Source: Medicago truncatula
Taxonomy: Eukaryota > Streptophyta > Magnoliopsida > Fabales > Fabaceae
Direction: 5' to 3'
Assembly (NCBI RefSeq): GCF_003473485.1
Contig: NC_053048.1
Location: 52,511,755 to 52,575,754 of the forward strand
DNA length: 64,000 nucleotides
This document shows positions 1 through 64,000 of the stretch, one piece after another. Every line of letters begins with the position of its first letter. The first letter of the stretch is position 1. A program made the translations under genes and the position numbers. Under the pieces are notes generated by a model, which made no database searches, was not told the origin of the DNA, and saw nothing but the letters and a program-made list of their open reading frames with translations.

Positions 1-2
1 CT

Positions 3-1487
3 GAGTACAAAGCTTTGATTGATAACAAAACATGGGATCTTGTTCCTCTTCCTCCACACAAGAAAGCTATTGGCTGCAAGTGGGTTTATAGAGTTAAAGA
101 AAATCCAGATGGATCTGTTAACAAATTTAAAGCCAGATTAGTGGCTAAGGGTTTCAGTCAAACACTTGGATGTGATTACACTGAAACTTTCTCTCCTGTA
201 ATAAAACCTGTCACTATCAGGCTCATTCTCACCATTGCTATCACTTATAAATGGGAAATTCAACAAATTGATATCAACAATGCCTTTTTGAATGGTTTTC
301 TTCAAGAGGAAGTGTATATGTCTCAACCTCAGGGATTTGAAGCTGCTAATAAATCTCTGGTGTGCAAGCTGAACAAGTCACTCTATGGCTTAAAGCAAGC
401 ACCACGTGCATGGTATGAGAGGCTAACCAGTGCACTAATTCAGTTTGGTTTCACTAAAAGTTGTTGTGATCCATCATTACTTATCTACAATCACAATGGA
501 GCTTGCATCTATCTGTTAATATATGTGGATGACATTCTCATCACTGGTTCCTCTGCATCTCAAGTGCATGAGCTCATTCAAAAACTTAATCACATATTTG
601 CTCTTAAGCAACTTGGGAAACTTAATTACTTCTTAGGCATTGAGGTTCAATATTTGTCATCAGGGGCACTGTTACTTACTCAGTCCAAGTACATTCATGA
701 TTTACTATGTAAAGCTGACATGGAAAACTCTAACTCAATTGGCTCTCCAATGGTTAGTAGCTGCAAACTGAGCAAATTTGGTACTGACTCTATGTCTGAT
801 GCCACACTTTATAGGTCCATTGTTGGTGCCTTGCAGTATGCTACTTTGACCAGACCAGACATAGCTTTTAGTGTCAACAAGGTTTCTCAATTTATGGCAA
901 ATCCATTAGAATCTCATTGGAAATCTGTCAAACGGATTCTACGGTATCTGAAGGGGACACTTGATCATGGTCTGCTCATACATCCCTCTCAAACTGGTCC
1001 TCCTTTTTCATTAAGAGCCTACAGTGACTCTGACTGGGCTACTGATCAGGATGATAGAAAATCTGTCTCTGGTTCCTGCATATATTTTGGGCCAAATCTC
1101 ATATCATGGAGCTCTAAAAAGCAGCAAGTTGTTGCAAGATCCAGTACTGAAGCAGAATATAGAAGCATGGCACACACAACTACTGAATTACTCTGGATAC
1201 AGTCTCTTTTACAAGAACTCAGAGTTCCTTTTTGCACTCCTACACTCCTGTGTGATAATCTAAGTGCTGTTGCTCTCACACATAACCCCATCCTTCATTC
1301 TAGGACTAAACACATTGAGCTAGACATCCATTTTGTGCGAGAAAGAGTCATCTCTAAGCAACTTCAAGTTCTTCATGTTCCTAGCACTGAACAACTAGCA
1401 GACCCTCTTACCAAGCCTCTTTCTCCAGCAAAATATGCCTCCATCAGGGACAAACTAAAGGTGTACTCTCATAGAGTCCCACCTTGA
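3..1487 (+). CDS. Ty1/copia polyprotein, C-terminal part (reverse transcriptase and RNase H)
   Basis: This is the reverse transcriptase and RNase H end of a copia retrotransposon polyprotein. It runs open from the left edge of the window (first full codon at base 3) to a stop at 1485-1487, so gag, protease, integrase and the 5' LTR lie outside. Visible motifs are NAFLNG and YGLKQAPRAWY in the RT core, the catalytic YVDD box near base 523, TRPDIAF, and RNase H motifs SDSDWA, STEAEYRS and RTKHIELDIHF, ending with LADPLTKPL. No stop or frameshift interrupts the visible 495 or so codons. The element is therefore either young or under-mutated, although activity cannot be judged without the 5' half. 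The family assignment is secure from motif order; the lineage was not determined. Confidence 0.95.
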   Translation, partial: EYKALIDNKTWDLVPLPPHKKAIGCKWVYRVKENPDGSVNKFKARLVAKGFSQTLGCDYTETFSPVIKPVTIRLILTIAITYKWEIQQIDINNAFLNGFLQEEVYMSQPQGFEAANKSLVCKLNKSLYGLKQAPRAWYERLTSALIQFGFTKSCCDPSLLIYNHNGACIYLLIYVDDILITGSSASQVHELIQKLNHIFALKQLGKLNYFLGIEVQYLSSGALLLTQSKYIHDLLCKADMENSNSIGSPMVSSCKLSKFGTDSMSDATLYRSIVGALQYATLTRPDIAFSVNKVSQFMANPLESHWKSVKRILRYLKGTLDHGLLIHPSQTGPPFSLRAYSDSDWATDQDDRKSVSGSCIYFGPNLISWSSKKQQVVARSSTEAEYRSMAHTTTELLWIQSLLQELRVPFCTPTLLCDNLSAVALTHNPILHSRTKHIELDIHFVRERVISKQLQVLHVPSTEQLADPLTKPLSPAKYASIRDKLKVYSHRVPP

Positions 1488-1499
1488 GTTTGTGGGGGG

Positions 1500-1706
1500 T
1501 GTAATAGAGTATATTGTAAAGTCTAGATATACTAGTTCTATCAAGTTAGTGTAGTTATAGAAGAAGTAACAAACTGTGCTGATGTGGCAAGTTTGTTACT
1601 GATTCATTTCATTCCTGCTATACTATATAAGGCTAGCTCTCTGATGTAACAAATATCAATGAATCATAATGAAACACTGAAAAGCTTAGAAGCAATATCT
1701 TTCTCA
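1500..1706 (+). repeat. 3' LTR of the copia element
   Basis: A G-rich polypurine tract (bases 1491-1499) follows the stop codon, and the LTR then starts with TGTAATAGAG. It contains a TATA-like TATATAAGG near 1624 and probably ends at ...TTTCTCA near 1706. The 3' boundary is tentative because the 5' LTR and target duplication are outside the window. Confidence 0.7.
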
Positions 1707-2431
1707 TACTTTTCTAATAGAGACCACCTTAAAGTTTGAAGAATGCAATGTAAGGATGATTCTTCCATCTTTTGGAGAGTATGCAAGTTTGAACGGCGCA
1801 TTTGGTTTTCAAAAAAGACATAATGTGAAGTAAAACGCAATCAGGTAAATCACTAAGCCTGTCTTCCTCGTAATGAAGATTATGCCTTCTTCTTCCTCTC
1901 TTGTTCATTATTTGTAAACGTAAGATAAAATGATGATTTATTTATGGAGAAATTAATTGAAGTGAAAGTACCTCGTTCAGTTCAGAGTGATTTATGCAAC
2001 TTTGGATGGAATGGAACAGCCAGAACCTCCACCGCCGCAACTCAAGTCGAATTCAGATCTGCACCTCTCGCCGCTCCTCCGCCATCATTATTACAAATCA
2101 ATAAGTTTGTTTTGTTTAATTTAATTAAAAATAAACTATAACGAGACAACAAATTGGTTATGTTGGGAGTTAACGTTTGTTTATGTTTAATTTAATTAAA
2201 AATAAACTATAACGAGACAACAAATTGGTTCTGTTGGGAGTTAACGTTTGTTTAAGCAGAGAAGGATACGAATGTTTTCGGGTTTCTGCAGAGAAGAAGA
2301 GGGAATGCGTTTTTTATTTTTTGAGGGGGTGGGGGATGTGTTTAGTTTAAGATTTTTTAAGAATTAATTTTTTTTTTATAATTTTTTTTGTTGAAGAAAT
2401 TTAAAAATTAATCTTAGAAAATGCTAACAAG
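1707..2431. other. Intergenic, with a 71-bp tandem duplication
   Basis: No supported gene. Bases 2114-2184 are repeated directly at 2185-2255 with very few changes (unit begins GTTTAATTTAATTAAAA). A short open frame at 1944-2141 runs into this repeat and resembles nothing I know. Confidence 0.6.
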
Positions 2432-3271
2432 CATAGTTTTAAAACTCAACTCGGCAGGGGTACTGGGTCAATGGTCGAACCATTGAGTCATTGATCGAAC
2501 CGAATGACTGAACCGATTAAACCGGATAACTCAGATGTATAACTCGGTCTATATAAAAATTGTGTACCTGTATAAAACTGAGCTGGATCAGATTAAACTA
2601 ATCACTCAATCTAAAAAATAAAAATAAAAAAAATCATAAAACCTATCAATTGTCAAAATCATCAAAATTAATCACTTTATATACACATTTCATACCTACA
2701 CAAATGCATACCATATTTAAATGAATATTAAGATATATATTTAGAGAGAAACAGCAATATCAAAAAAGTATTCTTTCAAAAAAAACAATATTAAAAAAGT
2801 ATGTATTTTATAACTTGAATAGAGTTAATGTTTTATTATAATTTAAAATAGTTAAATTAAGTTTTATTATGAGTTAAATTAACAACTTAATGTCAAAAAA
2901 AAAAAAAAAAAAAACTTAAATCATGGGAGCATTGGCTAAGGCTTGTCTTGGGGAGTATTAAAATATAATAAATAAAAAGTAACAAATATCACAAGAAATC
3001 ATGTTGTGTATTGGTTGAGCTTTCAGCCTTGGTTGTTGTTGGTCGCGTGTTTAAGTCCTGCCCAAGCCAATTTTAAGATTATTTATAAAAATATTACAAG
3101 TGCGGTTCACTAACTCAGCCGATTTTCAAAAACCGTCAGGTCACTAGTTTTACCGAGTTTCATCGGTTCACACCGGTTTAATAACATTCCCGATCCAATA
3201 CTCGGCTCGAACCGACCAGGTGTCTGGTTCACGGTCGAACCGGCCAGTCCGAGCCGGGTTTTAAAACTATG
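2432..3271. mobile_element. Non-autonomous hAT-type TIR element
   Basis: An 840-bp element with terminal inverted repeats starting CATAGTTTTAAAAC at the left and ending in its reverse complement at the right. It is flanked on both sides by the identical 8-bp duplication CTAACAAG (2424-2431 and 3272-3279). An 8-bp target duplication is the hAT signature. Subterminal regions are rich in inverted GGTTCGACCG-like motifs. Inside are a poly(A) run near 2898 and a possible tRNA-like fragment near 3005-3070. No transposase reading frame is present. Confidence 0.8.
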
Positions 3272-3279
3272 CTAACAAG

Positions 3280-3671
3280 GTCCTTAGGTATCGTTAACAT
3301 CACATCTACCTTAGAAATTACTTCATCCGTTAATGAAGGTCGTTTAAGCTTTTTACACACATATTAAGAAATACATTAATTAAAATAAAGAGATGATGCT
3401 ATTTTACCAAATTATCCTAATTAACTATTGGTTTGTTTTTCATTAAAGAAAAAAATAATAATACTTTGAAAGTAGTAGTATAATATTAATTGAAAGGCAC
3501 ATTTGAAAAGAAAATATTATTATGGCATTGGAAACTGAAAGTGAAATTCATTTTGAAACAACTACTTTTGGCTAAAACGACACTCATTTTGAAACGGTTG
3601 AAGTATGTAGTTATGAATTTTATATGTTTTCTGACTTGTATTTTCCAAGGTAATTGATGTAGTTTTTTACA
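3280..3671. other. Intergenic, nothing recognised
   Basis: AT-rich sequence between the hAT element and the gypsy-like LTR relic. I see no gene or clear repeat. Confidence 0.5.
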
Positions 3672-4985
3672 TGTCATAGAACTATTTACACGTGAGTATA
3701 ATATGATCGTTTCTACAAGGAGTTGCGTATTTCATAAGCATTTTCTCAATATTTGTCACATTAAGTGTTTGGGTATAAATTGTTTGTTTGTGTAAAGCTA
3801 TTTTCCTAATCGACATAAAAGTAAAACGAGAAGAGATAGGGCTATTTCGCTTGCGGTCAGAGACATCAACCAAGCGTAACAGCTGCAATCTCTCGATCGA
3901 TTAATGGATTCTAGCTTTTTAAACGATATTATCACAATCACTCGACAATATCATTCATGTCTAAATGATATCGTTATTTCTAAGGGATTGTTTAAACATC
4001 GATTTCCCAAACATTTAAACGACCACAAAGTCGATTGGATCGTTTAATCGACGATTTCCCAACCGATTAAATGACCCAAAAACATTAAGTTCTAGATTAA
4101 AAGTGATTATCAAATATTAACATTCATGTCTAGAGTGATAACTTAAGATACATTGTTATTCTATTTCTAGATTCAAAAGTATGTGTCCATATCATTTCAA
4201 ATCTCAATAAAACAATAAAAGCAAGAATAACAACAATATTGAATAAATAACTATAACCATATATTAAATGGTCAAAATATTACATAATAGCTTGTTTGAA
4301 TACCTCAAAACCACAAGAGTAGATATAACTACATATGTCTGTGATAGCTTTGCAAATGATGAAGAAGAAATGAAGATTCAATGACAAGATCTATGATGTC
4401 TCAACAAATCTTGGCTTGAATCTACTCATAACTACCTTGCTTTGTGTTTCTCTCTCTAGAAAAGTCATAGTCTCTCTCTAAAAACCAGAAAAATGTAAAT
4501 AAAACAGTAATGGAATAAATGGAAAGAGAAGAGAAAACTATTTATATGTGCCATATTCGTGCTCGTTCGCTTAAGCGAAGAAACATTCGCTTAAGTGAAC
4601 ATCAAGAGAATTTTCCATTGTCCATTGAGGAGTTGCCACGTGGTCCTTATCTTCTGAAGTTTGATGATCTTAGATCAAGCGAAATGTAAGCGTACAGGAA
4701 GCGAACCATTCTAAAGCTCTCTGAAACTGGTTCGCTTAAGCGAACTGAACTTTTCTCATGAGCGAACGAAGAGCGTGCTTGTAAGCGAACAGACCTTGGT
4801 TCATGAGCTTCCTTCTTTTGGTCCTTGCTTGTCATTTACTGCATAAATTGGGTAGAATCAGGCATGTAAAACATAAATGGTATAAATACACTCAAATGAT
4901 AGCTTTTCCTTAGATAAATTTCAAAACTAAGTCACTAAATTGCCTAGATTAGCACATGAAATATGTTACTTTTGAGCACTTATCA
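3672..4985 (-). repeat. LTR relic of a gypsy-like retrotransposon
   Basis: Read on the minus strand, the segment begins TGATAAGTGCTCAAAAGT at 4985, a start I associate with large plant Ty3/gypsy LTRs. It carries a TATAAATA box near 4540 and ends near 3672 in ...ATGACA. Its U3 part contains the perfect 14-bp palindrome TTCGCTTAAGCGAA at about 4566 and 4730 plus degenerate copies. No matching target duplication is visible at these ends, so the boundaries and solo-LTR status are uncertain. Confidence 0.5.
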
Positions 4986-5281
4986 GTAATCAAAACCAGA
5001 CCAAACATTTATATGTCAAAATTGATATTTCTTTTATGGGTTTGTCTAACATGTGCAACATTGCACATGTTAAAATAACTAATAGTAGTAACTTTTTCTT
5101 AAAAAACAACAATTATTTATTCAACAGTTTTATATTTAATATTAAATGTACAAGTTCCAATACAAAATTTCTATTTTAAACTTCTTAAGATGTGCAAATT
5201 TGCACATGATAGAAAAACTCTTCTTTTATATACAATTAAGTAATAGAAAAGTGTGTAATGGAGCTTGTTTTAATCTTTGAC
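4986..5281. other. Intergenic, nothing recognised
   Basis: AT-rich spacer without a supported gene. Confidence 0.4.
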
Positions 5282-6053
5282 TTAAATGCACTTTAGATCC
5301 TCCTATTTTAACTTAATCGAAATTTTAATACCCTTATTTTCAAAACCACTATTTTAGTCCCCCCTATTTTACGTTTTTTGGGTTTTTTAATCCCAATCAA
5401 TTTTAATGATTTGTCATTGTCATTAATGATGTGGCAGTGTCTCTTGGCTAAGTAAATTTCTATGTCATTAACCTAAATAATTAATTACATACAAAATGTA
5501 AAATCTAGTTGATTAATAATTTAAAAAAAAACAAAAACTGAATTAAATTATAATAAAAAAATGAATTAGGTTTGATATCGTGAACCTTAATTTCTAAAAT
5601 ATCTAATTTCTTCAAACTCCATCTACTTTTTCCTTTCTTATGTTGTAGATTGTATGAAACCTTTCTTTTACCCCATTAGAGCGAACATAACTCTACATTG
5701 TAACCTTGTTTTTCTCATACAACCACCAGAGTGATCTTCCAAATCCCAATTAGTTTATGCCTCAATTTTAAAATTTAGGGTTCATGTTATCAAACTTGAT
5801 TCATTTCCTTACTATAATTTGATCCAATTATTACTTTTTAATTAGTAATCAATTAGTTTTTACATATTGTATGTAATTAATTATCTTTGTTACGTCGTAA
5901 ATGACAGTGATAAATCACTAAAGTTGGTGGGGATAGAAAAAAAAAAAAAAAAAACCTAAAAAATGTAAAATAGAGAAACTAAAATGGTGGTTTTGAAAAT
6001 AGGAGGATTAAAATTTCGATTAATTTAAAATATGGATCAAATGTGCATTTAAA
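5282..6053. mobile_element. Long-TIR MITE
   Basis: A 772-bp fold-back element. The left end (TTAAATGCACTTTAGATCC) and the reverse complement of the right end (TTAAATGCACATTTGATCC) align over about 100 bp, including TTAATCGAAATTTTAAT and TTTTCAAAACCAC blocks. The interior is AT-rich and non-coding. The long terminal repeats suggest a Mutator-like derivative, but no 9-bp duplication was resolved. Confidence 0.65.
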
Positions 6054-6750
6054 ATGTGATAATTACATTGCTAAATAAGTGTTGACCAAAAAAAATGTAT
6101 GAAGTAAAACATTATTAAGCGATGTACCATTAGTTAATGTTAAGTGTCGTTGAAAAAAATTTCTCTTGATATGTAAAATGTGATAGTTACATTGCTAAAA
6201 AATTGCTTAAAAAAAGATAAACTAAGTTGATAGGCTTTGTTTATCGGGGCTCAAACCAAATACAAAAAATACTATTTGCACACTAATCGACTGACTTTTG
6301 AAGGAATATCGATCATTCCCAACTTACAAATAATAAGTTCACTCAATCTTGCGAAATAAACCCTTCATTTTTGAAGTATTTAGTGAATTAAAAAAAAGTG
6401 ACAACTAAGGTATCCATGGAAGAACGGTGGGTAATTTACCTCAACCAATATACATTAGCTACATAAGCATATTTTTAAATGGTATCTTGACCCAACTAAC
6501 AAATTGCTCATTTTCATTGATTGGTAGGTAAATTACTCACCATTCTTCAAAGTTAATCTAGAAAAAACTTAAAAAAAAAATGACTGAGAAACCGATGTGA
6601 GAGAGATATATTAGAAAAATAGCATTTTTTAAATAAATACTACCGCTTTCGCTTTGGCTAGAATATTGGTCTTCGTTCTTCTCACACTTCTCAACACACC
6701 AACCAACCAAAGCTTCTTGTTGCAGTTAGGTGTGTATGTATCCACTAACC
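6054..6750. promoter_or_regulatory. Upstream region and 5' leader of the cyclophilin gene
   Basis: AT-rich promoter region. The last 80 bases before the ATG are CT/CA-rich, typical of a plant 5' leader. An upstream in-frame ATG at 6736 would add five residues (MYPLT), but the ATG at 6751 has a much better context (AACCATGG). No clear TATA box could be singled out. Confidence 0.4.
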
Positions 6751-9039
<2,289 letters not shown>

Positions 9040-9926
9040 TACTTATGCGGGAGTGCATCACATGTTTCCGTTTGAGTACAATTTTCACTCTTTAGAATGT
9101 TTCCTAGTGATCATGTTAGCGAGTTTGAATTATCATCGGTTGCTGCAGAATGGATTGTCATTTGGAGACACAGCAGAAATACAACACTGATCTTTTTGTT
9201 TTACTAGACTAATGTTAAATCGATAGTTTTGCATTTTTCAGTTGCTTTTATTGTTTACATTTGCAAATTATTCATTTTCATGATCCCCAATTATATGATT
9301 TGCATGTTTAAGCCTCATGACTAGTCCATGTTTAGTTTCTAAAGTTTCTGACTAATACCAAACAGTAACTCGGTAAGCACAGCACCAGTCAAAATTCATT
9401 CCTGAAATAAAACCTTCCAATTTTTTTTTAGGGAACCTTCCAAATATATACTAAATTAAACACAAGTATAACCAACACAGTGTGTCCCCTAAAAAAAAAC
9501 GGTGTGATATAAGTGGTGGATGTTTGAATTCCTTAATCATTTGGTCTAGGCTTCAATCTCTCGTTAATGGATAACACTCGTACAACATTTTGGTTGATCA
9601 ATGTGCATACATTGGTCAACCACAATGTGATTATAGGACGGAGGCAAACTGCAGAAAATTATTTAAATATGTATATGATTCGGATTACATACAATATTAC
9701 TATACCAAAGTTGGCGGGGGCTTCATCGCAAATAATAAAATATATTGCTGAGCCACAAACAACCACTTGGAATAATTCCTTAGAAGACATTAGCACCATA
9801 TCTAATGACTGTTAATGTTACATAAAGGACCAAAATATAAGAATGCACAATAATAAAAAGTGGTATCATAATATTATACCAAAAATTATATCATACAGTA
9901 TAATTTATGTGTTGCTCCCATTAAGT
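9040..9926. other. Intergenic between cyclophilin and expansin
   Basis: 3' flank of the cyclophilin gene, then the 3' flank of the minus-strand expansin. Bases from about 9700 to 9926 are clearly related to 15530-15718 (shared GCTGAGCCACAAACAAC) but diverged. This marks the outer part of the expansin duplication. Confidence 0.6.
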
Positions 9927-10938
9927 TCAGAACTGAACGTTACTTTTGTAAGACTGGCCAAATCTCCAGTTGGAAGGTGCAACATTAATAGCTGTACGAG
10001 TCTTCCCATTTTTGAGTTGAATTCTAAATGATAAGCTTTGACCATTGAGATAGCTTAGGCTTTGCCAATTAGCACCCCAATTCATTGACATTGGTTCCCA
10101 TTTATTCTTTTTTGATCCTTTTATCCAAACTTTTGAAATCTCTCCACCTCCCCCTACGTTACTTATAAGAACCAACTCAAAATAGTCTCTCCCATTTATA
10201 GTAAATCTTATGTTTCCACTTCTTTTGCACCCAACTCTGCATAAATACAACAAAACTTTGCATCAAAAACATATTTAAAGATTTAATTGACATGCAACGG
10301 AGTGTAATCACTATAAATATTTGATTGTTTGTGAAAGTGTCAGTTCAGTGATAAGAATTTGACTTTATAGTTTTAAGGGAAGAAATTTAAAACATACCTC
10401 CTATACAAAATGGGAACAATTCCAGCTCTGTATTTGGCAATAGTCTGAAAGGCAGGTTGAGACATATCAAAGTGAGGTCTAGGGGGATTACACCAACCAC
10501 CATTGTCATTAGGGAGTGCAAAGTTTGGTGGACAAAAATTTGTGGCAGTAATAGTGATGGAAGTGCCTCTGAGACACCATTGAGGAACTTGCCTTGCATC
10601 ACAAACTATCTGATAGCAACCACCACATGACTTCCCATCATTAAACAAAGCAGTACTCAATGCAGCTGATTTTATACCATATCCATCTGTGTACAGATTT
10701 CCATAACCACATGCACCACCTACAAGTTAATCAAAATTAAGTTATATACTTAACTATTTGATTATAACACTTGAATAAAGTTAATCAAAAGAAGAAGCAA
10801 TTTACCCATTGTTCCTGAGGCATCACTTCCACCATAGAAAGTTGCATGAGCTGACTGCCAAACAGCAGATTCTACTCTGAGTTCTGTAGTGACCATATTC
10901 ATTAACAATATAAGAACACATATAATTAATTTTTCCAT
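9927..10938 (-). CDS. EXPA: Alpha-expansin
   Basis: A secreted wall-loosening protein that disrupts cellulose-xyloglucan contacts without hydrolysis. Three exons on the minus strand, 10806-10938, 10398-10719 and 9927-10236, give 254 residues, normal for alpha-expansins. Residues 1 to about 24 are a signal peptide. The N-terminal double-psi barrel domain shows [22 protein letters not shown], split by intron 1 after the Met (HATFYGG and GACGYGN), then [17 protein letters not shown] and the HFD motif at 127-129. HFD and the [10 protein letters not shown] region identify the alpha class. The C-terminal binding domain (about residue 160 onward) contains the expected Trp/Tyr residues ([16 protein letters not shown]). 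A TATAAA box lies at 11032-11037, about 95 bp upstream of the ATG. The gene has a broken near-identical copy 5.8 kb upstream. Subgroup within EXPA was not determined. Confidence 0.93.
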
Positions 10939-12083
10939 TCTCTTAATTTCTCTTTCTCTCTAGTTCTCTGAAAAATCAAATAGGGAATTGCTCTAATTTT
11001 TTTTTGTAAATATGACAGACTCTCTTGAGAATTTATAGTACAGTTAGGGGGTTTTAGCCCATAGAAACAAACTAACTGAATTCAATAAATTATTGGGAAA
11101 ATAAGTGTTGACCAAAAATTTATTCTCCAGTTGTAAATATACTATTGTGTATATAACATGCATTTTGCAAATAGGCAAGGCCGGTCATTAAGGAGACTGG
11201 AATAAAATATATTTGATGATAAAAAAATTCTTATTTCAATTTGATAGTCTGTAGGATCCGTGGTACGTTAGTTGAGCTATCAGTACATGCAATAACTAAT
11301 AATTAATAATAATGGTATATATATTCATAGTCAAAAAAATATAGTATATGTATTCACGATTTATAAATATTTTAAGTTATACGTTACTTGATTGATAGGC
11401 TATCAAACCAACTGTTAGAAGGTATACTGATCCGTACTTTTAATTGTTTGTATTTCTTGTATGAGAAGTCAATTCGTACACTCATGATAAGGACGTAAAT
11501 TATGGGTATAGTGCATAAATATTTGATTTATTTAATGGTAGTAGTAACATGCAACTACCTAACTTGCCTGCTGTGACCTATAATGTTCATCAGAAATATG
11601 AAGAAACAGAATTATTTAAGCTCTCACAAGTAGTCACCAAAGAATGGTTTGGTACACATTAGAAAGTCAAATATAAAGATGCTGAATTGAAGTGTGGGAC
11701 GTTATGCCATATTGCCATGTATTATGCCATCTCTTTTGGAACTGCATACACATGGCTGATGTCAAACCCCTCCATGTACAATAACTGTTTCACACCAGGC
11801 CAGCCTGAGTTCGTTGTTCAAAAGGAACTGCATATATTAAAAAATTTAGATTGAGTAAGAGACGGTTTGAAAATTTGTTCATGAGTGGGGTGATCATCTT
11901 CTTACAAGCTGGTTTAGTGAAATTGTGTTAGACTCAACGACAAATTTGAAGATGATATTAGAGCATGAATTGGATGAGAGATTGTCGGGCAATATGTTTA
12001 TACGTTGGTGCAATTGTGACCCGAGTCACACATTAGATGAAAGATGGTCCCACATTATAACAATGTATTATCTATTAAATTAA
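10939..12083. other. Expansin promoter and diverged duplicated flank
   Basis: Bases up to about 11066 are near-identical to the region upstream of the second copy and contain the TATA box. Beyond that, scattered blocks (for example around 11251-11290 and 11461-11570) match 17461-17500 and 17611-17710 at reduced identity, so the older duplication extends to about 11.9 kb. No gene is seen. Confidence 0.6.
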
Positions 12084-12247
12084 AGAGAAATGCTATGAAC
12101 ACTCTCTCTAACACTCATTCTTCTATTGGGTGAAACCCACGTGGGTCTCACCACTTTACGTGGGATCCATTCTCAATGTGTCATACCCACATGAATTTCG
12201 CCCAATAAGAAAGGGAGTGTTAGAGAGAGTGTTCATAACATTGCTCT
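12084..12247. mobile_element. Short TIR MITE (164 bp)
   Basis: The termini are inverted repeats of about 33 bp: the left starts AGAGAAATGCTATGAACACT and the right, reversed, starts AGAGCAATGTTATGAACACT. The centre has a CCCACGTGGG palindrome. The flanks are AT-rich (TTAA/TAAA), so the target duplication is not certain. Confidence 0.75.
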
Positions 12248-12254
12248 AAATTAA

Positions 12255-12830
12255 AAGTCCAATACCTCATGTGGTCCTTTAAAGTAAGATGTTTGTAACA
12301 AATTAGTCCTTTAATTTTCTTTTTTAACAAATTAGTTCTTTAATTTATTTATTTTCTTAAACAAATTGGTTCTTTAAGTCATAAAATATTTACATTGTTA
12401 CCATTTTTCATCCAACTTAGTTAATTAAATCGTACTTATGTTTTGACATTGAAGTGTGAAAGCCCCAAAAATTACTAATGACATCAAATTTGATTACTTA
12501 CGTTCATTTTGTCTTTCTTGTTTCCGAATTCAAACATAATTTTACTGACCAACGTTAACGTTTAATGAACAAAATTAGAAATTAAGTAATTGATCAATTT
12601 TGTTTTAAATTAAGATTGAATACTACACCTGTAAATCAAAATTTTGAGAGCACTGAACTTGAACCTACCAACTGAGCATTAAACATCCATGCACAAGTTT
12701 CAATCGAGTTTGATGAAAATTGGATAATGGTGAAAACCTTATGATTTAAAAGGACTAATTTATTGTAGAAAAAAAAAAAAAACTTGACTAACATTACAAA
12801 CATCTAACATAAAAGACCGTCATAGTATTT
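12255..12830. mobile_element. Fold-back element remnant
   Basis: The left portion (GTCCTTTAAAGTAAGATG, TTTGTAACAAATTAGTCC) has an inverted, diverged counterpart at about 12745-12815 (AGGACTAATTTATTGTAG, TTACAAACATCTAACAT). It resembles the common legume repeats built on 'ATTAGTCCTTTAA' phrases. It is non-coding. Confidence 0.5.
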
Positions 12831-13017
12831 TGCCTAAATTAAAACTCCATATTTCAACCGATGATGCCTTCTAAAAGAAAAAGTGATATCGCAAAAGTTT
12901 TTTCTTTTATGACAATAAACTCTATTTGCGACAAATTTTAGTATTCAGGATATATTCCATTAATAGTTTTGGTTTCTAAAAATCAAAATAAATTGAGGAC
13001 TTTTCGTACTCTATTAT

Positions 13018-13111
13018 GAGTCCACGTGAGTTTAGTTCAGTTGGTAAAAAAAAATGCATAATATATACAAATTCCAGGTTCAAACCCCAGTCATCACAAA
13101 AAAAAAAAAAA
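13018..13111 (+). mobile_element. tRNA-derived SINE
   Basis: A box A-like TTAGTTCAGTTGGTA (near 13032-13046) and a box B GGTTCAAACCC (13078-13088) are followed by a poly(A) tail and an (AT)n tract. It lacks a cloverleaf, so it is a SINE and not a tRNA gene. It is related to the minus-strand copy at about 36896-37022. Confidence 0.65.
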
Positions 13112-13131
13112 TATATATATATATATATATA

Positions 13132-13792
13132 CACAATGATAGAATGATAAACTGAAGCACTATTTCAAAATTGTATAAAGATTCTAATAATAAAATATTT
13201 TATTCATCAAAAAAGAATCTAGGAGTCGAATCATTCAATCCATCTCGATTCAATTCATTAAGTACTTGTTGTTAAGTGGGTTAAATAAAATGTTTTATGT
13301 ACATCCAATTATTCCAACACTTACAACATATGATTTACATATAAAATATTAGGTATGTGAGTCGTCTTTCTTATTATCATACATTTCTGTGTTCGATAAA
13401 CGATAAGAGATTTATTGTATCAATTAACGATTATATACATGCTAAGAGATTTTGATGCTGTGAAGAACTTTTAGAATGGGATTTAATTCGGATAAATGGA
13501 GCAAATTTTTTACTTTGGATATATGCATTGTTGGTTGGATTGGAATGTTTTCAACAATGATAGAGGTACGTTCAAGTTCAATGGACTTTATTTTTTATCT
13601 AGTGGTGTACGAGATTTGGAAAGATGAGAATAATAATGTGTTATCTTGTTCATCATCCTCCATGGGAAATCTTTTATTATTTTGAATCATCGATCAAGCT
13701 TGATCCATTGATATGGTTCTTCTTTAGAAAAAACCTCATCAACGTCTAACTAATCATAAAGCCGTGATTTCCTGATTTAAAGTACGACTTAG
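13132..13792. other. Intergenic; possible retroelement scrap
   Basis: No supported gene. A short open frame near 13476-13685 has a phrase (YEIWKDENNNVL) that recalls the C-terminal zinc-binding region of LINE reverse transcriptases, but it is too short to call. Confidence 0.4.
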
Positions 13793-14186
13793 ATTTTGTT
13801 TGCGAGTTTGGAGGAGAAGGAAAAGAAGGGGTTTGAAAGGAGAAAAAAAAAAAGTAAAGAGCAAGTAGAAGAAATATATGATACCGAGAGGGGAAAACTT
13901 TGGGATTTCATTTTTCTTACTAATACAAAACTATCCTGATTTGGGGAAATTCAAAAATTATATTGGATGAGGGTTTTGGAGGGTTTAGACGAATTCTTCA
14001 AATTTAATCTAAGTAGTTATAATATTTTTAAAATTTAAAATATATTAATCATAAACATTAATTTATCATTCTCTAAAAAATTACTCTTTCACAAAATGTG
14101 AAAATTTTTACGATCTTCCACTATATTTCCAACCCTCCAAAGCCTTCCCTTCCCCTCCCCTCCCCTCCAAACTCCCAAACAAAACT
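13793..14186. mobile_element. TIR element with GA/CT-rich ends
   Basis: The left end TTTTGTTTGCGAGTTTGGAG is mirrored at the right by the reverse complement TTTTGTTTGGGAGTTTGGAG. The right arm includes a CCCCTC microsatellite. About 390 bp, non-coding. Confidence 0.6.
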
Positions 14187-14457
14187 TTAGATTTAGTCCT
14201 CCCTCCAGATTCATTAAATTGGCTCTTTTTGTTATTTAGGCTCTTAGACTTGGCATAAAGGTTGCCAAGCTTCAAAGATTATGTGATGGTGGTCAATATC
14301 ATGAATCATTTAAGGTCATCTTCAGTTTTGTATCTTCAACCTCTTGATCTCCACTCTCGGGAAACTTAAGTTGCTCATGACTTCAAAGAGGCAATTTGTG
14401 CGGATTGCCTTGCATATCGTTGAAAAGTGCCTTTTATATATATATATATATATATAT

Positions 14458-14743
14458 GGGATTTGCTAGAACACACCCACTAGTTTTTATGTGGGAGTGT
14501 TTAGCAAGTTATAACTAAAAAGTTAATAAATACACCTTAAGGTGTATGTTGCTATAACACACCTTCTAAAAAAACAAGTGGATGTGTTCTAGCAAATCAT
14601 ATAGGCATTTGCTAGAATACACCCACTTATTTTTTAGAAGAAGTATTTTAGAAAGTGAATAATTAAAAAGTGGTTAAACACACCTTAAGGTGTAGCTTTG
14701 TTAAAACACTCCCACATAAAAACTAGTGGGTGTGTTCTAGCAA

Positions 14744-14747
<4 letters not shown>
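14458..14747. mobile_element. Palindromic MITE dimer inserted in a TA microsatellite
   Basis: Both ends carry the same roughly 45-bp inverted repeat (GGGATTTGCTAGAACACACC at the left and GGGTTTGCTAGAACACACCC reversed at the right). The second half is approximately the reverse complement of the first, joined at about 14604, so the element looks like two roughly 145-bp units head to head. It is bounded on both sides by (TA)n (up to 14457 and from 14748). Confidence 0.75.

Positions 14748-14796
<49 letters not shown>
14748..14796. repeat. (TA)n microsatellite
   Basis: About 49 bp of pure TA dinucleotide to the right of the MITE dimer. The matching left tract is at about 14435-14457. Confidence 0.9.
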
Positions 14797-14799
<3 letters not shown>

Positions 14800-15718
14800 T
14801 ATTCTATCATTTTACGTTTTGGAAGAAGATTTTGCATCCTTGAGCAGGAAGATCTACTAGAGGCATTTTTTGGAGTTGTTGTTTTACGCTCAGGTGTAGG
14901 CCGTTTGCGCCCAGTTCTATAAAAATGTAGTTTCAGCACAATTTGAGAGGGAAGTGTGAACAAACTAGGGTTAATCAATTCTTAGGAGATCAAAGGTTAA
15001 GAATTGTGTACTTTTAAGGGCATAATCTAAACACCCTAGTGAGTAAAATCATTTAGTATCTTGATAAAGGGAAGAGATTAAGCAAAATGGTACAAATTAG
15101 TGTTTGTTCTTAGAGAGTTTGTTGAATGTAAATTTCTTGTAACCCTCTTATCTCTTTGATAGTGGATTGAAGAGATCTCTCTTTTTAAGACGTAGGTTAA
15201 ATTTAAGTCGAATTAGGTGAACAAATATCATTTTGTTTTTTCTTTTCCTTTATCTTATTGTTTGTGTTTTGTTTAATCACTTTGGTCTAATTGCTGCTAA
15301 TTTATTTTCACATATAAAAATGTTGATGCTGAATTCACAACACAAGTTACGGTCATTCAAACTCTTCTTTCTATCCGGTTTTAGTACATGATATTTTTCC
15401 TTGTTGAAGTAATATAGTATAAGCTAACAATGTAAGACATATTGTGTTGCATTGATTTCGTAATTTAATTTACTTCACATAAAATAGAAATTAAATATAT
15501 GCTTTGGTTCACCTACACATTACAAATATTATACCAAAGTTGGTGGGCCTCATTGCAAATACTAATATATATTGCTGAGCCACAAACAACTGCCATATGG
15601 AACAATTCCTTAGACAAATGAACGCAAGTACCATATAGCTGTTACATAATAAAGAACTGAAATAGAAGAATGCACAATAATAGAAGTGATTCATATCATA
15701 ACTCATATGTGCTCAGAA
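14797..15718. other. Intergenic
   Basis: No gene is supported. Bases 15530-15718 are the diverged 3' flank of the second expansin copy. Confidence 0.5.
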
Positions 15719-16729
15719 TCAGAACTGAACGTTACTTTTGTAAGACTGGCCAAATCTCCAGTTGGAAGGTGCAACATTAATAGCTGTACGAGTCTTCCCA
15801 TTTTTGAGTTGAATTCTAAATGATAAGCTTTGACCATTGAGATAGCTTAGGCTTTGCCAATTAGCACCCCAATTCATTGACATTGGTTCCCATTTATTCT
15901 TTTTTGATCCTTTTATCCAAACTTTTGAAATCTCTCCACCTCCCCCTACGTTACTTATAAGAACCAACTCAAAATAGTCTCTCCCATTTATAGTAAATCT
16001 TATGTTTCCACTTCTTTTGCACCCAACTCTGCATAAATACAACAAAACTTTGCATCAAAAACATATTTAAAGATTTAATTGACATGCAACGGAGTGTAAT
16101 CACTATAAATATTTGATTGTTTGTGAAAGTGTCAGTTCAGTGATAAGAATTTGACTTTATAGTTTTAAGGGAAGAAATTTAAAACATACCTCCTATACAA
16201 AATGGGAACAATTCCAGCTCTGTATTTGGCAATAGTCTGAAAGGCAGGTTGAGACATATCAAAGTGAGGTCTAGGGGATTACACCAACCACCATTGTCAT
16301 TAGGGAGTGCAAAGTTTGGTGGACAAAAATTTGTGGCAGTAATAGTGATGGAAGTGCCTCTGAGACACCATTGAGGAACTTGCCTTGCATCACAAACTAT
16401 CTGATAGCAACCACCACATGACTTCCCATCATTAAACAAAGCAGTACTCAATGCAGCTGATTTTATACCATATCCATCTGTGTACAGATTTCCATAACCA
16501 CATGCACCACCTACAAGTTAATCAAAATTAAGTTATATACTTAACTATTTGATTATAACACTTGAATAAAGTTAATCAAAAGAAGAAGCAATTTACCCAT
16601 TGTTCCTGAGGCATCACTTCCACCATAGAAAGTTGCATGAGCTGACTGCCAAACAGCAGATTCTACTCTGAGTTCTGTAGTGACCATATTCATTAACAAT
16701 ATAAGAACACATATAATTAATTTTTCCAT
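15719..16729 (-). pseudogene. Alpha-expansin copy with a 1-bp frameshift
   Basis: This is a second copy of the expansin at 9927-10938, with the same exon borders (16597-16729, 16190-16510, 15719-16028) and near-complete identity in exons, introns and promoter. A run of five G's at 10482-10486 in the intact copy is only four here (16274-16277). The reading frame shifts after ...GGWCNP, so the HFD motif and the rest of the barrel domain are lost and an early stop follows near 16179. The binding domain at 15719-16028 remains otherwise open. It could be a genuine recent pseudogene or a sequencing error in a homopolymer. The near-perfect identity elsewhere is consistent with either. Confidence 0.85.
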
Positions 16730-19145
16730 TCTCTTAATTTCTCTTTCTCTCTAGTTCTCTGAAAAATCAAATAGGGAATTGCTCTAATTTTTTTTTGTAA
16801 ATATGACAGACTCTCTTGAGAATTTATAGTACAGTTAGGGGGTTTTAGCCCATAGAAATAACTAACTGAATTCAATAAATTATTGGGAAAATAAGTGTTG
16901 ACCAACAATTTATTCTCATATTGTAAATAAAATAGAATTGTACCATGAATATGCAAGGTCGGTCATGATTGAAATATGAATTTCTCTTTTTACAAGATAA
17001 TGTTAACTTGTGCCCTTAAGACACATGTTAAGCACTAATTTCATTCCATTAATGGTAAGAATTTATTGTAAAAGTTAACATTTCCTTTTTTTTTTAAAAT
17101 ATAATTGTTATTTTTTTAGGAAATTGTTATAAGTATAAAGTATTCGCCATCTTTTAACTTGAATTAATCTCTCTAAGAAAACATATTGAATACATAAGAT
17201 AAAATTTTCTCTTTTAATATTATTTTTTTCATTCACAAGAATTTAAATAATGAACTGTTTACCACTTGTTTAAAGTGTCTGATTCTGTCGTCTTCTTGTT
17301 TTTTTTTTTTAAGAAGTTTTTGTTCTCTCAACACGCAAAGGTTGCACCAACCACATGTTGGTAATTAGATTTACACTTTTATAAATGAGACTCTAAAATA
17401 ATAAAATATATATGATGAAAAAAATAATAACTAAAAATACCTTAATACTCATTTGAACGTCCGTAGGATTCGTGGTACGTTAGTGGTGCTATCAGTACAA
17501 CATGTATTATAGAATACATATTCATTCATGATTGATAAATTGTTTAAATTATATGCTATTTGAATGATAGGCTATCAAATTAAACGAACCGATAGAATGT
17601 TTACTCCGTATGAAAAGTCAATTCGTACACTCAAGATAAGGACATAAATTATGGGTATAGTCCTGAAATATATATTTGATTTAATGGTAGTAGTAGTAAC
17701 ATGCAAGTACCTAACTTGTCTGATTGACCTAGATTGTTCATCAAAAAATAAGGGAAAATAATATAAGCTCAAACAACACAAGTAGCAGCAGCTATGTATG
17801 TACTTGTCAACTTAAGAATATGCACGTTAGAATGTCAGCTATAAAGATGCTGAATTAAAAGGTTGATGTTATGCCATTTATTGTGGCATGTCTTATGGAA
17901 CTTCACATACATGGCACATGGCTGATGTTATCTCCCGCCATGTACAATAACTGATTCACACATACACTGAGCCTGCCATCATTCCATTCTTGAATAAGAA
18001 CTGCATGTTCTCTATTTACAGAACTGCACATCCTAAATTTTGTACATATCATACAATTATATGGATAGAAACAGTTGAATTAAATATATGTATATGATAT
18101 AAAATATTTTATCCTGATGCCTTGATGGATAAGTGATACCTTAAAACTCATAAGAGAATTAGGAAATTCAAAGATCGGTGGTATTTTGGACATTGCAAAA
18201 TATGAGCAGTGGTCGGAGTTCGAACCAAAGACACCCCCACTTATATCATAAGTAGTCGATAAGTTACTTGGAAAAAAAAAAAAAAAAGTAACTGGATGGA
18301 TCATCTCAGAACATCTCCCCTTAATCTAATGATTCCAAATATTTACCATTTTTCTCAACCCTTTAAACCTTTCAATATTCAAAAAGGTTTATGAATGTTG
18401 GTTACGGGCTCTTCTACAAAAAGGGGAATTTTTTAAATTTTCAAGCAACTGGACACTGCAAACAATACAGCTCTCAAAAAATCAAGTTCAACATGGGAAA
18501 AGTAGCATATAGATCAAAAGAATCATTTCTTAAGAGATTATTCTCATTAAGGATGAAGTAGTTTACTTGTTTTTATGCAGGAGTGAAGAATATGCAGTTG
18601 ATATATTCACCAAACACATCAAATTGCATTCGTTTATGAAGTTAAGACAATCCTTTGGCATTTGTATTTCTCTAGTACTCTAGTAAAAGATGTATTTTTT
18701 CTGCCTATTTTTTTCTCATGTTGTTTTGTAACAGTAACTTCGGAAAAATGTAACATAACCAACACTCTACATATGTAAACCATAGTGATACATGTATGAA
18801 TGGTTATATTTTCTTATTTGAAATGTAACATTCAATTAGACAAATAATGTCAACAAATTATTGGCCATTTTGGCTTATAATAACAACGATGAAAATAAAG
18901 CTTTAACAGAATTTTATTGCCGGGACAATGTTGTAGCCCTCTCTGTTGAACGAGCCAACAAAAAAAATTCAGACAAACCAATGTATCCTTTATTGATATC
19001 CCTGATTGAAGATTCAAAATCTGATACTTGATCCCTTATTTCAGGTAACAGTTTGAGCAAAAGTTTGAAGCTGGTATATATCCCTCCATCTGTGTCTTCT
19101 TTGCTGTGTTTTCACATCTCCTGTTGATAACCGTTCATCATTTTA
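16730..19145. other. Intergenic with duplicated flank and retroelement scrap
   Basis: A TATAAA box at 16823-16828 belongs to the broken expansin copy. Up to about 18.0 kb, blocks matching 11.1-11.9 kb continue at lower identity. A box B-like GGAGTTCGAACC near 18207 suggests a SINE fragment. A copia relic is listed separately. No host gene is seen. Confidence 0.5.
18494..18665 (+). pseudogene. Degenerate copia RNase H C-terminus
   Basis: One frame reads ...KDEVVYLF...SEEYAVDIFTKHIKL...MKLRQSFGIC, matching the conserved 'ADIFTKPL...KLR..LG' end of copia polyproteins. In-frame stops lie upstream of it. This is a truncated relic about 170 bp long. Confidence 0.55.
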
Positions 19146-22100
19146 TTAAATGATTGTTCCATTGTTTATTACCGAGTTTTTTAACACCACCGTAATGCCT
19201 GATCGAATATAAAACCCCTCAGAGGATCTGTCAGCCTCCTGCACATTCTACACCCCAGTACAATTGTCATGGAATTTGATTTTAGAGAAAATTACAACAA
19301 AAGGGATGCTTTTTATTTTAATTTTTCTTTCATATGATTGAATAACATAGTACACATGTGATACTCACATCGGCCAACAAAACTATACGCCTAAGTAACT
19401 AACCATCATTAATCTATTGCATTCACATAATTGCATTTTTTGTCTATCAGTCTCAGTCATAGACGTGTTTCATTTCAAAACAAAACAAAAAATCTAAGAA
19501 ATTTTATATTAACAATAGCTAAATGTACACTTGAGTCACCATGGTGTTGAGTGCCTGAATAATTGAAGAACCAAATAGTTACCCACATTATCCAGTGATT
19601 AAAAATTTGCTTAAAATGTAAAATACAAGGATTAAATAGCATGTTTATAAGTTTGTAAACAAAAATGCAAGTCATTTCTCAATATGTAACATCCTAACCT
19701 TGTGGAAGTATAACCTAACAGTTCTACATCAAAAAGTAAAAACCACAACTACAGATATCACTGTTGCTAATCTTTGTGCGACACAGATCTTCTCATTTAC
19801 TCGTAAATCAAAACTACTCAATCACCAATTAAATAAACCATTTGCTTACACTTTAGAAAAGAAAGAAAAAAGGCTGTATAAAGTCGAATACAACTTAATT
19901 AATACTTACTTCTTTGTTTGCAATTGTTACATTGTTTCCAATTCTTGCGTTTTTGTCAATTATACATTTCCTGCATACGAGATTCGAGTCATGATATATA
20001 CCAAATCTATAAAAAAAGATGCAACATGAGAGAAATAAACAATTGTAAATCCAACACAGAATATCATACGTATGCCAAGTATAGTATAATTATTTTCATA
20101 TGCCATGTAACTGAGTTCATATGCATAGTGTTGTATAATGTGAAATTACGACAAAGCGCTTTCAGTTTTTGGGATTCTTACATAATTTTTGTATTTTTGC
20201 CTATGCCTATAGGAACGTCTCCCGCTGATAAAAGAGATGCGATTTCAGCCTCTGTTTCGTAATAGTCCGCGCCCATCATCATGGTATCCTATAAAGTGAT
20301 CGTACATGTGATAACATGGCTTCATGTCAGTCGTTTTAAGAGAAGTTGAGCAGATAGATAGTATACCTTTAGCTGCACTCCAGAATTGAGTCTTGAGCGA
20401 ATTCCTACAATAGAATGTTCAACCTTGCACTCTCTTAGAAAGCAACCATCTGAAACCAATGAATTAACCACCTACAGTTGATGTTATTGAACACTCACAT
20501 TAGTCCCCATTAGAATCATATAAGGTTGGCTAGATGGACTAAATTTTGCAGTTCTACCTGGCACTTCTCCAGTTTAGTTGGGGGTAAGAACCGAGGACAT
20601 GTAAAAATAGGCTTTGACTGATCATATAACTGAAACTTTGGCGGCTTCAACAAGGAAGAACAAAAATCACAACTTGTATAAACTCATTGACTGATGATAC
20701 CTGTAACTTTTAAATACTAAAAGACCTACCTTATCCATAAGAGCCAGGTTTGCATCAAAGAAAGATTTTATAGTCCCAATATCTTCCCAATAACCATTGA
20801 AAAGACATGCCTGTGATGAAATAGAAGGGCCAACCTTGATTGTTTACTATAAAAACAGAATATGATAATTCAATGCATTAATCAAAAGCTACTATAACAG
20901 AATATTTGACAAAATACTTCTGCTAAAGCGACTTGTATAACTCGAGTAGTCTCTACTTAAAGCAACTACCTGGACTTTAAAATCTTTTGCAGCCATTGGA
21001 ATGACCTCAGATCCAAAATCATTTGCATTAGGATAACAACTCCTGAAAATTTATCACCATAGAAAATTAGAAATCACATCATACTTATCTGAGTTGAACT
21101 TTGACACAAATCATATGCTAATTACCTGAGAAGTTTGCGAAGAACATCTAATTTAAACACATATATACCCATTGATGCGATGTATGGAAATTTCCTTGCT
21201 TCTTGTGCTGATAATCCAAAAACACTCGTATCTACATGCTACGAGAACAAGAAGAGCAATCAGAGACAGGTGATTTCAGATTCAAAACTGAAGTCGTTAT
21301 AAACTATAGTATAATTACATCTCAATATATTAAGAGGAAATTGGAAGAATAACAACCATAGATCTTAATAAATCTCCCTTGGGTTTTTCCATGAACTGGT
21401 GTATCCGTCCTCTTTCATCAACCTTCACTAAACCAAAATCAGAAGCACGGCTGCATGTAAAAAAATAAGAAAAAACTGTAAATATCTCAGGAACCAACTG
21501 TGTAAACAGTCTTAGAGGGAACTTTACTTAGAGTACCTGCCATCCACCGGTAGACAAGATACAGATATATCAGCACATGAATTAATGTGCTTCTGCAGAT
21601 GTGAGATCAGTTGTCATGTTAAACGTTCACAATGAAAGTGAATCCGCAAAAGCTAATCGAACTTAACAGCTAATAAGACTGACCTGCACAAGTTCCATGT
21701 AATCCATTCGATAGAGCTGATCACCACACAATACCAGAATGTTCTCTATGTTTCTATGCTCAGCATCCTAATCAAGTTCCAGAAGCTTATTCAGTTTTAT
21801 AAATGTAAGAATGAATCAAATCCCTTGCCAATTAAATCTTAAACACTTGCATCTGTGACAGTCTTATTTTCTGATCAACCTTAAAAATATATCCTGAAAA
21901 ATCTGCAATAGTATGAAATATGAAAACTATTAAACTAATTATGGCATACCTCAAACAACCAAAGGAATCGTCTTACAGCATCGGCAGTACCCTGAAACCA
22001 CTTATTTCCTGATTCGCCGAGTGTTTGAGTTGCTGCCAATACCTACCATAAAAAAGTTTTAGTCTGTATACACCAAAAGTGAGTAAAAAAATAATTCACG

Positions 22101-23174
22101 GTAACAAAAAAAGGTGTACCTCAATAAAACTCCCACCACAGTTGACGCCACCTCCCAAATTATATGTTCGAGCAATGTGACGGTTGAGGGACTGAGAATT
22201 GAATTGTGTAAGGACATAAATTTTATTAATTTCACTATTAATACAATTGCTCATTGGTATGTCCACCAGCCTATAACATCCTCCGAATGGCACCTAAACA
22301 TCAGATGAAGAACATAAAAAGATATGCACAGATTAGTGAATTCAAGCCTAGTTCTGGAAGAACATAACAAGACAGAGATTAGTAAATTCAAATATGTACA
22401 GCCGGTTTAGCCCTTTTTTGAGTAAGAGGGAATAGACGAGTTCCAGCTCCACCACCTAAAATGATCGACGCGACAGTCTTTGGGTTTGCTTCTTGTCCAG
22501 CAAAAATTGGGGATTGTAGGGCCTGAAATGCAGCATTGGCTAGCTAAATTCATATTCAATATATAAGTCATCATATACTTGTAAAAAAAGAACATGAGTA
22601 TGGTGGCTTTCCATGATCATGAATACTTTTTCGAGAAACCAGGTATAACTAAATAAATCATTAGTGATCAAGTTCAACCAAAATCTAAGAAGCTTTCTAT
22701 GATACAAGATTCTGATACCATGTTGAGAAGCATGGTATAGCCCAACAAAGAGAAAAATAAATTGAGAGAAAGATTGATTATTTGAAATTGATAGAATGAA
22801 ATCATTACTAAGCTAACTAATCATAACTAACTTGTAACTAACTACCTTAAACATTATTCAACTAATTCTGACAATAACATAACATAGCACTGTCAAATAG
22901 CTAAGACATTACTCAAGAAGTGGAATGAAAGTGAATTTACCATAAAATTATTTGCAACATCAGCAAGAGTAGAAGTAGTCACAAATCTATTAGTTTTATT
23001 TCTCAGTACAACACTTGAGAATCTTTCATAACGAAAATCAGATGCAGCATTCTTTGAATGCAGCAAGTTCACTTTGCTACCAAAGAACGAGGAAGAAGGA
23101 ACCCTGTCACGGTCGAAGGATGGCTTCTTTGAACACAACGACATGGAAATTCCATGTAACTCACTTGCCATCAT
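19146..23174 (-). CDS. AGPL: Glucose-1-phosphate adenylyltransferase (ADP-glucose pyrophosphorylase), large subunit
   Basis: Regulatory subunit of the plastid enzyme that makes ADP-glucose, the committed step of starch synthesis; it pairs with small subunits. Fifteen minus-strand exons: 22941-23174, 22400-22522, 22120-22293, 21950-22042, 21684-21767, 21537-21592, 21357-21450, 21126-21238, 20970-21042, 20730-20810, 20558-20644, 20367-20471, 20182-20288, 19910-19970 and 19146-19247. They give 528 residues, usual for the family. Residues 1 to about 78 are a transit peptide. The nucleotidyl-transferase domain shows [12 protein letters not shown] (101-112), [10 protein letters not shown] (222-231, Asp224) and EKPKG with sugar-phosphate Lys277. 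The left-handed beta-helix end has [14 protein letters not shown] and [16 protein letters not shown]. The last two exons are short and easily missed. The oddities GDQ for the usual GDH and VPF for VPI are discussed under findings. Confidence 0.93.
22711..22884 (-). mobile_element. LTR plus primer-binding-site relic in AGPL intron 1
   Basis: On the minus strand a short LTR-like segment ends ...CTTCTCAACA at 22721 and is directly followed by TGGTATCAGA (22720-22711), the initiator-Met tRNA primer-binding site of plant copia elements. The LTR start near 22884 (TGTTATG) is approximate. There is no internal coding region. Confidence 0.6.
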
Positions 23175-25244
23175 TATTTCTAAATTTCAATAAACCAAGA
23201 CAACTACACTCTTCGATTTTTCTTTCAAGCAAGTTATTATTTAAAACCCAAAATTTTACTGGTTCAAGATTATCTAAGATATTAAAAATAAACTAATAAA
23301 CACCAAAGCAAATCAGAACATTTTCTGTACAGACATAAAAGGAAGGGAAACATATGTAAATGAAATTAAGAAACATCAAAAGACCGCTCAATTAAAGCAT
23401 CAGAATATTTAGTAATGTTGATTTGTTTATTTTATTGTGTTTCCCCTCATGTTTATTATGAATATAAAATATTTGATTAAAGCAAGGTGGGTTTCCTCAA
23501 GGTAGAGCAAGGAATGGCTTAATAGCACAAAACCAGCATGGAAACCACTAAATCTTATGATGAGGATCAGACAATCTCGTACAACAACACAAACTGAGTT
23601 GTAAGTTTCTAAATATTCTCAGCAGCTTACACTACACTTAAAGCTAAAATGCATCTTTATTATTCCTAAATGCATGTTGTTTCCCTCCTCTTTTCAGGTT
23701 TTAGTCTAATTAATTTAAGTATTAAACAATTAATTAAAGGCTCCCATACTTTTAAAATCAATCAAATAGAAACTTGGGACTTTCTTTTACCATAACAATC
23801 ATAGTAAAAAACTACTTACAAGGGATCCAATTCCTCACTCTCTACCTTGTTATAGGAAGATCACAGCAACAAGGTTAATAGGTTATCAATTCTATTAGAA
23901 GAATGAATGTGCATGCAGATTACTTCTTTAAATAGGCTTCGTTTACCAATTCAAATGAAACATCCCAAAGCAAAAAGTATTTGCAAATGTTGGGCTCCTA
24001 AGATTCTTTACGGACAGAATGTGCATGTACATGTAACATGTAGTTATCAGCTTTTAGCAGAGATGCATGATACTGGGATAGTCCTGTCGTTGCCAAGAGA
24101 CAAAAATAAACAAAAAAGAAACGTAAAGTTACTAATTTTCTCCTCCTCGTACAGTACTTTATTTTGCATCTTGCTTTACACCTTTTTTTCTTTAAAATTC
24201 TCTCTCCTCACTTTACAGCTTATAGTTATACTTCATTACTTCTAAACTCATTTGTCAACGTGAGGCAAACAAACCTGTAGTTGTAAAAAAAAAAAACCTA
24301 ACATGCAGTAAACCTCATAAATTATAGAGTAATTATTTTTAACACATACCAGGGGTTCTTATAAATGTTCAAAATTTACAGCTACATGATTTACATACCT
24401 TTTACATAATATTTCTTTTTACTTGGTAATTTACTGTGGACTATGTCGTATTTTAGAAAGCTTCTTTTATCCCCCACACCAGAACGGTGAGTCCGGACAA
24501 ATCCAATTTTTGAGAATAAGAAAATGGGGTGAGGGGAGAATCTCCCCATAATTTATGGTTCAGACTTCAAAAAAATTTACTAGATTATTTTTTTTTTACT
24601 GAGCTTGACTAGAATTTTCACACATCTATACTTTGATAGGTTAATTTTGCCATTTATCATTCTCATGAAGTATACTAAGTCAACAGAGAACTAACTGCTT
24701 CAAACACTTGTAGAATTTGAGTCAAAAAAATCACAATTTGAGGTTCTTAAGGGCATTAATCAAACTTGTTTATTGAAGAGATAGGGAACTTTTCCTCCCC
24801 TCTTCACTAGTGATAACTCCTTCAAAAAACAAAAAAAAACTATAGGAATAAGAATACAAACAGTTGGGAAATATACATATCATCCCTTAGCTGTGCAAGC
24901 TAATACCTAACAGGTCTTCCAATGAATACTTTGACCACCAATATTTTCCTTTACAGACTTCAGTTTGGCAATCAGAAATTACTCTTTTGAGCTTTATTAT
25001 ACTATACTCATGCCTTGCATCTGAGCCAACTTCTGATCACATACAGTATTAGATAGAAGCTTACTACGAGATGCTACTCTTGTGGATATAGCAGTTTGCA
25101 AAGTAGCGAGTTGTTACACTTGGGGGCTTTGTGTACAAAATAAGGCATTGTGCAATACGGGTAGAAGAGGTTATAGGTGGACAAACTGTAACAGCAAATG
25201 CCAACTGTACATCAGCATGACCATAACTTACAAGCATCGGCATA
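23175..25244. other. Intergenic between AGPL promoter and paladin 3' end
   Basis: AT-rich; the AGPL promoter lies on its left and the 3' flank of the paladin-like gene on its right. Open frames at 23907-24245 and 25082-25282 have no recognisable domain. The second is antisense to the last paladin exon at its end. Confidence 0.5.
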
Positions 25245-28200
25245 CTATTTATCTATTCTTAGATTGTTACATAGATGACTAAGCTCGGGTCTTGCATCCA
25301 TCCATCCAGCAAATTCTGTATCATCGGGAGAGTTGCAGTAGAGATACGATCTGAATGTGATAAGGAAAAAGTACCGCCTGGAGGAAAACAAATATGATTA
25401 CAAAAGCAGATAGTCCTTATGGTGCACACCTAAACGTTTTTATGTGATGACTACCTCGCAAATCCAAAAATATGTGTACTTCAAATTTTCTACTTTTTTT
25501 CAAAGTTTGATCTAAAGTGCAAGATCACCCATTTTAAGGTGGTTGTGATTTAGTAGTTAAATTGAAAAACATAACACATGAAAATCAACCTTACAAAATA
25601 ATAACTTTTTCTAAAATGAATTTTATTATAAATTCACCATTTGATTGAAAGTTCGTCAAATGTAACATTTTTCATACTCCATCAAAATACATTTTATATT
25701 AATGTTCGACTTTCTTTTCAAAATCAATTTCAATAAACAGTGTGGCTTAAAAGTCTGATTATATTAATTCCTGCATGTGTCAACCAACTCCCACACGCTA
25801 CCATATATAAGCACCAGCAGCATATGTGAGGGTGTGATCAATTCTTTTTAGAGGATATATACAGATACTCATCAGTAGGTACCAAGAAAACATTTATGTT
25901 AGCAAGGCAAGTAAATGTTATGTACCTCAAAGCCTTGATACCCATGTCAAAAAGATATGCACGCTCTTCATCATCATCATCAGTAAACTTCTCAAATTCT
26001 CTAATGTAATACAGAATATCATCTCGAATATGTCCTGCGCCTGCACATCTATTAAAAAAAATAGAAAAATTCAGTGCAATCAACAAGCCAATAACTAACA
26101 TCTTAAGCTATATTGCCACATCAAACTTCCCCGGTGAATAAATAGTGTAAAGGCTATTTTATAACCACAAAAGTGATGACATAATATAGTTGCAAAGAAA
26201 AGGTAAATTCAACCGCTGAAAGTACCCCCTTCAAGTCCCCGTCCTTTCCCTTTTTGGGTTGAAGCCTTCCACACAAAAAGGGAAAAAAGACAAGGACAGT
26301 GCCATGTTTCAAACAAAATACATTTTTCATCATAGAGAACATAATTCATCCACTGATGTTGAATGCATTTTCATACAGGTAATACAATATGGATGGTAAA
26401 GCTTCTAATAAATTTATTTTTATACCTTTCAATGACAATGTCAACATCTGCTTTGCTTTGGGGACCATGTACGAGGACTCTTGTAAGGTTCAAAATGTCC
26501 CGATAGTCGCCCATCCTAAGTGCTGTTTCATTAGAAGCTCGAGAAAGTGAATTATCTTCAGTCACTGCATATGTATCAGGACCAAATGATGGCTGCAGTA
26601 TTTTGGATGCAAAGTTTGCTTCTGCGCCAAGTCTAATACAGATTATGGCCATTGCATATGCGACTCCACCAAAACCTGTGTGCGATACAAAGAGGTAACT
26701 CCCTGCAGAGCTACAATAAAGCAATAATTTATAAGTACATTGTAATATCTAAATGAAGAGTAACTTAAGATTAACATATTGAGTTTTCAGTTTCTAGATG
26801 GTATGCACAGATATGTGGGGATCATATTCAAAACAACACCACTACAAACCATGACAAGAATCCAATGGCTACAATTTGGAGACAGCAAAGCAGCCAAATT
26901 ATCAGCAATCATAAGCTGTTAACAATTCTATGATATGATTGATAATAATTCTATGATTCTATTTACATACTGTCTAAAATGGTACAACCAGTGACGCAAC
27001 AAAAATGTTGGCAAACTTTAGAAGACCCATATACTACCAAGTAAGGAGACTTACTCATCTTGACAATACTGTATTGCATCGACATCAGAGGCTAAGGCAT
27101 CTCTCTCTCTTGTTAAGGGTATCCTCCGATAGACAATATCATATCCATCATCTTTTAGAAGAGAATAAACTTCTGCTGGTGTCTTCACATCATCTGCCAG
27201 AATGTTTTCCCAGTATCCAACCACAGTAGACTGATTTGTTGAGGGATCATATTCTTCACGGTGTAGTAGCATTCGCCCACCAGACTGTCTAATCTCAGCC
27301 AGTGTGTCTTCTTTCAGCCGTGCTTCCATGTGTTCAACCTGAATTATAGTTACCATGAGTTGTGCAACACAATACTTACGTAATATGTTCCAATAGACAA
27401 ACTATTGTACAAGATGGCTCACCACAGGACCGGTGATTCCGACGTGTTTGAGTGTATCAACAGGTTTGTTTAACTCCCTGTGGACAAAGGGAACACAGTT
27501 GATATAAACAACTGCTTCTTCTCTTACATCGGTCAATATAACTTTCCGAGCAGTGAACCCAGGTTTAGATTTAGCATCCAGATAGTTTAGCATCTCCTTG
27601 GCCCCAGAGATGGTTGGAGTTGCCATGCAACATACAGGGTATCCATCAACCTGAAAAAATGACACTCTCACAGTCATCATACCACACTACATTATATATC
27701 AATTGACAATAACATGAGAACTGATAATGCAAAATGCTGTAAGCAAATCCAGTTTATATTTTATCTTTTTTATTGTTTGATGGATCTCAAAGTTACAAGT
27801 TAATAAGTAATTGTAAATCTATATATTTGTCGACGCACGCAATTGTCAAACTATGATACAATTAAATAAGAGGCACTCTTTATAAAATTGAAAGTATGAG
27901 AATCATATAATACAAACCATAGCATGTTATCTTCATTTCAAATATTGAATGAGTGGAAGCAATATCGACTAAAGTAAATTATCAACTAATGTAAAACGGT
28001 GCAATGTACTTGTAAAACTACAAGATAACAAACTAAACAGATGTGCAATCTAGTTCCACACCAGACAGCATTTTTTCGAAATAAACTTACACCATCGGAC
28101 ATATTAAAGATGCTAATTCTACGTATATTTGGATCACTGACGTGTAGCCTTACCTTCTGGCATCACAGATGATGATATTTAGTTTCTTTAGCAATACTTT

Positions 28201-31200
28201 CAAACACAAACATACCTTGTAAACATGAGGTGCACCATGTATTTGTATATTATTGGAAGTTCTCTGTCCAGGAAAGAAATACATTTTAAGTATGGAGCCC
28301 TTCCCCAAAACAGAACCGTTTCTGGCATTGACAGTAGACTCCATCACTGCATCTCCATGCTGAGACTCTTGTGATTCTCTCAATTCCTCCTACAATTTAA
28401 ACTGACATTATCTAAGCAATCCTTATTTGAATTTTGAAAATAATCATTTGATTAGAAAACACTTACAGGGACAGTGAAAAACCTCCCTGGTCTTGATCTG
28501 ATGCTCCATTTCATAGCCTGTACCTCTGGCCTCTGATGCAACCAAACCTTAAATGTCATTCTGGAATTCCCTTGTCCACAAAACCCATCGAATGCTTCGC
28601 TTCCAAGATACGCTGCAAAAGCAATTAGACGGAAGTACCGCTCCAAGTACTCAGCACCACGATCTAAAGCCACCCTCCTTACCCTTGGCTCGACATGCTG
28701 TTGATTGAATACTTTTCTATATTGTAGGACAGCTTGACGAATGTTTTGAAGTGCAGAACATCTATCAATAACAGCATCTAAGGCCTCTCGGCATTCGGCA
28801 CCATTATCAAATAATGTGGTTATCTTCCATAACAAGAGAATGTCATTTATACCAAAAACACGGTTTTGTTTCTCGTCTATCCTTATTTGTGAAATATTGG
28901 AGGTCAGTGCAGTGACACGGCCTAAAGCTTCATCTCCACTTGAAGAACCGCCATTTGATTCTTCTTGGGTTATATCATCACTCAATATTTTAATTGGCCT
29001 ACCAAAATCCACGCGAAGTTTTACAAGGCAGGCTATCACTGTACCAGTAGTAGTCCTGCCCCTACCCATCTGTGATATCAAAGAGATATTAGCAGCTAGA
29101 AATGAAAAGGACAAAAAGACAAGAACCAATGATGAACATATAATGAACGCATTCATAACTGATAAAGCATAAGAGATAAAAGAATAAGAAATGACCTGAC
29201 AATTGAAAACAAAAGCAGTGTCCTTTGCAGCAGAAGCAATATTATTTGCCAAAATGTCAAAGTCAGAACGCTCGGGAGCTTTTCCATCAGTGATGGGTAC
29301 ACGTGCATACTTAATGGGAAACCCTTCAGCTTCCAAGCTTTTGAAAACTTCAAGTGGTGTTTGAATCAAATCAGAGGTAACATGCTCCCAAGCATCAAAT
29401 ATATGACCATCATCTGTTTCATGAATAACCATTATGGCACTGCTATATTGTTTAGCTTCCCTTAAAATGTCTTCTTTTAATCGAGCTTCCATTTTCTCCA
29501 CTCTTTCACAGTCAATACCCTGAAAGAACAAATTACAGCTTCCAATTCACCAATAATAAAAGGAAAGAATGCCAAATTAATATGAAATTTAAAGCAGCAT
29601 TAATGACATCTTAATTTCAGCCTATTAGACAATTAAGCATTAGTTGATCATGAATATATTGATAAAATACCGAGCTGCACAACTCATAGTTAGAGGTTTG
29701 ACAATATTCAGCAAGCAAGTCGATTATGAGTTTGTGTCATTTCATGTATTAGTTATCTATACCAATGTATAAAGGGAGTCTACTCTTTTTTTTGGGATGA
29801 ACTTTTTCTTCCATTTTTACACTTCATTTAAACTATTTCATCATTTTTATAAAATCATTTAAATTATCAATTAAAAAAATTAGTTAAACTCCATTAGAAT
29901 AGGAACAATCCATAACAAAAGGATTAACAACCCACAATAATAGAACGATATTAGACACTAAAAAAACTGTATTTTGATCTTATATAAGGGAATATTATAT
30001 TTTGGTATAATATTTTTTCTTCCAATATTACCCTTCACTTGATTATTTTTTACCATTTTATCGTTCATTGTATATAAAAGCGTCAAGACGGGCATGGCGC
30101 TAGTACCTCACAAAGTAGATACCCTTTTGTAACATTTGATGATCCCACTACTATAATGACATAACAGGTTTTGTGGAATGAACGAAAATAACTCCGTAAA
30201 CAAAGAAAATACCCTTCCTTTCTCACACGTCTTAACTAGACATACCGCTTCCCAATTAGAATGCTAATTTTCCATGAGATTATTCTTTGGTTGGGAGGGA
30301 GTCTGGCTTGGACCACATTGCTAAGAATTTTTTTTTGGCCAATGGTTCCTGCTAACTAGTACAACTTAAATTGCAATATAGATTATAGACATCTTACTGA
30401 GAGGCTACAAGAAAAGTTGAGTTACAAACGAAGAGCCAGTTTTTCTGACATCTACTTAGCCATCCCTCTTTCATAACTTCAAATTTATTGAAAAGATATG
30501 TCAAATGTAATGCTTACCGTGTACTCCAACATGTTCTTGTATGGTCGTTCAACTTCACGAAGAACAAATGGCTTCCCATTGATGTAAATAACAGGCTCTT
30601 CTCTCATATTATGCCAAAGTATTGGGCATCCACCATTAGTACTGCAAATCCTATGAATGACAGACCGAATACCATCAATGGTTGGATTTGCAACACCAAA
30701 AACTGGAAATCCAGGAACTTTTCGAAAATTAGGAGCACCATCCACTCTCTCCGGCAAACTCGGATTTTGGCATCCAGGACAGTGATCACTTTTAAGAACA
30801 GTTTGACTTCCAAGAACTTCACCTTTTCTCAAGGCAGCAACATTACCCATCTCAGATGGCCGGCCATCAGTTGATTCAGCTATCTTTGTTAAAGATGGTT
30901 TCAAACTTGAATATCCAAGTGCACCCATTGGATCTCTCCTGAGTAACCTGCAGTGCCGATTGTTGTGAGTCATGCCAAATAACGGTAGACATTAAAATCA
31001 GAAACCCAATTGGTAAATATTGTGCAACAATGTGATGAAAAAATTGACATGAGAAAGTATATCACGGGAGAATGTTAAATAAACAGAGATATATGGAAGC
31101 TTCTGGAGTCACACGCAAGGTACATTGTTGGACAATCTTTACCGATTGGGTTTGAAAATTTATTCCATTTTATAAAAGAATCTGGATGCCTTGAAGAATC

Positions 31201-34200
31201 TATCTTGCAACCACACACAAGAAGCCTTCCTACATACCTAAGCATCATAGCAATTTAAAACACACAACCACTACCAGAAATTAATGTCAACCTTATATGT
31301 GTACTAGCACATGTACAAATCTTGATTGTATTTGTAAACTAAATAGCTAGTTGATTGATTCTAGTGAACCTAAAAGCAATAAACTCAAGGATTTCATTAA
31401 TACTGGAACCAAGTTATATGGGTGATCAGGACCTCGGACTACATATGAAAGATTATTTCTGAAGGTCAAAGCGAGCTCAGTTCAGTAATATTAATGATCA
31501 TTGCGAGACATACAGTTCACTAGCTAAACTCGTTTAGCTCAATAGATATACATCCACAGGCCTAATGAAGAGAAATCAGAAAAGAAAATTAATAAACATA
31601 GACCTCAAAGTTATTAAAATTTTAACCTGCGAATAATGCTGTAAAGTTCAGGCCTTGCTCTCATCCAATTGGAAAAACTACTTTGACCAGCGGTACTAGA
31701 AAGGAGTATATCCCTTTCTGAATTAATGTACACGGCAAAACATATTAAAAAGTAGTATCTCTCCAAGTACTCCACAAAAAAGGAAAGCGATGCCTCCTTT
31801 TTCATCTCATCTGGCTGTCGCAGAATGCTATTGCGATAGGTACCAATTGCTTCACGCAAATTCTGAAGTTCAAGAAAGACAGATTAAATACGGAAATTTT
31901 AGAAATATGAAGATTCAACCCACAAGATACATAGAAGGAAATTCAAATGTTCAAAGAGACTATATAAACAACCAACATAGAAGTTATTTTAGTACCACAA
32001 GATTGGAATCATTAAAAACAGATACCTGCATTGAAGCACATTTGTCAATGACTTTGTCGACTTGTCTTTTTCCGTCAACACCACCCTGAAGAATAATTTT
32101 AGCAAATTAGAACAACAAGAACAAATTCTTGTCTTACACATGAAATATCAAGTTTAATGTCCGGTACCTCTAACACCCGAACCAAGCTTCTTATGACTGC
32201 ATATTCTCCCCTACGAATTGCCTCCTCTGAGTTAGGCAAATGGTCGGCAGCATTGGTCATAGATTGAAAAATTCTACCCATAGAATTGCTTCTTGGAATC
32301 CCTATCATGTAATAACATAATAATTAGATTTTTGTCAATGGAAAATCCACTGGTACGCCTTATGATTTAAACTTAATAACAAAGGTGTAAAAATAAAATA
32401 AAATAAAATAAGATAAAGAAAATCATTAGAAAGAGGTGGGATTTACAGTATACGCTCTAAATTGTTTTTTATGTGTGCATATTTCCAACGAAATTAGTGA
32501 TTATGTTGCAAGAGTCGAAAGAGCCTCATCACAGTTGTTGGATTAAGAATGGATGCCAAGGAATGTACAACTACAACTATAATTTAGGCCATTGGTCCTC
32601 AATTCAATTGTTGCATTGCACTTTTCTCACACTCATTACAGGTCCGTGCTCTCAAGTTATATGTTTGGTTCATACTCACATGCATCCTCCCCTAGAGCAC
32701 TAGGACAAATGTCCTGTAAATTAGCAATAATATGAATAAAAAAGCACCCTAGGGAGATAAACTAAAGAGCTGTGTTTCTGTTATATATTTTCTTTTTAAA
32801 AGTTAGTAAAATGACCTGCTCCTCTTCCAATAAACTCAACTGACACCAACATCATGGTAAATGCTAACAAGTACAGAAAGAATGTAACCATGTGCCTCAA
32901 ATTGCATTGGTAAGAAAAACTGCCACGCTTATGAAAACCGCCACACATTTTATGTTAACAAAAAACTGGAATGTGTATTCATGTGCTCGGATATTGGTGC
33001 ATCAAAGTAGTGCTTTTTTGAAGGATAAAAGAATTCAATTATTTTTTAATTAAACAGCTTTCAATAAGATACTGGATGTGCAAGAATCACAATCTTGTAT
33101 TCAAATTTCTTGGACGAAAATTGGCATAAATGAAAGAAAATAAACAATAAAATTGGAAAAGTTTAATAAGTAAATAAAAGTACCAGAGGCTCCAATTCGA
33201 TTGAGGTAGACCAAAGTTGCGATAACCATTCCGGTTGTCGTTCGTCCACGCCCCATTTGACAATTAAAAATTATCTCTGTATTTACATCAGCTTGAGAAA
33301 TTTTATGTACCTAAAATCAAAGATTAAGTGTAGCTAAGATACAAGAAATCATTGGTTTAAGGAAACTTATTAAATAAGTAAGTTTTCTAAGTTAATAAAT
33401 ACTAGGCTTCCCAATAACAAATAAAAAACCTTGAGGATTGTCTATCAGCAGTCCCACCACGACAGGACAAAAAATTAAAGCTAAACTACATAACCCAACT
33501 CCTTAATTGTAACAAAAGAATATATGTTCAGATTGTGAAGCTTATGATGGTAGCATAAAACAAAAGAGTGGAAAAAGAAAAAAGCAAGATGAATCATTAT
33601 ATTCTTTCTTTCAAACAAATTCACTCAGAAGCATTTTTTCCACCCAAAAAAATAATTTATGCAAAGAACTCACCAAAATATCAAAATCCAGCTCCTTAGG
33701 TGATTTTTCATCAGTTATAGGAACACGTTCATAATCAACAAGGTATCCCTCCACTTGCAATTCCTCGTAGACCTACAAAAAAGAAAAAATGTAATGCAAT
33801 TTTTAGCAGGAGAAAACTGATTAGTACTCACATTACCATTTTAATCAAGTTTCACACATACCTCTAATGGTGTCTTCACAGAATCACATGATACCGGTTC
33901 CCATTGGTCCACCATCTGACCATCGGGCAGTTCATCCGTCACAAGGATCTTATATCCATATCTGTTACGTCAACATTAAAATAAGATTGATAGTAAAGAA
34001 TAAAAACAACCATGATTTCCGCACGACAAGGTAGCGACAAATACAGAGTAGCACCGTAGAAAGTACCTTTCAGCTTCCGACAGGATGTCTTCTTTCAAAC
34101 GAGCTTCCATTTGTTCAACCCTTTCCCTATTAATTCCCTGATTGAGTACAAGTCCCAACGTTATGACAAAACAGTTTTATTGAAACAGCAATGCACTCAA

Positions 34201-35231
34201 TTCAACTAAAACAATTCAACCCCCAAATTTCGTGTATCCGCAATTGCAGCCGCAATATATAGATTTTGGCGGCTCATGCATCCAGATGGCAACTGCAATT
34301 GCAGCCGCAATATATAGATTTTGGTTCTGTTTGGATAAACAACTTATTTAGCAGCTAACAGCATAAGCACTTATGACTAAGCTTTTTATGAAACACAAGA
34401 TAAATTAAAATCAAACTGTTTGTGTATAATATAAAAGTTGTTTTCATAATCTATCCGGAAGTGATTATGGAAATTAGCTGAAAACAATGTCATAAGTTAT
34501 TTTCATAATTTCTCCCAAACAATGTCACAAGTACTACTTAGGACAGTATATAAGCTCAAATAAGTCAATACAAACAGGCCATAAGACCACAATTTAAAAT
34601 CTCATGTGGTATATGTGAATAAAAGATCTTGATCCCCGGATTAGTCGGTCCATGAACCAGATACAAAGTTTCCAAAAAAAAATAAAAAAATAAATTAAAA
34701 ATGAAAAAATGAATAACATATATATACCGTATACTCGAGGTTGGAGAATGGTCTCTCAACATCACGCAGAACAAACGGACGGCCATTAATGTACACAAGC
34801 TGATTTCAACAAAAAAAAAAAAAAAAAAGTTGTTAATTACTAATTATAGCATTATCATTCATCATTAGCATTAAAAAAAACTTAAATTAAAAATAAATTA
34901 GTCCATGAACAATACATATTAAAAAAAGAAAAGAAAAGAAAAGAAAGTATACCGGTTCTTCACGAAGACTAATCCAAAGAACTTGTTGTTTGTTCTGGCG
35001 ATTACGAATGTGATTAAGAACATTTCTGATTCCATCAACAGTTGGGATAGCAACACCATGAACATGCAAAGAGTCAGCACGACGATAATTAGGAGCACCT
35101 TCGATCTGAGGAGAAAGACGTTTATTTTGACAACCAGGAAAATGGTCACTCTTCAGAATTGTCTTCTTTCCAAGCACTGAACCTCCTCGCATTCTCATCA
35201 CTTCCTCTGGTTCCTTCACTACTCTCGCCAT
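25245..35231 (-). CDS. PALD: Paladin-like protein with three tandem PTP-like phosphatase repeats
   Basis: Family of PTP-like (phytase-like) cysteine phosphatases; animal paladin is reported to act on phosphoinositides, while the plant role is unclear. Eighteen minus-strand exons: 34953-35231, 34728-34799, 34067-34137, 33862-33961, 33674-33772, 33184-33310, 32168-32301, 32026-32085, 31627-31862, 30518-30947, 29196-29519, 28467-29069, 28216-28389, 27423-27650, 27055-27338, 26426-26710, 25926-26048 and 25245-25377. They give 1253 residues in continuous frame. Three repeats start at GSVLGKKT, GEVLGSQT and GSVLGKGS and each contains MEARLKED. CX5R loops are intact in repeat 1 (Cys224-Arg230) and repeat 2 (Cys643-Arg649), both CQMGRGR. 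In repeat 3 the loop is SHTGFGG, lacking Cys and Arg. No signal peptide or membrane span is evident. The ATG at 35231 (GCGATGGC) opens the frame. A cytosolic location is inferred. Confidence 0.9.
34322..34582. mobile_element. MITE in paladin intron 2
   Basis: The left end GGTTCTGTTTGGATAAACAA and the reversed right end GGCCTGTTTGTATTGACTTA bracket about 260 bp of 'CTTATTT/AAATAAG' rich sequence typical of a very common legume MITE. A second member lies at about 60899-61128. Just left of it, a 27-bp phrase (GCAGCCGCAATATATAGA...) occurs twice (about 34246 and 34298). Confidence 0.65.
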
Positions 35232-36895
35232 CGCTTCAAAACCACGCGCCACCAATGCAGAATATGCGGAGAAGAAGATGAAGATGAAGATGTAATGTGT
35301 ATTGTGTAAATGTTTGCGAAGTTACTTTAAACAAGGAAGGAAAGTATTGAGAATTGAGAAAGAGTTAAGAGTTGTTGTTAATCTGTGGTTTATCGTTTTT
35401 AAGTGAGTTTATATAACTAACTTGTCAACTTCACATGGATTTTCATTTTTTCGATTAACTAACTAATATTGTAACTGTAAGCATCAATTTTACCTGTATT
35501 AATTTATTATTGTAAGTATTTTCTGATGGATTTTTCCGGGAAAAAGAAATGATATTCTGAAACAACCAATAATACCTACCAAAAATCTTTTTTCTTTTTC
35601 TCACAACAACGTGAAACGTGTGTGTGAATGTGATGTGATTGATACTTTTTTTTTATATTTTAATTTATGAATTAAATAGTGTAATATATTTAAATATTCT
35701 TTTCAAGGAAGCGTAAATATTTAAATATGTTTAGCGTGTGATGTGCTTTTGCACAATTTCTTTCTTTCATAAAGTAGTATTATTGATCTTTAAAAAAAAA
35801 ATAGTATTATTGTTGTCCATGTCAGCTTAGCGGATAGAACATAGCATGATATATGCATTATCCGATTATTATTATAAATAAAAATTTATATTTTAGATTA
35901 ATTTAATTACTAATGTATATAGTTTTTATTATACACCACATATATCATTTAATTTGAAATTGTAACCCATTGTCATATGATAAAATTTATTAATCTAAAA
36001 GAAAAAAATTGACTATTTTTTGTGTGAAAATAATATTCAACTATAAACACTAATTTCTCAAATCGTCAAGTAGGATTATAATGGACGATAAATTCCTCAT
36101 AGAGAGATAGAATATGGTTATATTAGGAGGCTGAATTGAAACTCTTGATTTTTTTTGTGTAAATTGAGTATTCTCCGTGCGCAACTGTGGAGACTAATCT
36201 CTCAAGCCTTGTGAATCTAAATGGACGGTAAACTTTCCTAAAAGTTTTAATGTTGCTACATACACAAAGCTGAATTCGAACTCATGATCTTGGTTAAGCC
36301 AGAGAAGACTCGTGCATTGAACCTCTTATTTGAAAGTCCTTGAATAAAGAGTGGCATTTTTTAATAGTCTTGTGAAACTCCTCCTTAATAATTTATGTAA
36401 TGTAAAGTGTAAAACCTTGCTTTGAAACCGTGTCAGTAAGTCAAATTAAAAAAGAATAATATTAAAATGAAAACGTGTGTTGTGTTGTCTGTTTTGTTTG
36501 GATGAGGTGAGGTTGTATGTTATGCTGTGAATATTCTGTTATCGTTAATGCCAAGTTGGCACATTACTCAGAAAATGGCCATGAACAGAATCAACCCTGA
36601 ATGGTCCATTTTTCTTTTTCCTTGTAAACTGGAACTGGATCAGATTCTATTTAAATATGCTTTCTGTTTTCTTCTTTCTTTAATGAACGACCATAAAACA
36701 TACATATACCATGCGATTCGTGGTCGTGGATAAGGTTGAACTAAAATACATGATGATGTGGACGGTGGAGTACAAATTGTCACACTCATTCTTTTCTCGT
36801 TTCTTTTTTCACTAATTGTGAAACTCATTCTTTTTTTCATTTTTGAAAGGTGTGACATCTTTTAACACACCAAAAATTTAAAATTTACTTGTTTT
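35232..36895. other. Paladin promoter and intergenic DNA
   Basis: Contains a GAA/GAT-rich leader just upstream of the paladin ATG and AT-rich promoter sequence. No other gene is supported. Confidence 0.45.
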
Positions 36896-37022
36896 TTGTG
36901 AAATGATTTAGTGGTTAGAACTCACACAATTTATTTGTAGAGAGGTGGAGTGATCGGGATTCGAACTCCGGCTCCTGCATATAAAATGCAATATCACACC
37001 AACTGAACTAGACTCACGGATA
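36896..37022 (-). mobile_element. tRNA-derived SINE
   Basis: On the minus strand it starts TCCGTGAGTCTAGTTCAGTT (box A) and continues to GGAGTTCGAATCCC (box B). The start matches the SINE at 13018 (GTGAGTTTAGTTCAGTTGG). It is not foldable as a complete tRNA. Confidence 0.65.
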
Positions 37023-37136
37023 TAAATTTAAAATTTACTATTGTTGATTACATGGTACTACATTTATGTAAGGGAAGATTACATTATGTACGTATATACT
37101 GAGAGCATAAAATTTACTATTGTTGTTTACATAGTA

Positions 37137-37287
37137 ATTCCCCCGGTCCTATTTACTTATAAGAAAAAATTGACTTTTTAGATTCATTATGTAATTAATG
37201 TATCTTGTCTAGAATATAGACCAAATACATTATTTATACAATGAATTAAAAAAGTCAAATGTTTCTTATAAATAAGACAGGAGGAAG
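37137..37287. mobile_element. Stowaway-like MITE
   Basis: 151 bp with inverted ends (ATTCCCCCGGTCCTATTTAC at the left, CTTCCTCCTGTCTTATTTAT reversed at the right), TTCTTATAA and AAAAGTCAA blocks in both arms, and TA on each side (37135-37136, 37288-37289). The CTCCCTCC-type ends and TA target are typical of Stowaway. Confidence 0.7.
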
Positions 37288-37929
37288 TACTACATTTATG
37301 GATTGTATAGATTCAAATCTACTATGGTTTTATTTTCATGTGCTTGAAGTCTTTAAATTTGTGATCTTCCATTCACGTCCATCCGATGCATCCACTATCA
37401 TTATTTTGTATCCACCTTTTTCTTTTCGTATAATTTTATTTACTATACATGTTGTTGTAGCATTATAAACATTATTTCCCTAAAGAAAAGCACTATAAAC
37501 ATTATTATTACTCTTGCTCCCGTCGGGATAAATCGGACCCCTTCCTCTATTCCCACCTACGTACGTATATAAGATATTTTAAGAAGTGAACATCTCTCTT
37601 AGTAGCGGGATCTGGAGAAAGAATAAGAAAGATAATTTCATTAAATTTCTTCTCAGGAACGGGGCCTACCACAAGAATATATTTTTTTGTGGGATGATAG
37701 CTTTTAAATGACAAATTACCATGTTTGCATATGAATCTTAAATTTGAAATTTGAAAATTCATATGCAAATAAAATAAAAGGACGAAAATGATATGGAAAA
37801 AAAAAAAAAAATCGTTATATGAAATTTATATTAAGGAATCACAAGTGTAATTTTGCCTTATCTTTTATCTTGTCCATCCGAAAACTATATAATGGTTACC
37901 CCATCTTAGATACCACCTAATAAATAATA

Positions 37930-38045
37930 CTAGTCCCCCTGATTCTATTTACAGAAGACTTTTAAGTCAATAAAAATTAACGTACCTATTTTGAACCAAA
38001 TATAAACTTTTATTGATTTAAAAGCTCTTAAAAATAGGACCAACC
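37930..38045. mobile_element. Stowaway-like MITE, second copy
   Basis: Imperfect inverted arms (TAGTCCCCCTGATTCTATTT at the left, TTGGTCCTATTTTTAAGAGC reversed at the right) around AATAAAAATTAACG. It is related in style to the 37137 element. Confidence 0.55.
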
Positions 38046-39835
38046 TACAAAGTCAACTTCTTTACAGGCGTTATATAAGACCACAATTATATGGTTTAAA
38101 CCAGAACTCTAAATCATACATTCTCCACGACTTCTGTCAAAAAAAATACATTCTCCATGACTGTTTTTTATTTATATCTACTTCACACGGCCCTCAGGTT
38201 ATAATATTCCATACAGACAATATGGACCATAAACCATAGCAAATCATGCTGTTCGATTAAAGTTTTTTTTTATCAATGCAATGCTTATTAAATACTATAA
38301 TCACTACTGCCTTTTCAGAAAGAAAGAAAAAAATACTATAATCACTAATCTATATGTGTCTCACTTAAGTTTTTTTTTTTTTGGGTAGATCACTTGTTTT
38401 AAATAAAATATTGGTGATAGATATTTATCTTCCGTTTGATTTTATTAGTTTATTGTACAACCTAACGAAAGCCTTTGTTTAAGTAGAAGCTGAATTTCTT
38501 CAACAAAAGAAAAATAGAAGTTAAATTCTTCCCAATTATTATTTATTTATTTATAAATTTGCAGGTTAAAATTTAAAATGCGAAACACTTGAGAAACTTC
38601 AAAATGTATATTCTACATTCATATTGATCAAATGCTACTAGATAAATTCACAATGTCATACTCGAAAGAAAAAAAAAATCACAAAGTCAACTTTTTAGAG
38701 GTATATAAGACAAAAAATATAGTATGGTTCAAACCATAACTCTAAATCAAATATATCATTTCTTCTTTTAAATAGATTGATTTTCTTGATGCGAGTATAA
38801 TAATTAAACAAAGAAAATGTTTTTTTTTTAAGAATAAACAGGGAAAAGGTTAACAAGTGTCTCCGAGACACTCTAAACTTAAATGATAAATTTCTATGAA
38901 AATTTGTGTTTTTAATATTTTAGAAATTGTAATATTTGATTTTTTAAAAAGATAATTTTGTAGTTTAGAACCCTTAAAAAGCGTTCTAAAAACTCCTTAG
39001 TCAAAATGTTCATGTGAAAGACTATAGAAGTAACTTAATTAATGCCAAAAGTTTAAAAAGAACGTGAAAGCCATGGTGGGAGAATAATTATTTGTACTTT
39101 TTTCACAATAAAGAAGGTTGATTCCCTTTTGTTTAGTAGAAAAGAATGTTGACTAGCTAATGCATGCTTCACAATCACAATTCACACAAAATAATGCCTT
39201 TTTAGCTGGCTTTAGTTTACTTGCAATTAATTAACGTTGTGACAACCGTTTTGTGTTGTTTTGGTGAAACCAACGAGCTATAATATTTGTGCTGTTTTCT
39301 CCAACAATTCCTTCCTGTTTTAATTAGAATATTGTTCCAGCATTTTCATTCTTTAATTGAGAATGCAACGTTTTACAAAGAGATTAAAAAGAAAAGCACA
39401 AAAAAATTAGGGTTTTGTAGCAACAAAATAAAATTTGCTAGTGTTGTTGACAAAATTCAAGGAAAAGTTATATCTTGTTCAAACAAATGAAGGGAAGATA
39501 TATCTTTTTTACGACATACGGGACAAGTTGTCTACTCCAAATTCCAATCAAATGAGCGAAGCTGTGCAATTTTATTATTATTATTTTAATAAAAAAGGGC
39601 TGTAGCCCAAAAAAGAAACTACATAGCAATAATCCTCGGATGATTCATCCCTACTATATCAGCAAAAAGTAAATGATTTAGTTAAGTAAGAGGTTGCTTG
39701 TAGATAATAAAATTAGGATCACTATCAATCATTTATAATCTGTACTATTACACTGTGTAATCTTATGCACCTGAAAGACATGGCGAGGTGTTTCACCCTA
39801 GACTTCGTCATTAAGGTAAGAGTACTATATTTGCA
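38046..39835. other. Intergenic, nothing coding recognised
   Basis: Contains a diverged direct repeat: 38050-38130 resembles 38690-38760 (ACAAAGTCAACTT, TATATAAGAC, CTCTAAATCA). Otherwise AT-rich. The 3' flank of the first cathepsin B gene begins at about 39835. Confidence 0.45.
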
Positions 39836-42800
39836 TTAGAATGAAACATCAGCATCAACATCCATGTCAGTCACCTCTCTCACAATATTTTTGGTAGAAG
39901 GCAAACCAGCAGTAACAGCATTTTCAATCCCACATTCGTTTGTCCCTCTCTTAATCTTGAAGTAACCATCCTGCAGTTTAGTAGATTAACTTAGTTCATT
40001 AGCTAAGACATATCTTAAGTAACAACTATTCAAGCTGAAAGAATAATTCAAGAAACATACATCCCCCCAATTCGTATTCCACTGATTTGCAAGAAGCTGA
40101 AACAGTGAAAATTAACACAGTCAGCGCACATAAAATTCTGAATAGAAGCATGTGTTTGAAAGTGTTGTTCTCTAATATCAGGAACAAGTTTATAAATTGT
40201 CAACACACCCAATAGTCCTCCCCTTCATGACTTGTTCCCCACCCAACCAACTTTACTGCATGACCGCCTAGTGCAAAACCTGTGATGTGTTTGTAAACTC
40301 CTGATTTGTAATGAGCAAAATCCTGTCAAGGGATCAAAAGAGTCAAGGTTATGCAAAAGGATAGGAGAATGATCCACAAACATTAACAGAAAGGTCGCCG
40401 TCTAGTTTCTAACTTGAAAATTGTATCTTCTATCCTATGTCAATCTGCGTCTTCAAAGCACAAGAGATGACAACTGGCCCCGAGTACCGAGAACCAAGGG
40501 AAAAACATTAAAAGATAAAGAAATGGAATAAAAGGAATGTAATATAACACAAATCTAATATGTGTGAAGGAGATATATGGCATATCCGATAACATGGCAC
40601 AGAAGGAAGGAAGGAGCAACATTAAGACAATGGGAGAACTGAGGCTGTAAAGTTTCACAAACCCAAACAATAGTAACAGGGAGAAGCAACAAGGGTGGAA
40701 ACTTAGCAAGTGTCTCTTACAATATCAAAGAAATGAAACAAAACGAAAGGTCACATATCAACTATTGCAGCTTGTCATTTCTTAATTAGTAGCAACTAGC
40801 CTATGGGTATACCGACTCCAGGTTTCTGTTTTGATTGAGTTTCAAATTTCATTGAGAACACTTCATATTATTCCAGTCTATCGGTGCATACCAATGCAAG
40901 TTCATGTCGAAGTTGGACTGAAATTCATAATCTGGTTATAGCCTAATTGAACATCTAGATTTTCAAGCAGTTTTTAGTATTATATGACAAAACTGCTGCT
41001 TTAAAATCAGATGTGTTACATTTATACAATTCCATCTAATTTGTAACATATGCAATTCAGATAAAAAAAAAATAGAAGGTACCAAAAAAATCAAATATTT
41101 ATTAGCCTAAATACAAACTAAACAATATGTGAAATTTAATGTAATCTTTGAAGTAAAGACCTGGCTATATTGGAGGATTTTCTATTTTATTCTTTTTATC
41201 CCCCCTCCCTTTTCTCTCTCATATTTTTCTTACCAGAGGTTGAATTTTACGTTTTCTGGGGTAACACTGACCAAACGCAATGCATTCTCCTAAGTCCAAA
41301 TCCAATGTAATATCTGAGACTTTGTTATTGATTCAACTTTTTTTGTGACTAAAATACTGAAATTTTCATGTATCGACTCTCGCTCTTCCCTTTCTTTTAT
41401 CACTGACTGCCATCAAGCTTGTAGAAATATCTAGTTTTGCTATATTTAGCTGTTGGGATTTAGAAGATTCACATTGCTACACTAAATGGACTTTCAGCTT
41501 CATAATTCATAGCTCCTTTATTAAAAATTAGATTTCGCCTTCGGTCTTTGTTCTTGCAAATGCTTTCCCAACTCATCCAATCATATAGGATAAGTTAAGT
41601 CCTCTCAATAATAAAAGTGAACTTTAAATAATTTTGAGAATGAGACACAAATTTCCAAAGCAATAGCTAAGCTGGAATGACGGTTAGACTAATTTCAATG
41701 TGTGTAAAAGCTTACCAAACCGCTCATTTTTCAACTTTTACCAATACTTCATATAAGGTGTTTTACTCTTCATGGAAAATCTTGAAATACTAATTCTCAT
41801 ATTCAAAATTCCAATGTAAGCTCAATCCACAGTCTAATTTTATAATCCAACATAATATGCCAAAAGAATATATATATATAGATCTTTATCCTAAAAAGGA
41901 TTATGGTTAAGCAAAATGAAAAGTCTCAAATGATCAAACTCGCTCCTTGATCAGAGCCTCCCACAATCTATTATCATTGTCTTCAAAATTTGATTGCATA
42001 AAATTTAATTGCAAAAAGACGGGCAAAATCATCCATTTACCTCATAAACAGTGAATGCAACTTCAACTGGCCCGTTCTTATAAACTTCTGCCATGATATC
42101 TTGGGGATCAGAGTTGACCGTATATGCTTTGACACTATAGTGCTTTGAAGTCTCCCAAAGCTGGTTCCCATTTACACACTTTTTAACACACTTTGGAGTT
42201 CGGTATGTTGGCTCACAGCCAGGATGAGAACAGCCAATTTGATCAAAGTATGGGTCACACTAGCACATGTAATAAAAAATACAGATCAAAAGAAAGAGCC
42301 CGGGATTTTATTCTCTAAGCAAGAATGAAAATTTGTTACCTCTTCAGTGACAACACCATGGTGAGCTAAGTATATCCATGCAGAAAAGGGAGTCCCCCCA
42401 GCACAGCCAGCCCCACAAAGAAGGCCACAGCATGCAAGAATGTCATTAACAGAGAGGGATACATTCTGCATTTGAACACACTGAATGTTAGTGTTAGAAC
42501 AACAACTTAGGTTCAAAAGAAAACAAATAGGAAAAACACAAATAGAGAACACAATTTTGCCTATGTCTCCAACTGTAGAGTGGTTGTAGTGGTGCCTTTC
42601 TAGTATTCAAGATTAGGGTTACAGAGAACACACAAACCTCGAGTGACCTACCCACTTATCAGTAAATTATGAGTCATGCCAACAATTAGTTCCTCTTTCA
42701 AGAGGTAAGCTCTTCAAGTAGCTTTGTGCATAGAGATAAAGAGGTTTACAAAGCTATGGTGAATATTCACAATCACACACAATAAATAAGAAAAAAAATC

Positions 42801-44544
42801 CTAATTGCTTCAGCAAGAAGTTTATTTACCATGTCAAAATGAATGCAAAACCGATCTGATAATGATTCAACAGCACCAAATGCCCAACAAGAACCACAGT
42901 GACCCTGAATCATCATCAGCACAAGGATCAGATAAGAACTTCATGGTCAAAGAACCATAGTGAATCTTAACATAAAAAAAAAAATTAAAAAAAAGTAGCT
43001 AAAAACAGGAAAAAGACAATTACTTGATCTTTAGTGAGAAAATCGGTTCAGCAATCCATGTTGTTTCCAATAACAAAAAAGAAGAGTTAGCACTCTGCAA
43101 CACCTATTGCAAAATGCAATATGTAATCAAAGTAAAATAATAATGAGGAGCAAATGAATGACCTAGAATTCTCCCAATGGTGCTACATTGCGACCAAGCT
43201 GTCCTTGCATCGAAGTCCTTTGGCAATTTTAATGATTTTGGATGAGTTACAACAGGTGCACTACTCAGTTCACTTCGGGGTGTTTGTTTGACTCCAAGAA
43301 GCCGCTTAAATTGTCCAACCTGTGCATTGATCAAACACAATGTCTTGCATACTCAAAACATGCATATGTGGACACTAAATTTAATGACTCAGATGCCACA
43401 CGTGTATTTTATTAATTGGTTAAATTGCACTTTTGGTCCCCCTAACTTATAGGGATTGGCAATTTTGGCCCTCAAATATACTCAAATGCCACGTTTGTAT
43501 TTTATTAATTGGCTAAATTGCACTTTTGGACCCCTAACTTACACAGATCGGCAACTTTGGCCCTCAAACTTACACAAACCTTTGATTGTGGTCCCCAACA
43601 CCGGCGTTGAGCCGGTCAAAATCAGTGGGGGCGTCACTTTTGCAAAAGGGCCTAATGTTAAGGGACCAAAAGAGCAATTTAGGCAAAAATAAAATACAAC
43701 TGAAAACTGCTACAAAAAATGTATAGGGGAATAGTCATTTTGGTCCAAAAAATTCAAAATAGTGATTGTGCACTTTATTGATCAAAATAGTCTCCAACGT
43801 TAAAATAGTCCCCTCTATGCTGACAAAAACTCTCTTCTCATAGGGACTTATATAACAATAAGTGAGTATATTGACAAATGATATGACAGTGTTTAACGGA
43901 CTATTTTGATTAACAAAATGCAAAATCAATAACTATCTTGAGATTTTTGATACATTTAGGGACTATTGTGTCAACTCGTTATACATTTAGGGACCAAAAT
44001 GATTATTATCTAAAAAAATGTATTTAAAACTTAATAAAAAAATTAAAATGGTATAATTGGAGAAAGTGAAAGTGTAACCGTAAAATTTGAGAAACGAGGA
44101 TTAATTGTAGCTTCCCATCCTGCCTCTGGGTTTTCGTTAATCTGTCTAGCAATAGACTCCTGCGAGAATAATGATCGTAACATATCGTTCACAAGATTCA
44201 TAGATAGATAGATAGAATAAAGTCAAGTCAACCATATACATATATTATTGAAACTTGAAACATTAATCATTAGCGAAATAATTGATTACCTGAAGGATAT
44301 GAGAATTAAGCTTGACTTCACTAAGCTCATATGTCTTCGCCTCACCGAACTGTCAACAATGTTTCTTGTAAATTCAAAACGTCTTTAACAGTCTAACTAA
44401 CAACACAAGAGTTCAAAATAGAAAGCCAAAAAGAAGAAGAAAAATCAAAAGTAGAAATGAAACTAAAGCAGAAAAAGAAACCCGTAGATAAGGCGCGAAG
44501 AAAACTAAAAATAAGGTAGCCAGGGACAGAATTGTTGGAGTCAT
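39836..44544 (-). CDS. CATHB: Cathepsin B-like cysteine protease, copy A
   Basis: Papain-family (C1A) protease of the secretory/vacuolar system, linked in plants to senescence and cell death. Eleven minus-strand exons: 44482-44544, 44290-44349, 44079-44159, 43163-43319, 43024-43028, 42830-42904, 42340-42465, 42041-42259, 40209-40322, 40061-40096 and 39836-39970. They give 356 residues, normal for plant cathepsin B. A signal peptide (about 1-21) and propeptide are followed by the mature enzyme ([10 protein letters not shown]). Catalytic residues are Cys128 (GHCGSCWAF), His283 (GGHAV) and Asn304 (NQWNTNWG). The 5-nt exon 5 (ATCAA) supplies Asp-Gln122, the oxyanion Gln. Cathepsin B-type [13 protein letters not shown] and a short occluding loop (CSHPGCEP) are present. 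Intron 1 has a weak donor, GTTTCT. The gene is intact and tandem with copy B. Confidence 0.9.
43024..43028 (-). other. 5-nt micro-exon of cathepsin B copy A
   Basis: Minus-strand ATCAA between acceptor ...ACTAAAG and donor GTAATT. It completes GAT-CAA (Asp-Gln) with the last G of exon 4. Inferred from frame and family conservation. Confidence 0.8.
43393..43700. mobile_element. MITE with duplicated left end in intron 3 of copy A
   Basis: A 93-bp unit is tandemly repeated (about 43394-43486 and 43487-43579; phrases TTTTATTAATTGG and AAATTGCACTTTTGG). The right end is the inverse of the left (GGGACCAAAAGAGCAATTTA). Non-coding. Confidence 0.6.
43728..44005. mobile_element. Second MITE in intron 3 of copy A
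   Basis: The left end GAATAGTCATTTTGGTCC and the right end GGGACCAAAATGATTATTAT are inverted relatives bracketing about 275 bp of non-coding sequence. Confidence 0.5.
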
Positions 44545-46716
44545 TTTTATTAGATAGAATGAAAAGGAATCTAAAACTGAGAGCTTATATTTCTTGTTGA
44601 CAATTTTTTCAAATAAAAATAATTTGATTTTGAGTGCACTCACATAAAAAATTATTATTTTAGAAATATAAATTATTATATTCATTCTTCTTTTACATTT
44701 TTTTATCTGATATGTAGGTTGAAATTATTTTTATTTAAAGTTGTTATCAAACAAGTATTTGACATAATGAAAAGCTGGTTGCATAGCGTTTTTTTTGTTG
44801 GTTGACAATCTTATATTGTAGTCAAATGAACTTATCATTTGTTGATGTTGCATTCGAGTTAAGGGGTCTCTTTTGTGTGGTGATCGTGTGTAGAATAAAG
44901 TCATTTAAGTGAAGGCATCTTTTTATATAGAGGTTGTTCTAAAATAAGTTTCATATAAAGGATGATCTTGCACATGTTAAAGAAACTTCTTTGTTTTACA
45001 TTGTGTTGGTGGATGCAGTGTACTTGAGAAGTACACTTATTCGCAGAGTATTCAATTTTTGGATTACAAGATGTTAGTATTGTCATGGCAAACACATCTT
45101 ATATTTTGTGTTGTTTTTATTAATATTTTTTTTCTTCAGTTTATTAACTAATTAATTAATCAATTAATAAACTTTGTTTTTCATAAGATGGAGTAATTAT
45201 CTTGCGATACCCAACTTCAATTAGTGGTGCAGCCCATAACTCTATAAATAAAATAAGAAAAATGATTATTGTTACAAGATAAGTTTGATAAAAAAATACA
45301 AATCATTCGTATCAGAATCAAAGTATAAATAATAACCATTCATTCTTTTATCACCCCTTAAAAAAAAAAATCACTCTTTTATCTACAATTAGTTAGAGTC
45401 TGATTTTTTTATCTCCCTTTGAGAGAGAGAAAAAAATCTCTCTTCTTTTTGAAGGACAAAAAATCAATCTTCTATATTAGTTAGAGTCTGATTGGTCAAA
45501 TTTTCTGTTTTTCTATGTGATTTTCTCTTTCTTGTTTAAATCTTTAGTATTACTCTACAAATAGCAAATTAGCAATGCTCATAGGTAATCAAGATTGCTA
45601 GAAAATTGAAACAAAGAAAACAACGTGTGATTTATCAAAACAAAAAGTAGTATTTAAAAAAGTGATTAATCCACATTCTGTTTTTGAGGAGATGGAGTTC
45701 GAACCACAAACCTTCCATATATTATGCATTGTCCTAATTCATATCCACATACGATAAAACATGATGGGTCTCACATTGTTTTTAAAAAGATTTATTTTTA
45801 TTGCTTACCTATACAATCAACCAATTATAATTTGCCACGACTTTTTTTCATTGATTTTAACAAAAATGACAAACTCTTGGATTGATTTGTTAATGGGGCA
45901 TGTCACAGGCGAATAATTGAGAATGCGTGTGTATATGGACGAACAGTGTGCCTTCTGGCATTTGCTTTGTGTCTAAAAGTCATGAGATTGGCTAATGAAG
46001 AAGATTTGGTGCACAAAAAATGTGCATAAGAGGACAAGATCAACACATCCTACTAAATTAGACTTCATTTATTCAAATTCCAAACATAGATTGATTTGTA
46101 GATATTTTATTATTTTTACTACATATTGATAAGAATATTCTTTCTTTTTTCATCTTTCTTCAAATTATCCCACATCATGCTTTATGGGTTTAATGTCTGC
46201 TGCTCGATCCACACGTTAACCTTAAACTCTAGTCAGATTTTATGTTTATAGTATGTGGAACTTAATTTCTCCAATATTGTTCGTCGGAAAAATATAATTT
46301 CTATGGTAAAAACATAAATATTTCTGTTTTTTATCCCCCTAAAAAAATATAATTTTTTTTACCAAGTATAAATATTTTTTTAGTAACAAAAAACACAAAT
46401 AATGTTTTACAAACATTCATTGTAAACAATTTAATAATTAATAATTCCATGCGTTTCGAACTAGAAATAGAGTCTGCAAAGATACGAGAAAGAAATAAAT
46501 AAATATTAACAAACTAGTATAAGTATGACAGTTAGCCTCTTATTTCGTGTGACAGAACTCATTGCATAAACCACAAAAGCTTACTGTCTTCCAACATCAT
46601 AGTCGTAATCTAGATCTTCCCTTAAAAGAGACATACAGATAACAGACAACATTTGGTGCAGATTTTTCAATACCAACACAAATCTTTCTGTTAAGGTAAC
46701 ATTACTACATTCACAT
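44545..46716. other. Promoter of copy A and 3' flank of copy B
   Basis: The promoter of copy A resembles that of copy B just above the ATG, but the strong TATTTATA/TATAAATA of copy B is changed here (TATTTCTT). A SINE-like GGAGTTCGAACCAC lies near 45692. No additional gene is seen. Confidence 0.5.
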
Positions 46717-49700
46717 TCAGAATGAAACACCAGCATCAACATCCATGTCAGTCACCTCTCTTACAATATTTTTGGTAGAAGGTAAACCCGCGGTAACATC
46801 ATCTTCAATTCCACATTCGTTTGTCCCTCTCTTAATCTTGAAGTAGCCATCCTGCAGTTTAGTAAATTAGATTAGTTCATTATCTCAGACATATCTTAAG
46901 TAATACTAACAACTATTCAAAATGAAGAATAATTCAAGAAACATACATCTCCCCAATTTGTATTCCACTGATTTGCAAGAAGCTGAAACAGTGAAAATTA
47001 CACAATCAGTATACATAAAATTCTGAGTAGTAGCATGTATTTGCAAGTTTTATCGTCTAAAATCAGGAACAAGTTTATATATTGTCAACATACCCAATAG
47101 TCCTCCCCTTCATCACTTGTTCCCCACCCAATCAACTTTACTGCATGACCGCCTAGTGCAGAACCAGTGATATGTTTGTAAACTCCTGATTTGTAGTGAG
47201 CGAAATCCTGTCAAGAGATCAAAGGAGTCGGTATTCTTAAGATGTGAGAATGGTACCAAATTTTGTTAGTTGAAAGTTGCAGTCGTAACACACATCACTT
47301 ATATTCAACACAAAAGAGACAAAGCAACCAAAAATCCACCCTCATCACAGAGTCCCCGTTCTTGAATAGGACTAGTGAGACACAGTCACCGACTAACAAA
47401 AATCCTCCTCGCACTTGCCTATGATTTATAAAAGACTACTAAATGTCCGTGTTTTAATAAAGTAAATCCAATGACTCATAAGTTTGCTCAATTTGCTTAA
47501 AAGTTGAGGGAATGATCCAAGGAACACACAATTAGACCGATCTTATACAATAAGTTCTGTTTCATTTTAGGACTGGTATTTGTGTGCCCAATAGTTCTGA
47601 TTCATAATACTGTCTAGTTTCTAACTCAAAAGTTATGTCTACTATTCTAAGTCAAATTACACCCTAAAAGCACAAAAGATGGAAATTTACCCCTTTTTTT
47701 CAAAATGAAACGAGCAATGAAAACCAAAGGAAAAAATAGAAAAGATTAAAGTAATGAAAAGAAATGAGAGGAACGTAATAAATATCTCACAAATCTAATA
47801 TGTGCGAAGGAAAAATATTGCATAATATATGATAAAATGGCACTGAATGAAAGAACAACATTAAGACAACAGGAGAATTGAGGTTGTTATGTGCCACAAA
47901 CCCAAACAGAAGTAAAAGTGAGAAGCAACAAGGGTGAAACTTAGCAAGTGTCACTTACATAACTAGCTTAGAAGTACACGAGTCCAGGTTTCACTTTCAG
48001 TTGAATTTCAAATTTCATCGAGAACACTTCATATTAGTTTAGTCTACCCACCCCCTCCCTTTTCTCTCTCAGATTTCTCCTACTAGTGGTTGGCTTTTAT
48101 GTTTCAAGCTTATAGTTCGGTAGACTTTTTTTTCTGGGGTTACATGATTGGTGACCAAACAAGATGCATTCTCCCAACCCATTAATGTTTAGCTGTGACT
48201 TTGTAATTGACTCAACTTTTCTTGTCGCTAAAATACTGAATTTTTTATGCATTGCTTCTCTCTCCCCCTTTCTCTTATCGCTGACTACCATCAAGCTTGT
48301 AGAAATTCCTATTTTTGCTAGATTTAGCTGCTATGTAGACCCAAAGTATGACTTTATCATTGATGCGACTGTGACTACTCACATTACTATGCTACCCTAA
48401 AATGAATTTTCAGCTTCACAATTCAGAGCTCCTTTTATTACAAATTAGACATCAGTCCTTGTTCTTGCAAATGCTACCCCAACAACACAATCACATAGGA
48501 TAATCTTAAAAATGAACTTTAAATAATTCTGAGAATGAGACACAAATTTCCAAGGCAATAGCCTAGGCTATGATGATTGGACTAATTTCAATGTGATTTC
48601 AGCTTACCAAACCAGTCACTTTTCAACTTTTATCAATACTTGATATAAGGTGTTTTACTCATACTTCATGAAAAATCATGAAAGACTAATACTCATCTTC
48701 AAAATTCCAATGTAAGGTCAATCCTCAATCTAATTTACAATCCAACATAATCTGCCAAAAGCATATATCTAGATCTTTATCATGAAAAGATTTATAGTTG
48801 AGCAAAATGAAAAGCATCGAATGATCAAACTCAACCCTTGAACAGAGGCTCCAATATTTACTCTCACTGTCTTCAAAATATGACTATAAGGAGGGGGGAT
48901 GGATTTACAAAATTTGACTGCAGAAAATTTAATTGCGGATGGGCAAAAACTTTCATTTACCTCAAAAACAGTGAATGCAACTTCAACAGGCCCATTCTTA
49001 TAAACTTCTGCCATTATATCTTGGGGATCAGACTTGACCCTATATGCTTTGACACTATAGTGCTTTGACCTCTTCCAAATCTGGTTTCCCTTTACACACT
49101 TCCTAACGCACTTGGGAGTTTGATATGCTGGCTCACAACCAGGGTGAGAACATCCAATTTGATCAAAGTATGGGTCACACTGTCACATGTAAAACAAAAA
49201 ATACAGATCATAAGAGCTTGGGATTTTAGCCGCTTAAGCAATGAAGGGAATGAAAAAATTTACCTCTTCAGTGACAACACCATGGTGAGCTAAGTACCGC
49301 CATGCATAAATGGGAGTCCCCCCATCACAGCCAGCCCCACAAAGAAATCCACAGCATGCAAGAAGGTCGTTAACAGAGAGGGATATATTCTGCAATTGAA
49401 CATAGAATGTTTTAAAACAACAACCACGGTTCAAAAGAGAACAGATATGGACAATGCAAACAGAGAATACACATGATTTGATCACAGATTCGGCCAATTT
49501 TGCCTACACCTCCGACTGCAGCGTGGCTGCATTGCCTTTCTATTAATGAAGCTTAATGTTACAAATTGCAACTTGTGTTTAAATGTTCTTGCAAGCTAGA
49601 GCGACCTGCCCACTTATCAGGAAACTATGAGGCATACCCGTAGTTCCTCTTTCAAGAGGCAAGGCCCTCAAGTAGGTGTGTGAACAGAGATAAAGAGGTT

Positions 49701-51707
49701 ACAAAGTCATGGTGAATATTCACGAAATACACACAATAAGTAAGAAAAAGTCTATTAATTGCTTCAGCAAGAAGTTCACTTACCATGTCAAAATGAATGC
49801 AAAAACGATCTTGTAATGATTCAACAGCACCAAATGCCCAACAAGAACCACAGTGACCCTGAATCATCATCAACATGAGGATCAGATTAGAACTTAGTGG
49901 CCAAAGAAACACAGTAAACCGCAAACATAAAAAAAAATAGCTGAAATGAGGAAATAAAGGAATTACCTGATCTTTGGTGAGGAAATCGGTTCAGCAATGC
50001 ATGTCAACAACCAAAAAAAGAGTCAGCATCTATTGCAAAATGCATTATTATTTAATTATATTAAAAAAAATAGGGAGAAGGAGCAAGTAAATGACCTAAA
50101 ATTTTTCCAATAGTGCTACACTGTGACCAAGCTGTCCTTGCATCAAATTCCTTTGGCAATTTTAATGATTTTGGATGAGTTACAACAGGTGTACTTAACA
50201 GTTCTTTTTTAGGTGCTTGTTTGACTCCAAGAAGGCGCTTAAATTGTCCAACCTGTGCATCAAAAAGAATGCCTTTCAATTTTCATACTCAAAAGACATA
50301 CATATGATGCAACTAACTATGTTAAAGTGAGATACACTTTAAAAGATAATTATTAAAAAGAAGATGCTAATGAGTGCAACCGGACACAAGTTAAGAAAAC
50401 TAATATAAAAATTTTGTGTCGGAAAGTGTTGTATTTAACATTTTTAGAAGTTTAAAAATTGTTATTTTCAATACAAAATTCTATTTGTAATTTCTCTTAC
50501 TAGTGCCCTTAGGGCACTTTTTTTGTTGAAGAATAGTGCCCTTAACGCACTTGTTAGTAGAACTCTTAACAAAATTAAAGAAAATGCCCTGGGGCAGTAG
50601 TTAAGGAAATAAGTATAGTAAGAATTTCTTTCTCTCAAAAAAATAAATATAGTAAGAATTTCTTGGAACTTGCGTAATCAGATATTGAAAAGTGTAGAAA
50701 ATATTGTCTTCAATAGAAAACTTACATTTTTTATTTCCTTGACTCGTTAGTATTAGTGCCCTCGGGTACTAGTTAGCATTACCCTATAATTAATTAAGAC
50801 ACAAATATCTTGCTTTTGGCCCAAAATCATTAAAATAGTAGAAAGAAAGAAAGAAAAAAATTGGTCTCTATTATTCTGTCTTAGTCTATCTAATTTTTGT
50901 TTGTGAGAAAATTCATACTCAATCTAAAATAAAATATAAGAAAAAAAAATATCATATGTGTTGGGTCTAATAAAAAAAAATTCCTAATCATGTTAGGTCT
51001 AAATTTTAGATAATTAGTTTGTTTGACTTATAAAATCATTTTTGGTCATATTTGGTGCAAGAGTACTTATATAGTTGATATGCAAGGATAAAAATCAATA
51101 TAGTCTACCTGTCACATAAACTGGAACCAACATAAACAAATCGTAGGTGAATTAAAATCAAATTCTTGTATACATCAGACTTTAAAGAAAGAAAAAATGG
51201 CGAGACTTTTTTTTCTTCTAAAACAAGAAAGAAATAATGAAACTAAAATGATAGAAAAAATGAAAAGGTTGTATATTTGGAGAGAGTGTGTGTAACCGTA
51301 AAGTTGGAGAAACGAGGATTAATAGCAGCCTCCCATCCTGCCTCTGGGTTTTCGTTAATCTGTTTTGCAATTGACTCCTGCGAGAAAATGATGATCATAA
51401 CGTTGTTAACTAACTAACAATCACATATTCAAATTCAAATTCAAACTTCAAACAATATTATATTGATCATGGTTACCTGAAGAATATGAGAATTAAGCTT
51501 GAGTCCATTAAGCTTCTCATCTGTTTCCGCATCACCGATCTGTCAACAACAACAACAACGTTTCTTGTAATTTCAAAACTTGCTCTAACAGCATAAAAAA
51601 AGGACCGAACAAACATGATCAACGACAAGACAACATACCGATAGATAAGAAACAGAGAAAGCTAAAAATAAGGTGACCAGGGGCAGAATTGTTGGAGCCA
51701 TTTTCAT
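46717..51707 (-). CDS. CATHB: Cathepsin B-like cysteine protease, copy B
   Basis: Tandem paralogue of copy A. Eleven minus-strand exons: 51639-51707, 51477-51539, 51297-51377, 50096-50252, 49967-49971, 49784-49858, 49264-49389, 48961-49179, 47094-47207, 46947-46982 and 46717-46851, giving 359 residues. A signal peptide ([17 protein letters not shown]...) is followed by a propeptide and then the mature protease. Catalytic residues are Cys131 in GHCGSCWAF, His286 in LGGHAV and Asn307 in NQWNTNWG. The micro-exon ATCAG gives Asp124-Gln125. The occluding-loop region [15 protein letters not shown] is shorter than in animal cathepsin B and keeps one His. A TATAAATA box (51754-51761, minus) lies 47 bp before the ATG. 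Intron 8 is related to that of copy A along much of its length, while introns 3 differ in size and insertions. No lesion is seen. Confidence 0.92.
49967..49971 (-). other. 5-nt micro-exon of cathepsin B copy B
   Basis: Minus-strand ATCAG between acceptor ...CACCAAAG and donor GTAATT, flanked by introns of 124 and 108 nt. It encodes, with the preceding G, Asp-Gln of the invariant [11 protein letters not shown] motif. Confidence 0.82.
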
Positions 51708-51753
51708 CGTTGCTGCTGGATAGAATGAAATGGAATCTTAGACTAGGAGCTTA

Positions 51754-51761
51754 TATTTATA
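51754..51761 (-). promoter_or_regulatory. TATA box of cathepsin B copy B
   Basis: TATAAATA on the minus strand, 47 bp upstream of the start codon, implying a very short leader. Confidence 0.6.
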
Positions 51762-52698
51762 GTATATTAATCAATTAATTAATAATTATCCTTTTTTTGG
51801 AGTAATTATCTTGGTACACGCAACTATACGACTACGACTACGACTACGAAACTAAAGATGATTTATCAAACCAAAAAGAATCAACATATGGGTCTCACTT
51901 GGTTTTAAAAATATTATACAAAAAACCAATTACAATTTTCCATGACATTTTTCGTTTTTTTTTTTTAAATTAAATACGAATTTTAATTAATTAATTTATT
52001 AAAGGGACAGGCTGATAATTAAGCAATGCGTATGTATATGGACGAAAAGTGTGTCTTGTGGCATTCGCTTTGTGGCACACCCAACAAAATTACAACTTCA
52101 TTGATTTCAAATTCCAAAAATAGATCGGTTTGTAGATATTTTTCCTTTTTTATTTTGATATATCTTCCTTGAAAACATCATGCATCATCCTATCCAAGTC
52201 TCCAATCAAGTGGCCGCAGTATGGGCTTAATGCCTGCAGCTCGATCAACACACTACCCAATGATTTTTTTTTCTTCTTAGTATAAAATAAGATAACATGC
52301 TGTCAAAATTAATTTGAGTTTTTCATCAAAACATTTAGTCTTTTATGTGTATTGATATTGAAGACTTGATTAGCTATGCATTGGGAAAGAGTTTGCAATT
52401 TTGTTTGTCCAAAAATTATATGCAGGAGGGTTTGTAATTTTCTCGGTTTACAAGTTGACTAATGTTAAATTAGTTTGGATCATATTTTTAAAAGTTAATT
52501 TAAAGGATGACGAAGGTCAACCAAATATATATATATCCAAAAGTACAATAAGTTTGACAATATGAGACTCTGAAACAATTCCAATACCAACCCCAATGTC
52601 TATCGTGCGTCTTGAGGCCAATTTTCATATTGTTGTCCTTAACTTGACATTGATACCCAATTAAATGAGCTTAGATCTCGATATCAACAACTAGTTCA
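51762..52698. other. Intergenic
   Basis: Upstream region of cathepsin B copy B. Contains a GACTAC run (51830-51849). No gene is supported. Confidence 0.45.
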
Positions 52699-52701
52699 TA
52701 A

Positions 52702-53638
52702 GACCATTTACAATGGCTTGTTGAATACCATATTCAACATGTTGAGACTATTGGAGGAGACTATTGAATATGAGGGAAGAGGAGAGAGGTGTTGAAAAGG
52801 TTCAACATGTTGAAAGCCTGGCCCGCATTGACACGTGGCTTGTTACGATTGGCTGCTTGGATTTTTATTTTCTTAATAATTTGGACTCAATTATTTCATA
52901 GCAAATAAAAAAAATTATTTTTTTTTACCAAAATTCGTGATTTTTTTTTCTCTACAAATAGAAATTTGGATCATTTGATTTGGACACAGAAAAAAAATCA
53001 AATTTTTCACTCTCTTAATCTTATTATTATCATTTCTTTTGAAGTTTTAGTCTTTGTTTAGTAAAATGGATCCCAATAATAATCAATTCAAACCCAAAAT
53101 TCTTCTGATTAATCATTTAGCTACCAAAATCCCTACAATTATCAACAGCCAAATCAATTTCCCAACCAACATCTTCAAAACCCAAATCAATTTTAAGTTA
53201 TACTTAAATAATTACTTGTGTGTTGTATGCTTAGTTTGTTGTCTTCCATTTTAAGTTATTTGTGTGTCGCGTGTTTAGTTTGTTGTCTTGCATTTTAAGT
53301 TATTTGTGTGTCGCATTTTAAGTTAAGAAAATAAAAATAAATTATTTTACAAAATTTTGTTTTTCCAAAAAAAAAAAAAACTAAAAAATAAATAGTTGAT
53401 TGTATTATTTTAATTTAATTATAATCGATAATTTTAGTTAATTATAAAAACAAAAATATAAAATTAAATAAGAATAAGAAATAAAAGGTGGTGGGGTAGG
53501 GTGTTGAATGAAAAAACTATTGGAGAGGTAAAAATTGAATGGGTGTTGAATTATGAGAGAAAAAATGATGTGGAGTGTTGGGAATTGAAAAAGTGGTTGT
53601 TGAAGGGTATTGAAATTTTTTTCCCATTGTACATGGTC
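52702..53638. mobile_element. PIF/Harbinger-type non-autonomous element
   Basis: 937 bp with termini GACCATTTACAATGG at the left and CCATTGTACATGGTC at the right, flanked by TAA on both sides (52699-52701 and 53639-53641), the target size and sequence of PIF/Harbinger. An interior frame near 53067 starts MDPNNNQF with Asn/Pro-rich sequence, reminiscent of the N-terminus of the Myb-like ORF1 of these elements, and soon decays. No transposase is present. Confidence 0.78.
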
Positions 53639-53825
53639 TAAGATGAAGTTTGGTTGTCCAATCACATACATATGTCCAATATTTAAAATAATAATAATAA
53701 TAATGTAACACTCTAATACAACTCGAAATCAACAATTAGTTCATAAGATGAAGTTTAGTTGTCCAATCACATACATATGTTCAATATTTAAAATAATGAT
53801 AATAATGTAAGACTCTAATATAACT
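53639..53825. repeat. Tandem duplication flanking the Harbinger insertion
   Basis: A roughly 95-bp unit (ATCAACAATTAGTTCATAAG, then ATGAAGTTTAGTTGTCCAAT...) is present twice. The left copy is split by the Harbinger element (52683-52701 plus 53639-53722), and the right copy (about 53727-53822) is uninterrupted. Confidence 0.75.
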
Positions 53826-54716
53826 TCAATAACATAAATATGAAGCGTCAAACAATATTAAATATACAAGTTGTCTTTTGTTTCATTTTGCTTTTGGTGC
53901 GAGTACATTTTTTGCTTGTGCAAATATTTTCTATTGCCTTTTTTTTTTCAATAACTAACATCAGAGACTCATGATTAATGTTTTGATCAAGAGATAAAAA
54001 ATAAATTGTGTATAATGAAACTATGTGTAAAAGACGAGCATTTAGTTTTTCTTAATTTAGAAATTATTTTTTAATATAAGATTTTTATTTTTGGTTTCTT
54101 TAATATGAATTCTCAAAGTATAAGTTAGCAAAATCCTTTGTTAATGTCTATTCAATCTAATTGTAATTATTTGCTTTTGCTAAAGTTGTTTATCTTGATT
54201 AATGAAGTTGTTTGTCTAAAAGAAGAAGAAAAAACAATTGCAGCACTTCATATAATGGTGGATAGAGAAATGTTAAGATGGTCTTGATTGTTGTGTGATT
54301 AGTGTCTTTATTTATTTTTTTGGTACATGATTAGTTAGTCTTTAAAGGAGCATATTTGGAAGGAAAATAAAGCTACAGTCATTAGGTCTCAAGTTTATAC
54401 CAATGAAAAAGATAGAGCAGTTGCTCTCAATTATCTTATCTGTGATGGATGAAAATTTTTTGGATTTTAATTTTTTTTTTATAGCATTGACTTTAATTTT
54501 GTCATCTCTGAGAAGAAGAATTGACATTTATATATTTGAACAATTAAAAGATAATGTTTGTAAAAATACATGTAAAGTTGATGAACATTTGATGGTTTTT
54601 ATTTTTAGAATTTTGCGAATAAAAAATAATTTAAAAATATAATTGATTGATTTAAACTTGTGAGCTCATCATCATTACACACACATCGACAATTTAAAAA
54701 TCTCATATTTTTTAAT
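53826..54716. other. Intergenic, nothing recognised
   Basis: AT-rich; open frames here have no domain or compositional support. Confidence 0.4.
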
Positions 54717-54852
54717 TAAGTAATCTAGTGGTTAAAGCTCGTAGATTTTAAATGTGAAGAAGTGAAAAGTATGTGGTTCGAACCTCCTCCATGCATAATG
54801 TTGTCCTTGCAACTAACAATTGAGTTGCGCTTACATGACACAATCTAATATT
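54717..54852 (-). mobile_element. tRNA-derived SINE
   Basis: On the minus strand, box A-like GCGCAACTCAATTGTTAG and box B GGAGGTTCGAACCAC are in correct order about 40 bp apart. Same general family as the SINEs at 13018 and 36896. Confidence 0.6.
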
Positions 54853-54871
54853 TTTTGAATAGAACTTCGTT

Positions 54872-54902
<31 letters not shown>

Positions 54903-55783
54903 GGGGTTTGCTACAATAGACCCACTCAATTTCATGAAGGTCTATTTTAGCAACCAACACCTTTTCATTTTGACAAAAAGACCCTTATTTTTTGTTTTTT
55001 GTAAAATTAAAACTAAAGGATGCAATCGTAATTTTCATTTAAATGTTGAATTTTTTCTTGTTTTTTTTTTGTCCGAGAACTCTTCAGGTCCAATTCACTC
55101 TCTTTCTTCCTTTATTGTTTTTGTTATCCCTCTCCCTCTTAAACGTGTTCACCTTAATCTCCAATTCCCCAGCTTCATTAAAATAAATCAACATACCCAG
55201 AAACCAATTCTTTTCATTTCTTCCACAGCCTCATTAACAACAAGTTGTTGCACTTGATTGAAGAAATAGTAAAAAGAATAGAAAAGGGACAACTAAGAAA
55301 CGTGAAAGAAGAAGCTGTTAATGGAAGAGAGGCAATAGAAGACAAAGAAGAAGAAAGTAACAATAACGACTAATTTCACCTTGATCATTATTCAAAATAA
55401 AAAAGATTGAGTTTGATGCTTCATGTTTAAATTGTTTTGATGCCCTTTAATTTCATTGTGTTTGATGCTTGATTGTTCAATTCATTAAGATGCCAATTAA
55501 ACCTAACTACCAATCCTTTCAATGAAACATCCTCCGGCGGTTACGACGCAGAAAAATAAAACCCAAGGGTTGTGAAAGAAGAAGGATGATAGAGAAGGAG
55601 GAAAGAGATTGAGGGTTTCTCGGAAAAGAAAAACAAAAAATCTATCCTTTGAGTAAATTACATTTATGCCCTTCAATTTTATTTGTCCAAAAAACAAAAA
55701 ACAAGGGTCTTTTTGTCAAAATGAAAAGGTGTTGGTTGCTAAAATAGACCTTCATGAAATTGAGTGGGTCTATTGTAGCAAAC

Positions 55784-55786
<3 letters not shown>
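54903..55786. mobile_element. TIR element flanked by (AT)n, 884 bp
   Basis: The terminal inverted repeats match over about 100 bp with only a couple of differences (GGGGTTTGCTACAATAGACC at the left, GAGGTTTGCTACAATAGACC reversed at the right). (AT)n abuts each end (54877-54902 and 55787-55851). The interior has CT-rich and GAAGAA-rich stretches but no convincing protein. Long TIRs suggest a Mutator-like origin, while the TA-repeat target resembles rice Micron-type MITEs. Confidence 0.8.

Positions 55787-55851
<65 letters not shown>
55787..55851. repeat. (AT)n microsatellite shared by two TIR elements
   Basis: About 65 bp of pure AT between the right end of one TIR element and the left end of the next. 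Confidence 0.9.
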
Positions 55852-55854
<3 letters not shown>

Positions 55855-56436
55855 GGCATATCAAATGAGAATGAGTATCTTATGTGAGAATGGTGAGAAT
55901 AAATTACATCTGTTAGATTAAAAATAATGGGTGAGATTAAAGCATCACTTGAATGACTTGTGTGCCAAGCATGTGACCAGTTCTCTCCCTTTTTCCATCA
56001 TTCACGCTTCATTCATGTGTGTCACTGGTTTTCTTCTCCCTCTTATGGGTTTGTGGTTCCATCTTCCACCGATCCTTCGTATACCATCTTTCATCCCCTT
56101 TTGACAGTTTCCATCTAATTTCTTCTAATTTTACTTTTTAGAATTTAGGGATTGGATTTTTTTTCTATTTCAATTTCAATCTGTCCTGCGTTTCAATTTC
56201 ATCTGCAATCAATCTGCCGCAATCTCGATTTTGATTTTGATGGTTCTGTTGCAAGTAGACAATAACCCTATGACCAATTATAATAACCCTATCACCATTT
56301 GAAGACTGGAAGAAAGACAGAAAGAAATTAACAATTTAAAACTTTTGAAGAAGGAATAAATAATAATAACCTTGTCAAAAACAAACAAACAATTGTTACA
56401 TGTTATCAACGTTTGAGGAAAGGAAAAAGAAAAAAC

Positions 56437-58573
56437 TGTTGAGGCAAAATCCCTAATTAATTTTAAAGATAATAAACTTTAATGATTAAGGATTAAATGG
56501 ACTTTGATTAATTCCTTGGTATTTAACTTGTGCTCTTGAGTGTTTTCACTAAGACAGTTCAGAAAGTTAGTTCAGAATGTTGATCAGAGAGTTGATCAGA
56601 ACGTTATGATGAGAGTTCAGAAGGTCGTTCAGAAGCAACCCTGTTCAGAAGCAACCCAGTTCAGAAGGTTGTTCAGAAGCAACCAAGATTTATCAAGAAC
56701 ATGAAGAGCATGCAAGTACACTTGACGTGAATAAAAGGTCCAGAAAAGTACATCTGCATGGATCTATCAACAAATAAAGGCATGGACAAGGATCTATGTC
56801 AAAAGGATCTTTAATGTTCATCAAAGACTATGAACATTAAAGTACTAGGAATATTCCAAAGAGAATATTGTCATAGATGATGCATTCACTGCACTTCAGT
56901 TGTATCTTACTATTAGGTTTGATTACATTAAAAGTTAAGTCTTATAAATCAACCTAAAGTAAGAACAAATGGAACATTCTGAGATCAGAATGTTCACTTC
57001 TGCACATGCTTCCAGCCATGAACAGTGTAGTTGGTGGAAAGATGGAAAAGCTAGCAAAGGAGATCTTGCATCAGAGATAACGTGTACTCTGATATGAATC
57101 AAGCAAATCTCCTTGAAGCATGGGCCTGAAGATTACAGATCCACTATCCTCTCTCTCTCTCTCTTGCACCAAATCCAAGACAGATTTGATTCAACTTTAT
57201 CTTACTTTTTCAAGCAACTTTTGATGCATATGGAGAAGTAACTTTTGAAGGATAAAACTTGAACAAATCTCATGTCACGTATGGAATGGACCCAGAAACT
57301 CATCTGACATTCATCCTTGATGAACCCAGATGAAGAACATCGTGAATATCAAACATTCTGATGAAGAACACAACAACATTCTGATGTTCATCCTGGGAAC
57401 TCAACAACATTCTGATGTTCAGAATGTTCACCCAGATTTTCAAGTAAAAGCTTGTGGGGCCCAGGACACGTGGCATAACACCATTGGTCACCTTACAACG
57501 GCTATATGAGCCCAAAGACTCTATAAATAGAGATCAAAGGCTCAGCATTACTTGCACCATTGCAAAGCATACAAGAAAACAACAAAGATTGTTTGAAGCT
57601 CTTGCAAAACTGAAATTGATCAATCTCTAAGGCTTTCGTCTACTTACTGCAAATCAATACTTTTTGTTATCTCTTTCAAAGATAACTTCTTCTTCCTCCT
57701 CTGTTTGTTTATCAAACATTCAAACTCCACACAAATTGCAAAGCATACAAGAAAACAACAAAGATTGTTTGAAGCTCTTGCAAATTGAAATTGATCAATC
57801 TCTAAGGCTCTTGTTTCCTTAGTGTACATCAATACTCTTTGTTATCTCTTTAAAGATAACACTTTATTCCTTTCTTCTCTTGTCTGATTTCAATCATTCA
57901 AGCTTCAAACATCCTGTAAAGTCTCATCTAGCTTTAGGGGTACTAAAGTGTTAGTTTGAGCTAAAGGTGCAAAAGTCTAAGTGGGTAACTTAGCAAGAAG
58001 AAAAGAAAGTCTCATCTAGCTTTAGGGGTACTAAAGTGTTAGTTTGAGCAGAAGGAGCAAAAGTCTAAGTGGGCAACTTAGCAAGAAGAAAAACAAATCT
58101 CATCTAGCTTTAGGGGTACTAAAGTGTTAGTTTGGGCTGAGTTTGTAAAAGTCTAAGTGGTTAACTTAGCAACAAGGTGCAAGCCTGCTGAGACTTAGAG
58201 AATACAGAGTTGTAAGTGTTCAGGTGAACACATATTGTAAGGTGCAGGATTTGAGAGGTTATCTCAAGCATCATAGTGGAAACTCTCACAAGATTGTGAG
58301 GAGTGGACTAACCTACATTGGGGGAACCACTATAAATTCTCCGTGTGTTGATTCTCTCTTCCCTATACTCTTTACTTATTGCACACACAACACACACAAA
58401 CACATTTACTTTATTAAACTGTTTTTGCACTCAAACATCAGAACGTTCTGAAGTCTGCTTTTAACTTAACCATTCCAAGTTTGAACTTGAGAATCAATTT
58501 TAAGTTACAGGTTTAATTTTTAAAGGGTCACAATTCAAACCCCCCATTCCTTGTGACTATTTTATCTACTTCA
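56437..58573 (+). mobile_element. Solo LTR of a large copia-type retrotransposon (2137 bp)
   Basis: Begins TGTTGAGGCAAAATCC and ends ...CTACTTCA (TG...CA) with the perfect 5-bp target duplication AAAAC at 56432-56436 and 58574-58578. Contains TATAAATA near 57521, many GTTCAGAA/ATTCTGATG phrases, a 176-bp direct duplication (units starting 57561 and 57737) and three 88-bp tandem units (starts 57922, 58010, 58098). Length and style recall the SIRE/Maximus lineage, from memory. With no second LTR or internal region it is a recombination product. Confidence 0.82.
57922..58185 (+). repeat. Three 88-bp tandem units in the solo LTR
   Basis: The phrase TCTCATCTAGCTTTAGGGGT recurs at 57922, 58010 and 58098, exactly 88 bp apart, and the remainder of each unit (AAAAGTCTAAGTGG...AACTTAGCAA) is well conserved. 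Confidence 0.9.
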
Positions 58574-58790
58574 AAAACGTGAAGCAGTATTGATGAAGGA
58601 AAAAGAAAGTTCAAGCGGTATGAGGATATGAAATGCGCGTGCGTGAACGATTGAAAAGATGGAGAGAATTGGTCACATGCTACATGAGTCATTTAAGTGA
58701 TGCTTTAATCTCACCCATTATTTTTAATCTGACGGCTGTAATTTATTCTCACCATTCTCGCATAAGATACCCATTCTCATGTGATATGCC

Positions 58791-58793
<3 letters not shown>

Positions 58794-58869
<76 letters not shown>
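58794..58869. repeat. (AT)n microsatellite
   Basis: About 76 bp of AT dinucleotide at the right end of the TIR element. Confidence 0.9.
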
Positions 58870-58870
<1 letters not shown>

Positions 58871-59880
58871 CATAAAAGATCAATTTGGGAAGAAAAACAA
58901 TTTAAAAGACCAATTGGAAAAACTAGTATTAAATTACTTTTATATTTAGTTGTCTTTTCTTGTGGAAGTTAACTTCTAATTTGGGAATGGAAGTTAACTT
59001 AAATGAGTATTTTTCTTTATCACTTACTTAAATTTTTGTTACGAGCTTTCACAATGATTGTAAGTTGTAGAGTTTTATTTGTGATTTCAGTTGCTTTGTT
59101 TATCGTTGAAACCAAATATTTAACGCCTTTTAAATTATGTTATCGAGATTCTCAAATATTTTTTAAGATTATCCCATGCAACAACATTTTAAGTCCTAAA
59201 TAGTATGTACAAAGATACTCAATCCAGTTAAGGGGTGGATTTTAAATTGCAACTGACAAGAATGAACGGTTAGAGAACTTATGTTGTCAGATATGAATCC
59301 TCTCGTTCATAATTCTACATCTTTCCACTTCTTTACTAAAATAACAAAAAAATGAAAAGAAAGTAAGACTAAGAGATGATTGAGAATTTGAGAGAGATGT
59401 AGAAAGAGTATGTAAGAGAGTATCCAAATTAAAATGCTATTAAAGAATAAATGATGAATGAAAGATCTAATAGTTAGACGTATGTTTGAAAAACACTAAA
59501 ATCATGGTGAACCATACAACAAACATTAGAACTTCTAAATTTTACGGTGAAAGAGCTCCAAACTCATAGTGATGGTTGCACAATGGTCGACCAAACACAC
59601 ATTATCTTTAAGAAAGGGGTCTATATCCATAAACTTATTATATATCATGTCTATCTTTCTCATCATCACTCCAATTTAGACGGTTTAAAATCCGATGTCT
59701 CGAGCAAGATAACCAAGTAGTTTGCCGCCGGCTTACATTTAAAGGCACTCTCACCGTTTTTCTTAAAGCTGCAACTGATAGCTTCGTCTCAACGTGCGGG
59801 CTTAACGTGGGTCATACCGTAATTTATGAAAGAACCAAACACATCCAAAGTGTAGTAGAAAAAGAGGTGTATTATAGAGA
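58870..59880. other. Intergenic, nothing recognised
   Basis: AT-rich. Short open frames without domain support. Confidence 0.4.
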
Positions 59881-60029
59881 AATGATACATGTACAACTAT
59901 TTTGTGACAACTTTTGACAACTTTCTATCTCATACTCACATGTTGTTTTTATCCTCTCTCTTTCTTTTTTCTCTCCATTATTTTTGACCAATAAAATAAG
60001 AAAAGAACTTGACATGTACAAGTATCATT
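59881..60029. mobile_element. Small TIR MITE
   Basis: The left end AATGATACATGTACAAC and the reversed right end CAATGATACTTGTACATG bracket about 149 bp of CT-rich sequence, 0.5 kb upstream of the WD40 gene. Confidence 0.6.
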
Positions 60030-60545
60030 GCGGGTGCAAATAGTAACTCCACTAACATCACCACCCCTTTCACACTGCACCAAAAAAATTCAAAACTAAA
60101 AAGAAAAAACAGAAAAGAAAATGTAAGAAAGGAAGAAGAAAGCTGGAAAAAAAATAAACAAAAAGGAAGAAAAATAGTTTGAAGCATAGATCATTGATCT
60201 CCATTTTACTTCACCAAAAGCACAATCACACTCAAACCACAATTCAATCCTCCAAAGTTATATCTCATAAGTACTTATTGTTTCGAATAATCTCATAAGT
60301 ACTTCACAGAGCAAGTTTATGCTTATTCTCCGTTTGGTTACTCAGAAAACGAGATACATAAGTACTAAAGAGCATGGTTGTTGTAGACGGAAGAGATTTA
60401 TAACTCCGTTCCGTTAAGGTGCATTTCTCAAATCTAAACGGAGTGTGAATTTTCACCAGATTTGAACAGAATCTGAAACCGCGATTCCGATCTCAACAAC
60501 TTCTAGAATCAATTTTCTTCACAATCACTTATTTCGTAGAACGAA
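60030..60545 (+). promoter_or_regulatory. Promoter and leader of the WD40 gene
   Basis: Region between the MITE and the ATG. The last 150 bases are less AT-rich (TCCGTTCCGTTAAGG, CCGCGATTCCGATCTC), as expected for a 5' leader. No TATA box is clear. Confidence 0.4.
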
Positions 60546-62205
60546 ATGCTGCGTTTAAAAGCATTTCGTCCTTCCAGCGATAAAATCGTTAAGATCCAAT
60601 TGCATCCGACGCATCCATGGATGGTTACTGCTGATGATTCAGATCGGGTTTCTGTTTGGAATTGGGAACACCGTCAGGTAAACTTGATTCTTCATTTTTC
60701 GTTTCGGTTTTGGTTTTTTCTGTTATTTTGTTTTGATTGAAGCGTTTTTCAGGTGATTTATGAGTTGAAAGCTGGTGGAGTCGATGAACGACGGTTAGTC
60801 GGCGCAAAATTGGAGAAGCTTGCTGAAGGAGAAAGAGGTATAACTCGAAATTTGTAACTGTGAATTCTCAAATATAGCATTCATAATTGTTATACACTTG
60901 GCGATTGTTTGGATTGACTTATTTGAACCTATCAATTGACATCAGTATTTATGAGATTGTTTCGGAGAACTTATGAAAACAACACTTATAGGAGAACATT
61001 TTGACGTTATTTTCTCTTTTGTTATGAAGATAACTTATAATAAGCACTTATAAACGATTAGCTCTTATATATGAAAAGTGTTTATGCTATCAGTTGCAAA
61101 TTAAGCCGTTTATCCAAACATGGCCCTTGCACATTTGCTTTTATCGGATTCGTTTGGAAAAATAGATCTCATTTTCCATGAACATTACTGTGATACTAGT
61201 TTTCGTGTATATTTGGTTCCACCCACTAGGGGAAAATTGATTCTGACATATTTGCTTTTGAGTAGAATTGATTTTGCTAGAAGCTAGAATCTGTAGCTTT
61301 TAATTCTAGGATTGATTTTTACACACAAATTTGTAGCTCAACTCACTTTTACATGAATGTATCCAAACACAAATCACTTTACCTTCAACTCACTTTTAGT
61401 CAGAATCAATTCATTCAAAATCAATTCCTGTCACTGCAAAACCAAACATATCCTCCACAGTAATCGGTTCATTTTTGGCATTCTTATTGTAATTTTCATT
61501 TGTTACCGAGTCATTGTTTTTTGGGGATTTGACTAGCTATCAATGGTTGTCATATTGTTTTATTGCTCCCAATGATAAAACCTCAAATCAGGTTAACTTG
61601 CTTTATGGGTCTGAATAATACGATAATTTGTAATCATTGGGCATAGTGTTGTTCCTGTTTGGTTATGCTCTTACATTATTAGGAATTTATATTAAAGTAA
61701 ATTGTAACAAATGAGTTCCGTTTTATGCATAAAGAAAAACAACACTTTTTAAAGCATATTTTGCGGCTTTTTAACATTTTTACAATGATCTAGTATCAGA
61801 AATGTGTAACCATTTTTTTTTTTTTTGGTTTGGTAGAGTCAAGAGGAAAACCGACAGAAGCCATTCGTGGAGGAAGGTAGTATAACCTTGTTTTGTGTTT
61901 TTATATCCTTTTCTGATTTCCAAGTTTCGCTTGCTTATCATGACTATTTACTCGCCTTGAAGTGTTAAGCAGGTGACTTTTTATGATGATGATGTACGCT
62001 TTTGGCAACTTTGGCATAATCGTTCTGCAGCGGCAGAGGCACCAACAGCTGTACATACTTCAGCTTTTAGTTCTCCTGCCCCATCAACAAAAGGGAGGCA
62101 TTTTCTTGTCATATGTTGTTTAAACAAAGCTATATTTTTGGACCTGGTGACGATGCGTGGCCGTGATGTACCAAAGCAAGAGCTTGATAACAAGTCCCTA
62201 CACTG
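60546..62205 (+). CDS. TWD40-2: WD40 protein of the TPLATE complex, TWD40-2-like (5' part)
   Basis: TWD40-2 is a subunit of the TPLATE complex, the plant adaptor for clathrin-mediated endocytosis at the plasma membrane. Four exons are visible: 60546-60677, 60753-60837, 61837-61876 and 61963-62205. They encode about the first 166 residues. The frame then passes into a GTAAGT donor at 62206, and no further exon is seen before the window ends. Conserved phrases are MLRLKAFRPSSDKIVKIQLH, HPTHPWMVTADDSDRVSVWN (the first WD repeat, 'VWNWEHRQ'), GGVDERRLVGAKLEKLAEG, VKQVTFYDDDVRFWQLW, CCLNKAIFLDLVTMRGRDVP and KQELDNKSLH. The identification rests on my recollection of the Arabidopsis protein. The gene is partial because of the window edge, and its introns carry several transposon fragments. 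Confidence 0.82.
60899..61128. mobile_element. MITE in WD40 gene intron 2
   Basis: Left GATTGTTTGGATTGACTTAT and reversed right GGGCCATGTTTGGATAAACG. Internal 'AACTTATAATAAGCACTTAT' phrases match the family seen at 34322, in the opposite orientation. Confidence 0.65.
61201..61455. mobile_element. Second MITE in WD40 gene intron 2
   Basis: The left end GTGTATATTTGGTTCCAC and right end AAAACCAAACATATCC are inverted relatives. The interior has repeated AATTGATT and TCAATTC phrases. Confidence 0.55.
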
Positions 62206-62234
62206 GTAAGTTTTAATTATGCTATTGTTGGAAA

Positions 62235-62520
62235 TTAGAGAGAGTTGGGCATGTAGAGAGAGTTGGGGTACCACCTATAGTAGAAAAGTTGGTAGAAACT
62301 CGACTTAGGTGGTTTGTGCACGTAGAGAGAATACCTGTGGATTCTGTAGTTAGGAGAGTAGATCAGATGGACCTAGAAAAACGAAAGAGAAACTATTGGG
62401 AAGGATCTAGAGATAAATGAGTTGGTGAAAGACATGGTTTTTGATAGAACACTATGGCGTCATTTGATTCATGTAGTTGACCCCGCTTAGTGGATAAGGT
62501 TTGGTTGTTGTTGTATTGTT
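62235..62520 (+). mobile_element. 3' end of a LINE in WD40 gene intron 4
   Basis: The sequence decays from the C-terminus of a LINE reverse transcriptase: one frame gives GVPP...VEKLVETRL followed by a stop and WFVHVER. The end ...GTAGTTGACCCCGCTTAGTG...GTTGTTGTTG matches the common plant LINE 3' end with its (GTT)n tail. It is strongly 5' truncated. Confidence 0.65.
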
Positions 62521-63106
62521 GAAATTGCTTTGCACTATCGATTAAGGCAAGACATATTAACCATCCTATGGCTGCTGGTATTTTGTTTTTTGGTGTAATG
62601 CCTATCCATATCAACCTTTTTCTACTTTCTTTTATGACTGTTAAGCTGTCATGGAATAGTTTGATGTTCACCAACTCAAGCAATCCTTTTAAAGGGTGCT
62701 ATAAAGCCCCCTTCATGTGAGATTAAGAAAATGGCCGGGCCCATTGTGAATCTCTTATTATCAGTCATACCCTGCGTTTGCAAGAGATTAATTCCACGAC
62801 TCGAATATGTAAACTGTGATCTATTTTCACACATCAACAACTCCAACAATGCGTTTTGTCGGTCTCTAATTATAAGCACCCTTTGAAAGCACTTGCCCCT
62901 AAATTGAAGCACTCTTCCAAATTACTAGATGTATTTATTATTTTTTCCAAACATAACTCTAATTAATACTGCCTTTTTTTTAAGGAATTAATACTACTTA
63001 TTTGTCTTGGAAGATGAAAATGCAATATTAAATATATCTTTACACTATTGGCAAGTTAGTACTTTATACACAAAATGTAGACATTAATTACACTACCAAC
63101 TTAACC
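62521..63106. other. Intronic DNA of the WD40 gene, nothing recognised
   Basis: AT-rich, no exon-like segment matching the next expected WD40 sequence. Confidence 0.4.
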
Positions 63107-63205
63107 CACTTGGGTTGGCCTAGTGGTATTGGCTTGGAACCTTGGAGTGTGCTCATCTCAAGTTCGATTCTCCCCGGTGCCAATTTTGGTGGGTTAATTT
63201 GACTT
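63107..63205 (+). mobile_element. tRNA-derived SINE
   Basis: Box A-like TGGCCTAGTGGTATTGG and box B AAGTTCGATTCTCC, followed by GGTGCCAATTTTGGTGGG. Different family from the SINEs at 13018 and 36896. Confidence 0.6.
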
Positions 63206-63389
63206 CTTCAAAAAAAATTACACTATTTCTTAATATACGTGAATAGTGGGAAAGGGGTCAATTAAAAGGATCAGAGGAAGTATCAAACTGTGCCAATATT
63301 TATATATTTGCATTTTCCCGATTCATCTGGCTGGAGTCATTTATGTTTATATGTCTTTGAATTAAAAAATAAGCGGAGTCATACGACAA

Positions 63390-63720
63390 ATACTGCAGGA
63401 TTCTTGAAATTTGATAATTTTCAAGTGTTTTAGTATATATTCCTCCATAAATGGCCTCTACTGTGTGGGCTTATTGCCATATTGTTGTGGATGGCTCTTA
63501 TTTGAAAAGTGGACAAATGTCGGAGTAGAGCTTAGCGGGAGCCAGATGGGCGAGTTGATTTGTTATCTATACTATAAATGCATTATGTAATAGAGTTGTA
63601 AACTTGTAACCCTAATTTGACTCTGAAAAATACAAAGAGGCAGCCACAGTGCTCCCGGAGATGTAGGCACAACTTATCAAACCTCGTTAACTAATCTTTC
63701 TCTCATTATTTACTCTTAAT
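63390..63720 (+). repeat. Possible LTR fragment
   Basis: The phrases CTATAAATGCATTATG, CTCTGAAAAATACAAAGAGG and CAGTGCTCCCGGAGATGTAG look like the promoter and R/U5 region of a copia LTR as I remember it. Boundaries and element type are not resolved. Confidence 0.35.
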
Positions 63721-64000
63721 CTTTTACTCTGTTCTATATTCCAGTTGCGAGTTACAACACCACTCCCAAATATCTCTTTTTCATTGAGAAATACAGGCAC
63801 AATAACCGATAGACATGCATATACAAATTGCATATACAGACATCTCTCTTCATTTAGGTTATGGATGTGAGACATGTGGCAAGAAAACATTCAAGGGCTG
63901 AGATTTAAAATTAAAAAACAAGTATTTATTTAATCAAAATTACCATCTTCCTCACAGTTCCCTCTTCCTCTGTTCTGACCCATGACCTCCCCTCTCATCA

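Follow-up and report, generated by a model that had tools for sequence, protein, structure and literature searches.

A survey of 10 plant species reported 2,398 micro-exons of 1-15 nt, about 50% of them multiples of three, together with 45 conserved clusters (PMC8831610; this paper and most others below are cited for selected passages). One of these, Cluster 7 of Yu et al. 2022, has a size of 5 nt and phase 1 and belongs to Peptidase M1 (PMC8831610), and the 5-nt exon of Peptidase M1 is also found in Zygnema, with RNA support (PMC9915684). Plant micro-exons have been collected in a database, MEPDB (PMC12409088). A still shorter exon, of 1 nt, is constitutive in Arabidopsis APC11 (PMC4674806). 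The initial annotation of the locus described here placed 5 nt near the lower limit for spliceosomes, which is an overstatement in view of this constitutive 1-nt exon (PMC4674806) and of the conserved 5-nt, phase-1 plant micro-exons (PMC8831610). Among plant cathepsin B-like genes, poplar PtCP5 has an mRNA sequence of 1071 bp with 11 exons and a protein of 356 aa (PMC8657902), and the active-site Cys of AtCathB3 lies in exon 6 (PMC3991739).

In this study, we analysed a stretch of 64,000 nucleotides of Medicago truncatula DNA (contig NC_053048.1; referred to as the window), which contains two predicted cathepsin B-like genes in tandem, copy A and copy B. As judged from the sequence, we found that the segment ATCAG of copy B is very probably a genuine, and probably constitutive, 5-nt coding micro-exon of a plant cathepsin B-like gene, common to both tandem copies.

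A tandem gene pair with a predicted 5-nt exon

Both gene models were built by hand from the minus strand (39700-44620 for copy A and 46560-51780 for copy B) and were then verified by script (Table 1). The coding exons of copy B measure 69, 63, 81, 157, 5, 75, 126, 219, 114, 36 and 135 nt, and those of copy A 63, 60, 81, 157, 5, 75, 126, 219, 114, 36 and 135 nt. The CDS of copy B is open throughout (1080 nt including the stop) with GT..AG at all 10 introns; across copies A and B, GT..AG was found at 20 of 20 introns, and both genes are intact. Of 356 aligned residues, the two proteins share 308, and their alignment has 3 gapped columns. Their dN and dS were 0.069 and 0.240 by NG86 and 0.066 and 0.254 by YN00, giving dN/dS of 0.26-0.29, and on these estimates both copies are under purifying selection. 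Intron lengths differ between the copies at all 10 introns.

Table 1. Features of the gene pair, in positions of the window (a slash marks a splice junction)
Feature	Positions	Strand	Details
Copy B, cathepsin B-like gene, ATG to stop	46717..51707	(-)	11 coding exons, 359 aa; hand-built model, script-verified
Exon 4 of copy B	50096..50252	(-)	End AAA ATT TTA G, read as K I L + G
Intron 4 of copy B	49972..50095	(-)	124 nt, GT..AG; 5' site TAG/GTCATT; 3' site CCAAAG/A
Exon 5 of copy B, predicted micro-exon ATCAG	49967..49971	(-)	5 nt, phase 1; completes codons for Asp124-Gln125
Intron 5 of copy B	49859..49966	(-)	108 nt, GT..AG; 5' site CAG/GTAATT
Exon 6 of copy B	49784..49858	(-)	Start GGT CAC TGT GGT TCT TGT TGG; GHCGSCWAF with catalytic Cys131
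Exon 10 of copy B	46947..46982	(-)	36 nt; carries catalytic Asn307
Copy A, tandem paralogue	39836..44544	(-)	11 coding exons, 356 aa; hand-built model, script-verified
Homologous predicted micro-exon ATCAA of copy A	43024..43028	(-)	5 nt; Asp121-Gln122; flanked by AAAG/ and /GTAATT
Exon 10 of copy A	40061-40096	(-)	36 nt; carries catalytic Asn

Copies A and B lie in direct tandem, and they are also alike ahead of their start codons, where BLAST gave matches of 168 and 67 aligned positions. Intron 3 is 1044 nt long in copy B and 759 nt in copy A, with an ungapped identity of just 50%. Four pairs of inverted repeats (22-33 nt, 85-88% complementary) are present in this intron of copy A (43320-44078) and might be the remnant of a mobile element; intron 3 of copy B (50253-51296) has four weaker pairs (17-25 nt, 72-84%). 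Elsewhere in the window, a block is duplicated at 9672-11139 and 15496-16929 (93.4% identical); each of the two has an expansin-like open stretch with a DPBB_1 match, at 10376-10726 in the first and, with a shorter match, at 16182-16517 in the second. Minus-strand pieces at 27054-30991 gave a PTPlike_phytase match in three of the open stretches tested, and we take them to be paladin-like. A plus-strand open frame at 3-1487 looks, judged by eye, like the reverse-transcriptase part of a Copia-type retrotransposon.

The minus strand at 49971-49967 reads AAAG/ATCAG/GTAATT (letters read directly), with TCCTCACCAAAG directly before ATCAG and GTAATTCC directly after it. The initial annotation had claimed a 5-nt micro-exon at this place; its coordinates are exact, and the AAAG acceptor and GTAATT donor on its flanks are present. 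The exon ends given there, KIL plus G for exon 4 and GHCGSCWAF for exon 6, are both read so in the sequence of copy B. Exon 4 leaves one base (G), which is completed to G-AT CAG, Asp-Gln, and exon 6 then continues with GHCGSCWAF; exons 4, 5 and 6 of copy B, when joined, are in frame. In the gene models the micro-exon is an internal coding exon within the range of 1-15 nt, with an intron on either side (124 and 108 nt in B, 134 and 119 nt in A).

The size, the phase and both splice sites of the micro-exon are kept between the two copies in spite of their substitutions and differing intron lengths, and the sole exonic change is CAG in B versus CAA in A, both of which encode Gln. The matching exon of copy A, absent from the initial annotation, further backs the micro-exon of copy B, and its retention in the paralogue is the strongest new sequence evidence for the reality of the exon. 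This sharing of size and phase in homologous genes refers to a comparison of copies A and B only, and no further relatives were found in one scan of viral contigs.

Both proteins matched Peptidase_C1 (223.7 bits for B and 220 bits for A; curated cut-off 20.7) and Propeptide_C1 (41.3 and 38.5 bits; curated cut-off 32.7). The top matches among solved structures were procathepsin B and cathepsin B chains, the best being 1pbh with an E of 8.3e-87. Copies A and B are thus predicted to encode cathepsin B-like cysteine proteases (C1A). When B was aligned with 1pbh, Gln125, Cys131, His286 and Asn307 were found in the positions of the active-site residues, and the corresponding residues of A are Gln122, Cys128, His283 and Asn304. 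Two of these four residues sit in exons shorter than 51 nt, namely the 5-nt exon 5 and the 36-nt exon 10. The occluding loop of animal cathepsin B has paired His residues; this region aligns poorly, with one His in B versus HH of 1pbh.

Gln125 is present only if the micro-exon is included. It lies six residues before Cys131, as Gln122 of copy A does before Cys128. At this site 1pbh is ungapped and reads IRDQGSCGSCWAF; its DQGSCGSCWAF is aligned with the micro-exon region, and DQG and CGSCW are common to both. To call the sequence given in the initial annotation an invariant family motif was therefore an overstatement, as 1pbh has IRDQGSCGSCW and shares only DQG and CGSCW with it. The assignment of the Gln as the oxyanion-hole residue agrees with the alignment to DQG of cathepsin B, the role of this residue being taken from a published description (PMC8004986, in part). 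The Gln encoded by the micro-exon thus aligns as the predicted counterpart of the oxyanion-hole Gln of cathepsin B.

Splice paths and splice signals between exons 4 and 6

Skipping of the micro-exon had been predicted to shift the frame, and the computed join of exon 4 to exon 6 bears this out in both copies: a stop is reached inside exon 6, after residue 135 in B and after residue 132 in A. From this stop to the last exon junction downstream, the distance is 535 nt in both copies. By the usual rules, a stop so early in the message leads to nonsense-mediated decay, which exon-skipped transcripts should therefore undergo.

Other ways of joining exons 4 and 6 were enumerated. For a single intron, GT/GC donors in the final 60 nt of exon 4 or anywhere in the intron were paired with AG acceptors at least 30 nt downstream and up to 60 nt into exon 6, and each product was translated to the end of exon 6. 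DQG before HCGSC was obtained with 0 of 121 pairs in B and 0 of 171 in A, so that no alternative donor or acceptor restoring DQ, a possibility raised in the initial annotation, exists among the single-intron pairs. CGSCW was kept in an open frame by 13 of the 121 pairs in B and 6 of the 171 in A, and these joins were rejected, none having DQG before HCGSC; in 10 of the 13 and 3 of the 6, the Q that is read there is no more than the CAG of the exon-6 acceptor. For two introns, the exon-4 donor and the exon-6 acceptor were fixed, each intron was at least 40 nt and the middle segment was shorter than 200 nt. GHCGSCW was in an open frame with 5 of 20 middles in B and 4 of 33 in A. KILDQ or RILDQ stood directly before GHCGSCW in one of the 20 candidates and one of the 33, in each case the 5-nt exon. 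The claim that ATCAG is the sole in-frame source of Asp-Gln therefore holds in this form: within the search space given here, it is the only segment that places DQ directly before GHCGSCW. The other middles with an open frame, 4 of 20 in copy B and 3 of 33 in copy A, were set aside because neither KILDQ nor RILDQ immediately precedes GHCGSCW in them. Among these seven, five either include the micro-exon or begin within its donor; DQ is read in two of those five, of 59 nt (B) and 11 nt (A), and is followed there by inserted residues.

Splice sites were scored with a leave-one-out matrix from the 20 introns of A and B, a crude measure based on 18 training sites for each score and 16 for the scan of competing sites. 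The acceptor of the micro-exon scored low, ranking 17 of 20 in B and 16 of 20 in A. Its donor, that of intron 5, ranked 2 of 20 in B (CAG/GTAATT) and 17 of 20 in A (CAA/GTAATT), and the exon-4 donor TAG/GTCATT, identical in both copies, shares places 12-13 of 20. In neither copy is the best-scoring acceptor of the whole stretch one of those modelled for introns 4 and 5: both are outscored by a different AG, which lies within intron 5 at a distance of 26 nt (B) or 25 nt (A) beyond the micro-exon. The first exonic base of this AG on the minus strand would be 49940 in B (TTTCAG/C) and 42998 in A. An AG only 25-26 nt from a donor is too close to end an intron, given the minimum intron size. This competing AG therefore cannot serve intron 5, and it could vie for the exon-4 donor.

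A CTRAC word begins 55 nt upstream of the micro-exon in B (CTGAC, branch-point-like) and 62 nt upstream in A (CTAAC), and both copies have CTGAA 23 nt upstream. No other intron of either copy is as rich in U as intron 5, whose U fraction is 0.49 in B and 0.53 in A; intron 4, at 0.43 in both copies, is unexceptional in this respect. When the final 30 nt of intron 4 are compared between A and B, 27 of 30 positions agree, a value equalled by intron 10 and exceeded by none of the 10 introns. A private conserved signal at the end of intron 4 was considered and ruled out, since intron 10 ties at 27/30 and intron 5 has 26/30.

Exon definition of a bare 5 nt seems unlikely. We propose instead that intron 5, which has the better-scoring sites in B, may be spliced out first, so that the five bases become attached to exon 6, and that intron 4, with its weaker acceptor AAAG and weaker donor GTCATT, would be removed afterwards. 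The U-rich intron 5 and the upstream branch site of CTRAC type might stand in for exonic enhancers, and transcripts that miss the micro-exon would be expected to go to nonsense-mediated decay. In plants, the downstream introns of micro-exons tend to be spliced before the upstream ones, the upstream intron tends to be detained, and T-rich motifs are enriched in the introns flanking micro-exons (PMC8831610, in part). The proposed order fits the site scores mainly in B, and the weak donor of copy A does not favour it.

Competing explanations

ATCAG and ATCAA might also be chance matches inside one larger intron, in which case both genes would be non-functional or would encode an enzyme without Asp-Gln. 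This explanation was weighed with 20,000 dinucleotide shuffles of the stretch from exon 4 to exon 6 (237 nt in B and 258 nt in A), with the outer 38 nt on each side barred from the match. In its favour, an AG-5 nt-GT word of any content appeared in 15% (B) and 24.5% (A) of shuffles, and the copy A stretch itself has a second such word. The 5-nt size is therefore unremarkable by itself, and the content of the word is decisive. In contrast, the word coding for Asp-Gln, AG-AYCAR-GT, appeared in just 9 of 20,000 shuffles in B and 20 of 20,000 in A. Both copies retain this word with one silent difference, in open CDSs with the dN/dS given above, and the frame is lost without the five bases; these points also argue against chance, which we consider extremely improbable. 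Another way to dispense with a separate micro-exon is retention of intron 5 in copy B, where the 108 nt are divisible by three and open, with no stop until the normal one, so that 36 residues would be inserted in frame before GHCGSCW. Intron 5 of copy A, however, has 119 nt, and its retention gives a stop after residue 134. In B, the insertion would moreover separate the oxyanion Gln from the catalytic Cys, a place at which none of the three aligned cathepsin B chains shown has one, and the GT..AG sites of intron 5 are kept in both copies. Retention can thus be given hardly any credence.

A further possibility, which accepts the exon, is that it acts as a regulated on/off cassette. Variable inclusion would then switch between an active protease with a complete oxyanion hole and an mRNA bound for decay, and the tandem copies would differ in their set-point through the last exonic base, G in B and A in copy A. 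The early stop predicted for skipped forms of both copies, well ahead of the last junction, is in line with such a switch, and so is the difference in donor rank between CAG/GTAATT and CAA/GTAATT. The weak acceptor of the micro-exon and the stronger competitor, which is kept in both copies, would favour some mis-splicing and would fit this reading as well. Unexpected splicing that shifts the frame is reported for AtCathB1 (PMC10920296, citing Porodko 2018). Against a switch, the PSI is above 0.5 for most coding plant micro-exons, for which inclusion is the rule (PMC8831610, in part). On balance, we regard regulated inclusion as unlikely and prefer a micro-exon that is probably constitutive in both copies.

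Comparison with known micro-exons and plant cathepsin B genes

The 9-nt mini-exon of plant invertases reportedly depends on an upstream branch point and a U-rich tract, as Simpson et al. are said to have described in 2000 and 2002. It resembles the exon of copies A and B in being a tiny exon that codes for catalytically important residues of a hydrolase. The two differ in that skipping of 9 nt keeps the frame, whereas skipping of 5 nt does not. The 1-nt exon of APC11 is likewise ultra-short and needed for the frame, and its putative branch point lies 44 nt upstream, compared with 55 and 62 nt for CTGAC and CTAAC here (PMC4674806). It differs in size, and its inclusion was proven experimentally, whereas inclusion of the 5-nt exon is predicted from sequence (PMC4674806).

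Arabidopsis AtCathB1-3 and PtCP5 belong to the same family by name and are likened to the present genes by published exon numbers, not by sequence (PMC10920296, PMC3991739, PMC8657902). PtCP5 and copy A have the same CDS length, exon number and protein length, where the exon count of PtCP5 may include untranslated exons (PMC8657902). The catalytic Cys lies in exon 6 both in AtCathB3 and in the present model, where the published numbering may likewise include untranslated exons (PMC3991739). The passages on AtCathB1-3 and PtCP5 contain no exon sizes and no mention of a micro-exon (PMC10920296, PMC3991739, PMC8657902), and the covered passages of a soybean survey give no exon sizes for cathepsin B (PMC7659060). 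The poplar and Arabidopsis exon numbers fit the micro-exon without proving it, and lend indirect support to an old age of the exon. The word 'cathepsin' is absent from the main texts, without supplements, of PMC8831610, PMC12409088, PMC6600660 and PMC9915684. No micro-exon in plant cathepsin B was found in the open-licence literature searched, which comprised titles, abstract starts and word-searched texts without supplements.

Exons this short are often overlooked in annotation (PMC8831610, in part). An annotation without the micro-exon would have a frameshift or a wrong splice site, and both proteases would therefore be annotated as broken or as lacking the oxyanion-hole Gln. The pair of copies also offers a natural test of how the spliceosome finds five bases, having the same exon and near-identical flanks, with one silent base altering the donor site. 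The known limits of splicing are unchanged by this exon. With the micro-exons of Yu et al. 2022 and MEPDB, such as Cluster 7, it has in common its size of 5 nt, phase 1, an internal coding position with introns on both sides, the conservation of position and phase between homologues, and its necessity for the frame, in so far as these are described in the passages cited (PMC8831610, PMC12409088). The difference from Cluster 7, which belongs to Peptidase M1, is the gene family, which here is cathepsin B-like (C1A). The 5-nt exon of copies A and B is thus a probable new member of the known class of conserved plant micro-exons, in which it may already be catalogued.
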